NCBI RefSeq assembly: GCF_000003815.2
Contig: NC_049980.1
Coordinates: forward strand, 19,614,348 to 19,678,347
Origin: Branchiostoma floridae
Lineage: Eukaryota > Chordata > Leptocardii > Amphioxiformes > Branchiostomatidae
Direction: 5' to 3'
Length of the DNA: 64,000 nt
Part shown: positions 1-64,000 of the stretch, piece after piece
Position numbering within the stretch: position 1 is the first letter of the stretch
How the letters are laid out: the number at the start of each line of letters is the position of its first letter
The notes under the pieces: generated by a model
What the model was told of the DNA's origin: nothing
Database searches by the model: none
Seen by the model: the letters and a program-made list of their open reading frames with translations, nothing else
Made by a program: the position numbers and the translations under genes

Positions 1-1031
1 CTGTGTTGTGGAAATATCAATTGAATGTAGTGTGTGTCTATGGTCTGATACAAGGAGTACCCGTAATGCTTTTAACACATCTAATACATCTTGTAGTGTG
101 GTTCTTAAATCTTGTATGGAAACCAGTGCAATGTGCTGTGTCAACAGCACTGAAATTTACTACAAGTTTGTATCTTCATATCTGTAGAATTTGCTTAGTG
201 TGGTGTAAACACTAACTGTGTTTTTCAGAGTGGTGTGTATATGACATGTAGTCCGTCTTTTATGGAAACGTTACAGTCTTTCAGTTTGACTGAATATGTC
301 ATTCTCAATGATAGATAACAGTTAAGTATTAATTCCCTCTCAGTTGAATTTGTTCCACTCTGTGTAAAAGTCATCAACNNNNNNNNNNNNNNNNNNNNNN
401 NNNNNNNNNNNNNNNNNNNNNNNNNNNNNNNNNNNNNNNNNNNNNNNNNNNNNNNNNNNNNNNNNNNNNNNNNNNNNNAAAGTAAAATGATGTATACTTT
501 TCTGCAGGATACATCATTTACCATTGACACTGCTGCCTGAACCGGACTGTGTCATGCCTACCCTGCTGCCAAGAGAGATATAGTCAGTACAACACTGGAG
601 CTGTAAGTTTTTTTCTTATGTCTAGAGAATAAGGCTGTGAAGGAATAAATTTACCAATTGACCGATCTTGACTGTCTATCACTATTAGCAGTTGTATTAA
701 TGATGCATGTTATAGCTATTAGCAATTCAATGATGAGAGAGTGGCTGCGTATTTGCATTTTCATGTGTTTATTTTGCACTCCTAAATAGTCGTATGCTAT
801 GTTTTGTTGTTGGGCAGGACTATGGATTGGTCTATAGGAAGACATTTCTCAACAAATATATTATCATTAGTAATTTACAGCCATTGGCAGAGAATATGCT
901 AATCATGCACATTAAATGTCACATACAAATCAGTATTTCACACAGTTTTAAAAAAAGGTCTTTTCGAATTAAGTTGTGAAACACAGCTGCTACTATGTGC
1001 TTCTCACGACTGTCACTGTTGTTGTCACCAG
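1..1031. other. Left-edge non-coding stretch, upstream region or intron of the CUE-like gene
   Basis: No exon can be supported here. A possible exon at about 506-599 (acceptor tctgcag, donor gtaagt) is closed by stops in all three frames, so it could only be an untranslated exon. The assembly gap at 379-478 may hide upstream exons of the gene that follows. Confidence 0.5.
379..478. other. Assembly gap (100 N)
   Basis: Exactly 100 consecutive N, the usual placeholder for a scaffold gap of unknown size. Distances across it should not be trusted. Confidence 0.99.
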
Positions 1032-1035
1032 TCTG

Positions 1036-3395
1036 ATGAACGATGAGCGAGAGACTGCAGAAACACTGGAGCAGATGGGGTACCAGAAGCGAGGCACCAC
1101 ACCTAAGGCTTCACCTACAAAGACTACCCCCAAGAAGCCTTCTCCTAAGAAGACAACTGCGGCACCACAACCTGCACAGCCTCCACAACTTAGCAAGGCG
1201 CAGAAAAATAGAGGTACGTTCTTTGTGTTCTTTGTCCATTCACAGTATGGTTGAAAACTTTTTAAATGCCAAAATTGATGCAAATGGTGAATCATCCATA
1301 TAATCAAATTATCATGGCCTAATAACATATAGCTACATTTATAGTCCAAACATACAATTTTCCTTTTTCAGTGAGGTCAGAGGTGAAGGCCATGTATCCC
1401 AACATGCCACACACTGTGGTTCAGATGGCACTGGAGTCAGCTGACTATAACAAAGAGAAAGTTGTCCAGCTGCTGAAGTTCATGCAGGAAGACCAACAAC
1501 CCTCTACTTCTAGTTCCAGACCTTCACATGTCACAGAGCCAACAGGTGGGACGAGAACCGTCCTGTAAACCCATGATTTTGTTAGAAACACTCAGCTGTC
1601 ATAGCATGTTGGACAGCTGATGAAGAAATGCTTTAGAAAGTTATTTCTGTCAGGATATTGAAAAGTTTGCCTTTTGCCATATCCCATTATAGATAGAGAT
1701 TCATCTGAATTTTACAGTATTTTAGTTTAGGAAGGTTTACATTTTAACCCTACCAGGCAATAAAGTGTAATAAAGGAAGTGTTGTTACCATAGCAGTCCC
1801 CGCCCGGACCACCTCCCCTGCCAGGTTTGACAGCAGCAGTGGCTCCCAGCCTGTGGAGTTCTCCAGCTCACTGCGAGCCCCTGTGTTTGGGGAGGACTCC
1901 ACCAGTCATCGGGCCCAGCCTGCCAGGTTTCCCGAGTCTGCTGTGTCCAAGAAAGTGGAACAACGTAAAATCAAGACTATGGTTGGCGGTTCCAGTTCCA
2001 GGCAAGTATCTAAAAAACATTTTTAGGGGTTTACTTGAATGATTTTCGTGTTGACTTCTCTACTGTAGATTTATAATTCTACTATTATGTCTCATTTGTA
2101 TGACTACCGTACGAGTTATTTCAACCATGAGTTTATAAGACAGCGATAACCACCTTTTCCTTTTACCGCAAAATAAAGCCACAATGAAAGTTTTCAAATT
2201 GTCTGAACCTTGATTCAGTTTTAACAAGCTCTCTTTCAACGCTATTTTGATTATAAACTAATTGATGTGAAAAAATGTCTCTCTTTTTGAATTAGCTGAA
2301 AGTTTGTTCTTTCTTACTTTCAGCTCTGTGCAGTCCAGAATTAAAGGTTCTTCAAAGCCAACAACTCGTGCCACCACCACAGCTAGGACTGCACCCAGAA
2401 GGTAGTCCAAGGACAAAACTCTTTTCATTGCTCACAAAACAAATAATGAAGAAAGTAGTAAAAAAAACATCCATGAAAATGTATGTATAGAGTCATTTTC
2501 ATAAAAATCACTGCATACAAAGTGTTAGAAGTTTGTGATGTAAAACGTTTATATATGTAGTCAATATATGTCGTCAAGAAACTGAAAATCTGGAAATTTC
2601 ATTTCCCCTTTTGTGCCGACAGTGCAGGTTATTCCTCCCCCCTACGGAGCAAGCCAAATGGTCCGGACCATCCCCTGCTTAGTGGACCTAACCGGGAACT
2701 ACTCATGTGAGTTGCTTGAATTTCTAATAATTCTTCACATTATTTGAAAGCCTTTTCAGTGGCTGGTCTTTCACACAGCTATCTTTTATGAGCAAAACAG
2801 TCAGATGAAACTCTTCTATTGGTGTGGTAAACATCTTTTACGTTTTACTAGTACTAGTTTAGATGCAAGTCCAAAATACTGAATGTTTATGACTGTGCAT
2901 ATGTAGAATTACACTAAACAATCTACTGCAGTAATTCTTTTGTTACTAAAAAAGTGCAATTCTTGCTACAAAGATAAAATGGAAATAAACATAAGCACTG
3001 TATAAGCATTGAAATCAGTGAACATCTGTAATCAAGTTTTTTTGCATGAGATACTGAAATTCTAAATTATCGTACTGTTTACTGTTTCTATCATCATTAT
3101 TGATCACAGTCTACTTCTGAATAACCAAATACTGCAGGTCCTGACGTGTTCCTAAACCTCTACTGGTACCTGTACCTGATGTTATGTTTAGGTATGCAGC
3201 CTTCTGTACTGTATAGTAGGGACATCTAACCCTCTGAACACTCTTGTACCTATGATATATAGGACGGAGTATGTAGAGCAGTGTGGCCCCAACCCTGAGT
3301 ATGTGCAGGGGCCAGCCTTGAGAGAGGGGGCCAAACCACACCTTGCCAGGGGACCAAACCCCGAGCTGATCCAAGGCCCCGGCCATTTCAACTGA
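1036..3395 (+). CDS. CUE/UBA-like domain protein with C-terminal GPNPEL repeats
   Basis: Six exons join in one frame: 1032-1213 (ATG at 1036), 1372-1545, 1797-2001, 2324-2401, 2623-2706 and 3263-3395 (stop TGA 3393-3395), giving 283 residues from that ATG. Exon 1 encodes a Lys/Pro/Thr-rich segment (KASPTKTTPKKPSPKK). Exon 2 encodes a compact helical module with the MYPNMP and ALESADYNKEKVVQLL pattern, which resembles CUE domains (the M-F/Y-P motif and a C-terminal LL); CUE domains bind ubiquitin. Exons 3-5 are Ser/Thr/Arg-rich and probably disordered. The last exon carries GPNPEYVQGP and GPNPELIQGP repeats. The third intron uses a GC donor. The frame is open upstream of the ATG and an acceptor (caccag) lies at 1026-1031, so the gene may start further left. 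I do not recognise the family; a ubiquitin-linked role is inference from the domain only. Confidence 0.72.
1372..1545 (+). CDS. Exon encoding the CUE/UBA-like helical domain
   Basis: Acceptor tttttcag ends at 1371 and donor gtggga starts at 1546. The phase (2 bases in, 1 base out) fits both neighbouring exons. It encodes VRSEVKAMYPNMPHTVVQMA followed by a third helix ending VVQLLKFMQ, then a Ser-rich tail. The MYPNMP loop and the terminal leucine pair are the CUE-like marks. Confidence 0.75.
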
Positions 3396-4492
3396 ATCTC
3401 ACTGCCCTGTGTGAAGAGAAGAACATCAAGAACCCTAAGTCAGTTATGTACATTTTGAACAAAACAAACATATTGTTGTTATTGACGTGTATTCAAGGTA
3501 TGTATATTTATCTTCTCAGGACATTTCTTTCTGGACCCACCTCTTGTGTGACTTTTTTTTTCATGCACTAAGACTTGGTCTTTGCCAGATAGCTACATGT
3601 ATGATTTACTGATATGTATATGTAGCCAAGACTAGACACGTAACTAGTATATGTATACCAATATAACCCATAGCTAGGAACTGCATAATTAACAACAATA
3701 TGTAACATCAACATCAACATTATGATGTATACAATTGTCATGTGATCAAGGTTGTCTTTCAGACAACCAAGTTGTGTATCTTGTGGAGCAGAATGTACAG
3801 GAAGTTGAAAGCTGGAATATTTGCACATGGTTAAAAGTGTAGTCACGTGGCCTGTTGTTCTATAACACAGTATCTATCTAGGTAGGTACATGTTACTTGC
3901 CAACTTTACATGAACACAAATTTGTATTTGCTTTAATGAATGTATTCAAGGTTATGTATATTTATGTCCTACTTTTGTGAGGAGAGTTACTAAGCTGCAG
4001 AAAATGAGCTTGTGTTCCTAACTTCTTGGAAAGTCAAGAAAGAGATGAAGATAGAAAGAGAAATGGTGAGGACACAATAAGATAACATGATAAAGTTGTT
4101 AGAATTTTAGTGACAGAGCCCTTATACAAAATGCTCTAAATCCAGTTCAGTGGGAAAGAACACTTTTTATCCCCAGAAAGTGTGAGCACAGTTGGATGCA
4201 AGAAACCTGGCTCCTTCCGCATTCTATATATGCTTTTAAAAAATGTGACCAAAACGAATGATGATTGGTAGAGTTTGTATTGAAAGTACTGGTACTGTAA
4301 ACTGAGAGATGCCATTCCAGATGGCACGGCTGTGCATGATGTGATACTGTAGTGTGTAAGTAAGGATCTCAATGAGTGCAGATAACTGAGAAGAGAGGAG
4401 TCATCAGAACACAATAATGGTAAGAACACAGTTTGTGCATGGTTACAATGCATCTCCTTGCAAGTAATGGTTCATTTTGTAATCAGATGCTA
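3396..4492. other. 3' flank of the CUE-like gene, no gene seen
   Basis: No coding exon is supported. I found no perfect AATAAA between the stop at 3395 and the start of the satellite, so the polyadenylation site is unplaced. A sentence-like repeat, 'ttcaaggt(t)atgtatatttat', occurs at about 3493 and 3947 and suggests a small duplication. Confidence 0.5.
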
Positions 4493-6300
4493 CCTATTAA
4501 TTTCTTGGGACTTTTGAATCCCAGGGTAATAATTCCTTTGTTAAAAGTCTCAGGTAATAATTCCCTGGGGCTTTTTGTTAATGACTCTTTAGGTAATAAT
4601 TCCTTGGGACTCCACCTAGGGTAATAATTCCTTTGTTTAAGACACACAGACAGACAGACAGACACATACACACACATACACACACACTACTTAGGTAGTA
4701 ATCCCCTGGTACCCGATCACTATTTCCTCTTGGTAACTGTTCCCTGGGAAAAGACCCAGGGTAATAATTCCTTTGTTCCTGACACCATTGGGTAATAATT
4801 CCCTGGATAAACCCAGGGTAATAATTCCTTTGTTTTGGACTCCTGTAGGTGATAATTCCCTGGGACTGACAGGGTGATAATTCCTTTGGGCTACCTTTAG
4901 TTGATAATTCCCAGGACCCACCCAGGGTAGAAATTCTTGTTCAGGGACCCCCTTGGTAACAGTTCCCTTCGATAGACCTAGGGTAATAATTCCTTTGTTC
5001 CAGACACCCTTGGGTAATAATTCCCCGGATACACCCAGGGTAATAATTCCTTTGTTTAGGACACCTTTAGGTGATAATTCCCTGGGACTGAAGCAGGGTG
5101 ATAATTCCTTTGTTTGGGGCCACCTTTGATTGATCATTCCCAGGACCCAACCAGGGTAGTAATTCTTGTTCAAGGACCCCTTGGTAACACAGTTCCCTGG
5201 GATAGACCCATGGTAATAATTCCTTTGGTGTGGACACCTTTGGGTAATAATTCCCTGGACACAACCAGGGTAAATTGTTTGGGACACCCTTAGTTGATAA
5301 TACCCTGGAACCACTCGTGGTAATAATTCCTTTGTTTGTGTCATCTTTAGGTGATAGTTCTCTGGGACTGACACAAGGTAATGATTTGTTCAGGGCCTTT
5401 TTAATTGTAGGTAATAATTCCCTGAATGCATCCATGGTAATAATTCCTTTCTTTGGAGCATTTTAGGTAACAATTCCATGGGATTAACATGGGATAGTAA
5501 TTCCTTTAAGTTGATAATTCCCTGGGACTGACCCAGGGTAATAATTCCTTTGTTTAGAACACCATAAGGTGATAATTCTCTGGGACTGACCCAGGGTAAT
5601 AATTCCTTTGTTCAGAACACCTTAAGGTGATAATTCCCTGGGACTGACCCAGGGTAATAATTCCTTTGTTTAGGACACCATAAGGTGATAATTCTCTGGG
5701 ACTGACCCAGGGTAATAATTCCTTTGTTCAGAACACCTTAAGGTGATAATTCCCTGGGACTGACCCAGGGTAATAATTCCTTTGTTCAGAACACCTTAAG
5801 GTGATAATTCCCTGGGACTGACCCAGGGTAATAATTCCTTTGGTCAAAGCATCCTAGGGGTTAATTCCCTTGGCCCACCCAGGGTAATAATTCCTTTGCT
5901 AAGGATCCCCTTGTATCAATTCACTTGGACTGACCCAGGGTAATAATTCCTTTGCTGAAAACAACTTTAGCTGATGGACCCATCTAGGAATATCATTCCC
6001 TTGTTGGACACCTTAGGTAATAATTCCCTGGATCCATCCATCCAAGACAGTACTGTGATAATTCATCTGTTAAAGACCACTTCAGTAATAGTGGTAAGTC
6101 AATCCCTTTGATAGAGAACCAGTGGTGATAATTCCTTCTTCAATAATCTATGGTAACCATTCTGTTGGTTTCCACCCAAGGTGATAATTTCTTTGTTAGT
6201 GACCCATATATTTTTTTATAATTTCTTTCAAATAGTACTAAACGTGATAATTCCTTTGATAAGGACACATGGGTAACAGTACCTTTGATAAGTGCCCAAA
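4493..6300. repeat. Tandem satellite, about 58 bp unit made of two related half-units
   Basis: The core gGTAATAATTCC-tttgtt alternates with a second core GTGATAATTCC-ctgggactgaccca. Successive cccagggta starts at 5532, 5590 and 5648 give a 58 bp period. The central part (about 5500-5860) is nearly homogeneous, while both flanks are diverged, as expected when unequal exchange homogenises the middle of an array. A CA/GACA microsatellite at about 4643-4690 interrupts the left side. Minus-strand reading frames of 227 and 122 codons run through it only because the unit lacks stops in that frame; they are not genes. Confidence 0.92.
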
Positions 6301-7856
6301 GTTTATTATTCTCGTAAAGAATGTGTTACCATATTTATCTACCACAGGTACATGTATAGTTTTGATACGGTTCTTTGTTGTGTAACATTTGTACGGCATT
6401 TTTTTGTAAACATTTCCCATTTACACAAAGGTAAACCACTTCTGTAAAACCACTTCTGTAAAACTTGTTTCTAATAGTGTCACAGCTCTCTGGATGAAAT
6501 GAGCATGCATGGACTAAATGCTCATATCGTTTTATATATAACCAGCGTGGTTTCGTTCCGTTTAATGCCCTTAATTCGCGTGATTAAAGAATCTTACCAC
6601 ACGATTGCTGTCATCACTATTGTTTGTGCTATATTCACATACCATAATTAAGTTATTGTGTGCCTCTTTTTGTCCTGGGACTGTTCTCCTGTTGTTGACT
6701 TTATTATATATATATATATATACATTCATTTCCAGGCGAGTAAATTTCAGTAGGCGTTACCTATCTATGATTTTGTTGATCCCCACATATCTACAAATCA
6801 GTCATGAAAATGAGTCAGCCCATGCCCCAGGGAGAAAGCTGATACCAAGCGTCATGACGTCACACCGTTGAAATATTTATGACTATGCAGTGCAACACAT
6901 CAAGGCGGTAAAACTCAGGGTTACCATAGCCTCCTAATGGGGTCGTGGAACTGTCATTCTGGAATGTCACTTGGCTTTTTGACAAAAGATGGCTGTGAAA
7001 TAGTAACAACATAAGAGATGCAGAAGATGGTACGAAAATGACTGTATTTATCACATAAAACAGCTTCCAACCGCCAGCATCGGATATTTTCAAGAACTTC
7101 TTCTCTGTCTTCTATTTGTCGTGTCTAACCGATTTGGGTACTTTTCCAATCATATTGATTTCAACGTGTATCCATCTAAACTCCAAGCACATCTATGGGT
7201 GGAAAGGCAGTACGCAAAGGGCTGCCCGGTGGCGTGTTGGATACTGGTTGGCCTGTCGATACTGCCTTGCCACCGATACATCTGTATCAAACCTAAAAGC
7301 TATGGTGTGTCAAATGGCCAAAGCCAACCCCAGAAGGCCTCCTATTATATACATTGTATTTTATATATCTAGACAAAGTGAAAGCTTGACGTTTTTTCAA
7401 ACAACGCACGTCTGTGTTGTCTATAGGTCAAACGCAAAACTATAGGTTAATCACAAGGGTGCAGTCGTAGCTCATAAATGCCAGTAATTGGTTGGTTGGT
7501 TTGGTTAATAATCACTGAGCCGTGCAAAAATTGAGCTGTTCATTTGACAACGAACTGTTCTCACTCAATATATAAATACATATTCCCATAGTTTTCTGTC
7601 TAATATAAGTAGACTATCAGTTGTCACAAATTGCTGAATATGTATGATGTCATTTGAGTTGTACGATGTTACAGAAACTGCCCAATGTTGTTGAAGGACA
7701 CGGCAGCTTTGATACGAGTTTGATGTCAGCGCTCACGGCTAGCACTCATGACCTATGATTGTTCGCTGTCATCCCTGCGACCTGTAAATTGCAGTCGCCA
7801 TACTCGCTGGTCGTCTTACCGGTTCTGCTTTAACGTACAGCCCGGGGCTCCTGTTT
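6301..7856. other. Intergenic region upstream of IF-like gene 1
   Basis: No coding exon is supported. It contains a TA microsatellite at about 6705-6722 and a TATA-like box at 7569-7576. Stop-free stretches here show no coding composition and no splice signals. Confidence 0.5.
7569..7576 (+). promoter_or_regulatory. Possible TATA box upstream of IF-like gene 1
   Basis: TATATAAA lies about 360 bp upstream of the ATG at 7932. If it is used, transcription would begin near 7600 and the 5' leader would hold two short upstream reading frames (7857-7904 and 7918-7935). This rests on sequence resemblance only. Confidence 0.25.
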
Positions 7857-7917
7857 ATGGAACGTTTAGATGAAACAAGATATAAGGTTGTTTTTCTGTG
7901 GTGAGATACCGACAGCC

Positions 7918-7935
7918 ATGCTGGATAAACGATGA
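7918..7935 (+). promoter_or_regulatory. Five-codon upstream ORF overlapping the IF-like gene 1 start (ATGA)
   Basis: ATG CTG GAT AAA CGA TGA. Its stop (7933-7935) overlaps the main ATG (7932-7934) in the four bases ATGA. The upstream ATG has a good context (G at -3, CC before it) and the main ATG has A at -3. This geometry is compatible with termination-reinitiation control of translation, provided the mRNA leader includes it. Confidence 0.55.
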
Positions 7936-8704
7936 GCTACCCCAGCAATTACCACAGGTCCGGACTGGCATCGACGCTCGGCAGTCTTTTCAGCTTCGGC
8001 TCAGGGTCGCGCTCACAGTCGCTGTCGTCGCGATGGGCCGGGTCCAGCTTTGTCCGCCTCTCCAGGGAAAGGAGAAGCTACTCGGGGCCGACGCGTGCTT
8101 CTTCTCGGGCGTTCGACACGGGACCTGGTCTTTCCTACTCCGTACAGACGGGATACACGTCCCCGACCAGCCCGCGGTCAGTCAGTCGGACCTACGGCGC
8201 CGACACCAGCCGGGCCCGCCTGTTGGTAAGAACCTCCAGCGCACCGTCCCTCCGGGCTCACAGCCGCCGCTCCAGCGGGGAGTACGCCTCCTTCCAGCGA
8301 CACGAGAAACCACTGGACTTCGTCCGTACTGAGACCGAGCTGAATGGCCATGTCGTTGACGGAGGGCCAGAAAAAGTGGACATGGACGAAGTTTTCGGGA
8401 ACAAAATCCCGATATCTTCACCCACGTCGCCCAAAGCCGAAACCCGACGCTCTCAGGTGTCGTCTGTCGTCCTCATGTCTCCCCGTGCTCTCTCTCCGGT
8501 ATCCCCCCGCGCTCTGTCACCAGTGTCCCCCCGCGCTCTGTCACCGGTGTCCCCCCGTGCCCTCTCCACGGTGTCCTCCCGGGCTCTGTCCCCGGTACAG
8601 TCCAGCCTGACGTCCGTCAGCGCCAGAGATGTTGAGGTAGACGTCAATGCCCATATTCGGCGCACAGAGCAGCTGGAAAGAGACCTGGACCTCTACAAGA
8701 GCAG
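7932..8704 (+). CDS. IF-like gene 1, exon 1 (head domain)
   Basis: Donor gtaggg begins at 8705 and the exon ends in phase 2. It is GC-rich compared with its surroundings. It encodes the head with repeated S-P, R-S and Y residues, then a short coil (RRTEQLERDLDLYKS) leading into exon 2. Confidence 0.88.
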
Positions 8705-11700
8705 GTAGGGCCTATTTACAGAAATACTAACTCTACTCATTTACTTTGCCTACGGTTGGTAAGTCTATCTGGAATTTTCGTTAGATTCTTCACCTCTATC
8801 GAAAAACATGGCCATCAGTTGCCAATAAGTATACCGCGTGCAATTTGGGAATCACACTAAACGGTGCAATGGGTTGCTATATAAAAAACAAATGTTTTCC
8901 TCTTATAAACGTAACTTAACGTAGCAAGTAACGTAACAAATTGATGCTAATTGAAATATAGACGTTATTTGGGAAATCTAGGACGTTTGGTAAAATGGAA
9001 CAAAATCGACGTTGTCCGCGGCTATGGCTCAGTTATGGTAACTTGTCGGCAAGCTTAGGGCTATTCACTGGGGATTTGTAAAGTTTGGAAACATCACCAA
9101 AGCGGTAAGTCGCACAGGAAGTCCCGATTTGATGGCTCGTTGGAGAAACAATCATTACACAAGAGGGGGAGGGTTGATGACAGGTAATTATCTGATCTTG
9201 CTGAGTGATAACTAACGTTTCAAACACAAGCCAAGGTCGTTCTACTTTCGTTTATTCGATACTCGGCAGAATTTTGTTATCATTATGTACTTCTGTCGTT
9301 TCAATACTAAGTAGTAGGTAGGTAAGGGCATGCAAGACGAAGGTCAAGTTAAAAAATGTGCCTCCTAGTGGCTTCCCAAGGCACTGCAGCGTAGCTTCAA
9401 AGTTATAAAATCAATATAATCAGTCGTAAATGTTGCTATCATTTGGCGAAGATATGAGATCGTGGAACTCTAGTTAGATATACTATCAAAGGCAAGACAG
9501 CTGGGTTGTTGTGGTTTTGTCCCTGTGATTTCGACTGACAAATTTGTAGATTGAAGGGCGGTTGGAGCTAGAGTGATAGAGCGACCTTTGATCAGTATGG
9601 GCACGGCGTCCTTGACAATAACCTGGTGGAGATATGATTGATGTTTATACAAAGTGTAAGACTTATGTACGTTGTACTTTCACCAGCGAGATCAATCAGA
9701 ATTAGAAGACTTCACCAAAAGTTTATAACGTTAGAGGCAATGAGCTTCATTTCTAAATCTATCATAGTGTGTGTCCTTATTACTAGTATTAGGTTTGTTG
9801 ATTCGAGAAGAGGGTCTTTGCTCGAATCCCTAGAAGGTCTCGATGCTGTACCCTTGGTAAAGACAGGCACTGCTTAACTTTTCCTCACGGCTGAAAACGA
9901 ATACCTGGCTTTGATGATACCAACCACACCTATGTAACTCATTATGTTTATTTGAAGGCTTTTCTTTCATTTCAAAGGGTCATTTACATTATTAGTCATG
10001 TGAGTGACAGACGAGCATCACGTGAAGAACGGTTTATGACCTTTGATGGGTCAGTGAGTGCACTTTCAGAATACCCCCGGGGTGATGTGCGGACACTATA
10101 TGGCTCAAAACATATCTATATCTTTTGATTGAACAAGATAATCTAAAGGGCATTTATACAAGCAGCGTCACAACTTGTAGACAAATGTGAAAAGTCAGGG
10201 CAGCCATGCTGGCTCGATTGAAAAACAGGAGATGGTTACTTGTACAATTGTGGTCATTCACTGAACGCACTGGTTGTAAGCAGGTTCTGATGATCTTTGA
10301 ATATGAAGAGACAAAAGTCATGTGCATACAATAGTAGTATGTAGAAGAATAGGAACATTGACTTTGAATATTGCTTGCGTAACGACTTCAGTTTGCAGGC
10401 GTCGTTAACCAACCAACCAACGTGGCGGGCGATGACTCGATGGCGTCACGTCAATCTGATCTTCGGTCAGATCATGGTGTCAGATAATTCGTGGTTTGTA
10501 AGATGTCAGTGTGAATACTAATACCTGTAATCTATTGCTCAAGAATAAGTTATGGTCGTTATTTACTTGATGATTTAAAATAACTGTCACAGTGAGCACA
10601 TAAAGCGTATAACGTACTCAGGCACAGTTCTGTGGAATAGTCTGAGAGAGAACGTGAGGCAGGCGCCCTCTTTATCGTCGTTTAAGAACTTAACTCGACT
10701 AGAAATTATGTAACTATGGACTATGAGATGGACTGATATTATGTTGAAGACGAAAGGATCTATGGAATGGTGAATTGTATGATGATGAATTGTATCTTTT
10801 GTGTAGTGCATTGTATTTAGAAGGTATTTAGACCTCTGACCTCCTCCACCCTTGAAATCTTGAAAAACGGCTCAGGCCGAATGATGTATCAAGGTTAAAC
10901 AAAGGTTGAAAAAAAAAAGCAAGATAATAAAGTATGAAATAACAATTTGTTACCCGTTAAATGGAATTACTCACACATACTTAGCCTGAACAATTGGTCA
11001 TTTTTACCAGTTCTACGGCTAGCAATCTCCCTGTCATCACTGAAACGCATCATGTTATTTTGTGTTATTTGGGTTAAAGTGGTCGGCAAAACAACAAAAC
11101 AGGACAGATATATTTTACCCTGATACTAACATATATTTGTGTGGTGTTATGCCACGTGTGAGGTTGGAGGGGAGAGGGAACATCGCGAGTCACATCTGTT
11201 TGTAATCGGTGCCGTGTATGACACCTGGTGCTCAAGGACACCGCAGCTGATCCAACAAGCTTCTTTTCAATTGTGGAAAGCTGCGAGTGCCGGGTTTCAT
11301 CAATAGATCATAACATGTGACAATGGCTATAGACATCAGAACGGGCGTTTTTGCGCTCTGTTGAGCCAAGAAACAGACTCGAAGATGCCTAGTTAATGAC
11401 CATGCACACAATCTTGCCTGAGGCAGACAGTTTGACAGTCCAATGCAAGATGTTCAGTACTTGTACTGAAACGTTGTTGGAGTAACGTGTGAAAGTTAAG
11501 TGTCCGGATGGGAAAAGCTAAAGTTTAAACGTGCACGTTCCATTACAGAGCTGTCATCACTCATTAGCACAAAAAAATGAAATAAAAACTTCTGCATAAA
11601 TCACCCTTGTCACTAGATTGTTGTTCATCAAGGTCAGAGAGGCAGCTGTCGGGCGACATTCTTTCGTTGTCAGGGACGAGGCTTGATAATTAGTCATCTT

Positions 11701-14404
11701 GGCCTCCTTAACTTGCCGGCTAGTTATATGATTTAGAGGAAAGAATGTGTCACAATCAAGTTGGTATGAAGCCGGGCACACTAAGTATCCAATAAGTGAA
11801 TTAAATGATGCAATCTGCATCTTTGTTGTGTTTTGTCTGACCTTTGCCTCTTCCCCCATGAGCTCAATGAAAACGGCCTGAAAGCCGATTTAAGCTTCTC
11901 ACAAATAAACATAATTAAACATACAGCTTATCAGCGACTAGTTTCTCTATTTAAGCGTGTTCAGTCATTAGTGCAGTTTGTAGCTCTTTCGCGTGTAGGA
12001 GCAGTAGCTTTCTTTATCTGAACTTAGATCATGGGTCATTTGTTGTTGTTGTTGTTGTGAAAATGGACAGTATTTATAAGAACAAAATGTGCCAGCAAAG
12101 TTGTGCAGTGTAATTTTGGTGCTTTACGTGTACAACTAACTTCGTGGCTTCATACTTTTGGCTTCATCCTTTTTAGCGACGTCTCAGGAGCGGATGCACT
12201 CTATATCTACTTAACGCTTCTTTTGTCATTATGTTTCCAGATATGAGAAAGAGGCTACCATCAGGAAAGAGCTAGAAAACAAGCTCTCAGAGGCTAGGGA
12301 GGTTAGTGCTCAAAACGTGGTGACTTAGAAATAGGCAGATAAAACCTTTAAATATCTTATGCGTCTCCCAAATTATATTCAAACATAAATTTCTTAATAT
12401 GTAATTTAATAGGGAGATGGCATTTTCCCTGTTTTTTTTACCAGTATGATAAACTGAAGTCATATTTTTGGCCACGCCTCAGGGATGGAGGAATTTCTGT
12501 TTGTCCTAACATGTACTTTTCTACTCCACGCTAGGAGATCACCGCGCTGTCCGGGATTAACAGGCGACTGAAGGGTGATAACGAGGCTCTGAGAAAGCGG
12601 TGTCACACCGATGAGATACACTGCAGCACCGGCCTCATGGACATGCGCAGTCACTACGAGAAGGTCGTCAGGAACACCAAAAGGGACCTGGAGGTGTACT
12701 ACATGGAGAAGGTAGGTAGCGGCTGTAGACGCTGTGAGAAAACTGTAATCTCAGAGCAGACGACTTTGGGTAACATGAACAGAGAAAATGTGCATCACCA
12801 CGGAGTGACATAGAAAACGAATAAAGAGACGTGAAATAATGCCGTCAGCGCGCCTTTCCATCTCGCAAACGGCTGTTGCCATTTGAAAGGTCGCCATGAT
12901 GCCATATCGCTGATAGGCCGATGCCATACTAGTATTCTCCAAACACATCATAACCTTTCGAGTGGGCTGAAATTAATGGAAGAAGGCAGTGTACCAGCTA
13001 GCGTAAAAAAGCGTCTTTAGTCGTAAACCTAACCGTCTTTGCTATGAAACATCACGCGTGTACCGGTACCGTTCTGCGATATGACAAATAGCAATGGCCA
13101 TTCATGAGAAGGAAATTAGTGCTACAGATTTACATGTTAGTCTAGATATCAGAACTGTCTTGACCGAAAACAGAGTAGTCAAAGAAAGTATGAAATACAA
13201 ACAGCTATTTTGGAGCAGAAGCATCACACACTTTCTCTCGCCTTCTGTGATTTCGCACGTTGAAGCCCCATTAGTTCGTTCACATCAGTCATCACGTTGA
13301 AGGACCATAAGTTCATAATAGCTACGCTGTTGCCATGCCCGCAGGTTAGACGTGTTACGGATGAAGCCAAACGGCACGCGGTGGAGCTGGGGAGGGTCAC
13401 AGCAGACTGGAAAGACCTGTCGGAACAAATCAGGAGTCTACAGACGGAAAACGACCGGCTACGGAGAATGGTAGGTGTTACTATAGATGTCTGCATTTGG
13501 CCTTATACTGGTACATGTAGGTTCGTTGAATCATTTGTTTTGAATGACTGAGACTGAGAGTGGTGTATATGACAGAGAAAAAGGTAATACAAAGAGTTTT
13601 CCCCTAGTATATGAAACACTTTCTGTGCAAAAATGCAATCTCCATGGGTATCGTTACAACGATTCGCACAGCTTTGGAGGTGATGCTGTGTTTGATACCA
13701 TGGTTATGGTATTGTGTCCTCGCCACATTGCCATCTAGCGGAATCAGCAAATATTACAGCATCATCAGTCCTACAGCCAAGTTCATTTTCGTTCAAGGCC
13801 TATGAATTTCAATTCGATTTCAAAGAAATAGAAATAGGAAAAGGGTAAAGAAAAATTATCTGTATGCTATCTTTTTTGACCAATGGATAAAACTCATGAG
13901 GCGCTTTGGGCCAATTTTATTTCCCGTCACCTTTCTGGGGCCTTTCTGTCACCGAAATTCCTGTTAGTCACTTAGTGTCCCCGACGTGCCTAGCATTCAA
14001 ATGCCAATACCGGAAGGGTGCACAGACACAAACGGGTACAGAGACACTAACGGCAAGTGATGACAAAACCTCCGTTTCACGAAGGTAAAAACTATTAATC
14101 ATGTCTTTTTGTCTTGTTTATTCTACAGGCTGGATTCAAAGCACCCTCATCATCATCAGCAGCAACAACAACAGCCAAGACATCCTCAGGGGTTGAAAAA
14201 GCTCCCACCAAAACCGTCACCTTCCACAACGGGCCTGTGTCGGAGTCCAACTCAAGCACGAGGACAACCAAAGTCAGGGTCAAATACGTAGATGCTGCCT
14301 CGACGTCCTCCAGTTCTGACGAAGACGACACTCAGACGACATCAGTGCGCGCGAAAAGCAAGATTAGCTCCAACGTGAAAATATCTAAAGTTAGTAATGT
14401 GTAG
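7932..14404 (+). CDS. Intermediate-filament-like protein 1, short rod
   Basis: Five exons join in frame: 7932-8704, 12241-12301, 12535-12711, 13345-13470 and 14129-14404 (stop TAG 14402-14404), 470 residues. Residues 1 to about 230 form an Arg/Ser/Tyr-rich head typical of cytoplasmic IF proteins, with five 8-residue SPRALSPV repeats near 183-222. About 258-379 is coiled coil. Exon 2 is 61 bp (YEKEATIRKELENKLSEARE) and exon 4 is 126 bp, the sizes of vimentin exons 2 and 5, and HYEKVV...EVYYMEK matches the end of vimentin exon 4. A Ser/Thr-rich tail of 91 residues follows. The rod is far shorter than the usual 310-350 residues: coil 1A is not recognisable, the region equivalent to the 96 bp exon is missing, and coil 2B with TYRKLLEGE is absent. 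It may assemble poorly alone or only with a partner. The frame and splice sites are clear; function as a filament is inference. It is a tandem paralogue of the gene at 27649-44323. Confidence 0.85.
8478..8597 (+). repeat. 24 bp coding minisatellite (five SPRALSPV units)
   Basis: Units lie at 8478-8501, 8502-8525, 8526-8549, 8550-8573 (SPRALSTV) and 8574-8597 (SSRALSPV). Each unit offers Ser-Pro sites of the kind phosphorylated by proline-directed kinases. The opposite strand is also open here, which is a by-product of the repeat. Confidence 0.93.
8705..12240 (+). other. Intron 1 of IF-like gene 1
   Basis: Starts gtaggg and ends tttccag. It contains a LINE reverse-transcriptase C-terminal remnant (10591-10713) and a TTG microsatellite near 12040. 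No other exon is seen. Confidence 0.8.
10591..10713 (+). mobile_element. LINE remnant: C-terminus of a non-LTR reverse transcriptase ORF
   Basis: The 40-codon frame ending at TAA 10711-10713 reads YSGTVLWNSLRENVRQAPSL then SSFKNLTRLEIM. The LWNSLP-xx-R-xxx-S-xx-SFK pattern is the characteristic C-terminus of CR1/L2/RTE-type reverse transcriptases. It is followed at about 10770-10820 by short ATGATGAATTGTA/ATTGTAT repeats, as in LINE 3' ends. It is 5'-truncated and dead. Confidence 0.68.
12241..12301 (+). CDS. IF-like gene 1, exon 2 (61 bp, coil 1B)
   Basis: Acceptor tttccag, donor gttagt. Exactly 61 bp, phase 2 in and phase 0 out, encoding YEKEATIRKELENKLSEARE after a split Arg. Vimentin-type exon 2 is also 61 bp at the same place in the rod. 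Confidence 0.88.
12535..12711 (+). CDS. IF-like gene 1, exon 3 (coil 1B end and coil 2A start)
   Basis: Acceptor ctccacgctag, donor gtaggt, 177 bp in phase 0. It ends with the HYEKVVRNTKRDLEVYYMEK pattern, matching the YExxAxxNxxEAExWYxxK segment of type III IFs. Confidence 0.85.
13345..13470 (+). CDS. IF-like gene 1, exon 4 (126 bp, coil 2)
   Basis: Acceptor gcccgcag, donor gtaggt. Exactly 126 bp (42 residues) of heptad-like coil ending LQTENDRLRRM, equal in size and position to vimentin exon 5. Confidence 0.87.
14129..14404 (+). CDS. IF-like gene 1, exon 5 (Ser/Thr-rich tail)
   Basis: Acceptor ttctacag. It encodes AGFKAPSSSSAATTTAK and onwards, with an acidic Ser cluster (STSSSSDEDD), ending KISKVSNV and TAG. 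It replaces the exon that in typical IFs would encode coil 2B. Confidence 0.85.
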   Translation, partial: AGFKAPSSSSAATTTAKTSSGVEKAPTKTVTFHNGPVSESNSSTRTTKVRVKYVDAASTSSSSDEDDTQTTSVRAKSKISSNVKISKVSNV

Positions 14405-14941
14405 ATAACGTGGGGTGCACGACTGCCGTACGTTGCGTTGGCGGTGTTGCAGTGCGTTTCAAATGGAACTTCTGGATGTGAATATAATGCAAAAAGTATG
14501 ACTAAAGAAAAGAAACACTTAACGTACCGCAACTGCAGTGAGGTACCCCCTTAAACTTGCGGCCCCTAGTAATGTTACCATTACTTTAACCTCTACTCTA
14601 GATGATAATAGACCTTACTACTCGCATGAGGCAGATAAAGTTACTGGATCTCACTGCGGAGAATCTGTTGGGGCGACAGTCTGTAACCATCGAACTGACG
14701 AATCTTTATTATGAGAGGATATACCTTTGGTAAATTTGGTGCTATTTCAAATAGCCTGCGGAAGCTTGTACTGTCACCTTCAGTTCTGGTAGGGTAGCTT
14801 GTATGGGCTCATGGTGGCAAGAAAGAACACATGTTTACATATAAATCGAAGGTGCAATGGTTGTCAATGTTATATTTATTGAAAAAAATATGTCAGCGAT
14901 ATCTTTTTAAAATATGATAAGTTGCATTTTATTACCAATGG

Positions 14942-14947
14942 AATAAA
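14942..14947 (+). terminator. Polyadenylation signal AATAAA for IF-like gene 1
   Basis: First AATAAA downstream of the TAG, 538 bp away, giving a 3' UTR of ordinary length. Confidence 0.5.
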
Positions 14948-17902
14948 TACAAGTCATCCGTCTGTCGAGTGTGGTCTAGGTGGAGTCCTTTGTTTCACTC
15001 AGTAGCTATGCTTACGTTGTCTAAGTTTAGGTATCAACTTGAGTTAATTGAGAGCAAGGTAACGTTATATGTACTGCAAATGTTGAAGTGCATGGAACGT
15101 TATGGTTTTGTTCTCGCGGTTTTTGTGGTGACCTCTCCACCGCGAATATGCATTTTCGAAGTACTGCATTACAGAATTGGTTCAACCGCGAACTTCAAAA
15201 ACTGCAAACAACACCTGTCCCGTGTACCGCGAAAATAAGTACCTGTGAAAGTAGGTGAAGTTGCAGTGCATGTGTGCCTGTAGTGATACTTGCTGCTCCC
15301 GTGACGTCATCATCTGCCGTGCGCACTTGTTTGGCAGTGATCAGACCTTTTCAAGAATACGTCAGGCACTATGGGTTGCGCAGGGGTGAATGGACACATA
15401 TTGTGTCTATATTGCCATGGTTATTCTTTTCTTTGTGCAATTGCCCCTCTGCTACCCCTAATGCCCCGCGTTTCCCAGAATGCAACGTGATCTGTGAAGG
15501 TGTCCATGGCCTCATCAATCCGGACTTAAATTACTGTTATCTGCTCAAGAATCCGAAGGTTACAGCAGCATTTGGCAGGCACTATTCTTACTTGACACTC
15601 ATGATGATGCCATCATATCCATGAATATAATAGAGACATGTATGTCACATTTGAAAGATTGAAAGCCGTAATGCAATTATAGTCCCCCCGTCTCTCTCAT
15701 GGGGCCAGCTAATCAGAGATGACTTTACATCAGGCCCACGGATGTCTCTGCCAACTCTCTGGATTGTTGAAATATTGCCAAATAGGGAGAATTAACATAC
15801 CGGGAGCCATACTAGTAGTGGGCCACAGGGTTGCCAACATGTTTCTCGCGCATACCATGGACCCTACTTAGTAATTTATTTAACAACCCAATGCGTCTGG
15901 TAGATTGATTACATTATAAATACTTTGCGAGTTGGGTGCTGAGTTGTTTTATGTACTGATAACGCCCATCAGTCTAATTAGGTGATCTTCCCGATATCTG
16001 CTTGGAGATTAAGGGTGAACGCCTGGCTTCCCTCGTAGCAAATTTTGGTCCGGGTACGTGCTGAACCGAGAATAATTGATTACCGGTGGGGTTTGGTAGG
16101 TGGGAGGATGCTATCATCTTATCCACGGCACGCCGCAGGAAGCTAAACATTCTGTACCAACAAAATATTACCTTGGCCTTGGCTGTACGGAGGAGTGTTA
16201 CCTCCGCGGTATTTAAGTAATTTGTACACACTCGTGGGTATTAACAGTGCAGAGAGCGCCCTGACACCAATGATCTTTATTAATAGGGCAGGTCAGGTTT
16301 GCTGCAGTGGTGTTGAGGGGACTCTCGCGTCTCCCGTCTGGTTTCTATTTTCCACGGCACGAAGAAGATAAAACCTCCTCCCTGTAGTCTTACTAAAACC
16401 ACAGGTACTGGTTTAGTGATTTTTGCCATAAATCGATCCTTTAGCGTGTTTTTTTTTTGTGCAGCACTTTTTTCACCATGTAAAAGAGGTCAAAGAGAAC
16501 CGTGGCACGACCCTTGTTCCGGTCGAGGGGCACTTCTGGATACTTCATCAAGCTTTCCGGCGATACCACTTTCAGGGGTCGTCGCAAGGAGACAAAAATT
16601 TATGTTCTACCAGATATGGACATTCTAGATTTAAAATAAATCATCCTTCCGTGTTTCTATCTTTAGATATTTGTGGGATTGGGGTTAGAAATATAGAAAC
16701 ACTTGTGGGCACATGTGGGCGATTCACATCCGTATCTCGGAATGTTGAGTAAACCCCTGGGAGAGTCCATTTCTTCTCCAGTGGTGACGCCAGAGCGGGT
16801 TGCGGTGTGACACTTGTCAGGATTCAGTGGGGTCATCTGTGGTGTGTGCTGCTGGTACTGTGGTGGTGTGACACTGTGTGCTAGCTGAGCTGAGACAGAA
16901 GGGGAAGTTTGGTGTGATCTTCATCCTCACATCTTCAGTACGCAATAGTCCGCGGGTCGGACAAAGCTACAAGGTAAGGAAAGCATATGGCAACTGCTGT
17001 ATTCCTGTGCTATAGACTGTGTTGTAGATCGCTTATTTCAGTATACTAGTAGTTATCTATCTCAGAGGCAGATTTGTTTTCCATGATTTTGTTGATACAT
17101 AATTTAGAGTTCCAACAAATCGGCAATTCCGGATCAGTTGTGTTCAGTATATTCTACTGTGTTATTTCTGATAGTATATAAACATACTTCTTCTTTTTGC
17201 TGCTCTTTCAGAGCACACTTTTTTTTCTGTGCTTCATGGTTGTTGCTTCGAAGATGCTATTAAATCGTTTGTAACTACTAGTATTAGTTTCTCAACGGCC
17301 TGCATTGTGTATCAACAAACTACAGTGTGTTTGTTACTAAACACTGTGTTCGATTTTGCTGGAAATCCGAGTATAGATCAGTAGACGTGGCCCAACCGGT
17401 TTTCGTGCATTCCATGGTGGTCTCTCGTTTGTGGACCACAGTTTTCACGAAGGGCGGCCATATGGAGCCACAGACTGAAAGGGCGTCTGCTAACCATGTG
17501 GCGAGGCCTGCTTCCGATTAATCTAAAATAAATGGCGTTATGAATCACAACAATAACACGTCGCATCTCCAATACCGGGGTGTTTATTTTGGGCACTGTG
17601 ACCACCAGTACGTGTCAGTACAGCTTATATAGTTCCATATGAGGGCCCAGAGAGAGCCAGACTACTGAACTGATCTATCCACTACGCTAAGAATGTGGTC
17701 CCCAGGGCAGCCATGCGGAGTTATCTAATGGTGACTGTTGAGTTCTATACTATGAGTGAGCATGGGCACTGCGGTAAAATACGGGACGCAGTATTGGAAA
17801 TATACGGCATCTAATAACGTCATGGGTGAGCTGAAATCGATGAATGACTGGTCACTCAAAATTGTGTTTTGAAGGACTCACTAGAAGTTCTTACAGCTCC
17901 AG

Positions 17903-18005
17903 ATAAACAAACCACATGTAACGTTAGTGCGACGTAAATACTGATGTCAATGGTATAAACAAACCACGTGTAACATTAGTACAATGTAAATGCACCCGTC
18001 AATGG
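17903..18005. repeat. Two-copy diverged tandem duplication, 52 bp
   Basis: ataaacaaaccac(a/g)tgtaac starts at 17903 and again at 17955, and both copies end gtcaatgg. Several substitutions separate them. Confidence 0.75.
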
Positions 18006-21000
18006 TTACCCACTTAACATCTGTCAAGTACAAGTTTAAAGAGGTGAGCTAGCATTAACTTTAATATTAGACGGGACTTGTACAAAAGCAATGCGCATTA
18101 GTTTTCGTGACAGCACTTCAATTTGGTTTTTTTAGTAAATGAATAGGCTACGCTGGAACATGTATAAGATGTATGATGATGATGATAGTACAAGCGATAC
18201 GTTTTAGTTTCCAGGAGTACTTTTTTTCTAATTTGCAGTAGTGTAGAGCATGGCGCCAACTTTTTCCCTGTAACCCAAACAACACAAAAATGAGGTCTTG
18301 CTCATTGCATGCAATCATTGCAATGTGATTTGATTGTGGTCGTGACCTTCGCTGTCTTAATTTCGAATATTTCAGTGCCCCAAAAAAATTCCGATAACCC
18401 CAACCCAAGAGGAATGTTTGGGCTAGTCTTTCAGAAATAATGTTTTCACCATAAACTTCTCCCTGTAGACCACAACTTCCCACACCCTTTCTCCAAAACA
18501 TTCTCCCTTCGCTCGTATAGTTTATGTAAGCCAATATAAACATTCTCCCGGAAAGGAACACTTCACACTGGTAGCTAAAAAACAGCACTGAAATCTGTGT
18601 ATGGATGGATGTTTTTACATTTATCATCAAATGTACTCGTATGTCAACTGTGTCCAACCAAATGACCATGTTTTGGCTCGGCGATAACCTGTTAAGTTAC
18701 TGTACGATGTATAATTAATTACACCAGCATAATGCATACAGGTTTTAGACGTAATGGGGATACCTCCTGTTAACAGGACTACTTTCGATGAGAGTAATTT
18801 CTCGCAAGCTGATTTGAGTAGCAAAAAAATGGAGTGTTTTTGCGCGGTAATGCATCCTCAGGTCTGGCAGCCAAACTAGCGGGGGGGGGGGGGACAGGAC
18901 AGCGAGTCCAGGAGCCCCGGTGGTAATCGTATGGTACCCAGGCTAGTAAAACTGGACTAGCATGCTGAATATTTTACCAGCTCGGAACTCGACTTCCTAT
19001 CACTTCCACAAGTCTGACCTTTTCGGCGACACCATCTTTTCCACTCACTTCCTCCTGCCACTCGACTGACAGTGTATACAAATAACAACGAACGCACACA
19101 AACACAACATCCAGACACATCGAAAATCAGCCTCCCAAGAGGCAACAAACAAATACAAATCAAGAAAAATGAGAGTGGTTAAGTATTAGTACTACGGAAG
19201 TGAATTACCTGCGGGTCTAGCCCAACTGCCCAAGGCTCTTCCGGCGTTTATAATAATGTTTATTGCAAAATCATGCCCGAGGGCTAATTGCATACACAAT
19301 CTCAAGAACTAAAAGAGGTAAGTACATAAAAACTAGTGTCTAATCAACTATTATTATTATTATTATTGAAGGATGTATACCGGATAAGCAATTAGCATGC
19401 GTGTGTGCTAGTGCTGAACGTACTTCCTCCAAAATATCCAATTGGATTATATCATAGAGGCTTGTGTTTATAGAAAAATTCTAATGTCTAATGCCGGCGA
19501 CACTGTCATTGCACACGGTTCGTGAACACCTTGACCGAGAGTTGTAAGATATACGATGTAAGTTGTAAGTTATAAGGGAAAGGTAGAGGTCACTATCGGG
19601 GCACTGCGGGGGAGTCCGTGTGGTATCTTGTCTATCTGACTTGACGCAAACCTGATATTCAGTAACCTGACACCATCAGAAGAGATTTAAGACTATTTTA
19701 GTCGTGGAATGCAATAATCAACATCTTGGAAGGGATGCCGGATTTTCTAGGGTATAATTAACCATCCAGTCCATCATTAGAACTGGGGTAAAGATCTACC
19801 CCGCAGCGAGTCGGTCCCGATACAGACGTATAACGAGGCGTGGTGACGTTTGTAAGGGTCATGTGGGGCCTGCAGTTTCATTGATGTTTGGTCTACAGCT
19901 AGCTTGGGCGGTGAGATATAAATAAGAGTTGACTCGGCTGTTTATCTCTGCAATATGATGATACTGAATTGCTTTGTTGTTTGTTTGTAATGCCAATAAG
20001 TAACGCAAGACTCGTTCATTTCTTCCTTCGTGTGATTTTCTGAGTGAAGTCGAATGAATGTGTATGTTAAAGCGGGGTAGATCTGAATATGGGAATAGTG
20101 TATTTTTCATTGCACTTGGACCCAACTATACTTTTTAGTGTCATTTTATTGGATTGCGGGCATGAAAAGTGATTTACTTAAGAGCATTTTAGTCGCGAAT
20201 CCTGCTAATCAAACGTTACCAGAGTGTAACGATCTTTCATCCCCAGTAGTGATGGACCCGTACATAGTCTAGACAAACACGAGCGACCCCGTACAGGGTT
20301 GACGTTGACAAGTGCAGGGCGAGAGATGACGCGCGGTTATGGGATGTTGTCCAGCCTCCACCAGCCCTGCAGAAGGTACAGAACACAATCAATCTTATAA
20401 TGTCGTTTCGAGGAACATGTCAACGAGAGTAACAAAACAGTGCTGATAATGTCCTCAGCACCCCGGAAAAGTCACACATCCTGTAAGCTATAGCTTGTCC
20501 ATGTGCTTTTAACTAAGACGGCAGGATAATGGATACAAATGTACATTCTTCAGACTCCTTTATTCCCATGTTTGGAGCGTGGTCCAGTTTCGCCTAACCC
20601 CTCTAGATCCTCTTGGTCAGACAGATTTAGATAGATGTTGAACTGTTGAAGTGGTATTTGTGTTTTACTATGAAAATATAAGCGGTTTATTTTGAAAGGT
20701 TCTGAAAAATCCAGCAATCAACTTTGGTCGACGACGCTGTAGTTATACTAATAGATGAATCTGGAAGGAAAAGGTTGACCTCTGAAAATAAGTTGAATTG
20801 TCTCACTGGTAACACTTACAGCTTCTGTAGGTCTTATAGCCTAACATGGTCTTCTATATATAAATGAGATAGTTGTAGTTTATCAGTAGGGTATAGCTTT
20901 ATTAGTACTCTTCCAGCGGAGGGTCACGGAAGAGACAGTAATACTAGTACCTCACTCTGATTTGTATGGTACCCATTTCTGTCGGTTTCTACTTGAAGAA

Positions 21001-21087
21001 TAATAGTCTTACAGACAAGTTACTGTAAGTAGGTCACAGTAATGAAAACCAGCCCAATTATCAATCTGTACAACTGGATAAGTAGCC

Positions 21088-21208
21088 TTAGCCTGGGTAC
21101 CATCCTATTTCTACCGGGGTTCCCTACACTCACTTCCCTAAAAAAAGTATTTTTTAGGGGTAGCGAGTGTAAGGAGCCCCGGTAGAATACGGATGATACT
21201 CAGGCTAA
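21088..21208. mobile_element. Foldback MITE-like hairpin element
   Basis: Two arms of about 58 bp are near-perfect inverted repeats: the left begins TTAGCCTGGGTACCATCC and contains CTACCGGGG, the right ends CGGATGATACTCAGGCTAA. The centre is CCCTAAAAAAAG/TATTTTTTAGGGG. A single arm of the same family lies at about 18911-18948. Confidence 0.75.
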
Positions 21209-21314
21209 AGTAGCCTGATTTAATCGCGCTTCTCAGGCCCGTCTACAAGCTCCGGATAGCGGAGTTTGCGTTACACAGCAGGCTACTGGATAAGATACGG
21301 AGGTTACCCCCAGC

Positions 21315-22283
21315 GGGTTTACGGAAAAGCCTGGGCCCAGCAGGCTAGCCTGCAGGCTAGCCAGGCCACCCTTTTTGGGCCCCAAGGCTATTGATGGGGT
21401 TTGACCCATTAATAGATTTTTTAAAACCTACAACTGGGTAACCGACAATTCCAGTGCATGCAGGGTGCATTTGACAGAAGGTAACAGTTTGGTCATATCT
21501 ATGGGGGATTGGGGTTCAATGGTTTACAGCAATGAACAATCAACATCAACTACTGTTACTTCAAGGATTATTAGTACATTTACTTTTCCTTTGACTATAC
21601 TGGCAGTCATTCCTACAATACAGTATAGTGGCTATCAGTAACTGTCCTGCATGAGAGAAACGAATAGCACAACCATCACTAACGTTACACGTCATATTAT
21701 ACACCCCCCTCACATATAATTGACACATATAAACACATAACATGCATCCATTCCTACATCCATGCTCACTGACACTTGACGTTTGAGACATCTGTTTCAA
21801 ATTTGATGTTTTGGCAAACAGCCCCTATCCTACAGGACCAACTGTTGTCTTGGGTTACCACTGACCCAGTTTTTCAACAAAGAAATTTCATGTACAAACA
21901 CACACACAGTGACAGACACTCTCATACATGCATGACATCTGTTTTGAATTTGATGTTGTGCGCTATCATTTCCTGACCTAGTATTCTTTATATCGCCTAG
22001 TACCCCTCCCCTTCAGTCTTAACATTTCCAGCATTTTCTGTTGTATATTACTTGGAATTTAGTTTATGATTGTTTTCTTCCAGTCTTGGTTGAGTTATTC
22101 ATTGCAAGCCCAGCAATATGATCAACTGTTACCTTTCCCCATCCCAGCCCCATCCCACCCACAGCTGGGATTGTCAAAAACTTCAGCTGCAGGCCAAACC
22201 CCATGCATAGCCTTGGGGCCCAGAAAAGGTAGTCTTTCAGGCTAGCCAGCCCAGCTCCTGGGCCCAGGCTTTTCCGTAAACCC
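21315..22283. mobile_element. About 970 bp element bounded by long imperfect inverted repeats
   Basis: The left arm (21315-21500) begins GGGTTTACGGAAAAGCCTGG. The right arm (22116-22283) ends with its reverse complement. Both contain GGCTAGCC-CAGGCC-type stretches, TGGGCCCCAAGGCTA and GGTAACAGTT at matching distances. The interior holds a direct repeat, gacatctgttt(c/t)aaatttgatgtt, at about 21786 and 21938. No coding capacity; non-autonomous. Confidence 0.65.
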
Positions 22284-23636
22284 ACTCCCAGCCCTATTTC
22301 CGTGGCACACACGGAACATTGACTCCACACTGACACTTGCCACTGACACTTCCACACAGTGAAAGGCAACAGGGACCAGTGAGTAGCCATTAAAACGACA
22401 ACGTCAACAGGCGCTAGTAAAGAAAACACACTTGCAAAAGATGCTGCATTCATGTTTACTTAGAACATAGAACAGCTACAAATATGTCAATTAAGGTCAT
22501 AATTATCATAATTATAAGGTACCTTATCATGACTCACCTGGCCGTCTGACCCCGAGACCTTTGTCACCTGTACATCTCTAACGACGGTTAGACTCCTGAA
22601 CAGGAAGACAGGACATCCGTTGAGACAAAAGAACATGAAATCTGGTTGGAATCTAATTGCGCGCTGTTGGCTACAGCACTACCGCTGGTCCTGTATGTAG
22701 ACAGTAAATTGTTCAATCTGATCACTTTTTGGGATAGTAAGAATCTGATGAACTGCAGGTAGCACATGTCTACTCATCCATGATACGGGGAGGGGGCAGG
22801 AAGAGGCTACTGATTCGTATGGAAAATGACCTTACAGACCTCTCGGAGGACAAAAAAAGTAGCAGAAATAGCCAAAGTAGGAGGAATATTTAGTGAATGG
22901 ATTCTGTTATGGCAGCCATAATAGGGCGCATTTGTCAGCAGTGTTTTTTTCTTCGTTTTTCTCGTCTGCAAACGCTGCTGTAGGAGTTAGATTTGAAGCC
23001 CTATATATATAAACTGTTAGTACTGATACAGTGATAGGTGCACATCCTTTCTAGATGCGTCTATTTACTTACAATAGGGTGACACGGTCCATTGTTTATC
23101 TAAGGCCGTGATTGTGTGCATAGTCACCTGGATAGTGCAACGTGCCGTCCGACCGGTTAGACAGACAAGTGTCGCTGTGACTAATGTCAACAGAAGGCGA
23201 TATCAAAGATGCCGGCCACAGAATGTAGAACAACTGGAAACGTCAGTACATGTACATGTTTAACGAGCCATAGATTAGATGGGGTATAATGATACATGCA
23301 CATGTATCTATCAAAGTGTTGGTTGGTCTATTTCTCACTCTTTCACTGTCATTACTCCAATGGTCCACTAATGTTTAATAAATCATTACTATGATTGAGA
23401 TATTGTACACTAGTATAATTTGGCATCTTAATATTATTATTTTTTTTTGTTTCAGAACGAAAATTTGACCTCAAATGTTATGGAAGGCTAACAAAAAATT
23501 GTAAGGCGAGGGGGTAAACCCAGGTCTTTGCTTTACCACTAAAAATACTTGTAGCTTAACCTTTCTATATATGTGTAACATTAAAAGTTCGTGGGAGGAC
23601 AGAGTTTGCCTTCGTGGGCATCCTATCTATAGATAG

Positions 23637-23775
23637 ATGTGTGTGTGTGTGTATCTCAGTACTAGGTGTGTGTGTACATCTCAGTACTAGATGTGTATGT
23701 ATATCTCAGTTATGTGTGTGTATACCTCAGTACTAGATATGTGTACATATCTCATTACTAGATGTGTGTGTATAC
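23637..23775. repeat. GT-rich minisatellite with ATCTCAGTACTAG core
   Basis: About four to five units of (gt)n followed by (t)atctcagtactag(a/g), spacing near 30 bp, with diverged last units. Confidence 0.8.
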
Positions 23776-25984
23776 TGTATACGTCAAGAGGTTTAAAAAT
23801 GCCCTTCAGGAGTGTAACCTCTCCGGAGTCGGGTGCGTGATCGGATTGGAAGGCGGAGGTTTTTTGTGTCCTCAAATTGGCACCAACCATCAAACTTAAC
23901 GTCCTAACAGTGGCGCCCTTCTCGGTAAACTTCGATAGATCTACAGACACAGAGAGAGCCGTTCCAAAAACGGAGCGGTACTTTCAACTTGGCAATGACT
24001 CAACACTTAGAGTATGTAAACTGGAGAAATCTGGTCAGTCGACGTCTACGGAGGCTGTGCCGTGAACGCAGCTGTAGACATGCTTGTGTCCGTTCGAATT
24101 TCGTCAGGAGAACCCGATCCTTTCCGAGACTTTAGTCCCAGTTATTAAACTTAACCTTTTATTTTCAAGTAATGATTGAATTTTTTGTAGGATTGTTGTA
24201 TCTCATCTCAGATTGTATATACTGAATTAATTTGACATACAGACAGAGCCACAGAGGCCACAGGGCAAAATACGCAATGTGGAGGAAACTTATTTCTGGC
24301 ATGTCTGGAGTTATGGTAGATACAATAATATTATATGGCTTTTCCGATCTAGTTACAGACATGTGTAACAGTGTAAGTGGTTCCGATAATAGTTCGTTTT
24401 GTCGCATTATTTCTAGTGGATGTATTGCACTGTACAAAAAAAGCTATTGGCTACCTAAGCCACGGAGTCCGATATGCCTACTCTGCACAATCGTTTCTAT
24501 CAAAATCGGAAAAAAAAGAGACTTTCCAAAAAGGGTTTTATTTGTGGATCATTAGTTCAGGCAAGGGCATAGAATATAGAAATATAATGTCCTTGCTTCA
24601 AACATTGTCACTTTGTACTACGTGTACCAGGAATACGGCACGGCGACACTCTGGACTGCCGCTAGGTGACGCTTTGTGGAAAACTTGCGCTTCTTTGAAT
24701 TGCCAAATGGCTGCTTTCCAACTGCCACTGAGCAGTCCGATAGATAATCACATGACTTTTCTCCATACCTGTGAACTATACACACCTCGCAGTACTCTAG
24801 TTCCCGCTGTAGTTCCTTTGAATTGGGCATTTATCTGTGGTGCTTGGTATTTTCGTATGTAGGAACAATCGGTAAATTCATAGGTGATAGGAACACAAAA
24901 GAACATAGCAGGCTCCTGGTTACCTATTTCTTGGCCGTCTTTTCTGTGATCAATAACGTTTCGTTCCTGTATCCCTTTGCGTGACGAATAGTGACCTCCT
25001 TGGTGAGTATTTTGCAGGCCCGTCTTTCCAAGTATTTGCCATTTGCTTTCAAGACCAGTGGGCTGAATCAGTCGCATAGTCATCATGTCAGAGAATTATG
25101 CTAGTCTTTCGGAAATCCTGCAATTCCAGCTCGCCAGGTTTGTTGCTTTGGAGATCCAGAATTTGCCGAGCCCCACTTTTTCTACCATGGCAACGCAAAC
25201 GACAGCTGACGCATTTGACGGTCTGTGGACTAGAGCGGGGATCGTACAGTACTATCAATAGTTCACTTCTTGTTTACAACAGATGCTGCTGATAAGCCTA
25301 GTTTCATTTTCAGTTGAAAACAAAATCATGTTAGTCACCTTTATGATTTTTGTTGTGTTCGTTTTTATTATTATTTCAGTCATGAATATGTAATTTGTAT
25401 TGCTTATGATTACGGAACGGGATATCCCTCCTTCCAAAAATACGTGGTTTGAAGCACCCAAGTTAAAGGAGTAGCCACCGTAAATCGTGTAAACATCACA
25501 CATACAGGTAATGCCTTTAAAACAAATCATTTATTTCAGTGGTTTTTGTGACATATACCAATAATTCAACCATTCATAAAATCAGAAGTTGCATTGCAGG
25601 AATTCAATACTAGTACATACTTTAAGATTTATAACGTTAATCTGATTTTTTTATATCGCTTGGAGAAAGGAAGTGAGCCGCCCCTAGAAAATATATCCTG
25701 CCACACACGTGAATGAGTCTTGCAAATAGTCCAAGGTTAAAGGGCACGTCTGTTGACCCGCCACCTCTGACCTTGTGTCATCAGTCTTTCTTAGGGGTAC
25801 CAGCCAAACAGCGGCCATGGTCATTTATGAGGGCAGGGTACTGCGTGTGTAGAATCTAAACAATAAAATGATTTATCCAGATGTTTTCCAAACAAAAGAC
25901 AAGAGTTTACTCGATAAATTTGCAATATCGATTGATTTCGCCATGATTGTTATCAGACGACAAGCGTATTAAATATTTTTATTT

Positions 25985-26097
25985 GTATGTCTTTAGTTAA
26001 CGTTAATTGTGTTTCTGTAACGTTATAGAAATTTCTATTTTGTATTTTAGAAATTTTATATTCTAGAAATTTCTCTGTAAAGTTACTAAAGACATAC
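25985..26097. mobile_element. Small hairpin (MITE-like) element
   Basis: GTATGTCTTTAGTTAAC at the left is the near-perfect inverse of GTTACTAAAGACATAC at the right end. Inner segments rich in AGAAATTTCT are also self-complementary. Confidence 0.6.
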
Positions 26098-27648
26098 GGC
26101 AGTGTTTTCCCGGATAGCAGTCAACAAAAATGCATTTAGCAGAATAAGCAGCAAAGGGTCACCAACTTTCCAAATTGCTACACGAGTCACTTCAGTGTCA
26201 AGGGCAGTTATATTGCTGTTGTTTGTCTCTTTCGCCCGTCTAAGTCACGTGACTTCCTTTGGCAACTTTCCTGAACGACGCTACTTAACAGAAGTTAGAG
26301 ACTGTATTAAGCCTCGCCGTTTTGGTTTGACCTTCCTAGCCTCCTCCCACGGGGGGACGGGGATAGTAGAATTCAGCAAAAAATCGGCTGACCAACTCCT
26401 CTGGTAGCAAAACTCCCCTGGCGAAATTATTCCTCCTATACTATAGCAGTCATCGTAGTGAGTCTGGTAGAGACTATATGACCTTCCACAGATCACACGT
26501 GTCCGTCCAACCTTGACTAAAGGAGGAGATTCTTTTAAAAACAAACATCAAAACAGTATGTCCTACAATGTATACATTCAACTATCACGGGTATCGAAAT
26601 GATGTATCAGACTTGACAAGGAATCTTTTATGGAAAGCCATCGTTATTGAACTTATCCTGTCACGGGAGACCTTTTTTAATACAATACGCCAATTCAAAC
26701 CACAGTGGGTGTGTCAGTTACACCACCAGATCTGTGCAGCTACTACACTGGAACACAAAACAATGACACTATGTCGCACAGAGTGATTCTTATATTCTTC
26801 GTGTTCAGGTTCATGCCATGAATATCAATCGGGGGATCTTTGCTGTATACTATGTAATGTTTTATACCACGACAGGCCAGGTAGCAACATGTTGAGGAAA
26901 ATTTCCCACCAACTTCTCCCCGCGATACGGTAGTTTTACGGTTGACTTGACCGTGTATAATTATCGAAGGCCCATTTTAGGAGGCCCGTGTTGGGAGTTA
27001 GTTCAACCTTCCACACAACATAACAGAATCTTTATATATGTACTCGGGGCAAAAATGGGCACTTCTGTGACATAACAATAGCGTTGCATGGAACAGGTCT
27101 AACCGGTATATCCCATGGGTGTAAATGATCACGCCAGCTTCCATTCTTGTTTATTAAACATTTAGTAGCACAGATGTATATTGGGGGCTTCGATCTTCAA
27201 TACGCTATAACCCACAATGTATGGGAACGTCGATAGCACTTTCCAACGTATTGAACCAACGTGCATCTTTCTTCATTTGACTCCCTGATAGTGTCACGGG
27301 TATCACCATCTAATGACGTCATGCAAGCCACACCTGTAGAAACAGATGATTTGCTTGTAAACAAGACAAGGACCGTGTAAACTTCAAAGCGCGAACGCAG
27401 TGGTCCGGGCCGGTTGGTACGGTGGTTTTGCATGTAATTTTCAGGCACCGTTTGTGCGAGGCAGCTGGATAGGTGTGTCATCTCGGGTGCACCGTCTTGA
27501 ACGTCGCCGGCGGCGCGCTCCCCTCCCTGTTCCGCCCCCTCCCAATACCAGACACTGCCGGAGGGGCCCAGTCTGTCCTCCCGCTGGCTGGGACTTGGCG
27601 ATTAAAACACCTAGCTGCGTTAAAACGTATCTGAAGACTCCGTCAGAC

Positions 27649-28475
27649 ATGTCTCACACACAGTATTACACGCGGGAACTACAGCACACCGACCGCTCAC
27701 GCTTTGTCGTCAGAGGCAGAAATGCGAGCATTACGTCCTCCACGTACAGCAGTGGATACAGCGGGCCGGCGGCGCCCACCACCCGGCGCAGCAGCAGCGC
27801 CAACCCCACCACCAGGAAAATGTCGTACCGAAGCCGCAGTCAGTCATCTGACAGACTGACTACACGCCGAAACACGTACGACTTCGAACCTTACTCCTCT
27901 GCCCGTCTTCTTTCCGAATCTAGGTCCGGAGGAGGGGTGTCCAGAAAGCTTCGCTACCGGCAGCAGATGACCGAGTCGAACCTGACGTCTGCCAGCAACA
28001 GAATGTCCCGCTCCATGACATCACTGACGCCCCCCGACCAGGTGGTGTCCGCTCGGGTGTACTACCAGCCCATGTACCCTAAGCGGACACGAACGCTGTC
28101 CAGCCAGTCGCCGGGACGGTACGACTCCACCACGACTCGCACCTACAGCAGCTACGCGTCTTCGCGACACAGCCTGACGGGCAGCGCGCCCGGGTCCCGC
28201 CGCAGCAGCATCGACTCCCAGCACTCCTACGACGAGCTGATGAGTCCCAGTCCCGTCTTCACCCGCGCCATGTCCACTACCACTGAGATTGTGAAGGAGA
28301 TCAGCAGGCTTCAGGAGACCAAGAAACAACTAGAGACGGACATCCTGACCCTGGAGACCGCCAAGAACACGGGGTCTGGGTCCACTACTGTCATCAAGAC
28401 GCTTCAGGAGGAGACAGAGACCCTGACGAAACGGAACACTGAGCTAGAGAACGACATCAAGGACTTCAAGATGAG
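27649..28475 (+). CDS. IF-like gene 2, exon 1 (head and start of coil 1)
   Basis: GC-rich exon, donor gtaagt, phase 2 out. Begins MSHTQYYTREL; the head is rich in RRSSS, TTRRN and YSS. The last 65 residues are heptad-patterned (ISRLQETKKQLETDILTLE and LTKRNTELENDIKDFKM), a diverged coil 1A/1B. Confidence 0.87.
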
Positions 28476-31400
28476 GTAAGTGGTCTTTCTAAGAAATCTT
28501 TTTCCTTTTGTAAATTATATCTCTGAAGGACACATGATGTATCATAACATTGATATTGCATTTATAGAATTTTGTTGATATTACATGGGTACATTATCTG
28601 CATATCTATGTCTTAAGACAGACCAGTATATTATACTGTACTTAACTCGGTTGGGCAAAACTGTATAATAAAGGTCTTCATTCATTATACCATATCATGG
28701 GTGGTCAAAAACGCACCTACTTTGTCGTAAACACCTTCACTCTGAGGACAACAAAAAGACTGATGTGACATTCTTAGAAAATAATTTCCACACTTTATGC
28801 TGTCGAAGGACACTCGAGTCTTATCACACTTATTATACGTACGGAATATTAATTTGTTAGTCACTAACAAATTAATATTCCGTACGTATGGGTTTGTTTG
28901 ATCTGACGTAGCGCCTTAAAGTTGTCCATATTTGCTGAAGGACACTCGTGATCTTTTTATCTCGTCCTTTCTTACATTCATTCTTTGCGTGACCTTCTAA
29001 CGTATCCGCCATTTTGTCATCTTGTCGTAGTGACCTTTGTTATTGTGCGCTATAGTAGGAACATTTGTGGACTGCGACAGTTTATAACAATGCGCAACCC
29101 GTGATGGTCAGTATGACAGACCTCCGTGTATAGCCCAACACGCCCGCAGTGCTCAGTCTAGACGACAACATAAACTTGATCTCACAGAGAAACTTGTAGA
29201 TACTACAGAACATATCTCATGTTTACTGACCCAAAAAACGGATGAACCGACCCCATGTTTTATTCATACGCCCTTTCTCTTCTCTAAATCATTTATTTGT
29301 AGTGGTTTCTATAATTTTCTTTAGTCCAGGTCGACATTTCCTTTGTCCTTCTAGCCAAGTGTTTTTGTTTCCTAGACTGCCAATGCAGGTATTATTATTA
29401 ATAGGAATAGATGAGAGTAAAACAAAAGGAGAAGCGACCTTTATAAACACCCGGTATTCCCTCAGGCGATGGACGATGAACTGATTATGACAACATCGCT
29501 GTATTCTTGCTGTATTTTTCTTTGCACTTTTCAGCGAATATTGATATTGTTTTTTTTATCGCGATATTTGTTTATCATTATGATATCTTTGGTGTCTGGT
29601 AAAACAATAATCAGGTTGATAGGTGACACTTTTTCGGCTTCCTGAATTTTTCGGATTGAAACGTGACAAGATTGAAATGCTGTGTGTGCATTTTTTGGTT
29701 TCGCTATATCTACAACGTAACCTTATCCCTTCTGACGATAAGATAAACCACAGATTCATCCTAGTGACTTTTATATCTGGTATAAGGCACTTTCGAAAAA
29801 CTAACGCCTTTTTCGGATCGGCGAGCAAGCATTTAGCAGCACCCACACAGTATGACGAGAACTAGTATGATAACAGAGTCAGAGACGCATGGACCGGATC
29901 CTTGTGTGACCTACATTTCTAGATAAATCGCTGAGTGCCTTCCTGGCATTTTGCACCGCTATAGTTAGTGTAGAACGAATTAGAGACCCCGAGACTCCAA
30001 ACAAACCTTTTGATGCTTTCAACCACCTGCCTGACCTTACACAGGTTAGCGAGGTTTGCATACACAATCAACATTTTGTGGGTGTGTATCCCTTTTTTTC
30101 ATGACCTAGTCCAGGCCCCTTTGAGAGGATTACAAGCTAAGTTAGAGAGTCAGTTTGTTTGAAAAGCCTCTCACACACCGCTGAACAATCCTGGCATATT
30201 TGTGATAACAGGACGAGGTTCCTTGCGGTTACCATTGTCCCACCCGTATCGGTGCATTTGTCAATGAGAACATGCAGGGCGCGCACGACCCCCTTTCCGC
30301 GGTGGGGAAACCAAACTTGGATTCGAAACCAAACTTGGATTCGTATGACCTATAACTTGACAACCTGAATTCACGGGGTTAAGGTATGATTTGAAAGACA
30401 AACAAAATACACAAAACGCACAAATGCACGTCTTTATTGACGAAATTCGTTTGAATAACTAATGAATGTTTTGGTCGCTCAACAGTCGCCAGACTCGCCA
30501 CCTCAATGGAATTGTGGACAAATCGCTATCAAATCTATTTACTTCCACCTCCTCTATATTTCGTAAACCAAATCTATAAACCTCTTACCCTGTTAGAAGG
30601 TTTGATTTATGTCTATCGTCTTGCCGGAAGAGTTTCACCGTCCATACACTTAGTAAACTATCATTAGAAATTCAACTAGACGTTCAACTAGCATTAGAAA
30701 TTCACGTAAACAGCTGAATTATTAATAAATAACTCTTCTAGCCTTTGCATAAATGATTATCATTGTGAGTATTTGGGTCAAATCTTTGAGTCACATGTCT
30801 TACCCAAAATCAACTTGAAAGCAATGGTCATCGCAATGATAGGTAGTCGTTTTATTATAGACCGCAGAGATGCTAAAAAAACAATCCACATTGTAGAAAC
30901 AGGGAAGCAAGGGGGGTCGAACAAGGTGAGTGACCTCATCATTTCTCACATTCCTGAGTAATTGCATCCCATCAATCACACCCGAAACATAACCTATCAG
31001 CAGCCTCCGTAACTAACAGCAGGCTTCTCGGCTTGGTCTCGGGTCCATGTGTATATATAAACCAGTTCCTATCAAACAGTCGGGCATGGCAGCCAATAGG
31101 CTATCCATTCTAGGCTCTGCCAGAGTCTATAACAGTTTAAAACTTGGAACAATCAGAATTGATATAAAATCAGAAAAATACACATAACAAGTCACTTAAA
31201 AATCGTAATAGAATTGTCCAGAATACGTAATATCTGTTCTGCTACAATACCATAGAAAGTCGTTAGGAGGCCCATCGGTGACTTTCGTTTACCCACAAGC
31301 CAAATATGATAAAGATCCATTTTTAACTTATGTTATGCTGTCCACAAAGACTCAATGAAACAAACAAACAGACACACAAACAAACGGCACGCAAAAACAT

Positions 31401-34400
31401 AACCTTAGCGAGTGTGGTATTGAGTAAAGAAATCCAAGATGCCTGCTAACCCAATAGGCCGACTGTGTGTATGTACGGTTGATATTAGATGGAAAGGTAG
31501 TTGACTGCCAAGTTGCCCCCGGGTTCTTGATCCCAATTGGCCCATAGCGCGTCTGGAATCCCGATATGCCACAACAAGATTTCCTAGAAGTAAGCAAGGA
31601 GAAGCAAGAATTTTCCGTCTAACATCACGTACATAATCGTATACAAGGGCCTCGAAGTCAATTCTTTTATGGCATTGCCTGTTTTCTCTTGGATAATTGT
31701 CTAGAAGCCAAGCCGATGTGAATTTTGACTAATTCCTGTCTATCAGAACAGTTACGTTTGTTGCTAGAATCGATACAAAATACTATATAAGTCATCTTGA
31801 AACAGGAATGCAGGTATTAACTCGACTGAGAAGATGTTCTCCATACACACCATTCAGGTTGCCCTTAAATGTCAATTTGACACGTTTCCTTCTCCAACAT
31901 AGCAAACCGTTCCCTGCAATTACCACTTATTTCACACCGTTGGAGGGCGAGTAATTAGGTTAAATGTACTTAATTGATCATCCGTCTGCACTGAAGAGGG
32001 CAATGTTCTGCAATAATTGACTTCTTTGCTCCGGCGTAATCTCATAAATTGTATTATCAACGCTGAAATAATGACAATAATCGCCGCTACATCTAGCTCC
32101 GCATATGCATTCCAGCAAACAGAAATAGTTTTAGTTGAAAATCTATTGTAACAATCAATTCCACAGAGTCTCAATCTTTTATACTAGAACCAAGATAATA
32201 AAACACTGTTATCCTTCTAGAAAATAACATCAGTAGATTGGAGAAACAAGACCTGAATCCGACCGATAGAATGGGTGGTGATCGCACCAGTACGTGCAGA
32301 ATTAAAGAAGAAAAATTCCAGGTTTAGCCATCCGTCATGGCGGACAATGCTTGCGTCATTGTCACGTGAGTGCAAACGCCTATTACGAAAGTGTATACAA
32401 CAATATTAGATGATTTAGTAGCCAAGAAGGAATAATATATGTAAAAATTGTCGAGAGTATAGTACATCGCGATATGACTACCACGTTTTTAGGTTCTGGG
32501 ATTTCCTACCGATGTCGACTCCAAGCAAATCCTGCATGGCAATGTGACCGGAAAGGTCTTCCAGCGCAGCTGTGTGCCAGTTCTGAATGCGCGACATTTT
32601 CTCTCAAATTATAACAGAGCGTGCCTGGAAGTGACCTTGAAAGGACCTAAGTAGTTGCAAAGGTCAACTTAGCACAACCTCAGAAATATCCAGCAGAGTT
32701 TATCAATATTAAAGGTTGCAGGGGAGGTGATCTTGACCTTGACTTTGTGGTTAGCGTTCCTGCATGTGTGGCAGGTCATGATGTCGCCACCCTGCTGTCT
32801 GAAAAGTGCAGAGGGGGACCTCTCCCACAGATGTACCACATATTCGGTTCTTCTGCAGCTGTCAACGTTAGTCCGATGGGGTGTAGGGGTGTAGCTGGGT
32901 CATTGACCTAGATTTGTACAGTTTTCCATTCCCGCACCACCATAACACCGCCATCACTGCATTCGATAGTAAAGTTGGAATCGTCATACATTCCGAATTG
33001 AGATTTTCCATGTATGATGCGTGTCTGCACAATTTATTTATCCCAGAGAATTCATCCTATGAGATACGACTAGACCCTAGAACTGTGTCTCCTTCAAACA
33101 CTAGCTAATGACTGTTAAGTGTTACACAGACGTGACGCAACTGCCAATGTCCCTCCAACCGAAAGCCAGAAGCTCTTCCAATCTGTATCCAGGTAACGGG
33201 AAGACAGACTAGTACGTTTCCCGTAGGGAGATACGTCGTTAGGTAGATGCTCGATGACACGCCACCAATTGGTTATTAGTAGTTTAAAGTTAGACCGTAC
33301 AAAAATGACGGAACTCATGATGTCTGCGTGCTAGTTTCATCCGGTCAATCTAGCTATTGCTGGCCTTTCTTTTATTAACAAATACCGTCGGGTTTATGAC
33401 TGCTTCATTCTTTCTTGCTATATCGATATTCCCCACACGCGCGGTGCTGTCACAACCACTATGATCAGTAGAGTAAAAGACCTAATATCGTCTCTCCGAG
33501 GCTCGACCTCCGCTCGACTTGCCATTGTCTGCGAAATGTTAACAAGTCTCCCGTCCAAATCGATTTGCCGCTTGTCGTTCATGTGCCAAGTTCATCTTGA
33601 CTGGGAGAAAAGAAAGCTGACAAGCTAATGTCACGTGGGTCAGTCTTTTAGTCTAAGTGGCTGTCTGCTTCCAAAATTTGCCCTTCGTTATTAAGACAGT
33701 TACTCTTGCAGCTATAGCAAACTTAACAGTGAAAAATCTTTCCAAGGGCAAAGGTGCTGATAACGTCTATCAATTAGCATACAAGATGTACCGTTACTCC
33801 TTTATGCTTCGTGATTTCGCGATTGGTGTTTGCATGTGACGTCACAACCGCCATGTTGGTTGTTTACAGTATCTGGTAACTTTCAGGTTAATCATCCAAC
33901 ATGGCGGGCAGTACTTACGTCATAGCCACGTAGATGCAAACACCTTATTACAGCAGGCATTTTCATTTATGCGATCAAAGTTTCTTGACGATGTGCACCG
34001 CGCTGTGAAAGTGCTCCCACGGGCGGAATTATTTTTTTACAATTCCTCACAGCAAGTGTCTGTCATTTCCCACATTGACTGATCAAAATAAAGAACGTGT
34101 GACCATGGTAGTCGGACCACGAGACCCAGGCACTACAAACAATTCCGTGTTCGTTGTGCTGTAGACAGTCCTGTGACTGTCGCAGGCCTGGCCTTTGATA
34201 GTAAACCAAGATGACATGTACCCCCTCTCCCATTCTAAAGAAATGCACGGTTAAAAACTGTCATTATGCATTCTCCGTTCGCATCTCTAATGTTACGTCC
34301 CACCAATTTTGGGGCGTATGGCACAGTATTTCATGTATGACGTCCCAGCTCGCATAGTACAAGGCAAGGACGTTGGTATAAGTACAAAGTCAGCCATAGC

Positions 34401-37400
34401 TGAGATCTTCACCCGTATGTTTTACCATGGTGAAAGTATTAAGGCAACAGACTTTGTTGCATTCATATTTCAACCCACCCACCAGCCATCTCGACGTAAG
34501 TGCAAACTCGGTAATCCTGAAGGCACCTATCGTGGGTGGGTTATTTATGTCGATTAAAATTGTCCATTAGAATTGATGAGAAGAAATACACACCACTCAC
34601 TCCTGCTCCCACAAAGGACCTTTTAAAATTGGTTCACCGATGATGGACAATTGTGGAGAAAGATTACGCACTCGGGCTGTTACGCGGCACCGATGCTTGA
34701 AATAATATTGCCGTATGATGAATATGAAGTGTTATGTTCGTATTTCTGCCGCATTGCGCTCTTCCCTCAGGTGACCTGACGTCTTGGCATACCGGATTAT
34801 TTCGCAGTTATGCACGCTGACGTTATTTCCTCTTTCGGTGATAGTTAGCCAAAATAATCACATAAAGATGATAGTAAATTCATCGTTACTGCAAGCAAAC
34901 CCATGTGTATTTTGCGGTTATCATTTGCAAAATTCACACCGACACCCACGGAATATAACGTTACTGCCTAACAGATGCAGACAGATCGATTGTAGCTAGC
35001 TGAAGCCCCGAAAGCGCGACCCCAATCCGGGCACACCTGATGTTCTCTAACACATCATATTTGGTATGTCGGCGCACGTAGTGTCTGGGGATCCAATATC
35101 ATGACCTACAGACTGACGAAAGCTTCGACTTGAATGCCAATCCCGAAGTTTAGTGTTTTCCCTTTATGCAGCAGCATTTCCTAAGTGAGCAGTTCTCTGA
35201 AAGTTCAATATCCAGGCATCGGTCATACATAAATCTTGAAACGAATTCAGATAAAGGCAATACCGTATACATGATGTATTCTCCTTTCACTGGTCTGCTG
35301 GAAGAGGGGGTCGATAGCGCACCCTTGGGGAACACAGGAGTGTTGGACCTCATCAGATAGCGGTCACGTTTAACGGCTTATACTTGTAGGCTAGATGACA
35401 TGCGTATCGCTCGGGAATTTTCTGATAACAAGGTTGGCATACAAATGATAATAGACCTAATATTAGACCTACTTGGCCGACTTTGATCGTACTGCAGCAA
35501 TTACAATACATTTCACGAGGAAACTTGCGATAGGCATAGATATGATGAATGCGGGCATGACTAGAACATGACTTGGGCACAATTCATTGCATACGTTTGA
35601 AAGTTTATTTTAAGTGTTGGTTAAATTCATCATGTAAGGTTTTCCAACACACCTGAAACAATGGGACCTTTTGTCCAAAATTTTCGACTGAATAGCACAA
35701 ATAAGGAATCGGCAATTCAACTCTCCCACGTTATCACAAGTTGCAGAAATTTATGGCGTCCTCCGTCTTTCTTTAGTTATGGGTGCAACTCCACATAATT
35801 GTTGTAAAGCATGAAGATGGACCTCGTCAAATGAATAACTGGTTCCACATAACATTGTAATAAGCCAATTTGTCTGCTTCCTTCCCTAGGTTCGAGGAAG
35901 AGATGACCTGGAGGAAGAAACTTGAAGATGAAGTCGGCAGTCTAAGGAAGGTAAGAAGTCAGCGATCAGATTGGGAGGGGTCTGTGAGAGCATGGGGCGC
36001 TTACCACGTCCCTTTGCCTTTGGCACCACTAGTGTATCCTCGTCAGCATTGAAAATACTCGTACTTAATGAGCTAACGTATGAGTCTGTGTGCATCAAAA
36101 GTATGTATAAGTAATTAGTAATCATACAACAACATAAAATACTTACAATATTATTCTTAATGATGCACAGCCTTCCGCTGGACCTTAAAGAACCTGCTTT
36201 AATACAATGGTTTCTTACACTGAGCCTCTATATACAACATGACATGTATAACTCACAACATCGGATTCAATGTCAGAATCAAAATGTGTCTGATAATAAT
36301 GTACGCATGTAGGTCTAACACCTAACCTATGTTATGTATATATTGCTATTCTTAAAAATTGATTCATGTCACAATTGCAACCCTCATAATAAAGATATAT
36401 TATCCAGACCTTTATCTTCCTAATGTCACCAACTAACAGCAATTTTTACATCAACGAAAACCACAACTAACAAACACACTTCAAGTACTATAAGCAAACG
36501 CCATTTGGTCAAGGTCTGATGGTTTTCACCACGGGAGTTACTCACATAAACTCAGGACGGGTTGGCCTGGGAAATGTCACCATAGTTGCTGTGGGGAGCA
36601 GCATCGCTCTGCTTTCACTCCGTGGTGTTCTTTTTAATCGGTGAATAACGCACCTCTTGAGTTTTCCAGTCACTATCGCTTGTCCCTTCGCCTGTTGTAC
36701 CTGTAGGTCACGGTACTTAATATAATTTCTTGGTGTAATGCACTGGTAGGATACCACAATAGTCTTGATTAGATACTTTGCCTTTCATCGCTGCACTGCG
36801 CTCTGGAACCGCTAGGAACGAGAGAGACTAATGTTCCAATCGGTGGCGGACTCGAGCGCCGGTGGCCTCGGGGGCAGGGCGCTGCCCGAACAGCTGGAAA
36901 AGTTGCGAGGACACTACGAGGATTTAATTCGCAGGAACCGGGAAGACCTGGAAAAACACTACAAGGCAAAGGTGAGGGTAGAATAAATGCTGGACGGGTG
37001 AAGGTTCACGCACCCGCCATGTTGGACCACTGGTGACACAACAGAAACTTCCTGCACCGTTTTGTGTGTCACACAGATACTCTCACTGAACCTAGCTGAC
37101 TTTTTCCTCACTACCCTCACAGCACAGTGTAGGCATTATAGATAAGAACAAAGAAAGTACATCCAGCATTCTGACCTTTAAACGCACCCCTTTGTCTCCC
37201 CCGTATAAGTTATATATCCAGTGTTGCGTCTGTTCAACAGTTGCAGTCATTCCTCAGTTGTTACACTCATTGTGGTGACGGACACGCACTCGCTACTCGC
37301 CGGTCGTTTTGACGTAAGGAAACAGGGAGTCGTATATACTATAAATGTTTGCCTTTGAAACAACAAAGAAGTGGAAAGACCGATGTAAAACATACAACAA

Positions 37401-40400
37401 GAACGCAAACGTTCAATTTATGAAAATGATAACCTGATAATATATGTTCCTAGTCTTGTACTACTTGTCGATAAACTGTCGATGAAAATGAATTTATCAT
37501 ATTTATGTCAAAAGGGTGAGATTTCCTGAAAATTGGCACCGCTGACGATACAAACAGTTGGCCGGCCGCCTTGCGTTGATCTTACGCCAGAAACCAATTT
37601 ATGTCTTCTTCTTAGATAAACACCACAGCTATGAAATGTCACAGGGCCTTGCAGGCTTGTTGTCACTGGTTTCCTAATGGGGCCATATGTCTGAAGTCTG
37701 TTTACCACAGCTTAGGTACGCCCCCTTATTTCCTCCCCACCCGTGTTAAGTCAACGCCTTGTTGTTTTACTGCTTCTGAAGGTTGACAGAACGTTTCCAG
37801 CCTTGTTAGCTTTAGCCTACTACCAGTAATCGCTTTACATACAGGATAACTCTCTATAGACCAGAGAGCGTGTGACTGTGACCTTGTCTAGTCACTAGGC
37901 GCCGTGTTCGTCAGCCTCCGATCAACGATCCTTACAATAGAATTTGTTAAAACCTCAACGTTTTACACCGTCAAATGTACGAGAAACAACACTCATATGA
38001 TCCAAACTCCGTATTCATAGTAAGTTCGCAAGATGAAGGAAGTATGGTAGAAAGCAGGTAGACCTGGGTAGAAAGAATCTGTGTTTGCGCCGCCGGCAGT
38101 ACGTTTATGACGGTTATCTAATCCAAGATTTTCCGCTACGGACGTGGACAATTATAGGTTTACGATAGAACATTTATGGCTTTTATCAGGAGGGGTGTGT
38201 GCAAATACCGTTGCCTTGTGACCGAAAAGGTTGTCGTAATTAAGCTCGGTTTTGTTGTACTCCTAATTCGAGCCTTGCTGACAGGATAAATAATCGTACT
38301 CATACGAAGAATGCCACCAAGTCGCGCGCCCAATCAATATCGTCTACCTCTCTCTAGATAAGTGTACAGTATGAGTCAACAGTATGCAAAATTATCGCCA
38401 GGAATCACGACTCGCTGAACACCGTTCTGGGACCCAACCTAGCTAGCTCCTCCTTGTTTGGTCATCAGCACTGTTGACTTACGATAGTCCATGTAATCTT
38501 CAGGTATCAGACATACGGGGAACGCCTCCCCCTTCAACATCTGCTAGGAGATTGAAGCCACCATCTTCCACTGCAAAACCAATTTGCAAAATACCAGTTG
38601 TTTGTGTGCACTAAATATACCTAGGAGGTATTTCTCCTGGCTAAATCAAGTCGACATCTTTCAACAAGTCGCACATGTTTTCTCTAAGGAGAGTTTTACT
38701 TTGCCTGGTGAAAGAAGTTGCACGCGTGGCTGCTAGATAGTGTCAAGATAACAGCTCGTTTAAAATAGCCATATTCCCCACGGTCATGGGTAGTACAAAA
38801 AACCTGTATATAATTAAAAACAATTAACATATCTTAGAACAATCTGTGCAAAGTCATGAAGCTGATATCTGCAGTATAGTAAGAGCCAGGTGCATTCTTG
38901 GGACAGTTGTGGACTTGGGGTTCAAATTAATTGTAATGGTTGTTGTGGATGGTAAACTCTGTCAACCCTAGCTGAATATCACACGGCGAATGTGACTGGC
39001 TCTCGAACAGTAACGTCACCAGTTCATATCGGGTTTCATTGGATAAATCCGCGGGTAATTCAGGCAGCCTTGCGGTGAATGCTTCCGTCTGACTGGCTGT
39101 ATATATAGTAGATGACTGATAGGCGATGAAAAGGGCCGAAGGGAAGTCTGGAATGTAATTCCCAGCGACATCTGAGTGTGTGGGTGAAGTGTACATGTAG
39201 CCTGTGATGTTGGCGTAAGTTCAGAGGGGAATCGCGGGAGCGCCCAACAAACACGAAACCTAACATCTACACCAGCTTCATATTACACCTTAAACTGTTT
39301 AAACACTTAGTGTAGTGACCAAAAAGGAATTCAACTTGATCTTTCTTCTCTAATCAAGTAGTAACCATTATCAGATGACATTAAATATTAATGTGTAATC
39401 TTAAACAAGTTGAAAGTTTCCATTTTAAGCATTAACAATGTTATTTGGATGCAACATGCATGTATAGAAGATAGTCTGCCCCCATCTTCGAACAGATCGA
39501 TCTTGTAACATGTCTCCTTTCTTTCAAACATCATTTCCTTTTCCTTTACATGTACTATTGACAGTTTGTGTTAAGTTAACTTAACACTGATCACAATGAC
39601 AACATTAATGGCATGTAGTCACCGCTGATTGCGACTTGGTGGTATAATTATATTTATCATAACATTCTCATTTAGAAGATATCGCTGCAAATATGCCCTC
39701 AGAATAATGTGTAGCCAATACTAGTATCCGTAAAGTAGACTTCCATTGATGAAAGAATGACAATTTTTACAGCTTCTGTCACATCTACAAAGAGCACACT
39801 TTCACTCCTATAAGACTCGAGTGAGACAGCAACGATTTGTAGATACATGATTAAGCAGCTTTATTTTAGGCATCTCACTAAGTTTGTATGTCTTTTTTTT
39901 TGCCACTTCTTGAGACAAGATGAGTTGATATTTAGAAGAAACCGCCAAAAGGGTTTTGCATTGACGTGGCTATGACGTCAGTAGTGTCCGCCCTGCTGTA
40001 TGGTTAAAAACAAATCCCTAATGTTCTCGTGTGTTTGAAATGTCTGACAGATAACGGCCCTACAAGGCCAGACCATGGCGCCGTCGGAGTTTGTCTCCCA
40101 GATGGAGACCATGCAGACAGAGGAGAGCATGCGCAGTGGCAGTGGAGGACTGGAGGATGCGGAGAGAAGACAGTTCCAGGAGGAGATAGAAGAGCTGCGG
40201 ACGGAGTTACGGAACTTCCGGAACCAGGTGTCACAGATGCAGGAAGGGTGGGTCCGAACCTTGGTGCATTATTAAAGAATGAACAAACCATGCAAATATC
40301 AATTGGTCTGTGGACAAAATATTGAATACTACATTGTAAATACTGTATGCATGTATAATTCCAATTGCCATACTGTGGCATAATAACGTATATTTTAGGC

Positions 40401-43400
40401 CTCGATGGTTCCATGTCAAGGTCGCTTCCTTGTTCTTCGAGAAGCCCTTGCATACCGGAAATATGACGTGAAAACAAAGACAAAGTATGTAAATATTATA
40501 CATGTCTAAAGAAAATAATCAACCCAACTATACCGTTTCTAAAGATTAGCTCAGTATTTTACCGAGTGGGCGCCTTGAGTATGCTGGAAATGTCCGTGCC
40601 CAGCTGAATATGGAAACGGCCATTGCAACTGTTACCAAATGTACCACTGGTGTGATTTTGTAATCGTGAACGTTTATTGATATTTTTCTATCTTACCATG
40701 GTATCAATTCATCCAAATACCGATCTCCCATAGGCGACAGACACACCACTGGCACTGACACATATACACCGATATAGCACTGTCTGCACATATTAAACTG
40801 TGAAACGTCTACACTGTGTGCTGATGACACACTAGCACTATTTCTAGTGACAACTTTGGCGAAGAATGTTTTATCTCTTGAAAGAGATAAAATTTATCTC
40901 CAGATGGAAGAAATGTCGTTTAATTGTATATATATAGTACCGAGACAGACTTTAAGCCCTTAAAGCTGTCCATCTGTAAGACTGTAGACGTGATTAAGAT
41001 AAGGAAGAGCTACGTTAATCCAAACAAGCCCAAGGACTGCACTACCGTATGGGTTGCCAACGATTGTCAAACAAGCTTAACGGATATCTGGTAAACGTGT
41101 GGAATAATATGTTTGGGTTTTCTTGGATTTTATCCATCTTTTCATTCCATGATCAACATTGTGGACCTGGACATATGACAAAACAGGACATCATAATTAG
41201 ACCTTTAAAAAAATTGGACTAAAATTCATACCAAGAGAGCTACACAATGCCCACCTCTAAAAGTTAAAACCGATTTCCGATAAATTCTTTAATACAAGCA
41301 TAGAAGTGTCGGTGTTGGTGAAAAATATTAAGTTGTTGACTGGTACTTTACAATCTGCTTAATTTGTCTCCTTGCAGAAAAGCCACACCGAAGGTTAACG
41401 GACATGGGGATTCAGACTTCCCGGGCGTCCCCTCTGCCTGTTTCATCCAGAACGGGGAACACAGGCACACGTCACACCTCAAGGTAAACCTGGGGAATGG
41501 CAGAAACAACGTGTACGTCACAGGTGAGAGGTCACACTTCGCACACAGTTGCCCCAAGATGCTACGGTTCAACATGTAGGTCGCAAGAAGGGACCGTGCA
41601 CAACAAGACAAGTTGTTATAAGAGATTTTATTATATGATAGGTCGTATTCCTCATGGTGATACTCCAAGTGAATACAATTGTTCCACCATGCCACAGCTC
41701 CTTCTATCGACCACAGTAAAAACTACATGTAACGTTACGCTTGCTTCCGCAGGTCTTTCCCTCAACCCAGCAGCAGTTGCGATGCAGCCAACTGGAAAGC
41801 CACAAGGGTTCGTGTCGCTGTACCCGATCTCTTGGTACTTCGACAAGGACCTCAGCACCATCCACAGTGCACAGAATGTGGTGACAGAAACGAAAACTAC
41901 GCAGAAAACTGTGACACAACAGAAAACCACTCAGCAGATGATGACACAGAAGGGAGTGGCCAAGGATGACCCAAAGTACGGATCTGTACACATGTCCGTC
42001 AAGGAGGAAGAGATAGCTAAGGTTCTGAAAGGTACAGGGATGTTACTATTTGTGCATGACCAATCATTGGTACTACAACAGTCTGTGAAAAGTGCATACT
42101 AGTAGTGGTTCGCTTTAAAAAAAAATGTTGGTTTCAACTGTATGTCCGTGTGACACTGTAGGTGAATTAGCTGAATTAGATGTTAACTGACGCAAAATGG
42201 AATTCCCTCCAGGTTATGGTGCTGCAGTGCCGGCTCCTGGTGATAGGGGCGCTGATATCAGTGCCTCTGTAGGCAGGGCGCTCGTTGGTAAAACTCGGTG
42301 GCGCTTAAAAGGCCCCCAAATCCTTGTATCCAGAGGGATATTTCATTCAAAGCATTTGGGTCGAAAAAGATAACAGCCAGCATTGTCGGCATTGAAACTA
42401 TATTTCCGTAATTCTGGAATCTATCCTCCAAGTTCAGAATGGAATATCCCATCGGTGTGGGTGGTGTTCACATATACCCATTTCCACATTTCATCGGGCC
42501 ATGGTTTAAAAAAGCACAACTAACAACAGCATTAGACATCGGGGCTGAAGGTGTCATCTAACTGAATTAGGTTTTCGTGGTCTGGGACAAGGAAACTTGA
42601 TTAATGATACTAGTAGCTATTAACCAAGTTGTCTTACCGTGGTATTTCGTGGTTAACATACACACGACATTTGTCCTGGACGGAACCATACCAAAAAAGA
42701 ATAAAAACCGTCTGGAAAAGTTGCACAATATTCACAGGACCTCTACTATGCTTCAATCAAATGCCACTAATCCGTACAACATGACTGAACCTTCTGTCGA
42801 CCAGGTTCAGTTAGCAGTCAATACAAAACTCAAAAGAGACATAAAAACGACACAACACAGACGCATTGGACACCCGCTGTAAGAAGATATAACTTACAAT
42901 TCATAGCACAACAGTGGCATGAAGTCCTCAAAGTAACCAAAGACAACAAATCCCAGATAACAGAATGACTTCTCGGTAATACATTTCGTTCTGTTCTACG
43001 TCGTATTTAAAAAGGCTCACCCCGTGAGTGAGGGAACAGCTATCCGATTATTTCAACTGAAGTTTAAAAAGCAAGATCACACCAATAGGGAACAAAAGAA
43101 GACACAAAATGTCGTTTGTTCGTAGAAGCTGTAACTCTATGGATAGAAAAAGTATAAGTTATGAGATATCATTTTTTTTTCTGACAGGTCGGTGGTTCCG
43201 ATTGGCCCACCACGCCAGTCATGGGTTAGTGATAGAGGCAGAGGACACTCCACAGTCAGGCAAGCAGGCGGTGGCGAATAAAAAGCAAATACCAACAAAG
43301 TAAGTACCGGTCAGGTTTAAAATGTATTTTCCAACACAAATGAGAGATGGGACTTAGCCAAATTCTCGACTGAACAGCGCCGGTCTTTGTCAATGAATGA

Positions 43401-44323
43401 GGAATTCACCGCTTTTGTTGAGTCACCTGGTACAGATAGAGCGCATAACCCGGTGTCAGTCTGTGGATCAAACGTTGCAGTTTATGGCGTCCCCGTCTAC
43501 AACTCTATTTATCAAAGGACGATTGTATGAGGACTTAATTCTTCCGGAAATAGGTGGTTATGCCCAAAAGAAACATTACACAAATTTTACTGGACGCTTG
43601 GTTGGTATCTGTCTGTGGAATACTTGACTGGCAAAACAATTGTTTTGTACGTAAAGGCATGGATTTTATACTGCTGTTTTACAACTTGTTTCTCACAGTG
43701 ACACACAACTCTGGAGCTATGACAAAGGAAGTTTCCGTAACAAGAAGTACCAGAAGTGCGCGCTGCAGGTCTTGGACTACTTCGCGCCCTCTCCCGTGGA
43801 ACTGGCCCCTTATACAGGCGACAGGAACCAGAAATGGGTGGTATGTCTTATTCAAAGTTTTATAAGTTTTACGTTAAGTTTTATCAAACACAGAAACGAT
43901 ATCCAGCGAATTATCTGTCGTACCCATCGGCGTTTTTTCCTGAAATAACCTTATGCACACTGATCTTCGGGATGTATGACGTCAGAAGTGGATCAAAGGT
44001 GTCCAGAAGTCGGTAGTACGCTACAAGTGTAGTTAAAGAAAAAAAGTTTTCTGTGACTTAAAACCCAATGGTAAATAGGATTTGGGCAAAATAATATTTG
44101 AAATAATGTAAAACACTTTTGTCTGGTCCGTCAGGTGACCGTCCTTTTTTAATTTAGATATTGTCTTCCGAATTCCCGACAGATCCATGCTAACGGCGTC
44201 ATTACCAGTGCGGACACGGACTTCGCCTTGGACATGGATGGGCACAACGTCATCATCAGCCCAAAGGAGGCAGACGACTCCGCCACCCGCCAATCGTGGG
44301 GAATCGAAGTCGTCCAGAAATAG
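27649..44323 (+). CDS. Intermediate-filament-like protein 2 with C-terminal ricin-B-type beta-trefoil domain
   Basis: Ten exons join in frame with consensus splice sites: 27649-28475, 35890-35950, 36816-36971, 40051-40247, 41378-41523, 41753-42031, 42213-42287, 43188-43299, 43699-43840 and 44183-44323 (stop TAG 44321-44323), 711 residues. Order: R/S/T/Y-rich IF-type head (1 to about 210); coiled coil (about 215-414) including a 61 bp exon 2 (FEEEMTWRKKLEDEVGSLRK) and an HYEDLIRRNREDLEKHYKAK segment matching type III IFs; a linker (415-580) with a Gln/Thr/Lys-rich stretch; a beta-trefoil (about 581-711) with QLW, QKW and QSW, one per repeat. Coil 2B and TYRKLLEGE are absent. The head and intron phases mark IF ancestry; the three QxW motifs spaced over about 130 residues mark a complete ricin-type trefoil, a fold usually binding galactose-type sugars. 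The domain is a lectin fold only; no toxin chain is present. Start choice: the frame is open upstream to 27400, but MSHTQYY resembles IF heads and an acceptor (ttttcag) lies at 27437-27443. A sugar-binding cytoplasmic filament is inference. Confidence 0.83.
28835..28889. repeat. Perfect palindrome, two 27 bp arms around one central base
   Basis: The left arm 28835-28861 begins ATACGTACGGAATATTAATT. The right arm 28863-28889 is its exact reverse complement, with C at 28862 between them. Similar AAGGACACTCG words at about 28807 and 28941 flank it, so the whole may be the core of a larger foldback element. Confidence 0.92.
30309..30342. repeat. Perfect two-copy 17 bp tandem repeat
   Basis: aaccaaacttggattcg occurs twice without a spacer. 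Confidence 0.9.
32335..32380. mobile_element. Single arm of the GGTGTTTGCA hairpin family
   Basis: CATGGCGGACAATGCTTGCG and onward to TCACGTGAGTGCAAACGCC align with the right arm of the element at 33825-33944 with few changes. Confidence 0.6.
33825..33944. mobile_element. Hairpin element with TGACGTCA and GCCATGTTGG motifs
   Basis: The left end GGTGTTTGCATGTGACGTCA is inverted at the right end as ACGTAGATGCAAACACC. Internal CCGCCATGTTGG and CCAACATGGCGGG are also inverted copies. Single arms of the same family occur at about 32335-32380 and 39951-40003. Confidence 0.72.
35890..35950 (+). CDS. IF-like gene 2, exon 2 (61 bp, coil 1B)
   Basis: Acceptor ttccctag, donor gtaaga, exactly 61 bp. 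FEEEMTWRKKLEDEVGSLRK aligns with the (K/R)YEEEINKRTAAENEFVxLKK region of IF rods. Confidence 0.88.
36816..36971 (+). CDS. IF-like gene 2, exon 3 (end of coil 1B, coil 2A)
   Basis: Acceptor aaccgctag, donor gtgagg, 156 bp in phase 0. It starts ERERLMFQSVADSSAGG (Gly/Ser linker-like) and ends HYEDLIRRNREDLEKHYKAK. Confidence 0.85.
36972..40050 (+). other. Intron 3 of IF-like gene 2
   Basis: 3.1 kb, GT-AG. No exon equivalent to the 96 bp or 126 bp IF exons was found on reading through. Confidence 0.7.
39951..40003. mobile_element. Single arm of the GGTGTTTGCA hairpin family, just upstream of IF-like gene 2 exon 4
   Basis: GGGTTTTGCATTGACGTGGC then TATGACGTCAGTAGTGTCCG matches the reverse complement of the right arm of the 33825-33944 element. 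It lies within 50 bp of the acceptor at 40050. Confidence 0.6.
40051..40247 (+). CDS. IF-like gene 2, exon 4 (last rod exon)
   Basis: Acceptor tctgacag, donor gtgggt, 197 bp. An Ala/Pro/Met/Gly-rich start (MAPSEFVSQMETMQ), then charged coil (RRQFQEEIEELRTELRNFRN). No TYRKLLEGE follows. Confidence 0.8.
41378..41523 (+). CDS. IF-like gene 2, exon 5 (linker)
   Basis: Acceptor ccttgcag. Donor gtgaga at 41524 keeps phase with exon 6; the earlier gtaaac at 41483 would not. Encodes KATPKVNGHGDSDFPG and onwards; no known domain. Confidence 0.72.
41753..42031 (+). CDS. IF-like gene 2, exon 6 (Gln/Thr-rich linker)
   Basis: Acceptor cttccgcag, donor gtacag. Encodes GLSLNPAAVAMQPTGKPQGF, a hydrophobic-aromatic patch (LYPISWYF), then a low-complexity ETKTTQKTVTQQKTTQQMM stretch. 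Confidence 0.8.
42213..42287 (+). CDS. IF-like gene 2, exon 7 (Gly/Ala-rich hinge)
   Basis: Acceptor ttccctccag, donor gtaaaa, 75 bp, phase 1 in and out. Encodes YGAAVPAPGDRGADISASVG, a flexible hinge before the trefoil. Confidence 0.7.
42288..43187 (+). other. Intron 7 of IF-like gene 2
   Basis: 900 bp, no exon seen. A 92-codon frame at 42604-42882 has no recognisable domain and is not in phase with flanking splice sites. Confidence 0.6.
43188..44323 (+). CDS. IF-like gene 2, exons 8-10: ricin-B-type beta-trefoil domain
   Basis: Exons 43188-43299, 43699-43840 and 44183-44323. Three homologous segments each end in QxW: QLW at 43706-43714, QKW at 43829-43837, QSW at 44291-44299. The first begins GRWFRLAHHASHGLVIEAED; the third contains GVITSADTDFALDMDG, a typical trefoil strand-loop pattern. 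About 131 residues, the normal size of one complete trefoil. The protein ends 12 residues after the last QxW motif begins (GIEVVQK), so nothing follows the domain. Confidence 0.85.
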
Positions 44324-47300
44324 CCCCATTCCCTCTTACACCCCCCCCCCCCCGGCGAATGGCATAACCTGAGCCAGACAGCTCTAAACTCAGACTAAAA
44401 CTTCAGGCGACACCGTATCGAAACAACGTCGAAAATCTAAAGCAATACTGCGCTTCAAAAGTACAACGACTGAAATCCTAAAGTAACACGACTGTAACCC
44501 AGAAGTTGCAGAGCGTAACGTTGACACTGCCTTGAGGTTACGCACTTGCGTCCCAACATATAACATAGATAAATGCTAACATATACGATAACTGTCAGAA
44601 TCATAGCATTCCTAAGTAATGATAAGCGTATTTCTCTCGGTGACGGACGAACAACCTAGTTGATGTCGAACCAGGATAACTTACTGTCAAAAGGCACATG
44701 CCCACGTTACACTCTCACAGTAAAATACATGTATTAGTTGCAGAATCCTTCTACGGATTCCTGCGTCTCAACACTTGTGTTGCAAAGTATTCGGCAAAGA
44801 TATACATTTGTACCTCCTACATTTGTACCTCCACATTCCTCAACGGCCAAAGATCAAAAACTCACAAATATACTAAAAAAGATACATTGTACGTTATTGA
44901 CAGGTGTTACATTTCATGGACTAAAATGAGATGTACAATTCATGAAAAAAAGGTGTGACGAAGTTTAGTCTGGAACTATATAAAAACAAAGCACACAATT
45001 TCACAACATCGCTTAACACATATGCACTGAATTCCGTGTCCATGCTAAGGATGATCATGTGCCTTGCAAGTACTAATGCAGATGCAGAAAGCTTCTATAA
45101 GAAATGCTAGGTTAAAATATTTTTGGAGAATGACAGAAAGTGTTGTAATAATTGTATGTCACCTTCTCCCTTGTTGCAATGTCAGTTTGACAGATGGTTG
45201 ACAATGAAGCAGTACAGTAACAAAGACGACTTCAGAAATCTGTATATGATATCTGGGAAGACATCCATTCATAGAGATGGTAACACTGCGAAACATAATT
45301 AGATAACTTTTGGCGATGCCTCAGAGGCACAGGCATTTCTTATTATATTGATGTCCAGCATGTTTTGCTTGCCACTTTGCGTCCTCTAGAATAAATATAG
45401 CGTTGCCCCTTCATCTAAAAGGAGTCCTAGTCACTGCAAAACTTCCCTCTTTAGAACTATAGATACATAGTATTTGTGTATTATTTCTAACGTTTTAGAT
45501 AGGGATGTAATCATATTTGTATGGTAGGTACCATTAACTATAGCAGATGCAAATGCAATTATATTATGTAATAATATTTTGTGTTCATTTAGTGGACTAC
45601 TGAAAAGATACAATTTAAGGGTCATTTTAGGTGAACATTTTTCTTTCTTTACAGTTAGTTATCAGTATGGTGCTCTTCCCTTAGCTCAGGTGGTGTGTGG
45701 GATATGTGTGAAGGTGCTGTACACTGGTGGGATCTGGGATGATAGTATTATTTTTAGAGAGGATATGAATGATGATGATAATTGATCTGGACAGGTGTCT
45801 ACTTTACAATAAACCTCTAAGGAAATTCTGTTCTGTGTTGGAGTGTCTTTGTGTGCTACTCTTTATATGTGCAAGACCAAGGAAAGAGAAACTGAGTGTG
45901 GGGACTGTCATAGAGGTGTCCCACAAAATTCAACTGCTTTGTGACAGAAAATGTTGTACTTCCATTTCTACTGTCAGTTTTGTCCTAGCGTTGCTTCAAT
46001 CTCACCAAAAATTGCTGAAGTGTGTGTAAAATGTGACAAAGCTAGACAAGTACATCACAAAGCCAATCTTTTCTGTCAACAACATTATAATTTTCAGAGA
46101 ATAAAACATTGCTATGTCCCCTGTAGGGCTTCACAGGAATGCTTTATAGTTGCCAAGGCAAAATACATTATACACACATTGTACTTTATAAATAGCTCTA
46201 CCCTACAAGCAGTACAGGATCTTGGGAATACTACACATCTAAAAAGGCTTCCTTACAAGGGATACAGTAAAATACAGGAACAGCTTTGTACATTAAAAGA
46301 CTTTAAAAATATGTGTAGAATAGTCAAGGTGGGAAGATTTTTTTCCATGGGTATGAAATTAAAATTTGTAATATAGTGTTTATACATATATATTGTACTG
46401 TGTACATATTACATAACACTTGTGCACGCACGTGTAGAATTTTGCCCATCGATCGATCTACAGTGTTTGACACTAGTCTGAAGCAAAATAATATGAAAAT
46501 AAGTCACTCATACGAACTACATGTAGTTCTTTCGTTTTTTTTTCCTACTCAAATATCAACTCTTTTCTGGCATATAGATTGCACTAGGATATGTACACTT
46601 TATTACATGCCAAGGGAGTATTTCATACCCCTTGTGCAAGTGGTAGTTGTTTTTCTGTAGTTGTTCCATACACGTAACAAACATCTGTACCCTAACCAGT
46701 GACAAGTATCTAAAATTAGACCTCTGCTACAATAAGTATTGTATATCCGACAACATTTACATAAGATTTACATGTGCATCATTCCAACTTGCGGGGAAAG
46801 CTGGTCACATGACAAGACCAAAGGACCCAATTTCTATCTTTCTTAAAAAACACACACATTAGCTTTAGTGTTGTTAAAACCACAGTCAGTCTTTCTGAGA
46901 AGATTCATGATGCAAGAAGCTTGTTTAGCAATTGTAAAAGAGGGCAAAGCCAGGTAGGAAAAGCTCCAGCCAGCAGTTGTCAGACACATCTCATACATGT
47001 ATATTTTATGTGTGCTTTGTCAGTGGGGGGAGGGAAGAGACATTTATCTATTTAAATCTACTGGCCACTTAGATCTAGTGCGTTCTAAAAGCCTCAAGCA
47101 TCAGGGCCTCCCAAACACTTTGCTGCTCCAGAGGATAGACATATTTTTAACTAGTGTGAAGAAACATTTCAATGGTTTTATCTTATCTAATCCGGCTCTC
47201 TTCTTGAAAATGTTTAAAAGCGTGGCTTCCATGATTGTGAGAATATATACCATACCTTGATTTCTACCTACACAGTATTCTACTTATATCAAGTCATGGC

Positions 47301-48275
47301 TATGAGCAAAGGATCAGCGCTGCAATTCATAAATTTGCCTAGAACTTCGGAAGACTAAAAATATTGATGCGTGACTCTTGTCAGTCACAATTAATGTTGA
47401 CTTAGTGTAAAATAAATTTGCATTCAGCATTTGCACTTATTGGGGCTTGAAATACATAGCTAAAAGGCATTGCCATTTCTATCAAATTCAGCACCCAGAT
47501 ATTAACAGAATTGCCGTGCATCAGTCATCTCACTAATACCAGCAGTTTTCCAAAATTTAAGATTGATAAAACCAACCCATGAGCAAACAGTATGCTGACA
47601 TAGTCATGAGTTTAGAGCAGGAACATTACCTAGCAACCAGAACATTTGTAGGTAGCACTCTACCCACTAAGTTATTTCTTAAGCACTGTTACTTGTGATT
47701 TCAAGTATATACCCAAGTGTCTTCATATTTCAAAACTTGACAATTGAAGAGATACAAATCTACACAATCTTGGTGAAATTACATTTGGGCCATAATCATT
47801 ACCTGATGTGTATATTTGCTGACAGAGGTACAGCAAAGTTTTTCTGCTGTTGGTGGATATACATAAAAGGCTGTGAGTCATCTTGTGTAAGCTTAGGTGA
47901 CATTTGCTACAGGAAAGAGACAAGTACGTCAGACATTTGATGACTACTGATTAATGTTAGCACTGCCATACAGAGGATGTCCTTACACTGTTTCATAAAA
48001 GAAAGACAAGCTGTGGGGACATCAACTATACAAATGGTAAAGAAAAACAAAACATGTAAAGCTCCCAGGGTCCTGTGCAGCGAAAACTTGGTCCCAGGTT
48101 AGTTCTCTGCCCCATTCTACAGCTACCATGGCACTCGATGCTTCGGACATGTAACAATATACAACTATGTTTCCAGATACTTTACAGCTGCCTTTGTTTT
48201 GGTGTTGCCGTGCATCTGTGTTGTCACAGCAACAGCCAATTGCTATGATGATGGTCACGAGTGGTGCGAGAGTGA
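44324..48275. other. Convergent 3' region between IF-like gene 2 and ASH1L
   Basis: Starts with a C-run (about 44341-44353) just past the IF stop. AATAAA on + at 45390-45395 may end IF-like gene 2. TTTATT at 46599-46604 is AATAAA on minus and may end ASH1L, giving it a 1.7 kb 3' UTR. The 141-codon + frame at 45951-46376 lacks splice sites and domain similarity and probably lies in the ASH1L 3' UTR. Confidence 0.5.
46599..46604 (-). terminator. Candidate ASH1L polyadenylation signal
   Basis: TTTATT on + (AATAAA on minus), the nearest perfect signal that I found downstream of the ASH1L stop at 48276. Confidence 0.35.
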
Positions 48276-50133
48276 TCACCAGCAGTCCACTAGCGTTGTT
48301 TTCTTGCGTTGCCGTTTTCCCGCACCCTCCTCCAACAGGTAGCTGACGTCTACAGCTGGGGTGGAAGAGGCATGACAAAGTTAGCCTTTATTGAAGATAT
48401 TTGGTACTTCACATTGTATTCCTTGTCTTACTATCATGGGGTACAATACATCATTCACCCAGAGGAGACCTGGCACATCCGTGTCTTGTGTTCAGCTAGG
48501 AGTGTTTCCCCGAAAGGGGCAGGAAAACCCCCAACAGTGCTTTAATACACCGTATAACTTTACTACTACAGTACTGTACAGTACAGTACTCTACTGTACT
48601 CTACAGTACTACTACAGTACAAGTTTTCCTTTTCAGATGGTCTATAATGAAAACAAACTACATTATACAGTATGCAAGTAAAGACCATTTAACATTTTTT
48701 TTCATTCGACTTCTAAATTCAATTTTACTTGGACCCTTGGTTTTAAACTTTGTGATAGAAATAGACCTGTTGTGTCAGAACAATGGTTACAAGTGGACAA
48801 CAAGAAGAAACTGGAACTAGACATACGTTTGTGTTTCCCAGGAAGTTTAGCCAGTAGCTTCAGAAGAACATTGTTGAGCCTCTCCTTTTGCTTCGGTCTC
48901 TGTGAACCCAGGAAAACACACCAAAATCAGAGGAATTGCTCAGAGAAAAATACAGAAATCACAACATTAAATGTAATAAACAGCCAATATGATTTCATTT
49001 ATCACATATCTGCTACAGTATGGACTGTACTCTTCAACATCAGTAGCAGGTCAGAATCAGGCGAGCACATCCGTACCTGTTTTGTCTTGTGAGGTTCTGA
49101 GGAGATTGGTGCCTCTTCTGCAGAAGAGCTACATGGAGAAACAACGACAAAAATCTGTCAGTTTTCCTTGATACAAATACAATGATGAAGACTATACAAA
49201 ATATACTTTTCTCTTTTCACAAGTTCACATGTGATGAAGGTAAGGGCTTTCTACTCATTTCTCTTCTCACAAAAGAATTCCTCCCCTTCTATTAATATCT
49301 ATCGTTACTAAAATACTCAGAAGGATATGAATAAAAACTGATATACATATCACATAAATTGGATCTTAATTCAAAAGGGTATGAATTCTTTGCACAGAAC
49401 TGATAAGGACTTCCAGTTTTGATTATATACCATGTGGACAACACAGTGGCAACACAACATGGTGTTCTGGCCGAAAGACCACACCAAGGATAGAAAATTG
49501 CGTACAGAAAATGTACCTTGGGCTGATGTTGTCAGATATTACTGGTTCCTCCAGCCCTGAGGTGCTGGCCTGATCGATGGAATCACCCATCGTGGAAGAT
49601 GTCTCCGAGCTTCCATCCTGACGGTTACTCTTCCAGTACGGCCTGCAGCAAGTAAGGGTAAGTTTAGTATTGGCTTATATCTTCTCAGGTTCACGTATAC
49701 TATATTTTTGGCTGATTTTTGGCTGAAATCGTTCTCAGATTTCCTTAAACAATACAATTGTCAGAGGATTTTCAGCTAACATATATTGTTACAAAAGGAG
49801 CTACAATCTGCAAGGATCAAGGGCAACCTTTACAGCATACTTTTGTTTGATACAGTTGTATGCACACAACTGTCACAAGAAGGCTTTCAATTTGCTGCTG
49901 TATGCCTTTTCATGAAGCAATTGTCAAGGTTTATCAGATGGACATGTAAACATACCCCTTGTCAGTGATTACACTATCTAAAAAAAACTAAGACATGCAA
50001 AATTAAAAGGACTACAATAAACTTTAGTTTGTATATAGCATATCAGAGACAACAGGATCATTTGGTGCAAAATGAGAAGACCACGAACTCACCTTCCACC
50101 AGTTTTCTTGTAGTGCTCTGGGACATGGTGAGG
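48276..50133 (-). CDS. ASH1L: ASH1L C-terminal exons (50093-50133, 49517-49642, 49077-49128, 48827-48899, 48276-48355)
   Basis: [13 protein letters not shown], a low-complexity acidic/Ser stretch, [20 protein letters not shown], and a final [19 protein letters not shown] ending TLVDCW and TGA. The 49128 acceptor (catgtag) was chosen because only it keeps frame with the next exon; the stronger-looking ctgcag just downstream does not. The RERLNxILLxLLxKxPGK and VTYLLEEGxGRK words are conserved in the vertebrate C-terminus. Confidence 0.88.
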
Positions 50134-53100
50134 CTAGGGTACAAACAGAAGTCAGACTGGGAAATTGTACAAATGTCATCAGCCACTGGTTATGCAGATC
50201 AAATTTATGGGATACATGTATCATAAAAAAATCCATTACAAAGCTATTTTCCCCACAAGACACCAAGTTTAGAGTTACTGCAATGGACATTCAGACTAGA
50301 AATACCAGATGTTTCTGCAAACTCAAATTAGTCAGAAAGGAAATGAGCTGTGAAACATTTCTGTACTGCATGTAAATATACATTGTATTAAAGGCTTTTT
50401 TTAAGAAACTGCTTCACACACAGAACATCAGATACTAAAATGAATATCAACAGAACTGATTACAGATCAAGTGCCACAGCAACACAAGCATGTACCACAC
50501 ATGTACAGACAACCACCAGTATGGCTAAACATGACACCATCTGTATAAGGATCTTACTGTGTATGTTCTCTTGGGCACCAGCCTCTTCTCAAAGTGGTCA
50601 AATGCATAGGGTTTGGTACAGATGGGGTACCTACAGAGAAATGAATGATATGGTCACTTTTAACTACATGTATAAGAACGTTTTGTCTTAGTTAAGGTTT
50701 AATATAGTTACATCATTGAACTTCTTACAAATAATAAGGAAATGTTATTTTGAACGTACTTGGTTTTTGTGGTCTTGTAGAAAAGATGGGCTGTCCTGTC
50801 CAGTCTATAGTCACACACATACACGTCCTGCTCCTTTACAGTCTTGGGGCGGCCCTTACAAAACGTCTTCAAGTCCATGACACAGCAAAGGCCAACCACA
50901 GCCTCCAGTGGGATGATCTCGTACAGGGGCACTCTGAACAGCTGAGAGGGAGAGACAAGTGCTGTTACTCCCCCTGGTGAAACACTTTTGCACTGCAGCA
51001 CCATGTCAATTTCCTGGCATCAATAACTGCCTCTGATACATTATACTTCAGTAGGCTCAACACTTGCACACAATTCCATGTTTGGAAGAACCTCAGGCAT
51101 TATACAGCTGTACATTACATAACTTGTAAGTAAAAGTAGAGCTCCACCCTGGTGTGTATGTCTAACAAAAATGTGAGCCATATCACAGTCAAATCACACA
51201 ATTACTTATACACTGGTCATAGGTACACCTGCTGGTATAAGTGCACTCACCTCATTGGGGAAGAACTTTCTGGAAGGGGCATGGTGGGTTTCATGAGGTC
51301 TGAAGTAGTGGTGGCCAAATGCAAACCTCTCACTTCTGAGGAAATAAAAAACTCCAACCATTAATGCAAAGTCAGGGACACTTTTAAGTTAACTATTGTA
51401 ACAATAACTGAATTGAATTAATGATCTGACCAAAGTCCTGAAACCAAAACAATGTAAATATCAAAATTATGTGACATAAATCCACAGTAACGAATCTGAT
51501 CACCTAGTCCATCACATTCCCTATTTCCAACAAAAATAACATCTTAGAAAGGACTTGGTCACATTTGCCATAAATTCGTATGATTAATCTATGGCAGAAA
51601 CTCAAGGGCATTCTTGGGATTTACACCACAAGATTTAACTGTCAAGTGCCAGATGTGGCTTGAAGTCGACTGTCAGTTTTGTAATAATCAGTTTTGTAAT
51701 TTAGCTGAAAAAATTGTACGACGAACGTGATCATGTCTCTAGGAGACTGCACGAGGGAAGTCTTACTTTTCATTCTTCCACAGCTTTTCCACCCGGAAGA
51801 CGTCCAGCTTGTCGGGGCTGATGTTGGAGAGCAGGCGGTACGACGTGCGGACTGACTTCCCATCAACACTGCGCCGCTGGGACTGGTCACGCATCAGGTA
51901 CACACAGTCCCCTGGAAACAGGAACTCAAGTCAATAATACTGCAGGAAGTAGGAGTCTACATTTTAAGCAACTTCAAAAGTCTTTCAATTGAAATGGGTA
52001 CAGGATTTATCCCTAATTTCCACATGACAATCCACACAGATGATTTGAGTTTGTTTCTGAAGAAGTCGCAAGTCTTTAGAGTACAGAAAACATGTTAGTG
52101 ACAAAGTCTAATATATCCCTGCATTCATGCCATCATAGTCCTTGACATTCTTTCTGCACTATCCTGTTAACGGTCATCCGAATGAGACCTACCTTGTCTG
52201 ACCAACAGGTCATCCCTGAGCAGAGTCAGGTAGTACGTGCAGCCACGGTTAGCGTACGGAGGCTGTGGCACCATGGGAACTTCCCTGTCCACCTGCCGAG
52301 GGTCACACTCCTCACACAGGTAGTGCTCCACGTCATCTGTGGTCCGCATACAGTCACAGTGCTGCCACACCTGGGGTGAATGTATGTTTTTGTACATTAA
52401 GGGTGTGATTTTATCAGCAAAATCAACTAAGTCTTAACAGTTTTATTTATTGGTAAAATGTTCAGCACCAAGGACAGGCATACATGGCTGTGTGGACAGT
52501 TTTCAGCCCCAAGGACAGGCATGCATGGGTGTGTGTGGATGGTGTTCAGCACCAAGGACAGGTATGTTTGGCTGTGCGTGGATGGTGTTCAGCACCAAGG
52601 ACAGGTATGTTTGGCTGTGTGGATGGTGTTCAGCACCAAGGACAGGTATGTCTGGCTGTGTGTTGATGGTGTTCAGCACCAAGGACAGGTATGTTTGGCT
52701 GTGAGGATGGTGTTCAGCACCAAGGACAGGCATGCATGGCTGTGTGTGGATGGTGTTCAGCACCAAGGACAGGTATGTTTGGCTGTGTGGATGATGTTTA
52801 GCACCAAGGACAGGTATGTTTGGCTTTGTGGATGGTGTTCAAACTCAAATTTGTCATAGTGCTCTTTAAAAGTCATAGTGCTCAGTTTTCCATCCTGAGT
52901 AACCCCACCAGCCATTAACCGAATGACTCACCATGCATTTCTCACACTGGATCATGAGCCCCTCATCCTTGAAGATGCCACAGATGCAGCGGATGATGTC
53001 ATCGTCAGACTCGTCCTTCTCCGGGTCCCTCACAGTCTCCTCCACCATCTCTGTGGTGTCAGGCTCCCCGGATACCTCACCAAGTATCTCCTGTACAGCA

Positions 53101-56100
53101 CACAACCCATCACTATTGAACTACCAGTAATATCTAACTTTTCCACAAAAAGTTTGTTACTGCCTTTCAAAATCAAGAAAATCACAAAGTTACCCAGAAA
53201 AGTAAAATCCTTCCCACGTTTTTCACTGTATAAATCTGTGCCCTGCACTTTTTCTATAGCCCTTAATTCACACGACGGTCAAGTAAGGGGCTTGACCACT
53301 AGTAGTGCCTAGGTCTAGCAGTGCCTAGGTAGTTGTAGAAGTGGAGAAGTAGTCCTGAGTAGGGCTGGGTACCGGTACAGAAAATTCAGGTCCAGGTCCG
53401 GTTCAGGTCCAAAGGATCAGGTCCAGGTCCGGACCTGAACCTGGACCTGATTCAGTATGACTCATACCAATTGTCCATTTCACTACAAAGAAATCTGTTT
53501 GGTGGAGTATTAGACTTACACTGGCGTTTTAAAATCCTACAACGCTAACTGCACCTGTACGATTGACTGTAAACCTTGGTAGAAATTACTATAAACTCTA
53601 CTCTACTTCACTCTTGTCATTTTCTTCGAACTGCAAGCGCCAAAACGTGTGAATGCCTGATAAAATAATATGTTAATTTTCTAATCGGTCCAACATCCGG
53701 TCCACCTAATTTTTTCAGGTCCGTTTTTTCTGGACCGGTCCAATAAGAAAAACCGGTTTTGTACCGGTACGCTGTACCGATACCCAGCCCTAGTCCTGAG
53801 TGTTTTGTAACAGATACTAGGCTAAAATAAATGCTGAACACTAAGCACAGAGAAACCATCTAAGCAGTTATGTGCAAGCAGGCCTTGTACCCAGTAGGTT
53901 ATTGCACTGAGTTAACACAAAGGAGCTGATATAAATCTTTGGATCTGTAGAAACAAGTGTGCCTAAAGCTAGGGTCTGAACGGCCCACACAGATGTGTAT
54001 GTTCAGCTGTAGTGATTGTGACTCACTTCTAGCTGCCTGGAAGCATCACTCCTGGCTGTGGTGTACACCTTCCTCAGTCGACACACGTCCTTCCCTATTG
54101 GTGACTTCTTCCCGTGGAATTTCTGCAGGAGTGGAGAACAGGGAACATTTGAGGCACTTTCTGTTTTCATGCCATTCCAAAAAAATCATAAATCGATTTT
54201 TGACCATTTTTCAGTATTTTCTTCATTCCTCCAAATTTTTTCTAGCCTGGTATTCATTCTACATTAGCTTCGGTTTGCCCCTTTGACCACTTCCCTAAAA
54301 TAGCCAGGCACCTTTTAATGAGGATCAATTGGCATTTCAATTATAATATTCTCATAAAAGCTATAAGCTCATATAAGCTAAAATATATGTTCTGATTGGT
54401 TTAAATTTGCACAATAGTATGGTGACGGGATTGAACAGGCATTACAAGGTTTGGACACTGCTTATGAGAAATATAATTGGATACCCTTAATGATTCAGAG
54501 CATAGAGGCCAAACATGTGAATGAGGATGGGAGCCAGACAATTTTGCACAGAAGTGATCATAGAAACAGACTGGTGCTAACATAGAACAAATACTAGGCT
54601 AGTCTCTTTCCTAACCAGAAATGGATTCTCATTCACCTTATTCTCCATACAAACTTGACTTGCATAGGCCGAGATGATCTGTGATGGTTTTTTAAAAGCT
54701 TTTTTTATTTGCACATAACAACATCAAATACATAGACATAGCAAAATAGACATTAAGTAAAGTGCTGCATCTTCCCCACCAACAGCTGAATGGAAGGATA
54801 ATTCAAATCACAATTCATCAATAGTAACATTAGGATAATCAACAAGAAGGGGGATCTATAAATGAATTTTCAAACTTAAGCATTGATTTACATGATATGC
54901 AGATGTACATGTACATGTATGAACCAAGAGCCCCATGATCAAACTTGTCCTTCTCAGTTGACACATGCACAAATTTATAATCATCCATCAATAACTTCTT
55001 GAGTTATGCTGATAAATGACAAAGACAAATTTTACTGAAAACTCAACCTTCTTGGAGAAGGGAATAAAAATAGGGGGAAAATTGTTTTAGTTACATGGAG
55101 GATTTTTGTACATTTAGAGTTTAAAGGTAATTCCAAGCTCTATTAAGAAGCCACAAGCTGCAATTCACACTGTAATAGGAAAACACGGCACAAACCTCAG
55201 CATTCCTGAAGACTTGTTGCATGTTAGCCTCAAAGTCATCCATTGTTTTGTACTTCCCTGTCATGATCTTGTTCTCGATGGTAGTGAGGTCCAGGGGGTC
55301 AGGAATCATGGAATAATACTCAGAATTCCTGAAAGACAACAAAGGACCATTATTCTCTGATATCCTGTTGGCATGGAACCACTTAGTTATGTAAGGAATA
55401 ATATTTTCGAGCCCATTGATCTATGGGAATACAATATGTATCCAGAAGAAAAAAACAATACTACCAAGAAAAGCAATCAATGCGGTTGCCAGAAGCACAC
55501 TACAAACAGGCTGCTTCTCAACTATGCCAAGTGCACAAAACTTCACACCCTTCACTTCTGACACTTGTAGCAAGTCTTTTTGCCTTACCTTTTCCTGTTG
55601 GGAAGGATCATTAGGGGAGCTGCAAGTGCCTGGCCTTTGGTATCTGCAACAGATAATGGACATATGCATATCACCGTTTGCTGGGAAATTTGAGTTTATA
55701 AATCTTTATTTGAACTCTAAAGATGTGTGCCTTGTGCATCTAAGATAAAGAATCTTTTCCCATACACACTATAAAACTAATATCATTACAACCCTATCAT
55801 CAAATCTACGAGAGCCAAAACAACAAACAGCCAAATTAGGTGAAAACATCACCTCATTGGCTGGAGTAATAATGTAAACAATTGGTGATTGGCTACTGAG
55901 AACCTGTACTAACTGCTGTTGTCTCACCTTTGTGATTGACGACAGTGTTGTAGATGTCTTTCAGCACCTGGGCCAGCCTTGCTGTCCTCGTCACTTCACT
56001 GTTCTCTTCCGCAGCTGCCAAACGACGTGTCCGTACTGAGCGCGACGTCTTCAACGCCGTGAACTGCGTCATGAACACGTCTAGCGAGAACAGAAATTAT

Positions 56101-59100
56101 TCAAATCAGCGTCAGTCTACCTACATGTTTACATGGTTCTAAATGGGGTGTTACTTTTCGATCAGCTGAAATGTAAGGATGTTTTATGAATATGAAACCT
56201 GCAACTGTCCAACATTTCTCTTTGGGAAAGATACTTTTGTCAAGACTTAATTATACATTCTACAAAATAAGGATCAGGTCAGATTGATCAACTGTACATA
56301 CAATTAACTACAGTAACTGGAAAAAATCATGTTAATGTTAAAATGTTGAACTATATGTACAAACAGCAGGATGGTGTGTCTAGCAACAGAAGAAGGAAAT
56401 CAGTTTAAAATTCTGCAAAAGGCTTTCTGAAAGCAAACTAGTCATTTTAATGCACTACACAGCAGCTTGACAAGTTGTTATGATATTGACGAAAGTTTCA
56501 AATAGCAATCATTCAAATAGCAGCAAAAGTATATACATAGTAAATAAACAAAGCAAAGTGAAACAAATTATCATTTCCCAGCACGTCATATACTAAAATC
56601 TATCTATAAACATAATTACACATGTATCACTGATGAATATAAATATCAAGTTTGTAGGCTCTGTGTACACCCTCCCTCAACAAGATGACTGACAGGGGAG
56701 GGACTGTAGTCCACAGAGTCTGTTGTTTCCTGGCATGTTTCCTGTACAGTGTGAGGTGAGGAAGAATTACCTTGGAATGGCTTTTCCCTTCCTGGTATGT
56801 CAGAAGTCAGAGGTTATACATGGGGTGGCCGGGGCAGAGGGCAAGAGAAAAAAAAAAGGTAGAAAATGGAAAAAAAACAAAAACATGTCAGGTTGGGTTT
56901 GATTAAGGTTTTTTTAGAAATTAATTTACCTAGAATGCGAAGGCCCCTACACAAACAAATGCAATTATTATACAGATGTGTCTTCTTTCTCTTAAAGTCA
57001 GCTCAAATCTATAACTGGTAACAAAGCATCAAGTCAGACACCGTGGTAAATAATTAAAAAAAATCCTTTCGCTGACAATGAAGTTAAAGATATTGATACC
57101 TTACTCTCCCTTGTGTAACTGTTTTCCAGTAAAAGAACTTAATTCTACTCAATACTTTCCCAAGCTTTCAAGAAAAAATGAACACAAATTTTGTTAAAAT
57201 ACTAATAAGCTCTTCAACTGTAGACCTGACTTGGAACATGTTCTGCAGCAAACCCAACACAATATCAATGGCATTTTCCATGCAAACATGATGGACTTGC
57301 AAGCCGACATAGGCAAAGTCACCTGTTTTTGGAATGTATGCACCTCCGACTGCAGTGCTGGCTGACTTGGTCTCCTGTGACGACTTTTTCTTCATGGCCT
57401 CATTGGTGTTACGCACTCGTTCCCAGTTCCGTAAGAGGAACATCTTGTGCTTCTGGACAAGATTTCTAATGAAAGATTTCAGACATTGTGTCATGAAACT
57501 GAACTAGGAACATCATTGTAACAGTTATGGTCTGAATTTCAGTTATAATATATCTAACAAATTGTCATAACATTATTGATCTGTGTTAATGCGCTTAGTG
57601 TTCATGTTAAAGACATCCTTGAGTTGCATAAATGTATACATAAGAGCATTCATTGATAGCTATTAGGCAACTCTATCAAATAAAGGCCTACATTTTGTAA
57701 AGGAATTTAACTTTAAATGTGATCTTACACTTAAGGATCGAAGTTGCCTAAATCTCAACGACTGGAACCTCAAAGTCAAAATCTCATAGTCGGATCCAGA
57801 ATTTAATACAATCTACAAGGACCTTTTATCCACACAGATCAACTTTTCTGGAAAATCATTACAGTAGTAAGTAGCATTTACCTTTCCCTTGCTGACAGTG
57901 GTTTGATGGTATGTGGGCAGGACTTGTAGATGACTTGTGGAGGTTCCCCAAACCTGGGCAGGTGGTGCTGAGGAGTAGGGTGCTGCTGTTGTGCTCCCTG
58001 TGACTGCTGCTGGCTATGTTGTTCCTGTTAAAATAAAGATAAAAAAGAATATTATCATGTGATCTGTAATGGTGTAATCACAAGAGGTAATCACAAGAGG
58101 GCATTGTTAAATTTTTACCTGCACTAACTGCAAGTGGTATTTCAAGTCCAGGTGCATCTCAAGTATTTTTGTTTGTTTGAACCTTTGTTTATTTATGAAA
58201 GCTTATATCGGTATGCTACTTACCCTCTTTTTCAGCCTTGTTTTGCTCTTTCTTGTTTTGGCCCCTGAGTTCTTGGCTACAGGCTTGTTGTTCAAGGCAC
58301 CGTTGAAGCGTTGGTTCTTTCCCCCGATGAACCCCCTACATTTGGCACTGCCACACTTGCAGATTTGCTAACATAAAAGATGTAGACCAAATTGTTTATA
58401 TAGACCTGTTGAATGTATGTGTAAAAAAAGTGAGTGACTAGGAACAATTCAAAACAATTTGTCCATCTAGTGTACAAGTTACCATTCACTACACAGTATA
58501 TTAATGTATCACACTTTGCGTTCAACATGAGTTGGCTATCCAATAAATGAAATATTACAGAAAATACCCTTCTAGCCATCTAGCTAGTCAAATAATCAAT
58601 AGAAAATGGCAATGCAGATCTTTTAGATTACTGAAAAGTCTGAAGTAGAAGTCTGCAGTACACAACGTAACCACCCGAGGGCACTACTACACCAGTCATC
58701 ACTGTTTACCTGTTTCTCCATGTTGAAAGCGTGGAAGTTGTAGTCGTACGTCAGCTCCTCCCCTGCCGGGATGTCCCTGAGAGCAAAGAGTCCGATCCTG
58801 TACACCCCGTTGACTGACCACTTCTGCATCTCACAGTTGGGCTCGCAGCTGTGGTTGACGAAACGACCCTCACACCCGTACTTGTAGCCGTCGATGACGG
58901 CACCGCTGTGCAGGTTGAGGCAGTAGTGGTGGTTGTGGTCGTGGTAGATCTCGACTGTCCTCCGACGGAACTCCTGTTCGCTCACCACCTCACCAACGTA
59001 CTCCAGGATAAAGTTTCCTACAGATGCAGGAGTGGCATCATTTGTAAATGCTTGCCAATAGTACATGCACGCTGTCACCAGTTGTAGCCAGCCAATACAA

Positions 59101-62100
59101 AATTTAGAAATAGAGGAATTATATCGATATGTGTTGAGCTTACGTCTGTAAATTACAATTTTATGATTTCTTGACTGAGTGTAAGCTGACTGAGATCACA
59201 AGAAAGGGGATTTTTGTAACTATAATGGATTACATACGCTGAAAAAAAAACATAAGTTGGCTACTACAATACAAAATGTGACACTGTCAGAGTAATATTC
59301 TGAAGGTAAACTGGGGCTTTATGACCACATACAAAATGACTAATATGCAACCCCTTACACCATACAAAAGCAGGACTTTTGTATGGTGGATCTACAGAAT
59401 TAAATCCATGTTAAAGCACCACAGATTGCTTTGTGAATACTGATAACTCTTTGCCTTACCCTGTGGGATAGGCGTTTTACTCCTGACTCCGTAGCCTCTG
59501 TCCTTGGTGACGATCCTCTCCAGTCCCGGGTCCCATTCATGCCTCTGTATCCTCTGATTGGCACACTGGTCCGCATATGGGCAGGTGTTGGGGGAACATT
59601 CCATAAAACTCATCCTAACAAGGAGGGAAGGAACGTTAGAAACTATGCAAGTTGGTATGACAAAGAGCATGACATTCTCCAATGAGCATAACATACACGT
59701 GCTTGTATACATGTATATGGGAGTTTTTCTTTGCATGCATTTCTGCGTTTTTGCTAAAATTACTAATTTCCTTATTTTTTCCTACATTTAGTAACTATGC
59801 AACCACTTCTGAACAAATAAACTGGACCCAATGACCCAAAGCACCTGGTTCAATCATACCAAACAACAAACAGATGTTCAGTGAGGAAATATTGTAACTA
59901 ACGGTACTTCTTTATTTACACGTATTTGTAGAAGACAAGCCAGCTATATAAAAGTATAGTAATATCCATGAAAATTAAGTAAAACTCCAGATAATAAATT
60001 AGAACCAGTCAATATTGCCCTTAAGAGGTTGACAGACTGTCATCAAAACCAGTATTGTAAATCGTTGCTATATTCCACTCATCTATTGTGCATGTACATC
60101 ATCTACATATATCTCAATGCAGTCCTTCCTCACCTGTTGAGACAGTCTTCTTGGCAGGCCTTGTCAGCCTGTGCAGGCCGGACACACGTACAGACAACCG
60201 GTTCACAACCAGACAGCGGCTTCACATCAACAAAGATGTCTGAATAGAGATAATCAATGATACAGTTAACATACAACTGATAGATAATCTTGCTTAGACT
60301 ACAAATTCACAGGCATGTTCTTCAAGTAATTGTGAAAAGGAAAAGGAAATGGTGTAAGCTTCCAGAATTTGCCCAGGGACTTCAAAGCAGCTATATACTG
60401 TACACATGTGGCTTGTTAGCATGAGATTTGGTACAGAGGCATATATCCATGTACAGCAGGGTATGCCACATGTTGTTATGCATAACTAATGGTAGCTATC
60501 CCACTCACACAGGGAAGGAGTCGGAAGGACCCCTACTCCATTTGATAACTGTGGTGGATTATATAACATGCCCGAGGTGTGGCTCTCCTCAAACATGGGA
60601 ACCAAGGGCCACAAATCAGGAGAGTCAGGGGAAACTTGGGACAGCTTAATTACAGGCAAAACACTCTACCCATTTTGACACATAATGATCTACAGGACTA
60701 TCTACAGGACTAGGCAAGACCTTTCAAATTTAACTGACAAGGCAACAACCTGACAAACAAAGGTCACACATCTTTACAATTTGGGGTGAAACTTCATGCT
60801 CAAAAATCACATGACTTTCAGATAAATGACTGTAAAAAAATTCAAAGACCATTCTAAAGCTTAGGTACTCTAGTCTTGTAAGTGCATTATCTATCATTTT
60901 TTAAATGGAACATTTATGTCCAAATGTTATCCTCCAATTATATTCCGTGGATTTCTTGAACACTGAAGATGGATTTTCTTCAACAAATTCCTTGAATTGC
61001 CACCGTTCAAGAGTCACAAGGGAACAATATCTCAGATAAATGTGAATTCAAATTTTACATATTCTTAATGTTGGCAGCATAAACTAGAACAGAGAACTCT
61101 CTGTAAAGCCACTTAATATGACAATGACGCTGTTAAAACTGGCAAACTGCTGTGTAGCACATCAAGAAAGATGAAGCCACATACGAGACATGACAGGGGG
61201 GAACGCTTCAAATCCAAACTGCACATTTCTATCGTCCAGGTCTTAACATGGTTTCTCTAAAATATGTGGATGATTTTCCACAGGGCCAGGCTCAAGAACA
61301 GCAAACAATTTAATGTTTCAAAACGATAGATGCTGATATCAAGATTTATGCCTAACTTGTTCCAAGTTACTTATAATTATATGTCACCTTTCATGATTTG
61401 CCTTACACAAAAAATTTCGGCATTGTGAAAACAGTAGCCAATCAAGCTTATGCAATACAAAGATCAATCCAAAAATCCAACATATCGTTGATGTTTTAAC
61501 TACATTGTACAATCTTTACATGACCTATATGCAAGTCTGTTACCAAATGCAGTCAACCTTGTAACACTACTAGAGACTCCATCTGCATAAAGATCACCTG
61601 TTTACAGTGACTACTCTGCCTATGAATCCATTCCATCTCATTTGCTTCCCAGTCACATACAAGTACATCCTTGCTGCACCTCAAAATATCTTAATTTTAC
61701 AAGCTTGCAGTTGACTTGACTTCCAGTCAATAAAAAAAAAAAACTAAAAAAATTACATTCACATGTGTATTATCTGTATTGATCCCTGGTCCAATGCTGA
61801 CTGAGTCACCATCACTAGACACTTTGAAGATGAACCTATTGATAACTGCCTTGGGGCCTTCCACTGCATCTGAATCAGACATGTACAGATACACCTACAT
61901 GTAGATCTGTCAGAACAGTGCCACCTACTGGGCCTCAAAAGTATTTCCTTTTGATCTTGTATAACACTTTTCTCTCTAAAGGAAAAAAAAATAACTGAAA
62001 ACAAAAAACACAGGTACCTGCACCTTCAGAGAAGGTTTTGATCAAAAATCAAAACTTTCAGAAATGAACAAAATAATGACTAATTCCTGTCATTTTCCTT

Positions 62101-63551
62101 TTGATAGAAGTATAGTCATCATACTATCACTAAGTCTAATTTTGAAAATAATTCCCTAAAGAATCCATACTATCACTAAGTCTAATTTTGAAAATAATTC
62201 CCTAAAGAATCCTTACCTGTAACAAAAACAAAAAACATTCAGTTGTAAATGCAGCTCAATTGTGTGGAAATATGCACTGAAGCAAGCATAGAAATAGAAT
62301 GATTAGGACAACTCAAAATGGCTATCCCCTCAAGCAGCTTACAACAGACATGCCACAACTGTGTAATACCCTACACCTACGATGAGCCTGACACTAATTG
62401 GGTATGACTGTGGATAAAAGGCTCTATTGCAGTTACTGTAAGAGATGATGTTTCAACATAGAACAATGAAAACAAGCCACAAAAATTCAGTGAGGACTTG
62501 ATACATAATGCTTTATATCCAGAGCTGGTATTGCTCTCACTTTGAAGTGCGGAGCTCTCAACACAAGTTGAGTCTCTTACAATAGCCTCCAATAGATGCT
62601 CTTAAGAGCTCAAAGAAGTGGCATTCATGTTGACATTTCCAACAGGGGATAAGTACTATCAGGGTGTAACAGAAAGCCCTTGTGAGAAGGGCTGCTGTAC
62701 AAGCTATTCCAGCCCACTTGCGTTAAGAGAAGAAAATCAACAGCACTCACTTGATCGGATTTTCTTGTACTTCGTTCTCTCGTCTATCTTGGGGATGAGC
62801 TATAAGGATGTAAACAGCACAGTCATGATTATGGACCAGCTGTGAATAGGTAATGGTTAATACACATGTAGGCACTCAAATGCTGATAATTCAAGTCATT
62901 GGCATAAGCTCTTTTTCAAAGACCTGTCACTAGCTAGACTGACACTGTCACTGAAAAGTGGTTAAAATTGTCAACCATATGTTTAAGCCATTAGCAAATC
63001 ACTGAGCCTTCAAACAACCATTCATTTAAAATAAAAGTTCTCCCAAAATGCAATAATTTGCAGAAAATTGTTGTGATTTTCCTTGAGGAGTTGTTTTTGA
63101 GCTTCTTGTCCCATACTATTCAAAACAGCCTATGCTGCATGTGGTAGCAATCCTGAACAACATCATTTCAAACTACATAAAACCCATTTCCAGGATGGTT
63201 GAGTCATACTGTGAGTCATTCAAATAACCCACAATGGTGCAAGAGGAACAGAAGATGCAAAAAGGGCCACACCAATTCAGGTTCTAGGTGGGGTTTTTTT
63301 TGTAGGAAAATAATGGAACATACAGACAAAAAAAGAAACATACAACATGTAAATATCCAAAAAGAATGAATATGTCAGTTATATATAATCTTAACCGAAG
63401 ATTTATGTAAAACGACATGCTAAACATGGTCCATGTACAAACACTGTGAGGTCGTGTATATTTCCCTATCACTTCACCTTGTTGTGCTTGTACTGCCACC
63501 AGATGTCATACGGCATCTGGAAATCAATCCTCTTCTGTCTCAGGTACTTTC
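48276..63551 (-). CDS. ASH1L: Histone-lysine N-methyltransferase ASH1L, C-terminal 916 residues (5' part outside window)
   Basis: Twenty-three minus-strand exons, phases all consistent: 63478-63551, 62751-62799, 60134-60239, 59460-59614, 58710-59017, 58224-58367, 57882-58024, 57323-57465, 55928-56080, 55589-55643, 55196-55328, 54027-54122, 52932-53090, 52193-52370, 51767-51911, 51251-51335, 50760-50941, 50558-50630, 50093-50133, 49517-49642, 49077-49128, 48827-48899, 48276-48355. Order AWS, SET, post-SET, bromodomain, PHD, BAH is unique to ASH1/ASH1L, a Trithorax-group chromatin protein that methylates H3K36 and works with MRG15 and NURF55 in the nucleus. Diagnostic words: ECSPNTC (AWS), NHSCEPN and YDYNF (SET), [14 protein letters not shown] (post-SET), FMTQF and [12 protein letters not shown] before the bromodomain, [17 protein letters not shown] (PHD), [16 protein letters not shown] (BAH). 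Human ASH1L is about 2,970 residues, so roughly two thirds (including AT-hooks) lies to the right. All catalytic landmarks appear intact. Confidence 0.96.
48560..48622. repeat. AGTACTGTAC-type self-complementary cluster in an ASH1L intron
   Basis: Repeated ctacagtac/gtactgtac words, alternating in orientation, able to fold into several hairpins. Confidence 0.7.
50558..51911 (-). CDS. ASH1L: ASH1L BAH domain (51767-51911, 51251-51335, 50760-50941, 50558-50630)
   Basis: [57 protein letters not shown], then [20 protein letters not shown]. The order and spacing equal vertebrate ASH1L. BAH domains bind chromatin or histone tails. Confidence 0.95.
52193..53090 (-). CDS. ASH1L: ASH1L PHD finger and start of BAH (52932-53090, 52193-52370)
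   Basis: An acidic stretch ([11 protein letters not shown]), then [19 protein letters not shown] and, in the next exon, VWQHCDCM ... HYLCEECDP: the complete Cys4-His-Cys3 set. [20 protein letters not shown] begins the BAH domain. The intron between the exons holds a minisatellite (52461-52838). Confidence 0.95.
52461..52838. repeat. Minisatellite with alternating 41 and 43 bp units in an ASH1L intron
   Basis: ttcagcaccaaggacagg begins at 52461, 52502, 52545, 52588, 52629, 52672, 52713, 52756, 52797 (one base changed) and a final ttcaaac at 52838. The length difference is an extra gt/tg pair. Open frames on both strands here are repeat artefacts. Confidence 0.93.
53361..53791. mobile_element. 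MITE with terminal inverted repeats and 10 bp target-site duplication
   Basis: The left end AGGGCTGGGTACCGGTAC is inverted at the right as GTACCGATACCCAGCCCT. The flanks are identical: agtcctgagt at 53351-53360 and 53792-53801. The interior is rich in CAGGTCCAGGTCCGG words in both orientations. No coding capacity. Inserted in the intron between ASH1L exons 53090 and 54027. Confidence 0.85.
54027..54122 (-). CDS. ASH1L: ASH1L exon after bromodomain
   Basis: [20 protein letters not shown] closes the last bromodomain helix (YYGKxSPxGxDVxRLRKxY in vertebrates). 32 codons, phase 0 at both ends. Confidence 0.9.
54123..55195 (-). other. ASH1L intron, nothing else recognised
   Basis: 1.07 kb, AT-rich, no repeat structure or exon evident apart from a short tacatgtacatgtat run near 54907. 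Confidence 0.6.
55196..56080 (-). CDS. ASH1L: ASH1L bromodomain (55928-56080, 55589-55643, 55196-55328)
   Basis: [20 protein letters not shown] and [15 protein letters not shown]-type helix Z/A, then [12 protein letters not shown], then [19 protein letters not shown] and FRNAE. The Pro-Asp-Pro-Leu-Asp-Leu motif is standard for bromodomains, which read acetyl-lysine. Confidence 0.93.
56081..57322 (-). other. ASH1L intron between linker and bromodomain exons
   Basis: 1.24 kb with A-rich runs near 56850-56880. The exons on each side join directly in phase, so an extra exon is not required, although vertebrate ASH1L has a few more residues here. Confidence 0.55.
57323..58024 (-). CDS. ASH1L: ASH1L linker between post-SET and bromodomain (57882-58024, 57323-57465)
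   Basis: The first exon is Gln/His-rich ([12 protein letters not shown]). The second encodes [18 protein letters not shown], the conserved segment after the catalytic core that in the human protein lies near the MRG15-binding region. Confidence 0.88.
58224..58367 (-). CDS. ASH1L: ASH1L post-SET zinc motif and basic tail
   Basis: [16 protein letters not shown] carries the post-SET Cys triad. The rest is Lys/Arg-rich ([12 protein letters not shown]), possibly nuclear-localising. Confidence 0.95.
58710..59017 (-). CDS. ASH1L: ASH1L SET catalytic domain
   Basis: 102 complete codons from [16 protein letters not shown] to [23 protein letters not shown] and ELTYDYNF are the SAM-binding and catalytic motifs (Asn-His pair and the catalytic Tyr). 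Donor gtaaac. Confidence 0.97.
59460..59614 (-). CDS. ASH1L: ASH1L AWS second half and N-flank of SET
   Basis: [20 protein letters not shown] followed by RIQRHEW completes the AWS cysteine set. [16 protein letters not shown] starts the SET domain. Confidence 0.95.
60134..60239 (-). CDS. ASH1L: ASH1L AWS domain, first half
   Basis: Acceptor ctattcag, donor gtgagg. [20 protein letters not shown] then [10 protein letters not shown] gives the first zinc-binding cysteines of the AWS (associated with SET) domain. Confidence 0.93.
60240..62750 (-). other. 2.5 kb ASH1L intron before the AWS domain
   Basis: AT-rich, no exon seen. It holds a perfect 46 bp tandem duplication at 62121-62212. Confidence 0.65.
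62121..62212. repeat. Perfect 46 bp tandem duplication
   Basis: 62121-62166 and 62167-62212 are identical (begin atactatcactaagtctaa, end aaagaatcc). Identity suggests a very recent event or an assembly artefact. Confidence 0.92.
62751..63551 (-). CDS. ASH1L: ASH1L exons upstream of AWS (63478-63551, 62751-62799)
   Basis: Encode [20 protein letters not shown] then KHNK and [16 protein letters not shown], which run directly into [11 protein letters not shown]. Acceptor and donor of both are consensus. This is the conserved pre-AWS segment. The 678 bp intron between them has no other exon. Confidence 0.85.
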
Positions 63552-63759
63552 CTGCAGCAAAGGTAGAGTACATGTTGGTACACTTCACACACTTCATAAT
63601 GTGTCCACACCAAAGATATTCTTACTTTTGACGAAATGTCTAAACAATTTCATACATCAAATTTTGTTACTCGGAGAGCTTTCAAGACTTTTTTAACCAG
63701 GTAGATCTTGTCTTGGAGCTCTCTTGAGTCTTGACTGTTTATTGATTATCACATCACAA

Positions 63760-63960
63760 GGCACAGTTACAAACAGGCTTGACATAGAGATGCCCCCTGT
63801 CCCTGTTTAAGGTGCTGTGTTGTCTACTGATGTAGATCGCCTCCCTCACACCTCTAGCAAAACCAGTCGGAGTACTGATCCAGCACCTTAACACTGTCCC
63901 AGTCTCCTGGTTCTCTTTGGTGACATGTTCCACCATATTCTTAATAAGAAATGTCTCAAT
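63760..63960 (-). mobile_element. Degenerate retroelement fragment, probably Penelope-like (GIY-YIG region C-terminus)
   Basis: On minus, pieces in shifted frames read VEHVTKENQETG, DSVKVLDQYSDWF and RGVREAIYISRQHSTLNRDR. The KVLDxxxxWFxRGVxEAIYIRxxxPxLNRDGGR string is typical of a family of retroelement ORF C-termini with a GIY-YIG-like domain. At least two frameshifts and an in-frame stop after WFC show it is dead. It sits in the ASH1L intron at the right edge. Confidence 0.62.
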
Positions 63961-64000
63961 GCCTGAGTGTTGCCGGAAAAGTGTCTACACTTTTCACATC

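Follow-up and report, generated by a model that had tools for sequence, protein, structure and literature searches.

The window analysed here is a 64-kb stretch of Branchiostoma floridae DNA. On its forward strand, at 27649-44323, lies a gene for a protein with a coiled-coil part resembling the rod of intermediate filament (IF) proteins and a C-terminal region that matches the profile of the ricin-B-type trefoil. Ten exons of 827, 61, 156, 197, 146, 279, 75, 112, 142, and 141 nt join in phase to encode 711 residues, with the stop codon at 44323. The ten phase-consistent exons put together in an earlier sequence-only reading are all present, separated by nine GT-AG introns with consistent splice phases, and the junctions on either side of exon 8 (42287/43188 and 43299/43699) are both correct in the reconstructed gene model.

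Exon 1 (27649-28475) encodes the Ser/Arg-rich head (residues 1-208; 22% Ser, 15% Arg+Lys) and the first coiled-coil part, where the helices predicted by AlphaFold suggest a coil-1A-like helix, then a short Gly/Ser linker and then the start of coil 1B. Coil 1B takes up the 61 nt of exon 2 (35890-35950), which is entered in phase 2. A linker and the start of coil 2 (LPEQLEKLRGHYEDLIRRNREDLEKHYKAK) are encoded by exon 3 (36816-36971), and a shortened coil 2 without the rod-end motif by exon 4 (40051-40247). Residues 209-413 as a whole are coiled-coil-like and slightly acidic (20% Asp+Glu, 16% Arg+Lys). The middle region, residues 414-580, is conserved and a Pfam search of it returned no match; exon 5 (41378-41523) contributes a part with no known domain and exon 6 (41753-42031) a part that includes a Thr/Gln-rich stretch. 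Exon 7 (42213-42287) is a symmetrical phase 1-1 cassette of 25 residues that precedes the trefoil. The trefoil itself, residues 581-711, is divided between exon 8 (43188-43299; first repeat), exon 9 (43699-43840; end of the first repeat and the second repeat, with QLW and QKW), and exon 10 (44183-44323; third repeat, with QSW, and the stop codon). An alternative first coding exon, MTRGYGMLSSLHQPCRR, lies at 20326-20375 (+). It is used at the start of two gene models, P0001 and P0002, has a GT donor in the window, and splices to an acceptor inside exon 1, at 27924.

A second IF-like gene lies upstream in tandem, at 7932-14404 (+). In the model built here it has five exons (7932-8704, 12241-12301, 12535-12711, 13345-13470, and 14129-14404) encoding a separate protein of 470 residues with no trefoil. 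Its head contains SPVSPRAL-type tandem repeats (8476-8596). Long tandem arrays are also present at 4729-5975, with periods of about 58 and 222, and at 52459-52841, with periods of about 41 and 84; the long reading frames at these two places are due to the tandem repetition.

Exon pattern and length of the rod

The rod was compared with that of vimentin, the letters of which were verified against PDB 8rve. When the 21 residues of exon 2 were slid along vimentin without gaps, the best position was 188, with a score of 36 and the next at 24. For the 30 residues that precede the exon 3/4 junction the best position was vimentin 265-294, with a score of 50 and the next at 23. Such scores are rare between the two proteins. 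A score of 36 is reached by 8 of 53,095 pairs of 21-residue windows, five of them on the coil-2 diagonal, two on the exon-2 diagonal and one elsewhere, and a score of 50 by 2 of 48,928 pairs of 30 residues, both on the coil-2 diagonal. The vimentin exon lengths are assumed here to be 61, 96, 162, and 126 nt, in which case position 188 is the start of exon 2 and position 294 the end of exon 4; a search of the literature by exon lengths found nothing. On that assumption the rod has the exon pattern of an IF gene, with a 61-nt exon and a coil-2 junction at the places equivalent to those in vimentin.

The rod is short. It has approximately 206 residues, compared with 307 in vimentin as used here, and is not the rod of about 310 residues with a conserved start and an end resembling TYRKLLEGEE. 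In tblastn searches with the vimentin rod, exon 1 was matched weakly (E 3.3) by the part running from the end of 1A through L1 into the start of 1B, and neither the rod-start motif nor vimentin exon 3 nor the rod end had a significant counterpart in the exons or introns. The possibility that the large introns conceal further rod exons was likewise rejected, as tblastn of the window gave no significant match to the vimentin rod there. The IF-like head and rod described in the sequence-only reading can be kept as regards the exon pattern and the positions that match vimentin; a full IF rod they are not.

This shortness bears on whether the protein could be a genuine IF subunit that forms filaments or co-assembles into them, its short rod entering lancelet filaments and decorating them with trefoils. 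The Ser/Arg-rich head, the order of predicted helices and breaks, which resembles 1A-L1-1B-L12-2, and the IF exon pattern are what such a subunit would have. The shorter rod, about 206 against 307 residues in vimentin, with vimentin exon 3 and the rod end lacking significant counterparts, makes this rather unlikely, and because of these two missing parts it is doubtful that the protein builds filaments alone.

The trefoil and its sugar-contact positions

The trefoil is supported by its profile. Pfam PF00652 scores 33.9 bits with the whole protein and 38.6 bits with residues 581-711 alone, above the cut-off of 29, and none of ten controls (nine shuffles and the reversed domain) matched. The QxW motifs are at residues 621, 662, and 702, thus 41 and 40 apart, as expected of three repeats, and three or more QxW arose in 17 of 20,000 shuffles of the domain. 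A PF00652 score above the cut-off together with three QxW repeats places the domain among the R-type trefoils. A profile of three lancelet trefoils matched PDB chains of R-type lectins at E-values of 1e-5 and weaker, and comparison with the profile of CBM13 domains was weak, with a probability of only 45%. No second trefoil was found in the window, where only three exons match the trefoil profile, all of this gene.

Structure prediction was less clear. Two AlphaFold models have a mean pLDDT of 36.1 and 38.2 and are confident only for the rod helices, with a block pLDDT of approximately 70 to 83 in the first half of the rod. In the trefoil part this value is roughly 20 to 40, with strands predicted at low confidence. 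The alignment for the second model contained eight of the nine lancelet forms described below and 16 added trefoil-domain rows, from 15 of 80 Streptomyces loci and one viral contig. These rows were used minus their first repeat because MAFFT scattered it. For the model including the added rows, the three best Foldseek matches in the PDB are trefoils, with low TM-scores and E-values of 0.25 or worse, and there were no PDB matches at E <= 0.001. Assignment of residues 581-711 to the ricin-B-type trefoils is thus supported by profile, and the predicted structures gave no confirmation of the fold. Of the complete trefoil claimed from the sequence alone, the family and the three repeats stand, while the models have low confidence in that region.

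The earlier suggestion of a glycan-binding role, as a lectin, cytosolic or secreted, that is multimerised by the coil, is consistent with the profile assignment to a lectin family and with the best solved relatives being sugar-binding domains. The sugar contacts themselves were read by aligning the lancelet trefoils to CBM13 domains, the first repeat by eye, against a canonical site of Asp, an aromatic residue, and Asn-Gln, the definition and positions of which are assumed here. The second repeat retains Asn-Gln but has neither the Asp nor the aromatic residue. In the third, Asp is retained while the aromatic residue and Asn are missing, and the first retains only the Gln. A complete canonical site was therefore found in none of the three repeats in the lancelet versions aligned, where most contact positions are substituted. 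Secretion is argued against as well, since the first 40 residues contain no signal-peptide-like hydrophobic stretch (best 11-residue hydropathy mean 0.28). A lectin is on this evidence unlikely and, because no repeat has all of the canonical sugar contacts, glycan binding would not be the default reading of this trefoil. It is very improbable, if conceivable, that in a branch of the chordate IF family the acquired tail recognises sugar marks inside the cell, O-GlcNAc on cytoskeletal proteins for example, by a trefoil site of non-canonical type; were this true, a filament-associated protein would sense the glycosylation state of the network.

Descent of the rod and lancelet gene models

For the rod alone, no Pfam family matches better than Filament (PF00038), whose score of 33.5 bits (28.3 bits with the whole protein) is below the curated cut-off of 40. 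None of eight heptad-preserving shuffles tested, of ten made, matched the Filament family. The heptad periodicity observed in four rod segments was reached by 25, 6, 130, and 27 of 5,000 shuffles, respectively. The score alone is unable to settle the origin of the rod, since the nine lancelet forms are also matched by generic coiled-coil families in NCBIfam, SMC-related and Rad50 (best E-values 9.7e-10, 4.6e-8, and 1e-6), at E-values equal to or stronger than those of Filament and far under their own cut-offs.

Further evidence comes from the upstream tandem gene, for which Filament is again the best Pfam family, at 33.3 bits (cut-off 40). The second exon is 61 nt and the fourth 126 nt. Its exon 2 fits vimentin best at 188 without gaps (score 33, next 22) and its coil-2 stretch at 265 (score 46, next 20), although a score of 33, that of exon 2, occurs in 15 of 37,884 window pairs, and four of the eight listed are on an unrelated diagonal. 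The two genes are similar in their tandem position, in the length and phase of exon 2, and in a coil-2 motif. They differ in that the upstream gene has no trefoil, a Ser/Thr-rich tail, and the SPVSPRAL-type repeats in its head. The neighbour supports the derivation of the trefoil gene's rod from an IF gene.

A generic coiled coil without IF descent would explain the low Filament score and the matches to SMC-related and Rad50 models. It would also fit the tblastn search of the window with the vimentin rod, where the coil-2 exon ranks first and is the only match under E 1, but at E 0.37 against a best of 1.1 in the reversed window, and the upstream gene, whose second coil stretch has no heptad periodicity (898 of 5,000 shuffles reach the observed value). 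It does not account for both neighbouring genes having their best ungapped matches at the equivalent places in vimentin, nor for the 61-nt second exon in both and the 126-nt fourth exon upstream, if the vimentin lengths are as assumed, and is quite improbable. From these sequence comparisons the rod looks IF-derived. The protein is not a normal IF protein, given the short rod, the missing usual ends and the Filament score below the cut-off, and is not classed as an IF protein here, as two features that define the family are lacking.

A search with residues 270-711, in which the 7992 candidates sharing most words were scored, identified nine proteins, every one from Branchiostoma, that stand for 39 member sequences from six contigs. 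No relatives outside Branchiostoma were found among these candidates, and further database searches for non-lancelet relatives found none (14 candidates, none of which match; 1242 at E <= 10). The B. floridae form P0002 has no mismatches to the window protein and 52 gap positions, which are exon 3. The gene is also present in B. lanceolatum (P0004 and P0008), in B. belcheri (P0007), and in two hybrid assemblies. The coil and the trefoil occur together in all nine listed forms; each matches both the Filament and the trefoil Pfam families at E <= 0.01 and retains the exon 8/9 and 9/10 junctions. Six of the nine skip exon 3, and five have no exon 7. In the precomputed database list PF00038 is given for P0001 and not for the other eight forms; both domains are already listed for P0001, so the combination has been recorded by machine. 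The models are named as uncharacterised, as Hypp1389, or as 'uro-adherence factor A-like', the last of which has no support from any analysis made here.

As the sequence-only reading held, coil and trefoil are very likely one gene, judging from public gene models of lancelet assemblies, since all nine listed forms join them. A merged-gene artefact, in which annotation fused two neighbouring genes, is scarcely credible and was rejected on the evidence of database gene models, in which nine forms (39 member sequences on six contigs), including the separately named Hypp1389, are joined.

Relative to the window, the trefoil is identical at 117 of 131 residues in B. lanceolatum and 110 of 131 in B. 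belcheri, compared with 63 of 65 for exon 4 in both. Exon 3 is identical at 46 of 52 in B. lanceolatum and 42 of 52 in the B. belcheri hybrid. Residues 414-555 of the middle region (41378-42031) are identical at 133 of 142 in B. lanceolatum and 125 of 138 in B. belcheri, approximately the conservation of the coil. The trefoil is therefore retained yet drifts more than most of the protein, its identity being below that of exon 4 and the middle region and similar to that of exon 3.

A putative scaffold and its relation to known proteins

The gene structure, the domain matches, the conservation across B. floridae, B. lanceolatum, and B. belcheri, and the alternative splicing among gene models are established. 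The explanation favoured here, by a modest degree, is that the gene derives from a cytoplasmic IF gene, is specific to lancelets, and encodes a short-rod coiled-coil scaffold with a trefoil that docks partner proteins. In such a derivative the rod would have been shortened to approximately 206 residues, and the tail would have gained the conserved middle region and the three-exon ricin-B-type trefoil. A cytoplasmic coiled-coil dimer is the simplest reading because there is no secretion signal, the head is IF-like, and the coil segments bear heptads. The protein would stay in the cytoplasm, where the shortened rod may form a parallel dimer displaying two trefoils. Since the sugar sites are degenerate, the trefoils would dock proteins and, less likely, glycans, and the IF-like head and rod would perhaps link the partner to the filament network. 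Skipping of exon 3, the start of coil 2, would tune assembly, and skipping of exon 7, the linker before the trefoil, would tune reach or spacing.

It is mostly through flexible heads and tails that intermediate filaments have varied. Lancelets are at the base of the chordates. A gene with an IF exon layout, a short rod, and an added folded recognition module would indicate that one chordate lineage has converted the family to a scaffold or adaptor role, and the trefoil-free neighbour is a natural comparison for the timing of the tail gain.

The closest known proteins on the IF side are the chordate cytoplasmic IFs, including the Branchiostoma IF multigene family, and the sequence comparison was made with vimentin as the yardstick. 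Like chordate cytoplasmic IFs, the lancelet protein has a Ser/Arg-rich head and its gene a 61-nt coil 1B exon, and the start of coil 2 and its exon junction coincide in position with those of vimentin, if the vimentin exon lengths are as assumed. Unlike them, it has a rod of approximately 206 rather than 307 residues, rod ends that were not found, and a trefoil tail. The likeness to R-type trefoil lectins of PF00652/CBM13, such as the 29-kDa galactose-binding lectin and actinohivin, consists of a profile score above the cut-off and three QxW motifs. The lancelet trefoil differs from these in having no complete sugar-contact set, in its place on an IF-type coil, and in that no secretion signal was seen.

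In the main text of one survey, chordate cytoplasmic IFs consist of the rod with type-specific additions, nematocilins and protostome IFs carry IG domains, and one louse lamin has a PDZ domain (Kollmar 2015, PMC4448529). The words 'trefoil' and 'lectin' do not occur in that main text. Searches of the open-licence literature in PMC found no account of an IF-trefoil protein or of these gene names. The combination of an IF coil and a trefoil was found here only in lancelets, among the candidates scored.

On the reverse strand of the window, at 58626-59781, are exons with AWS and SET domains that resemble an ASH1-type histone methyltransferase gene. In the human genome ASH1L and LMNA are in the same chromosome band, and for this reason the neighbourhood of an ASH1-type gene and an IF gene could be ancient.
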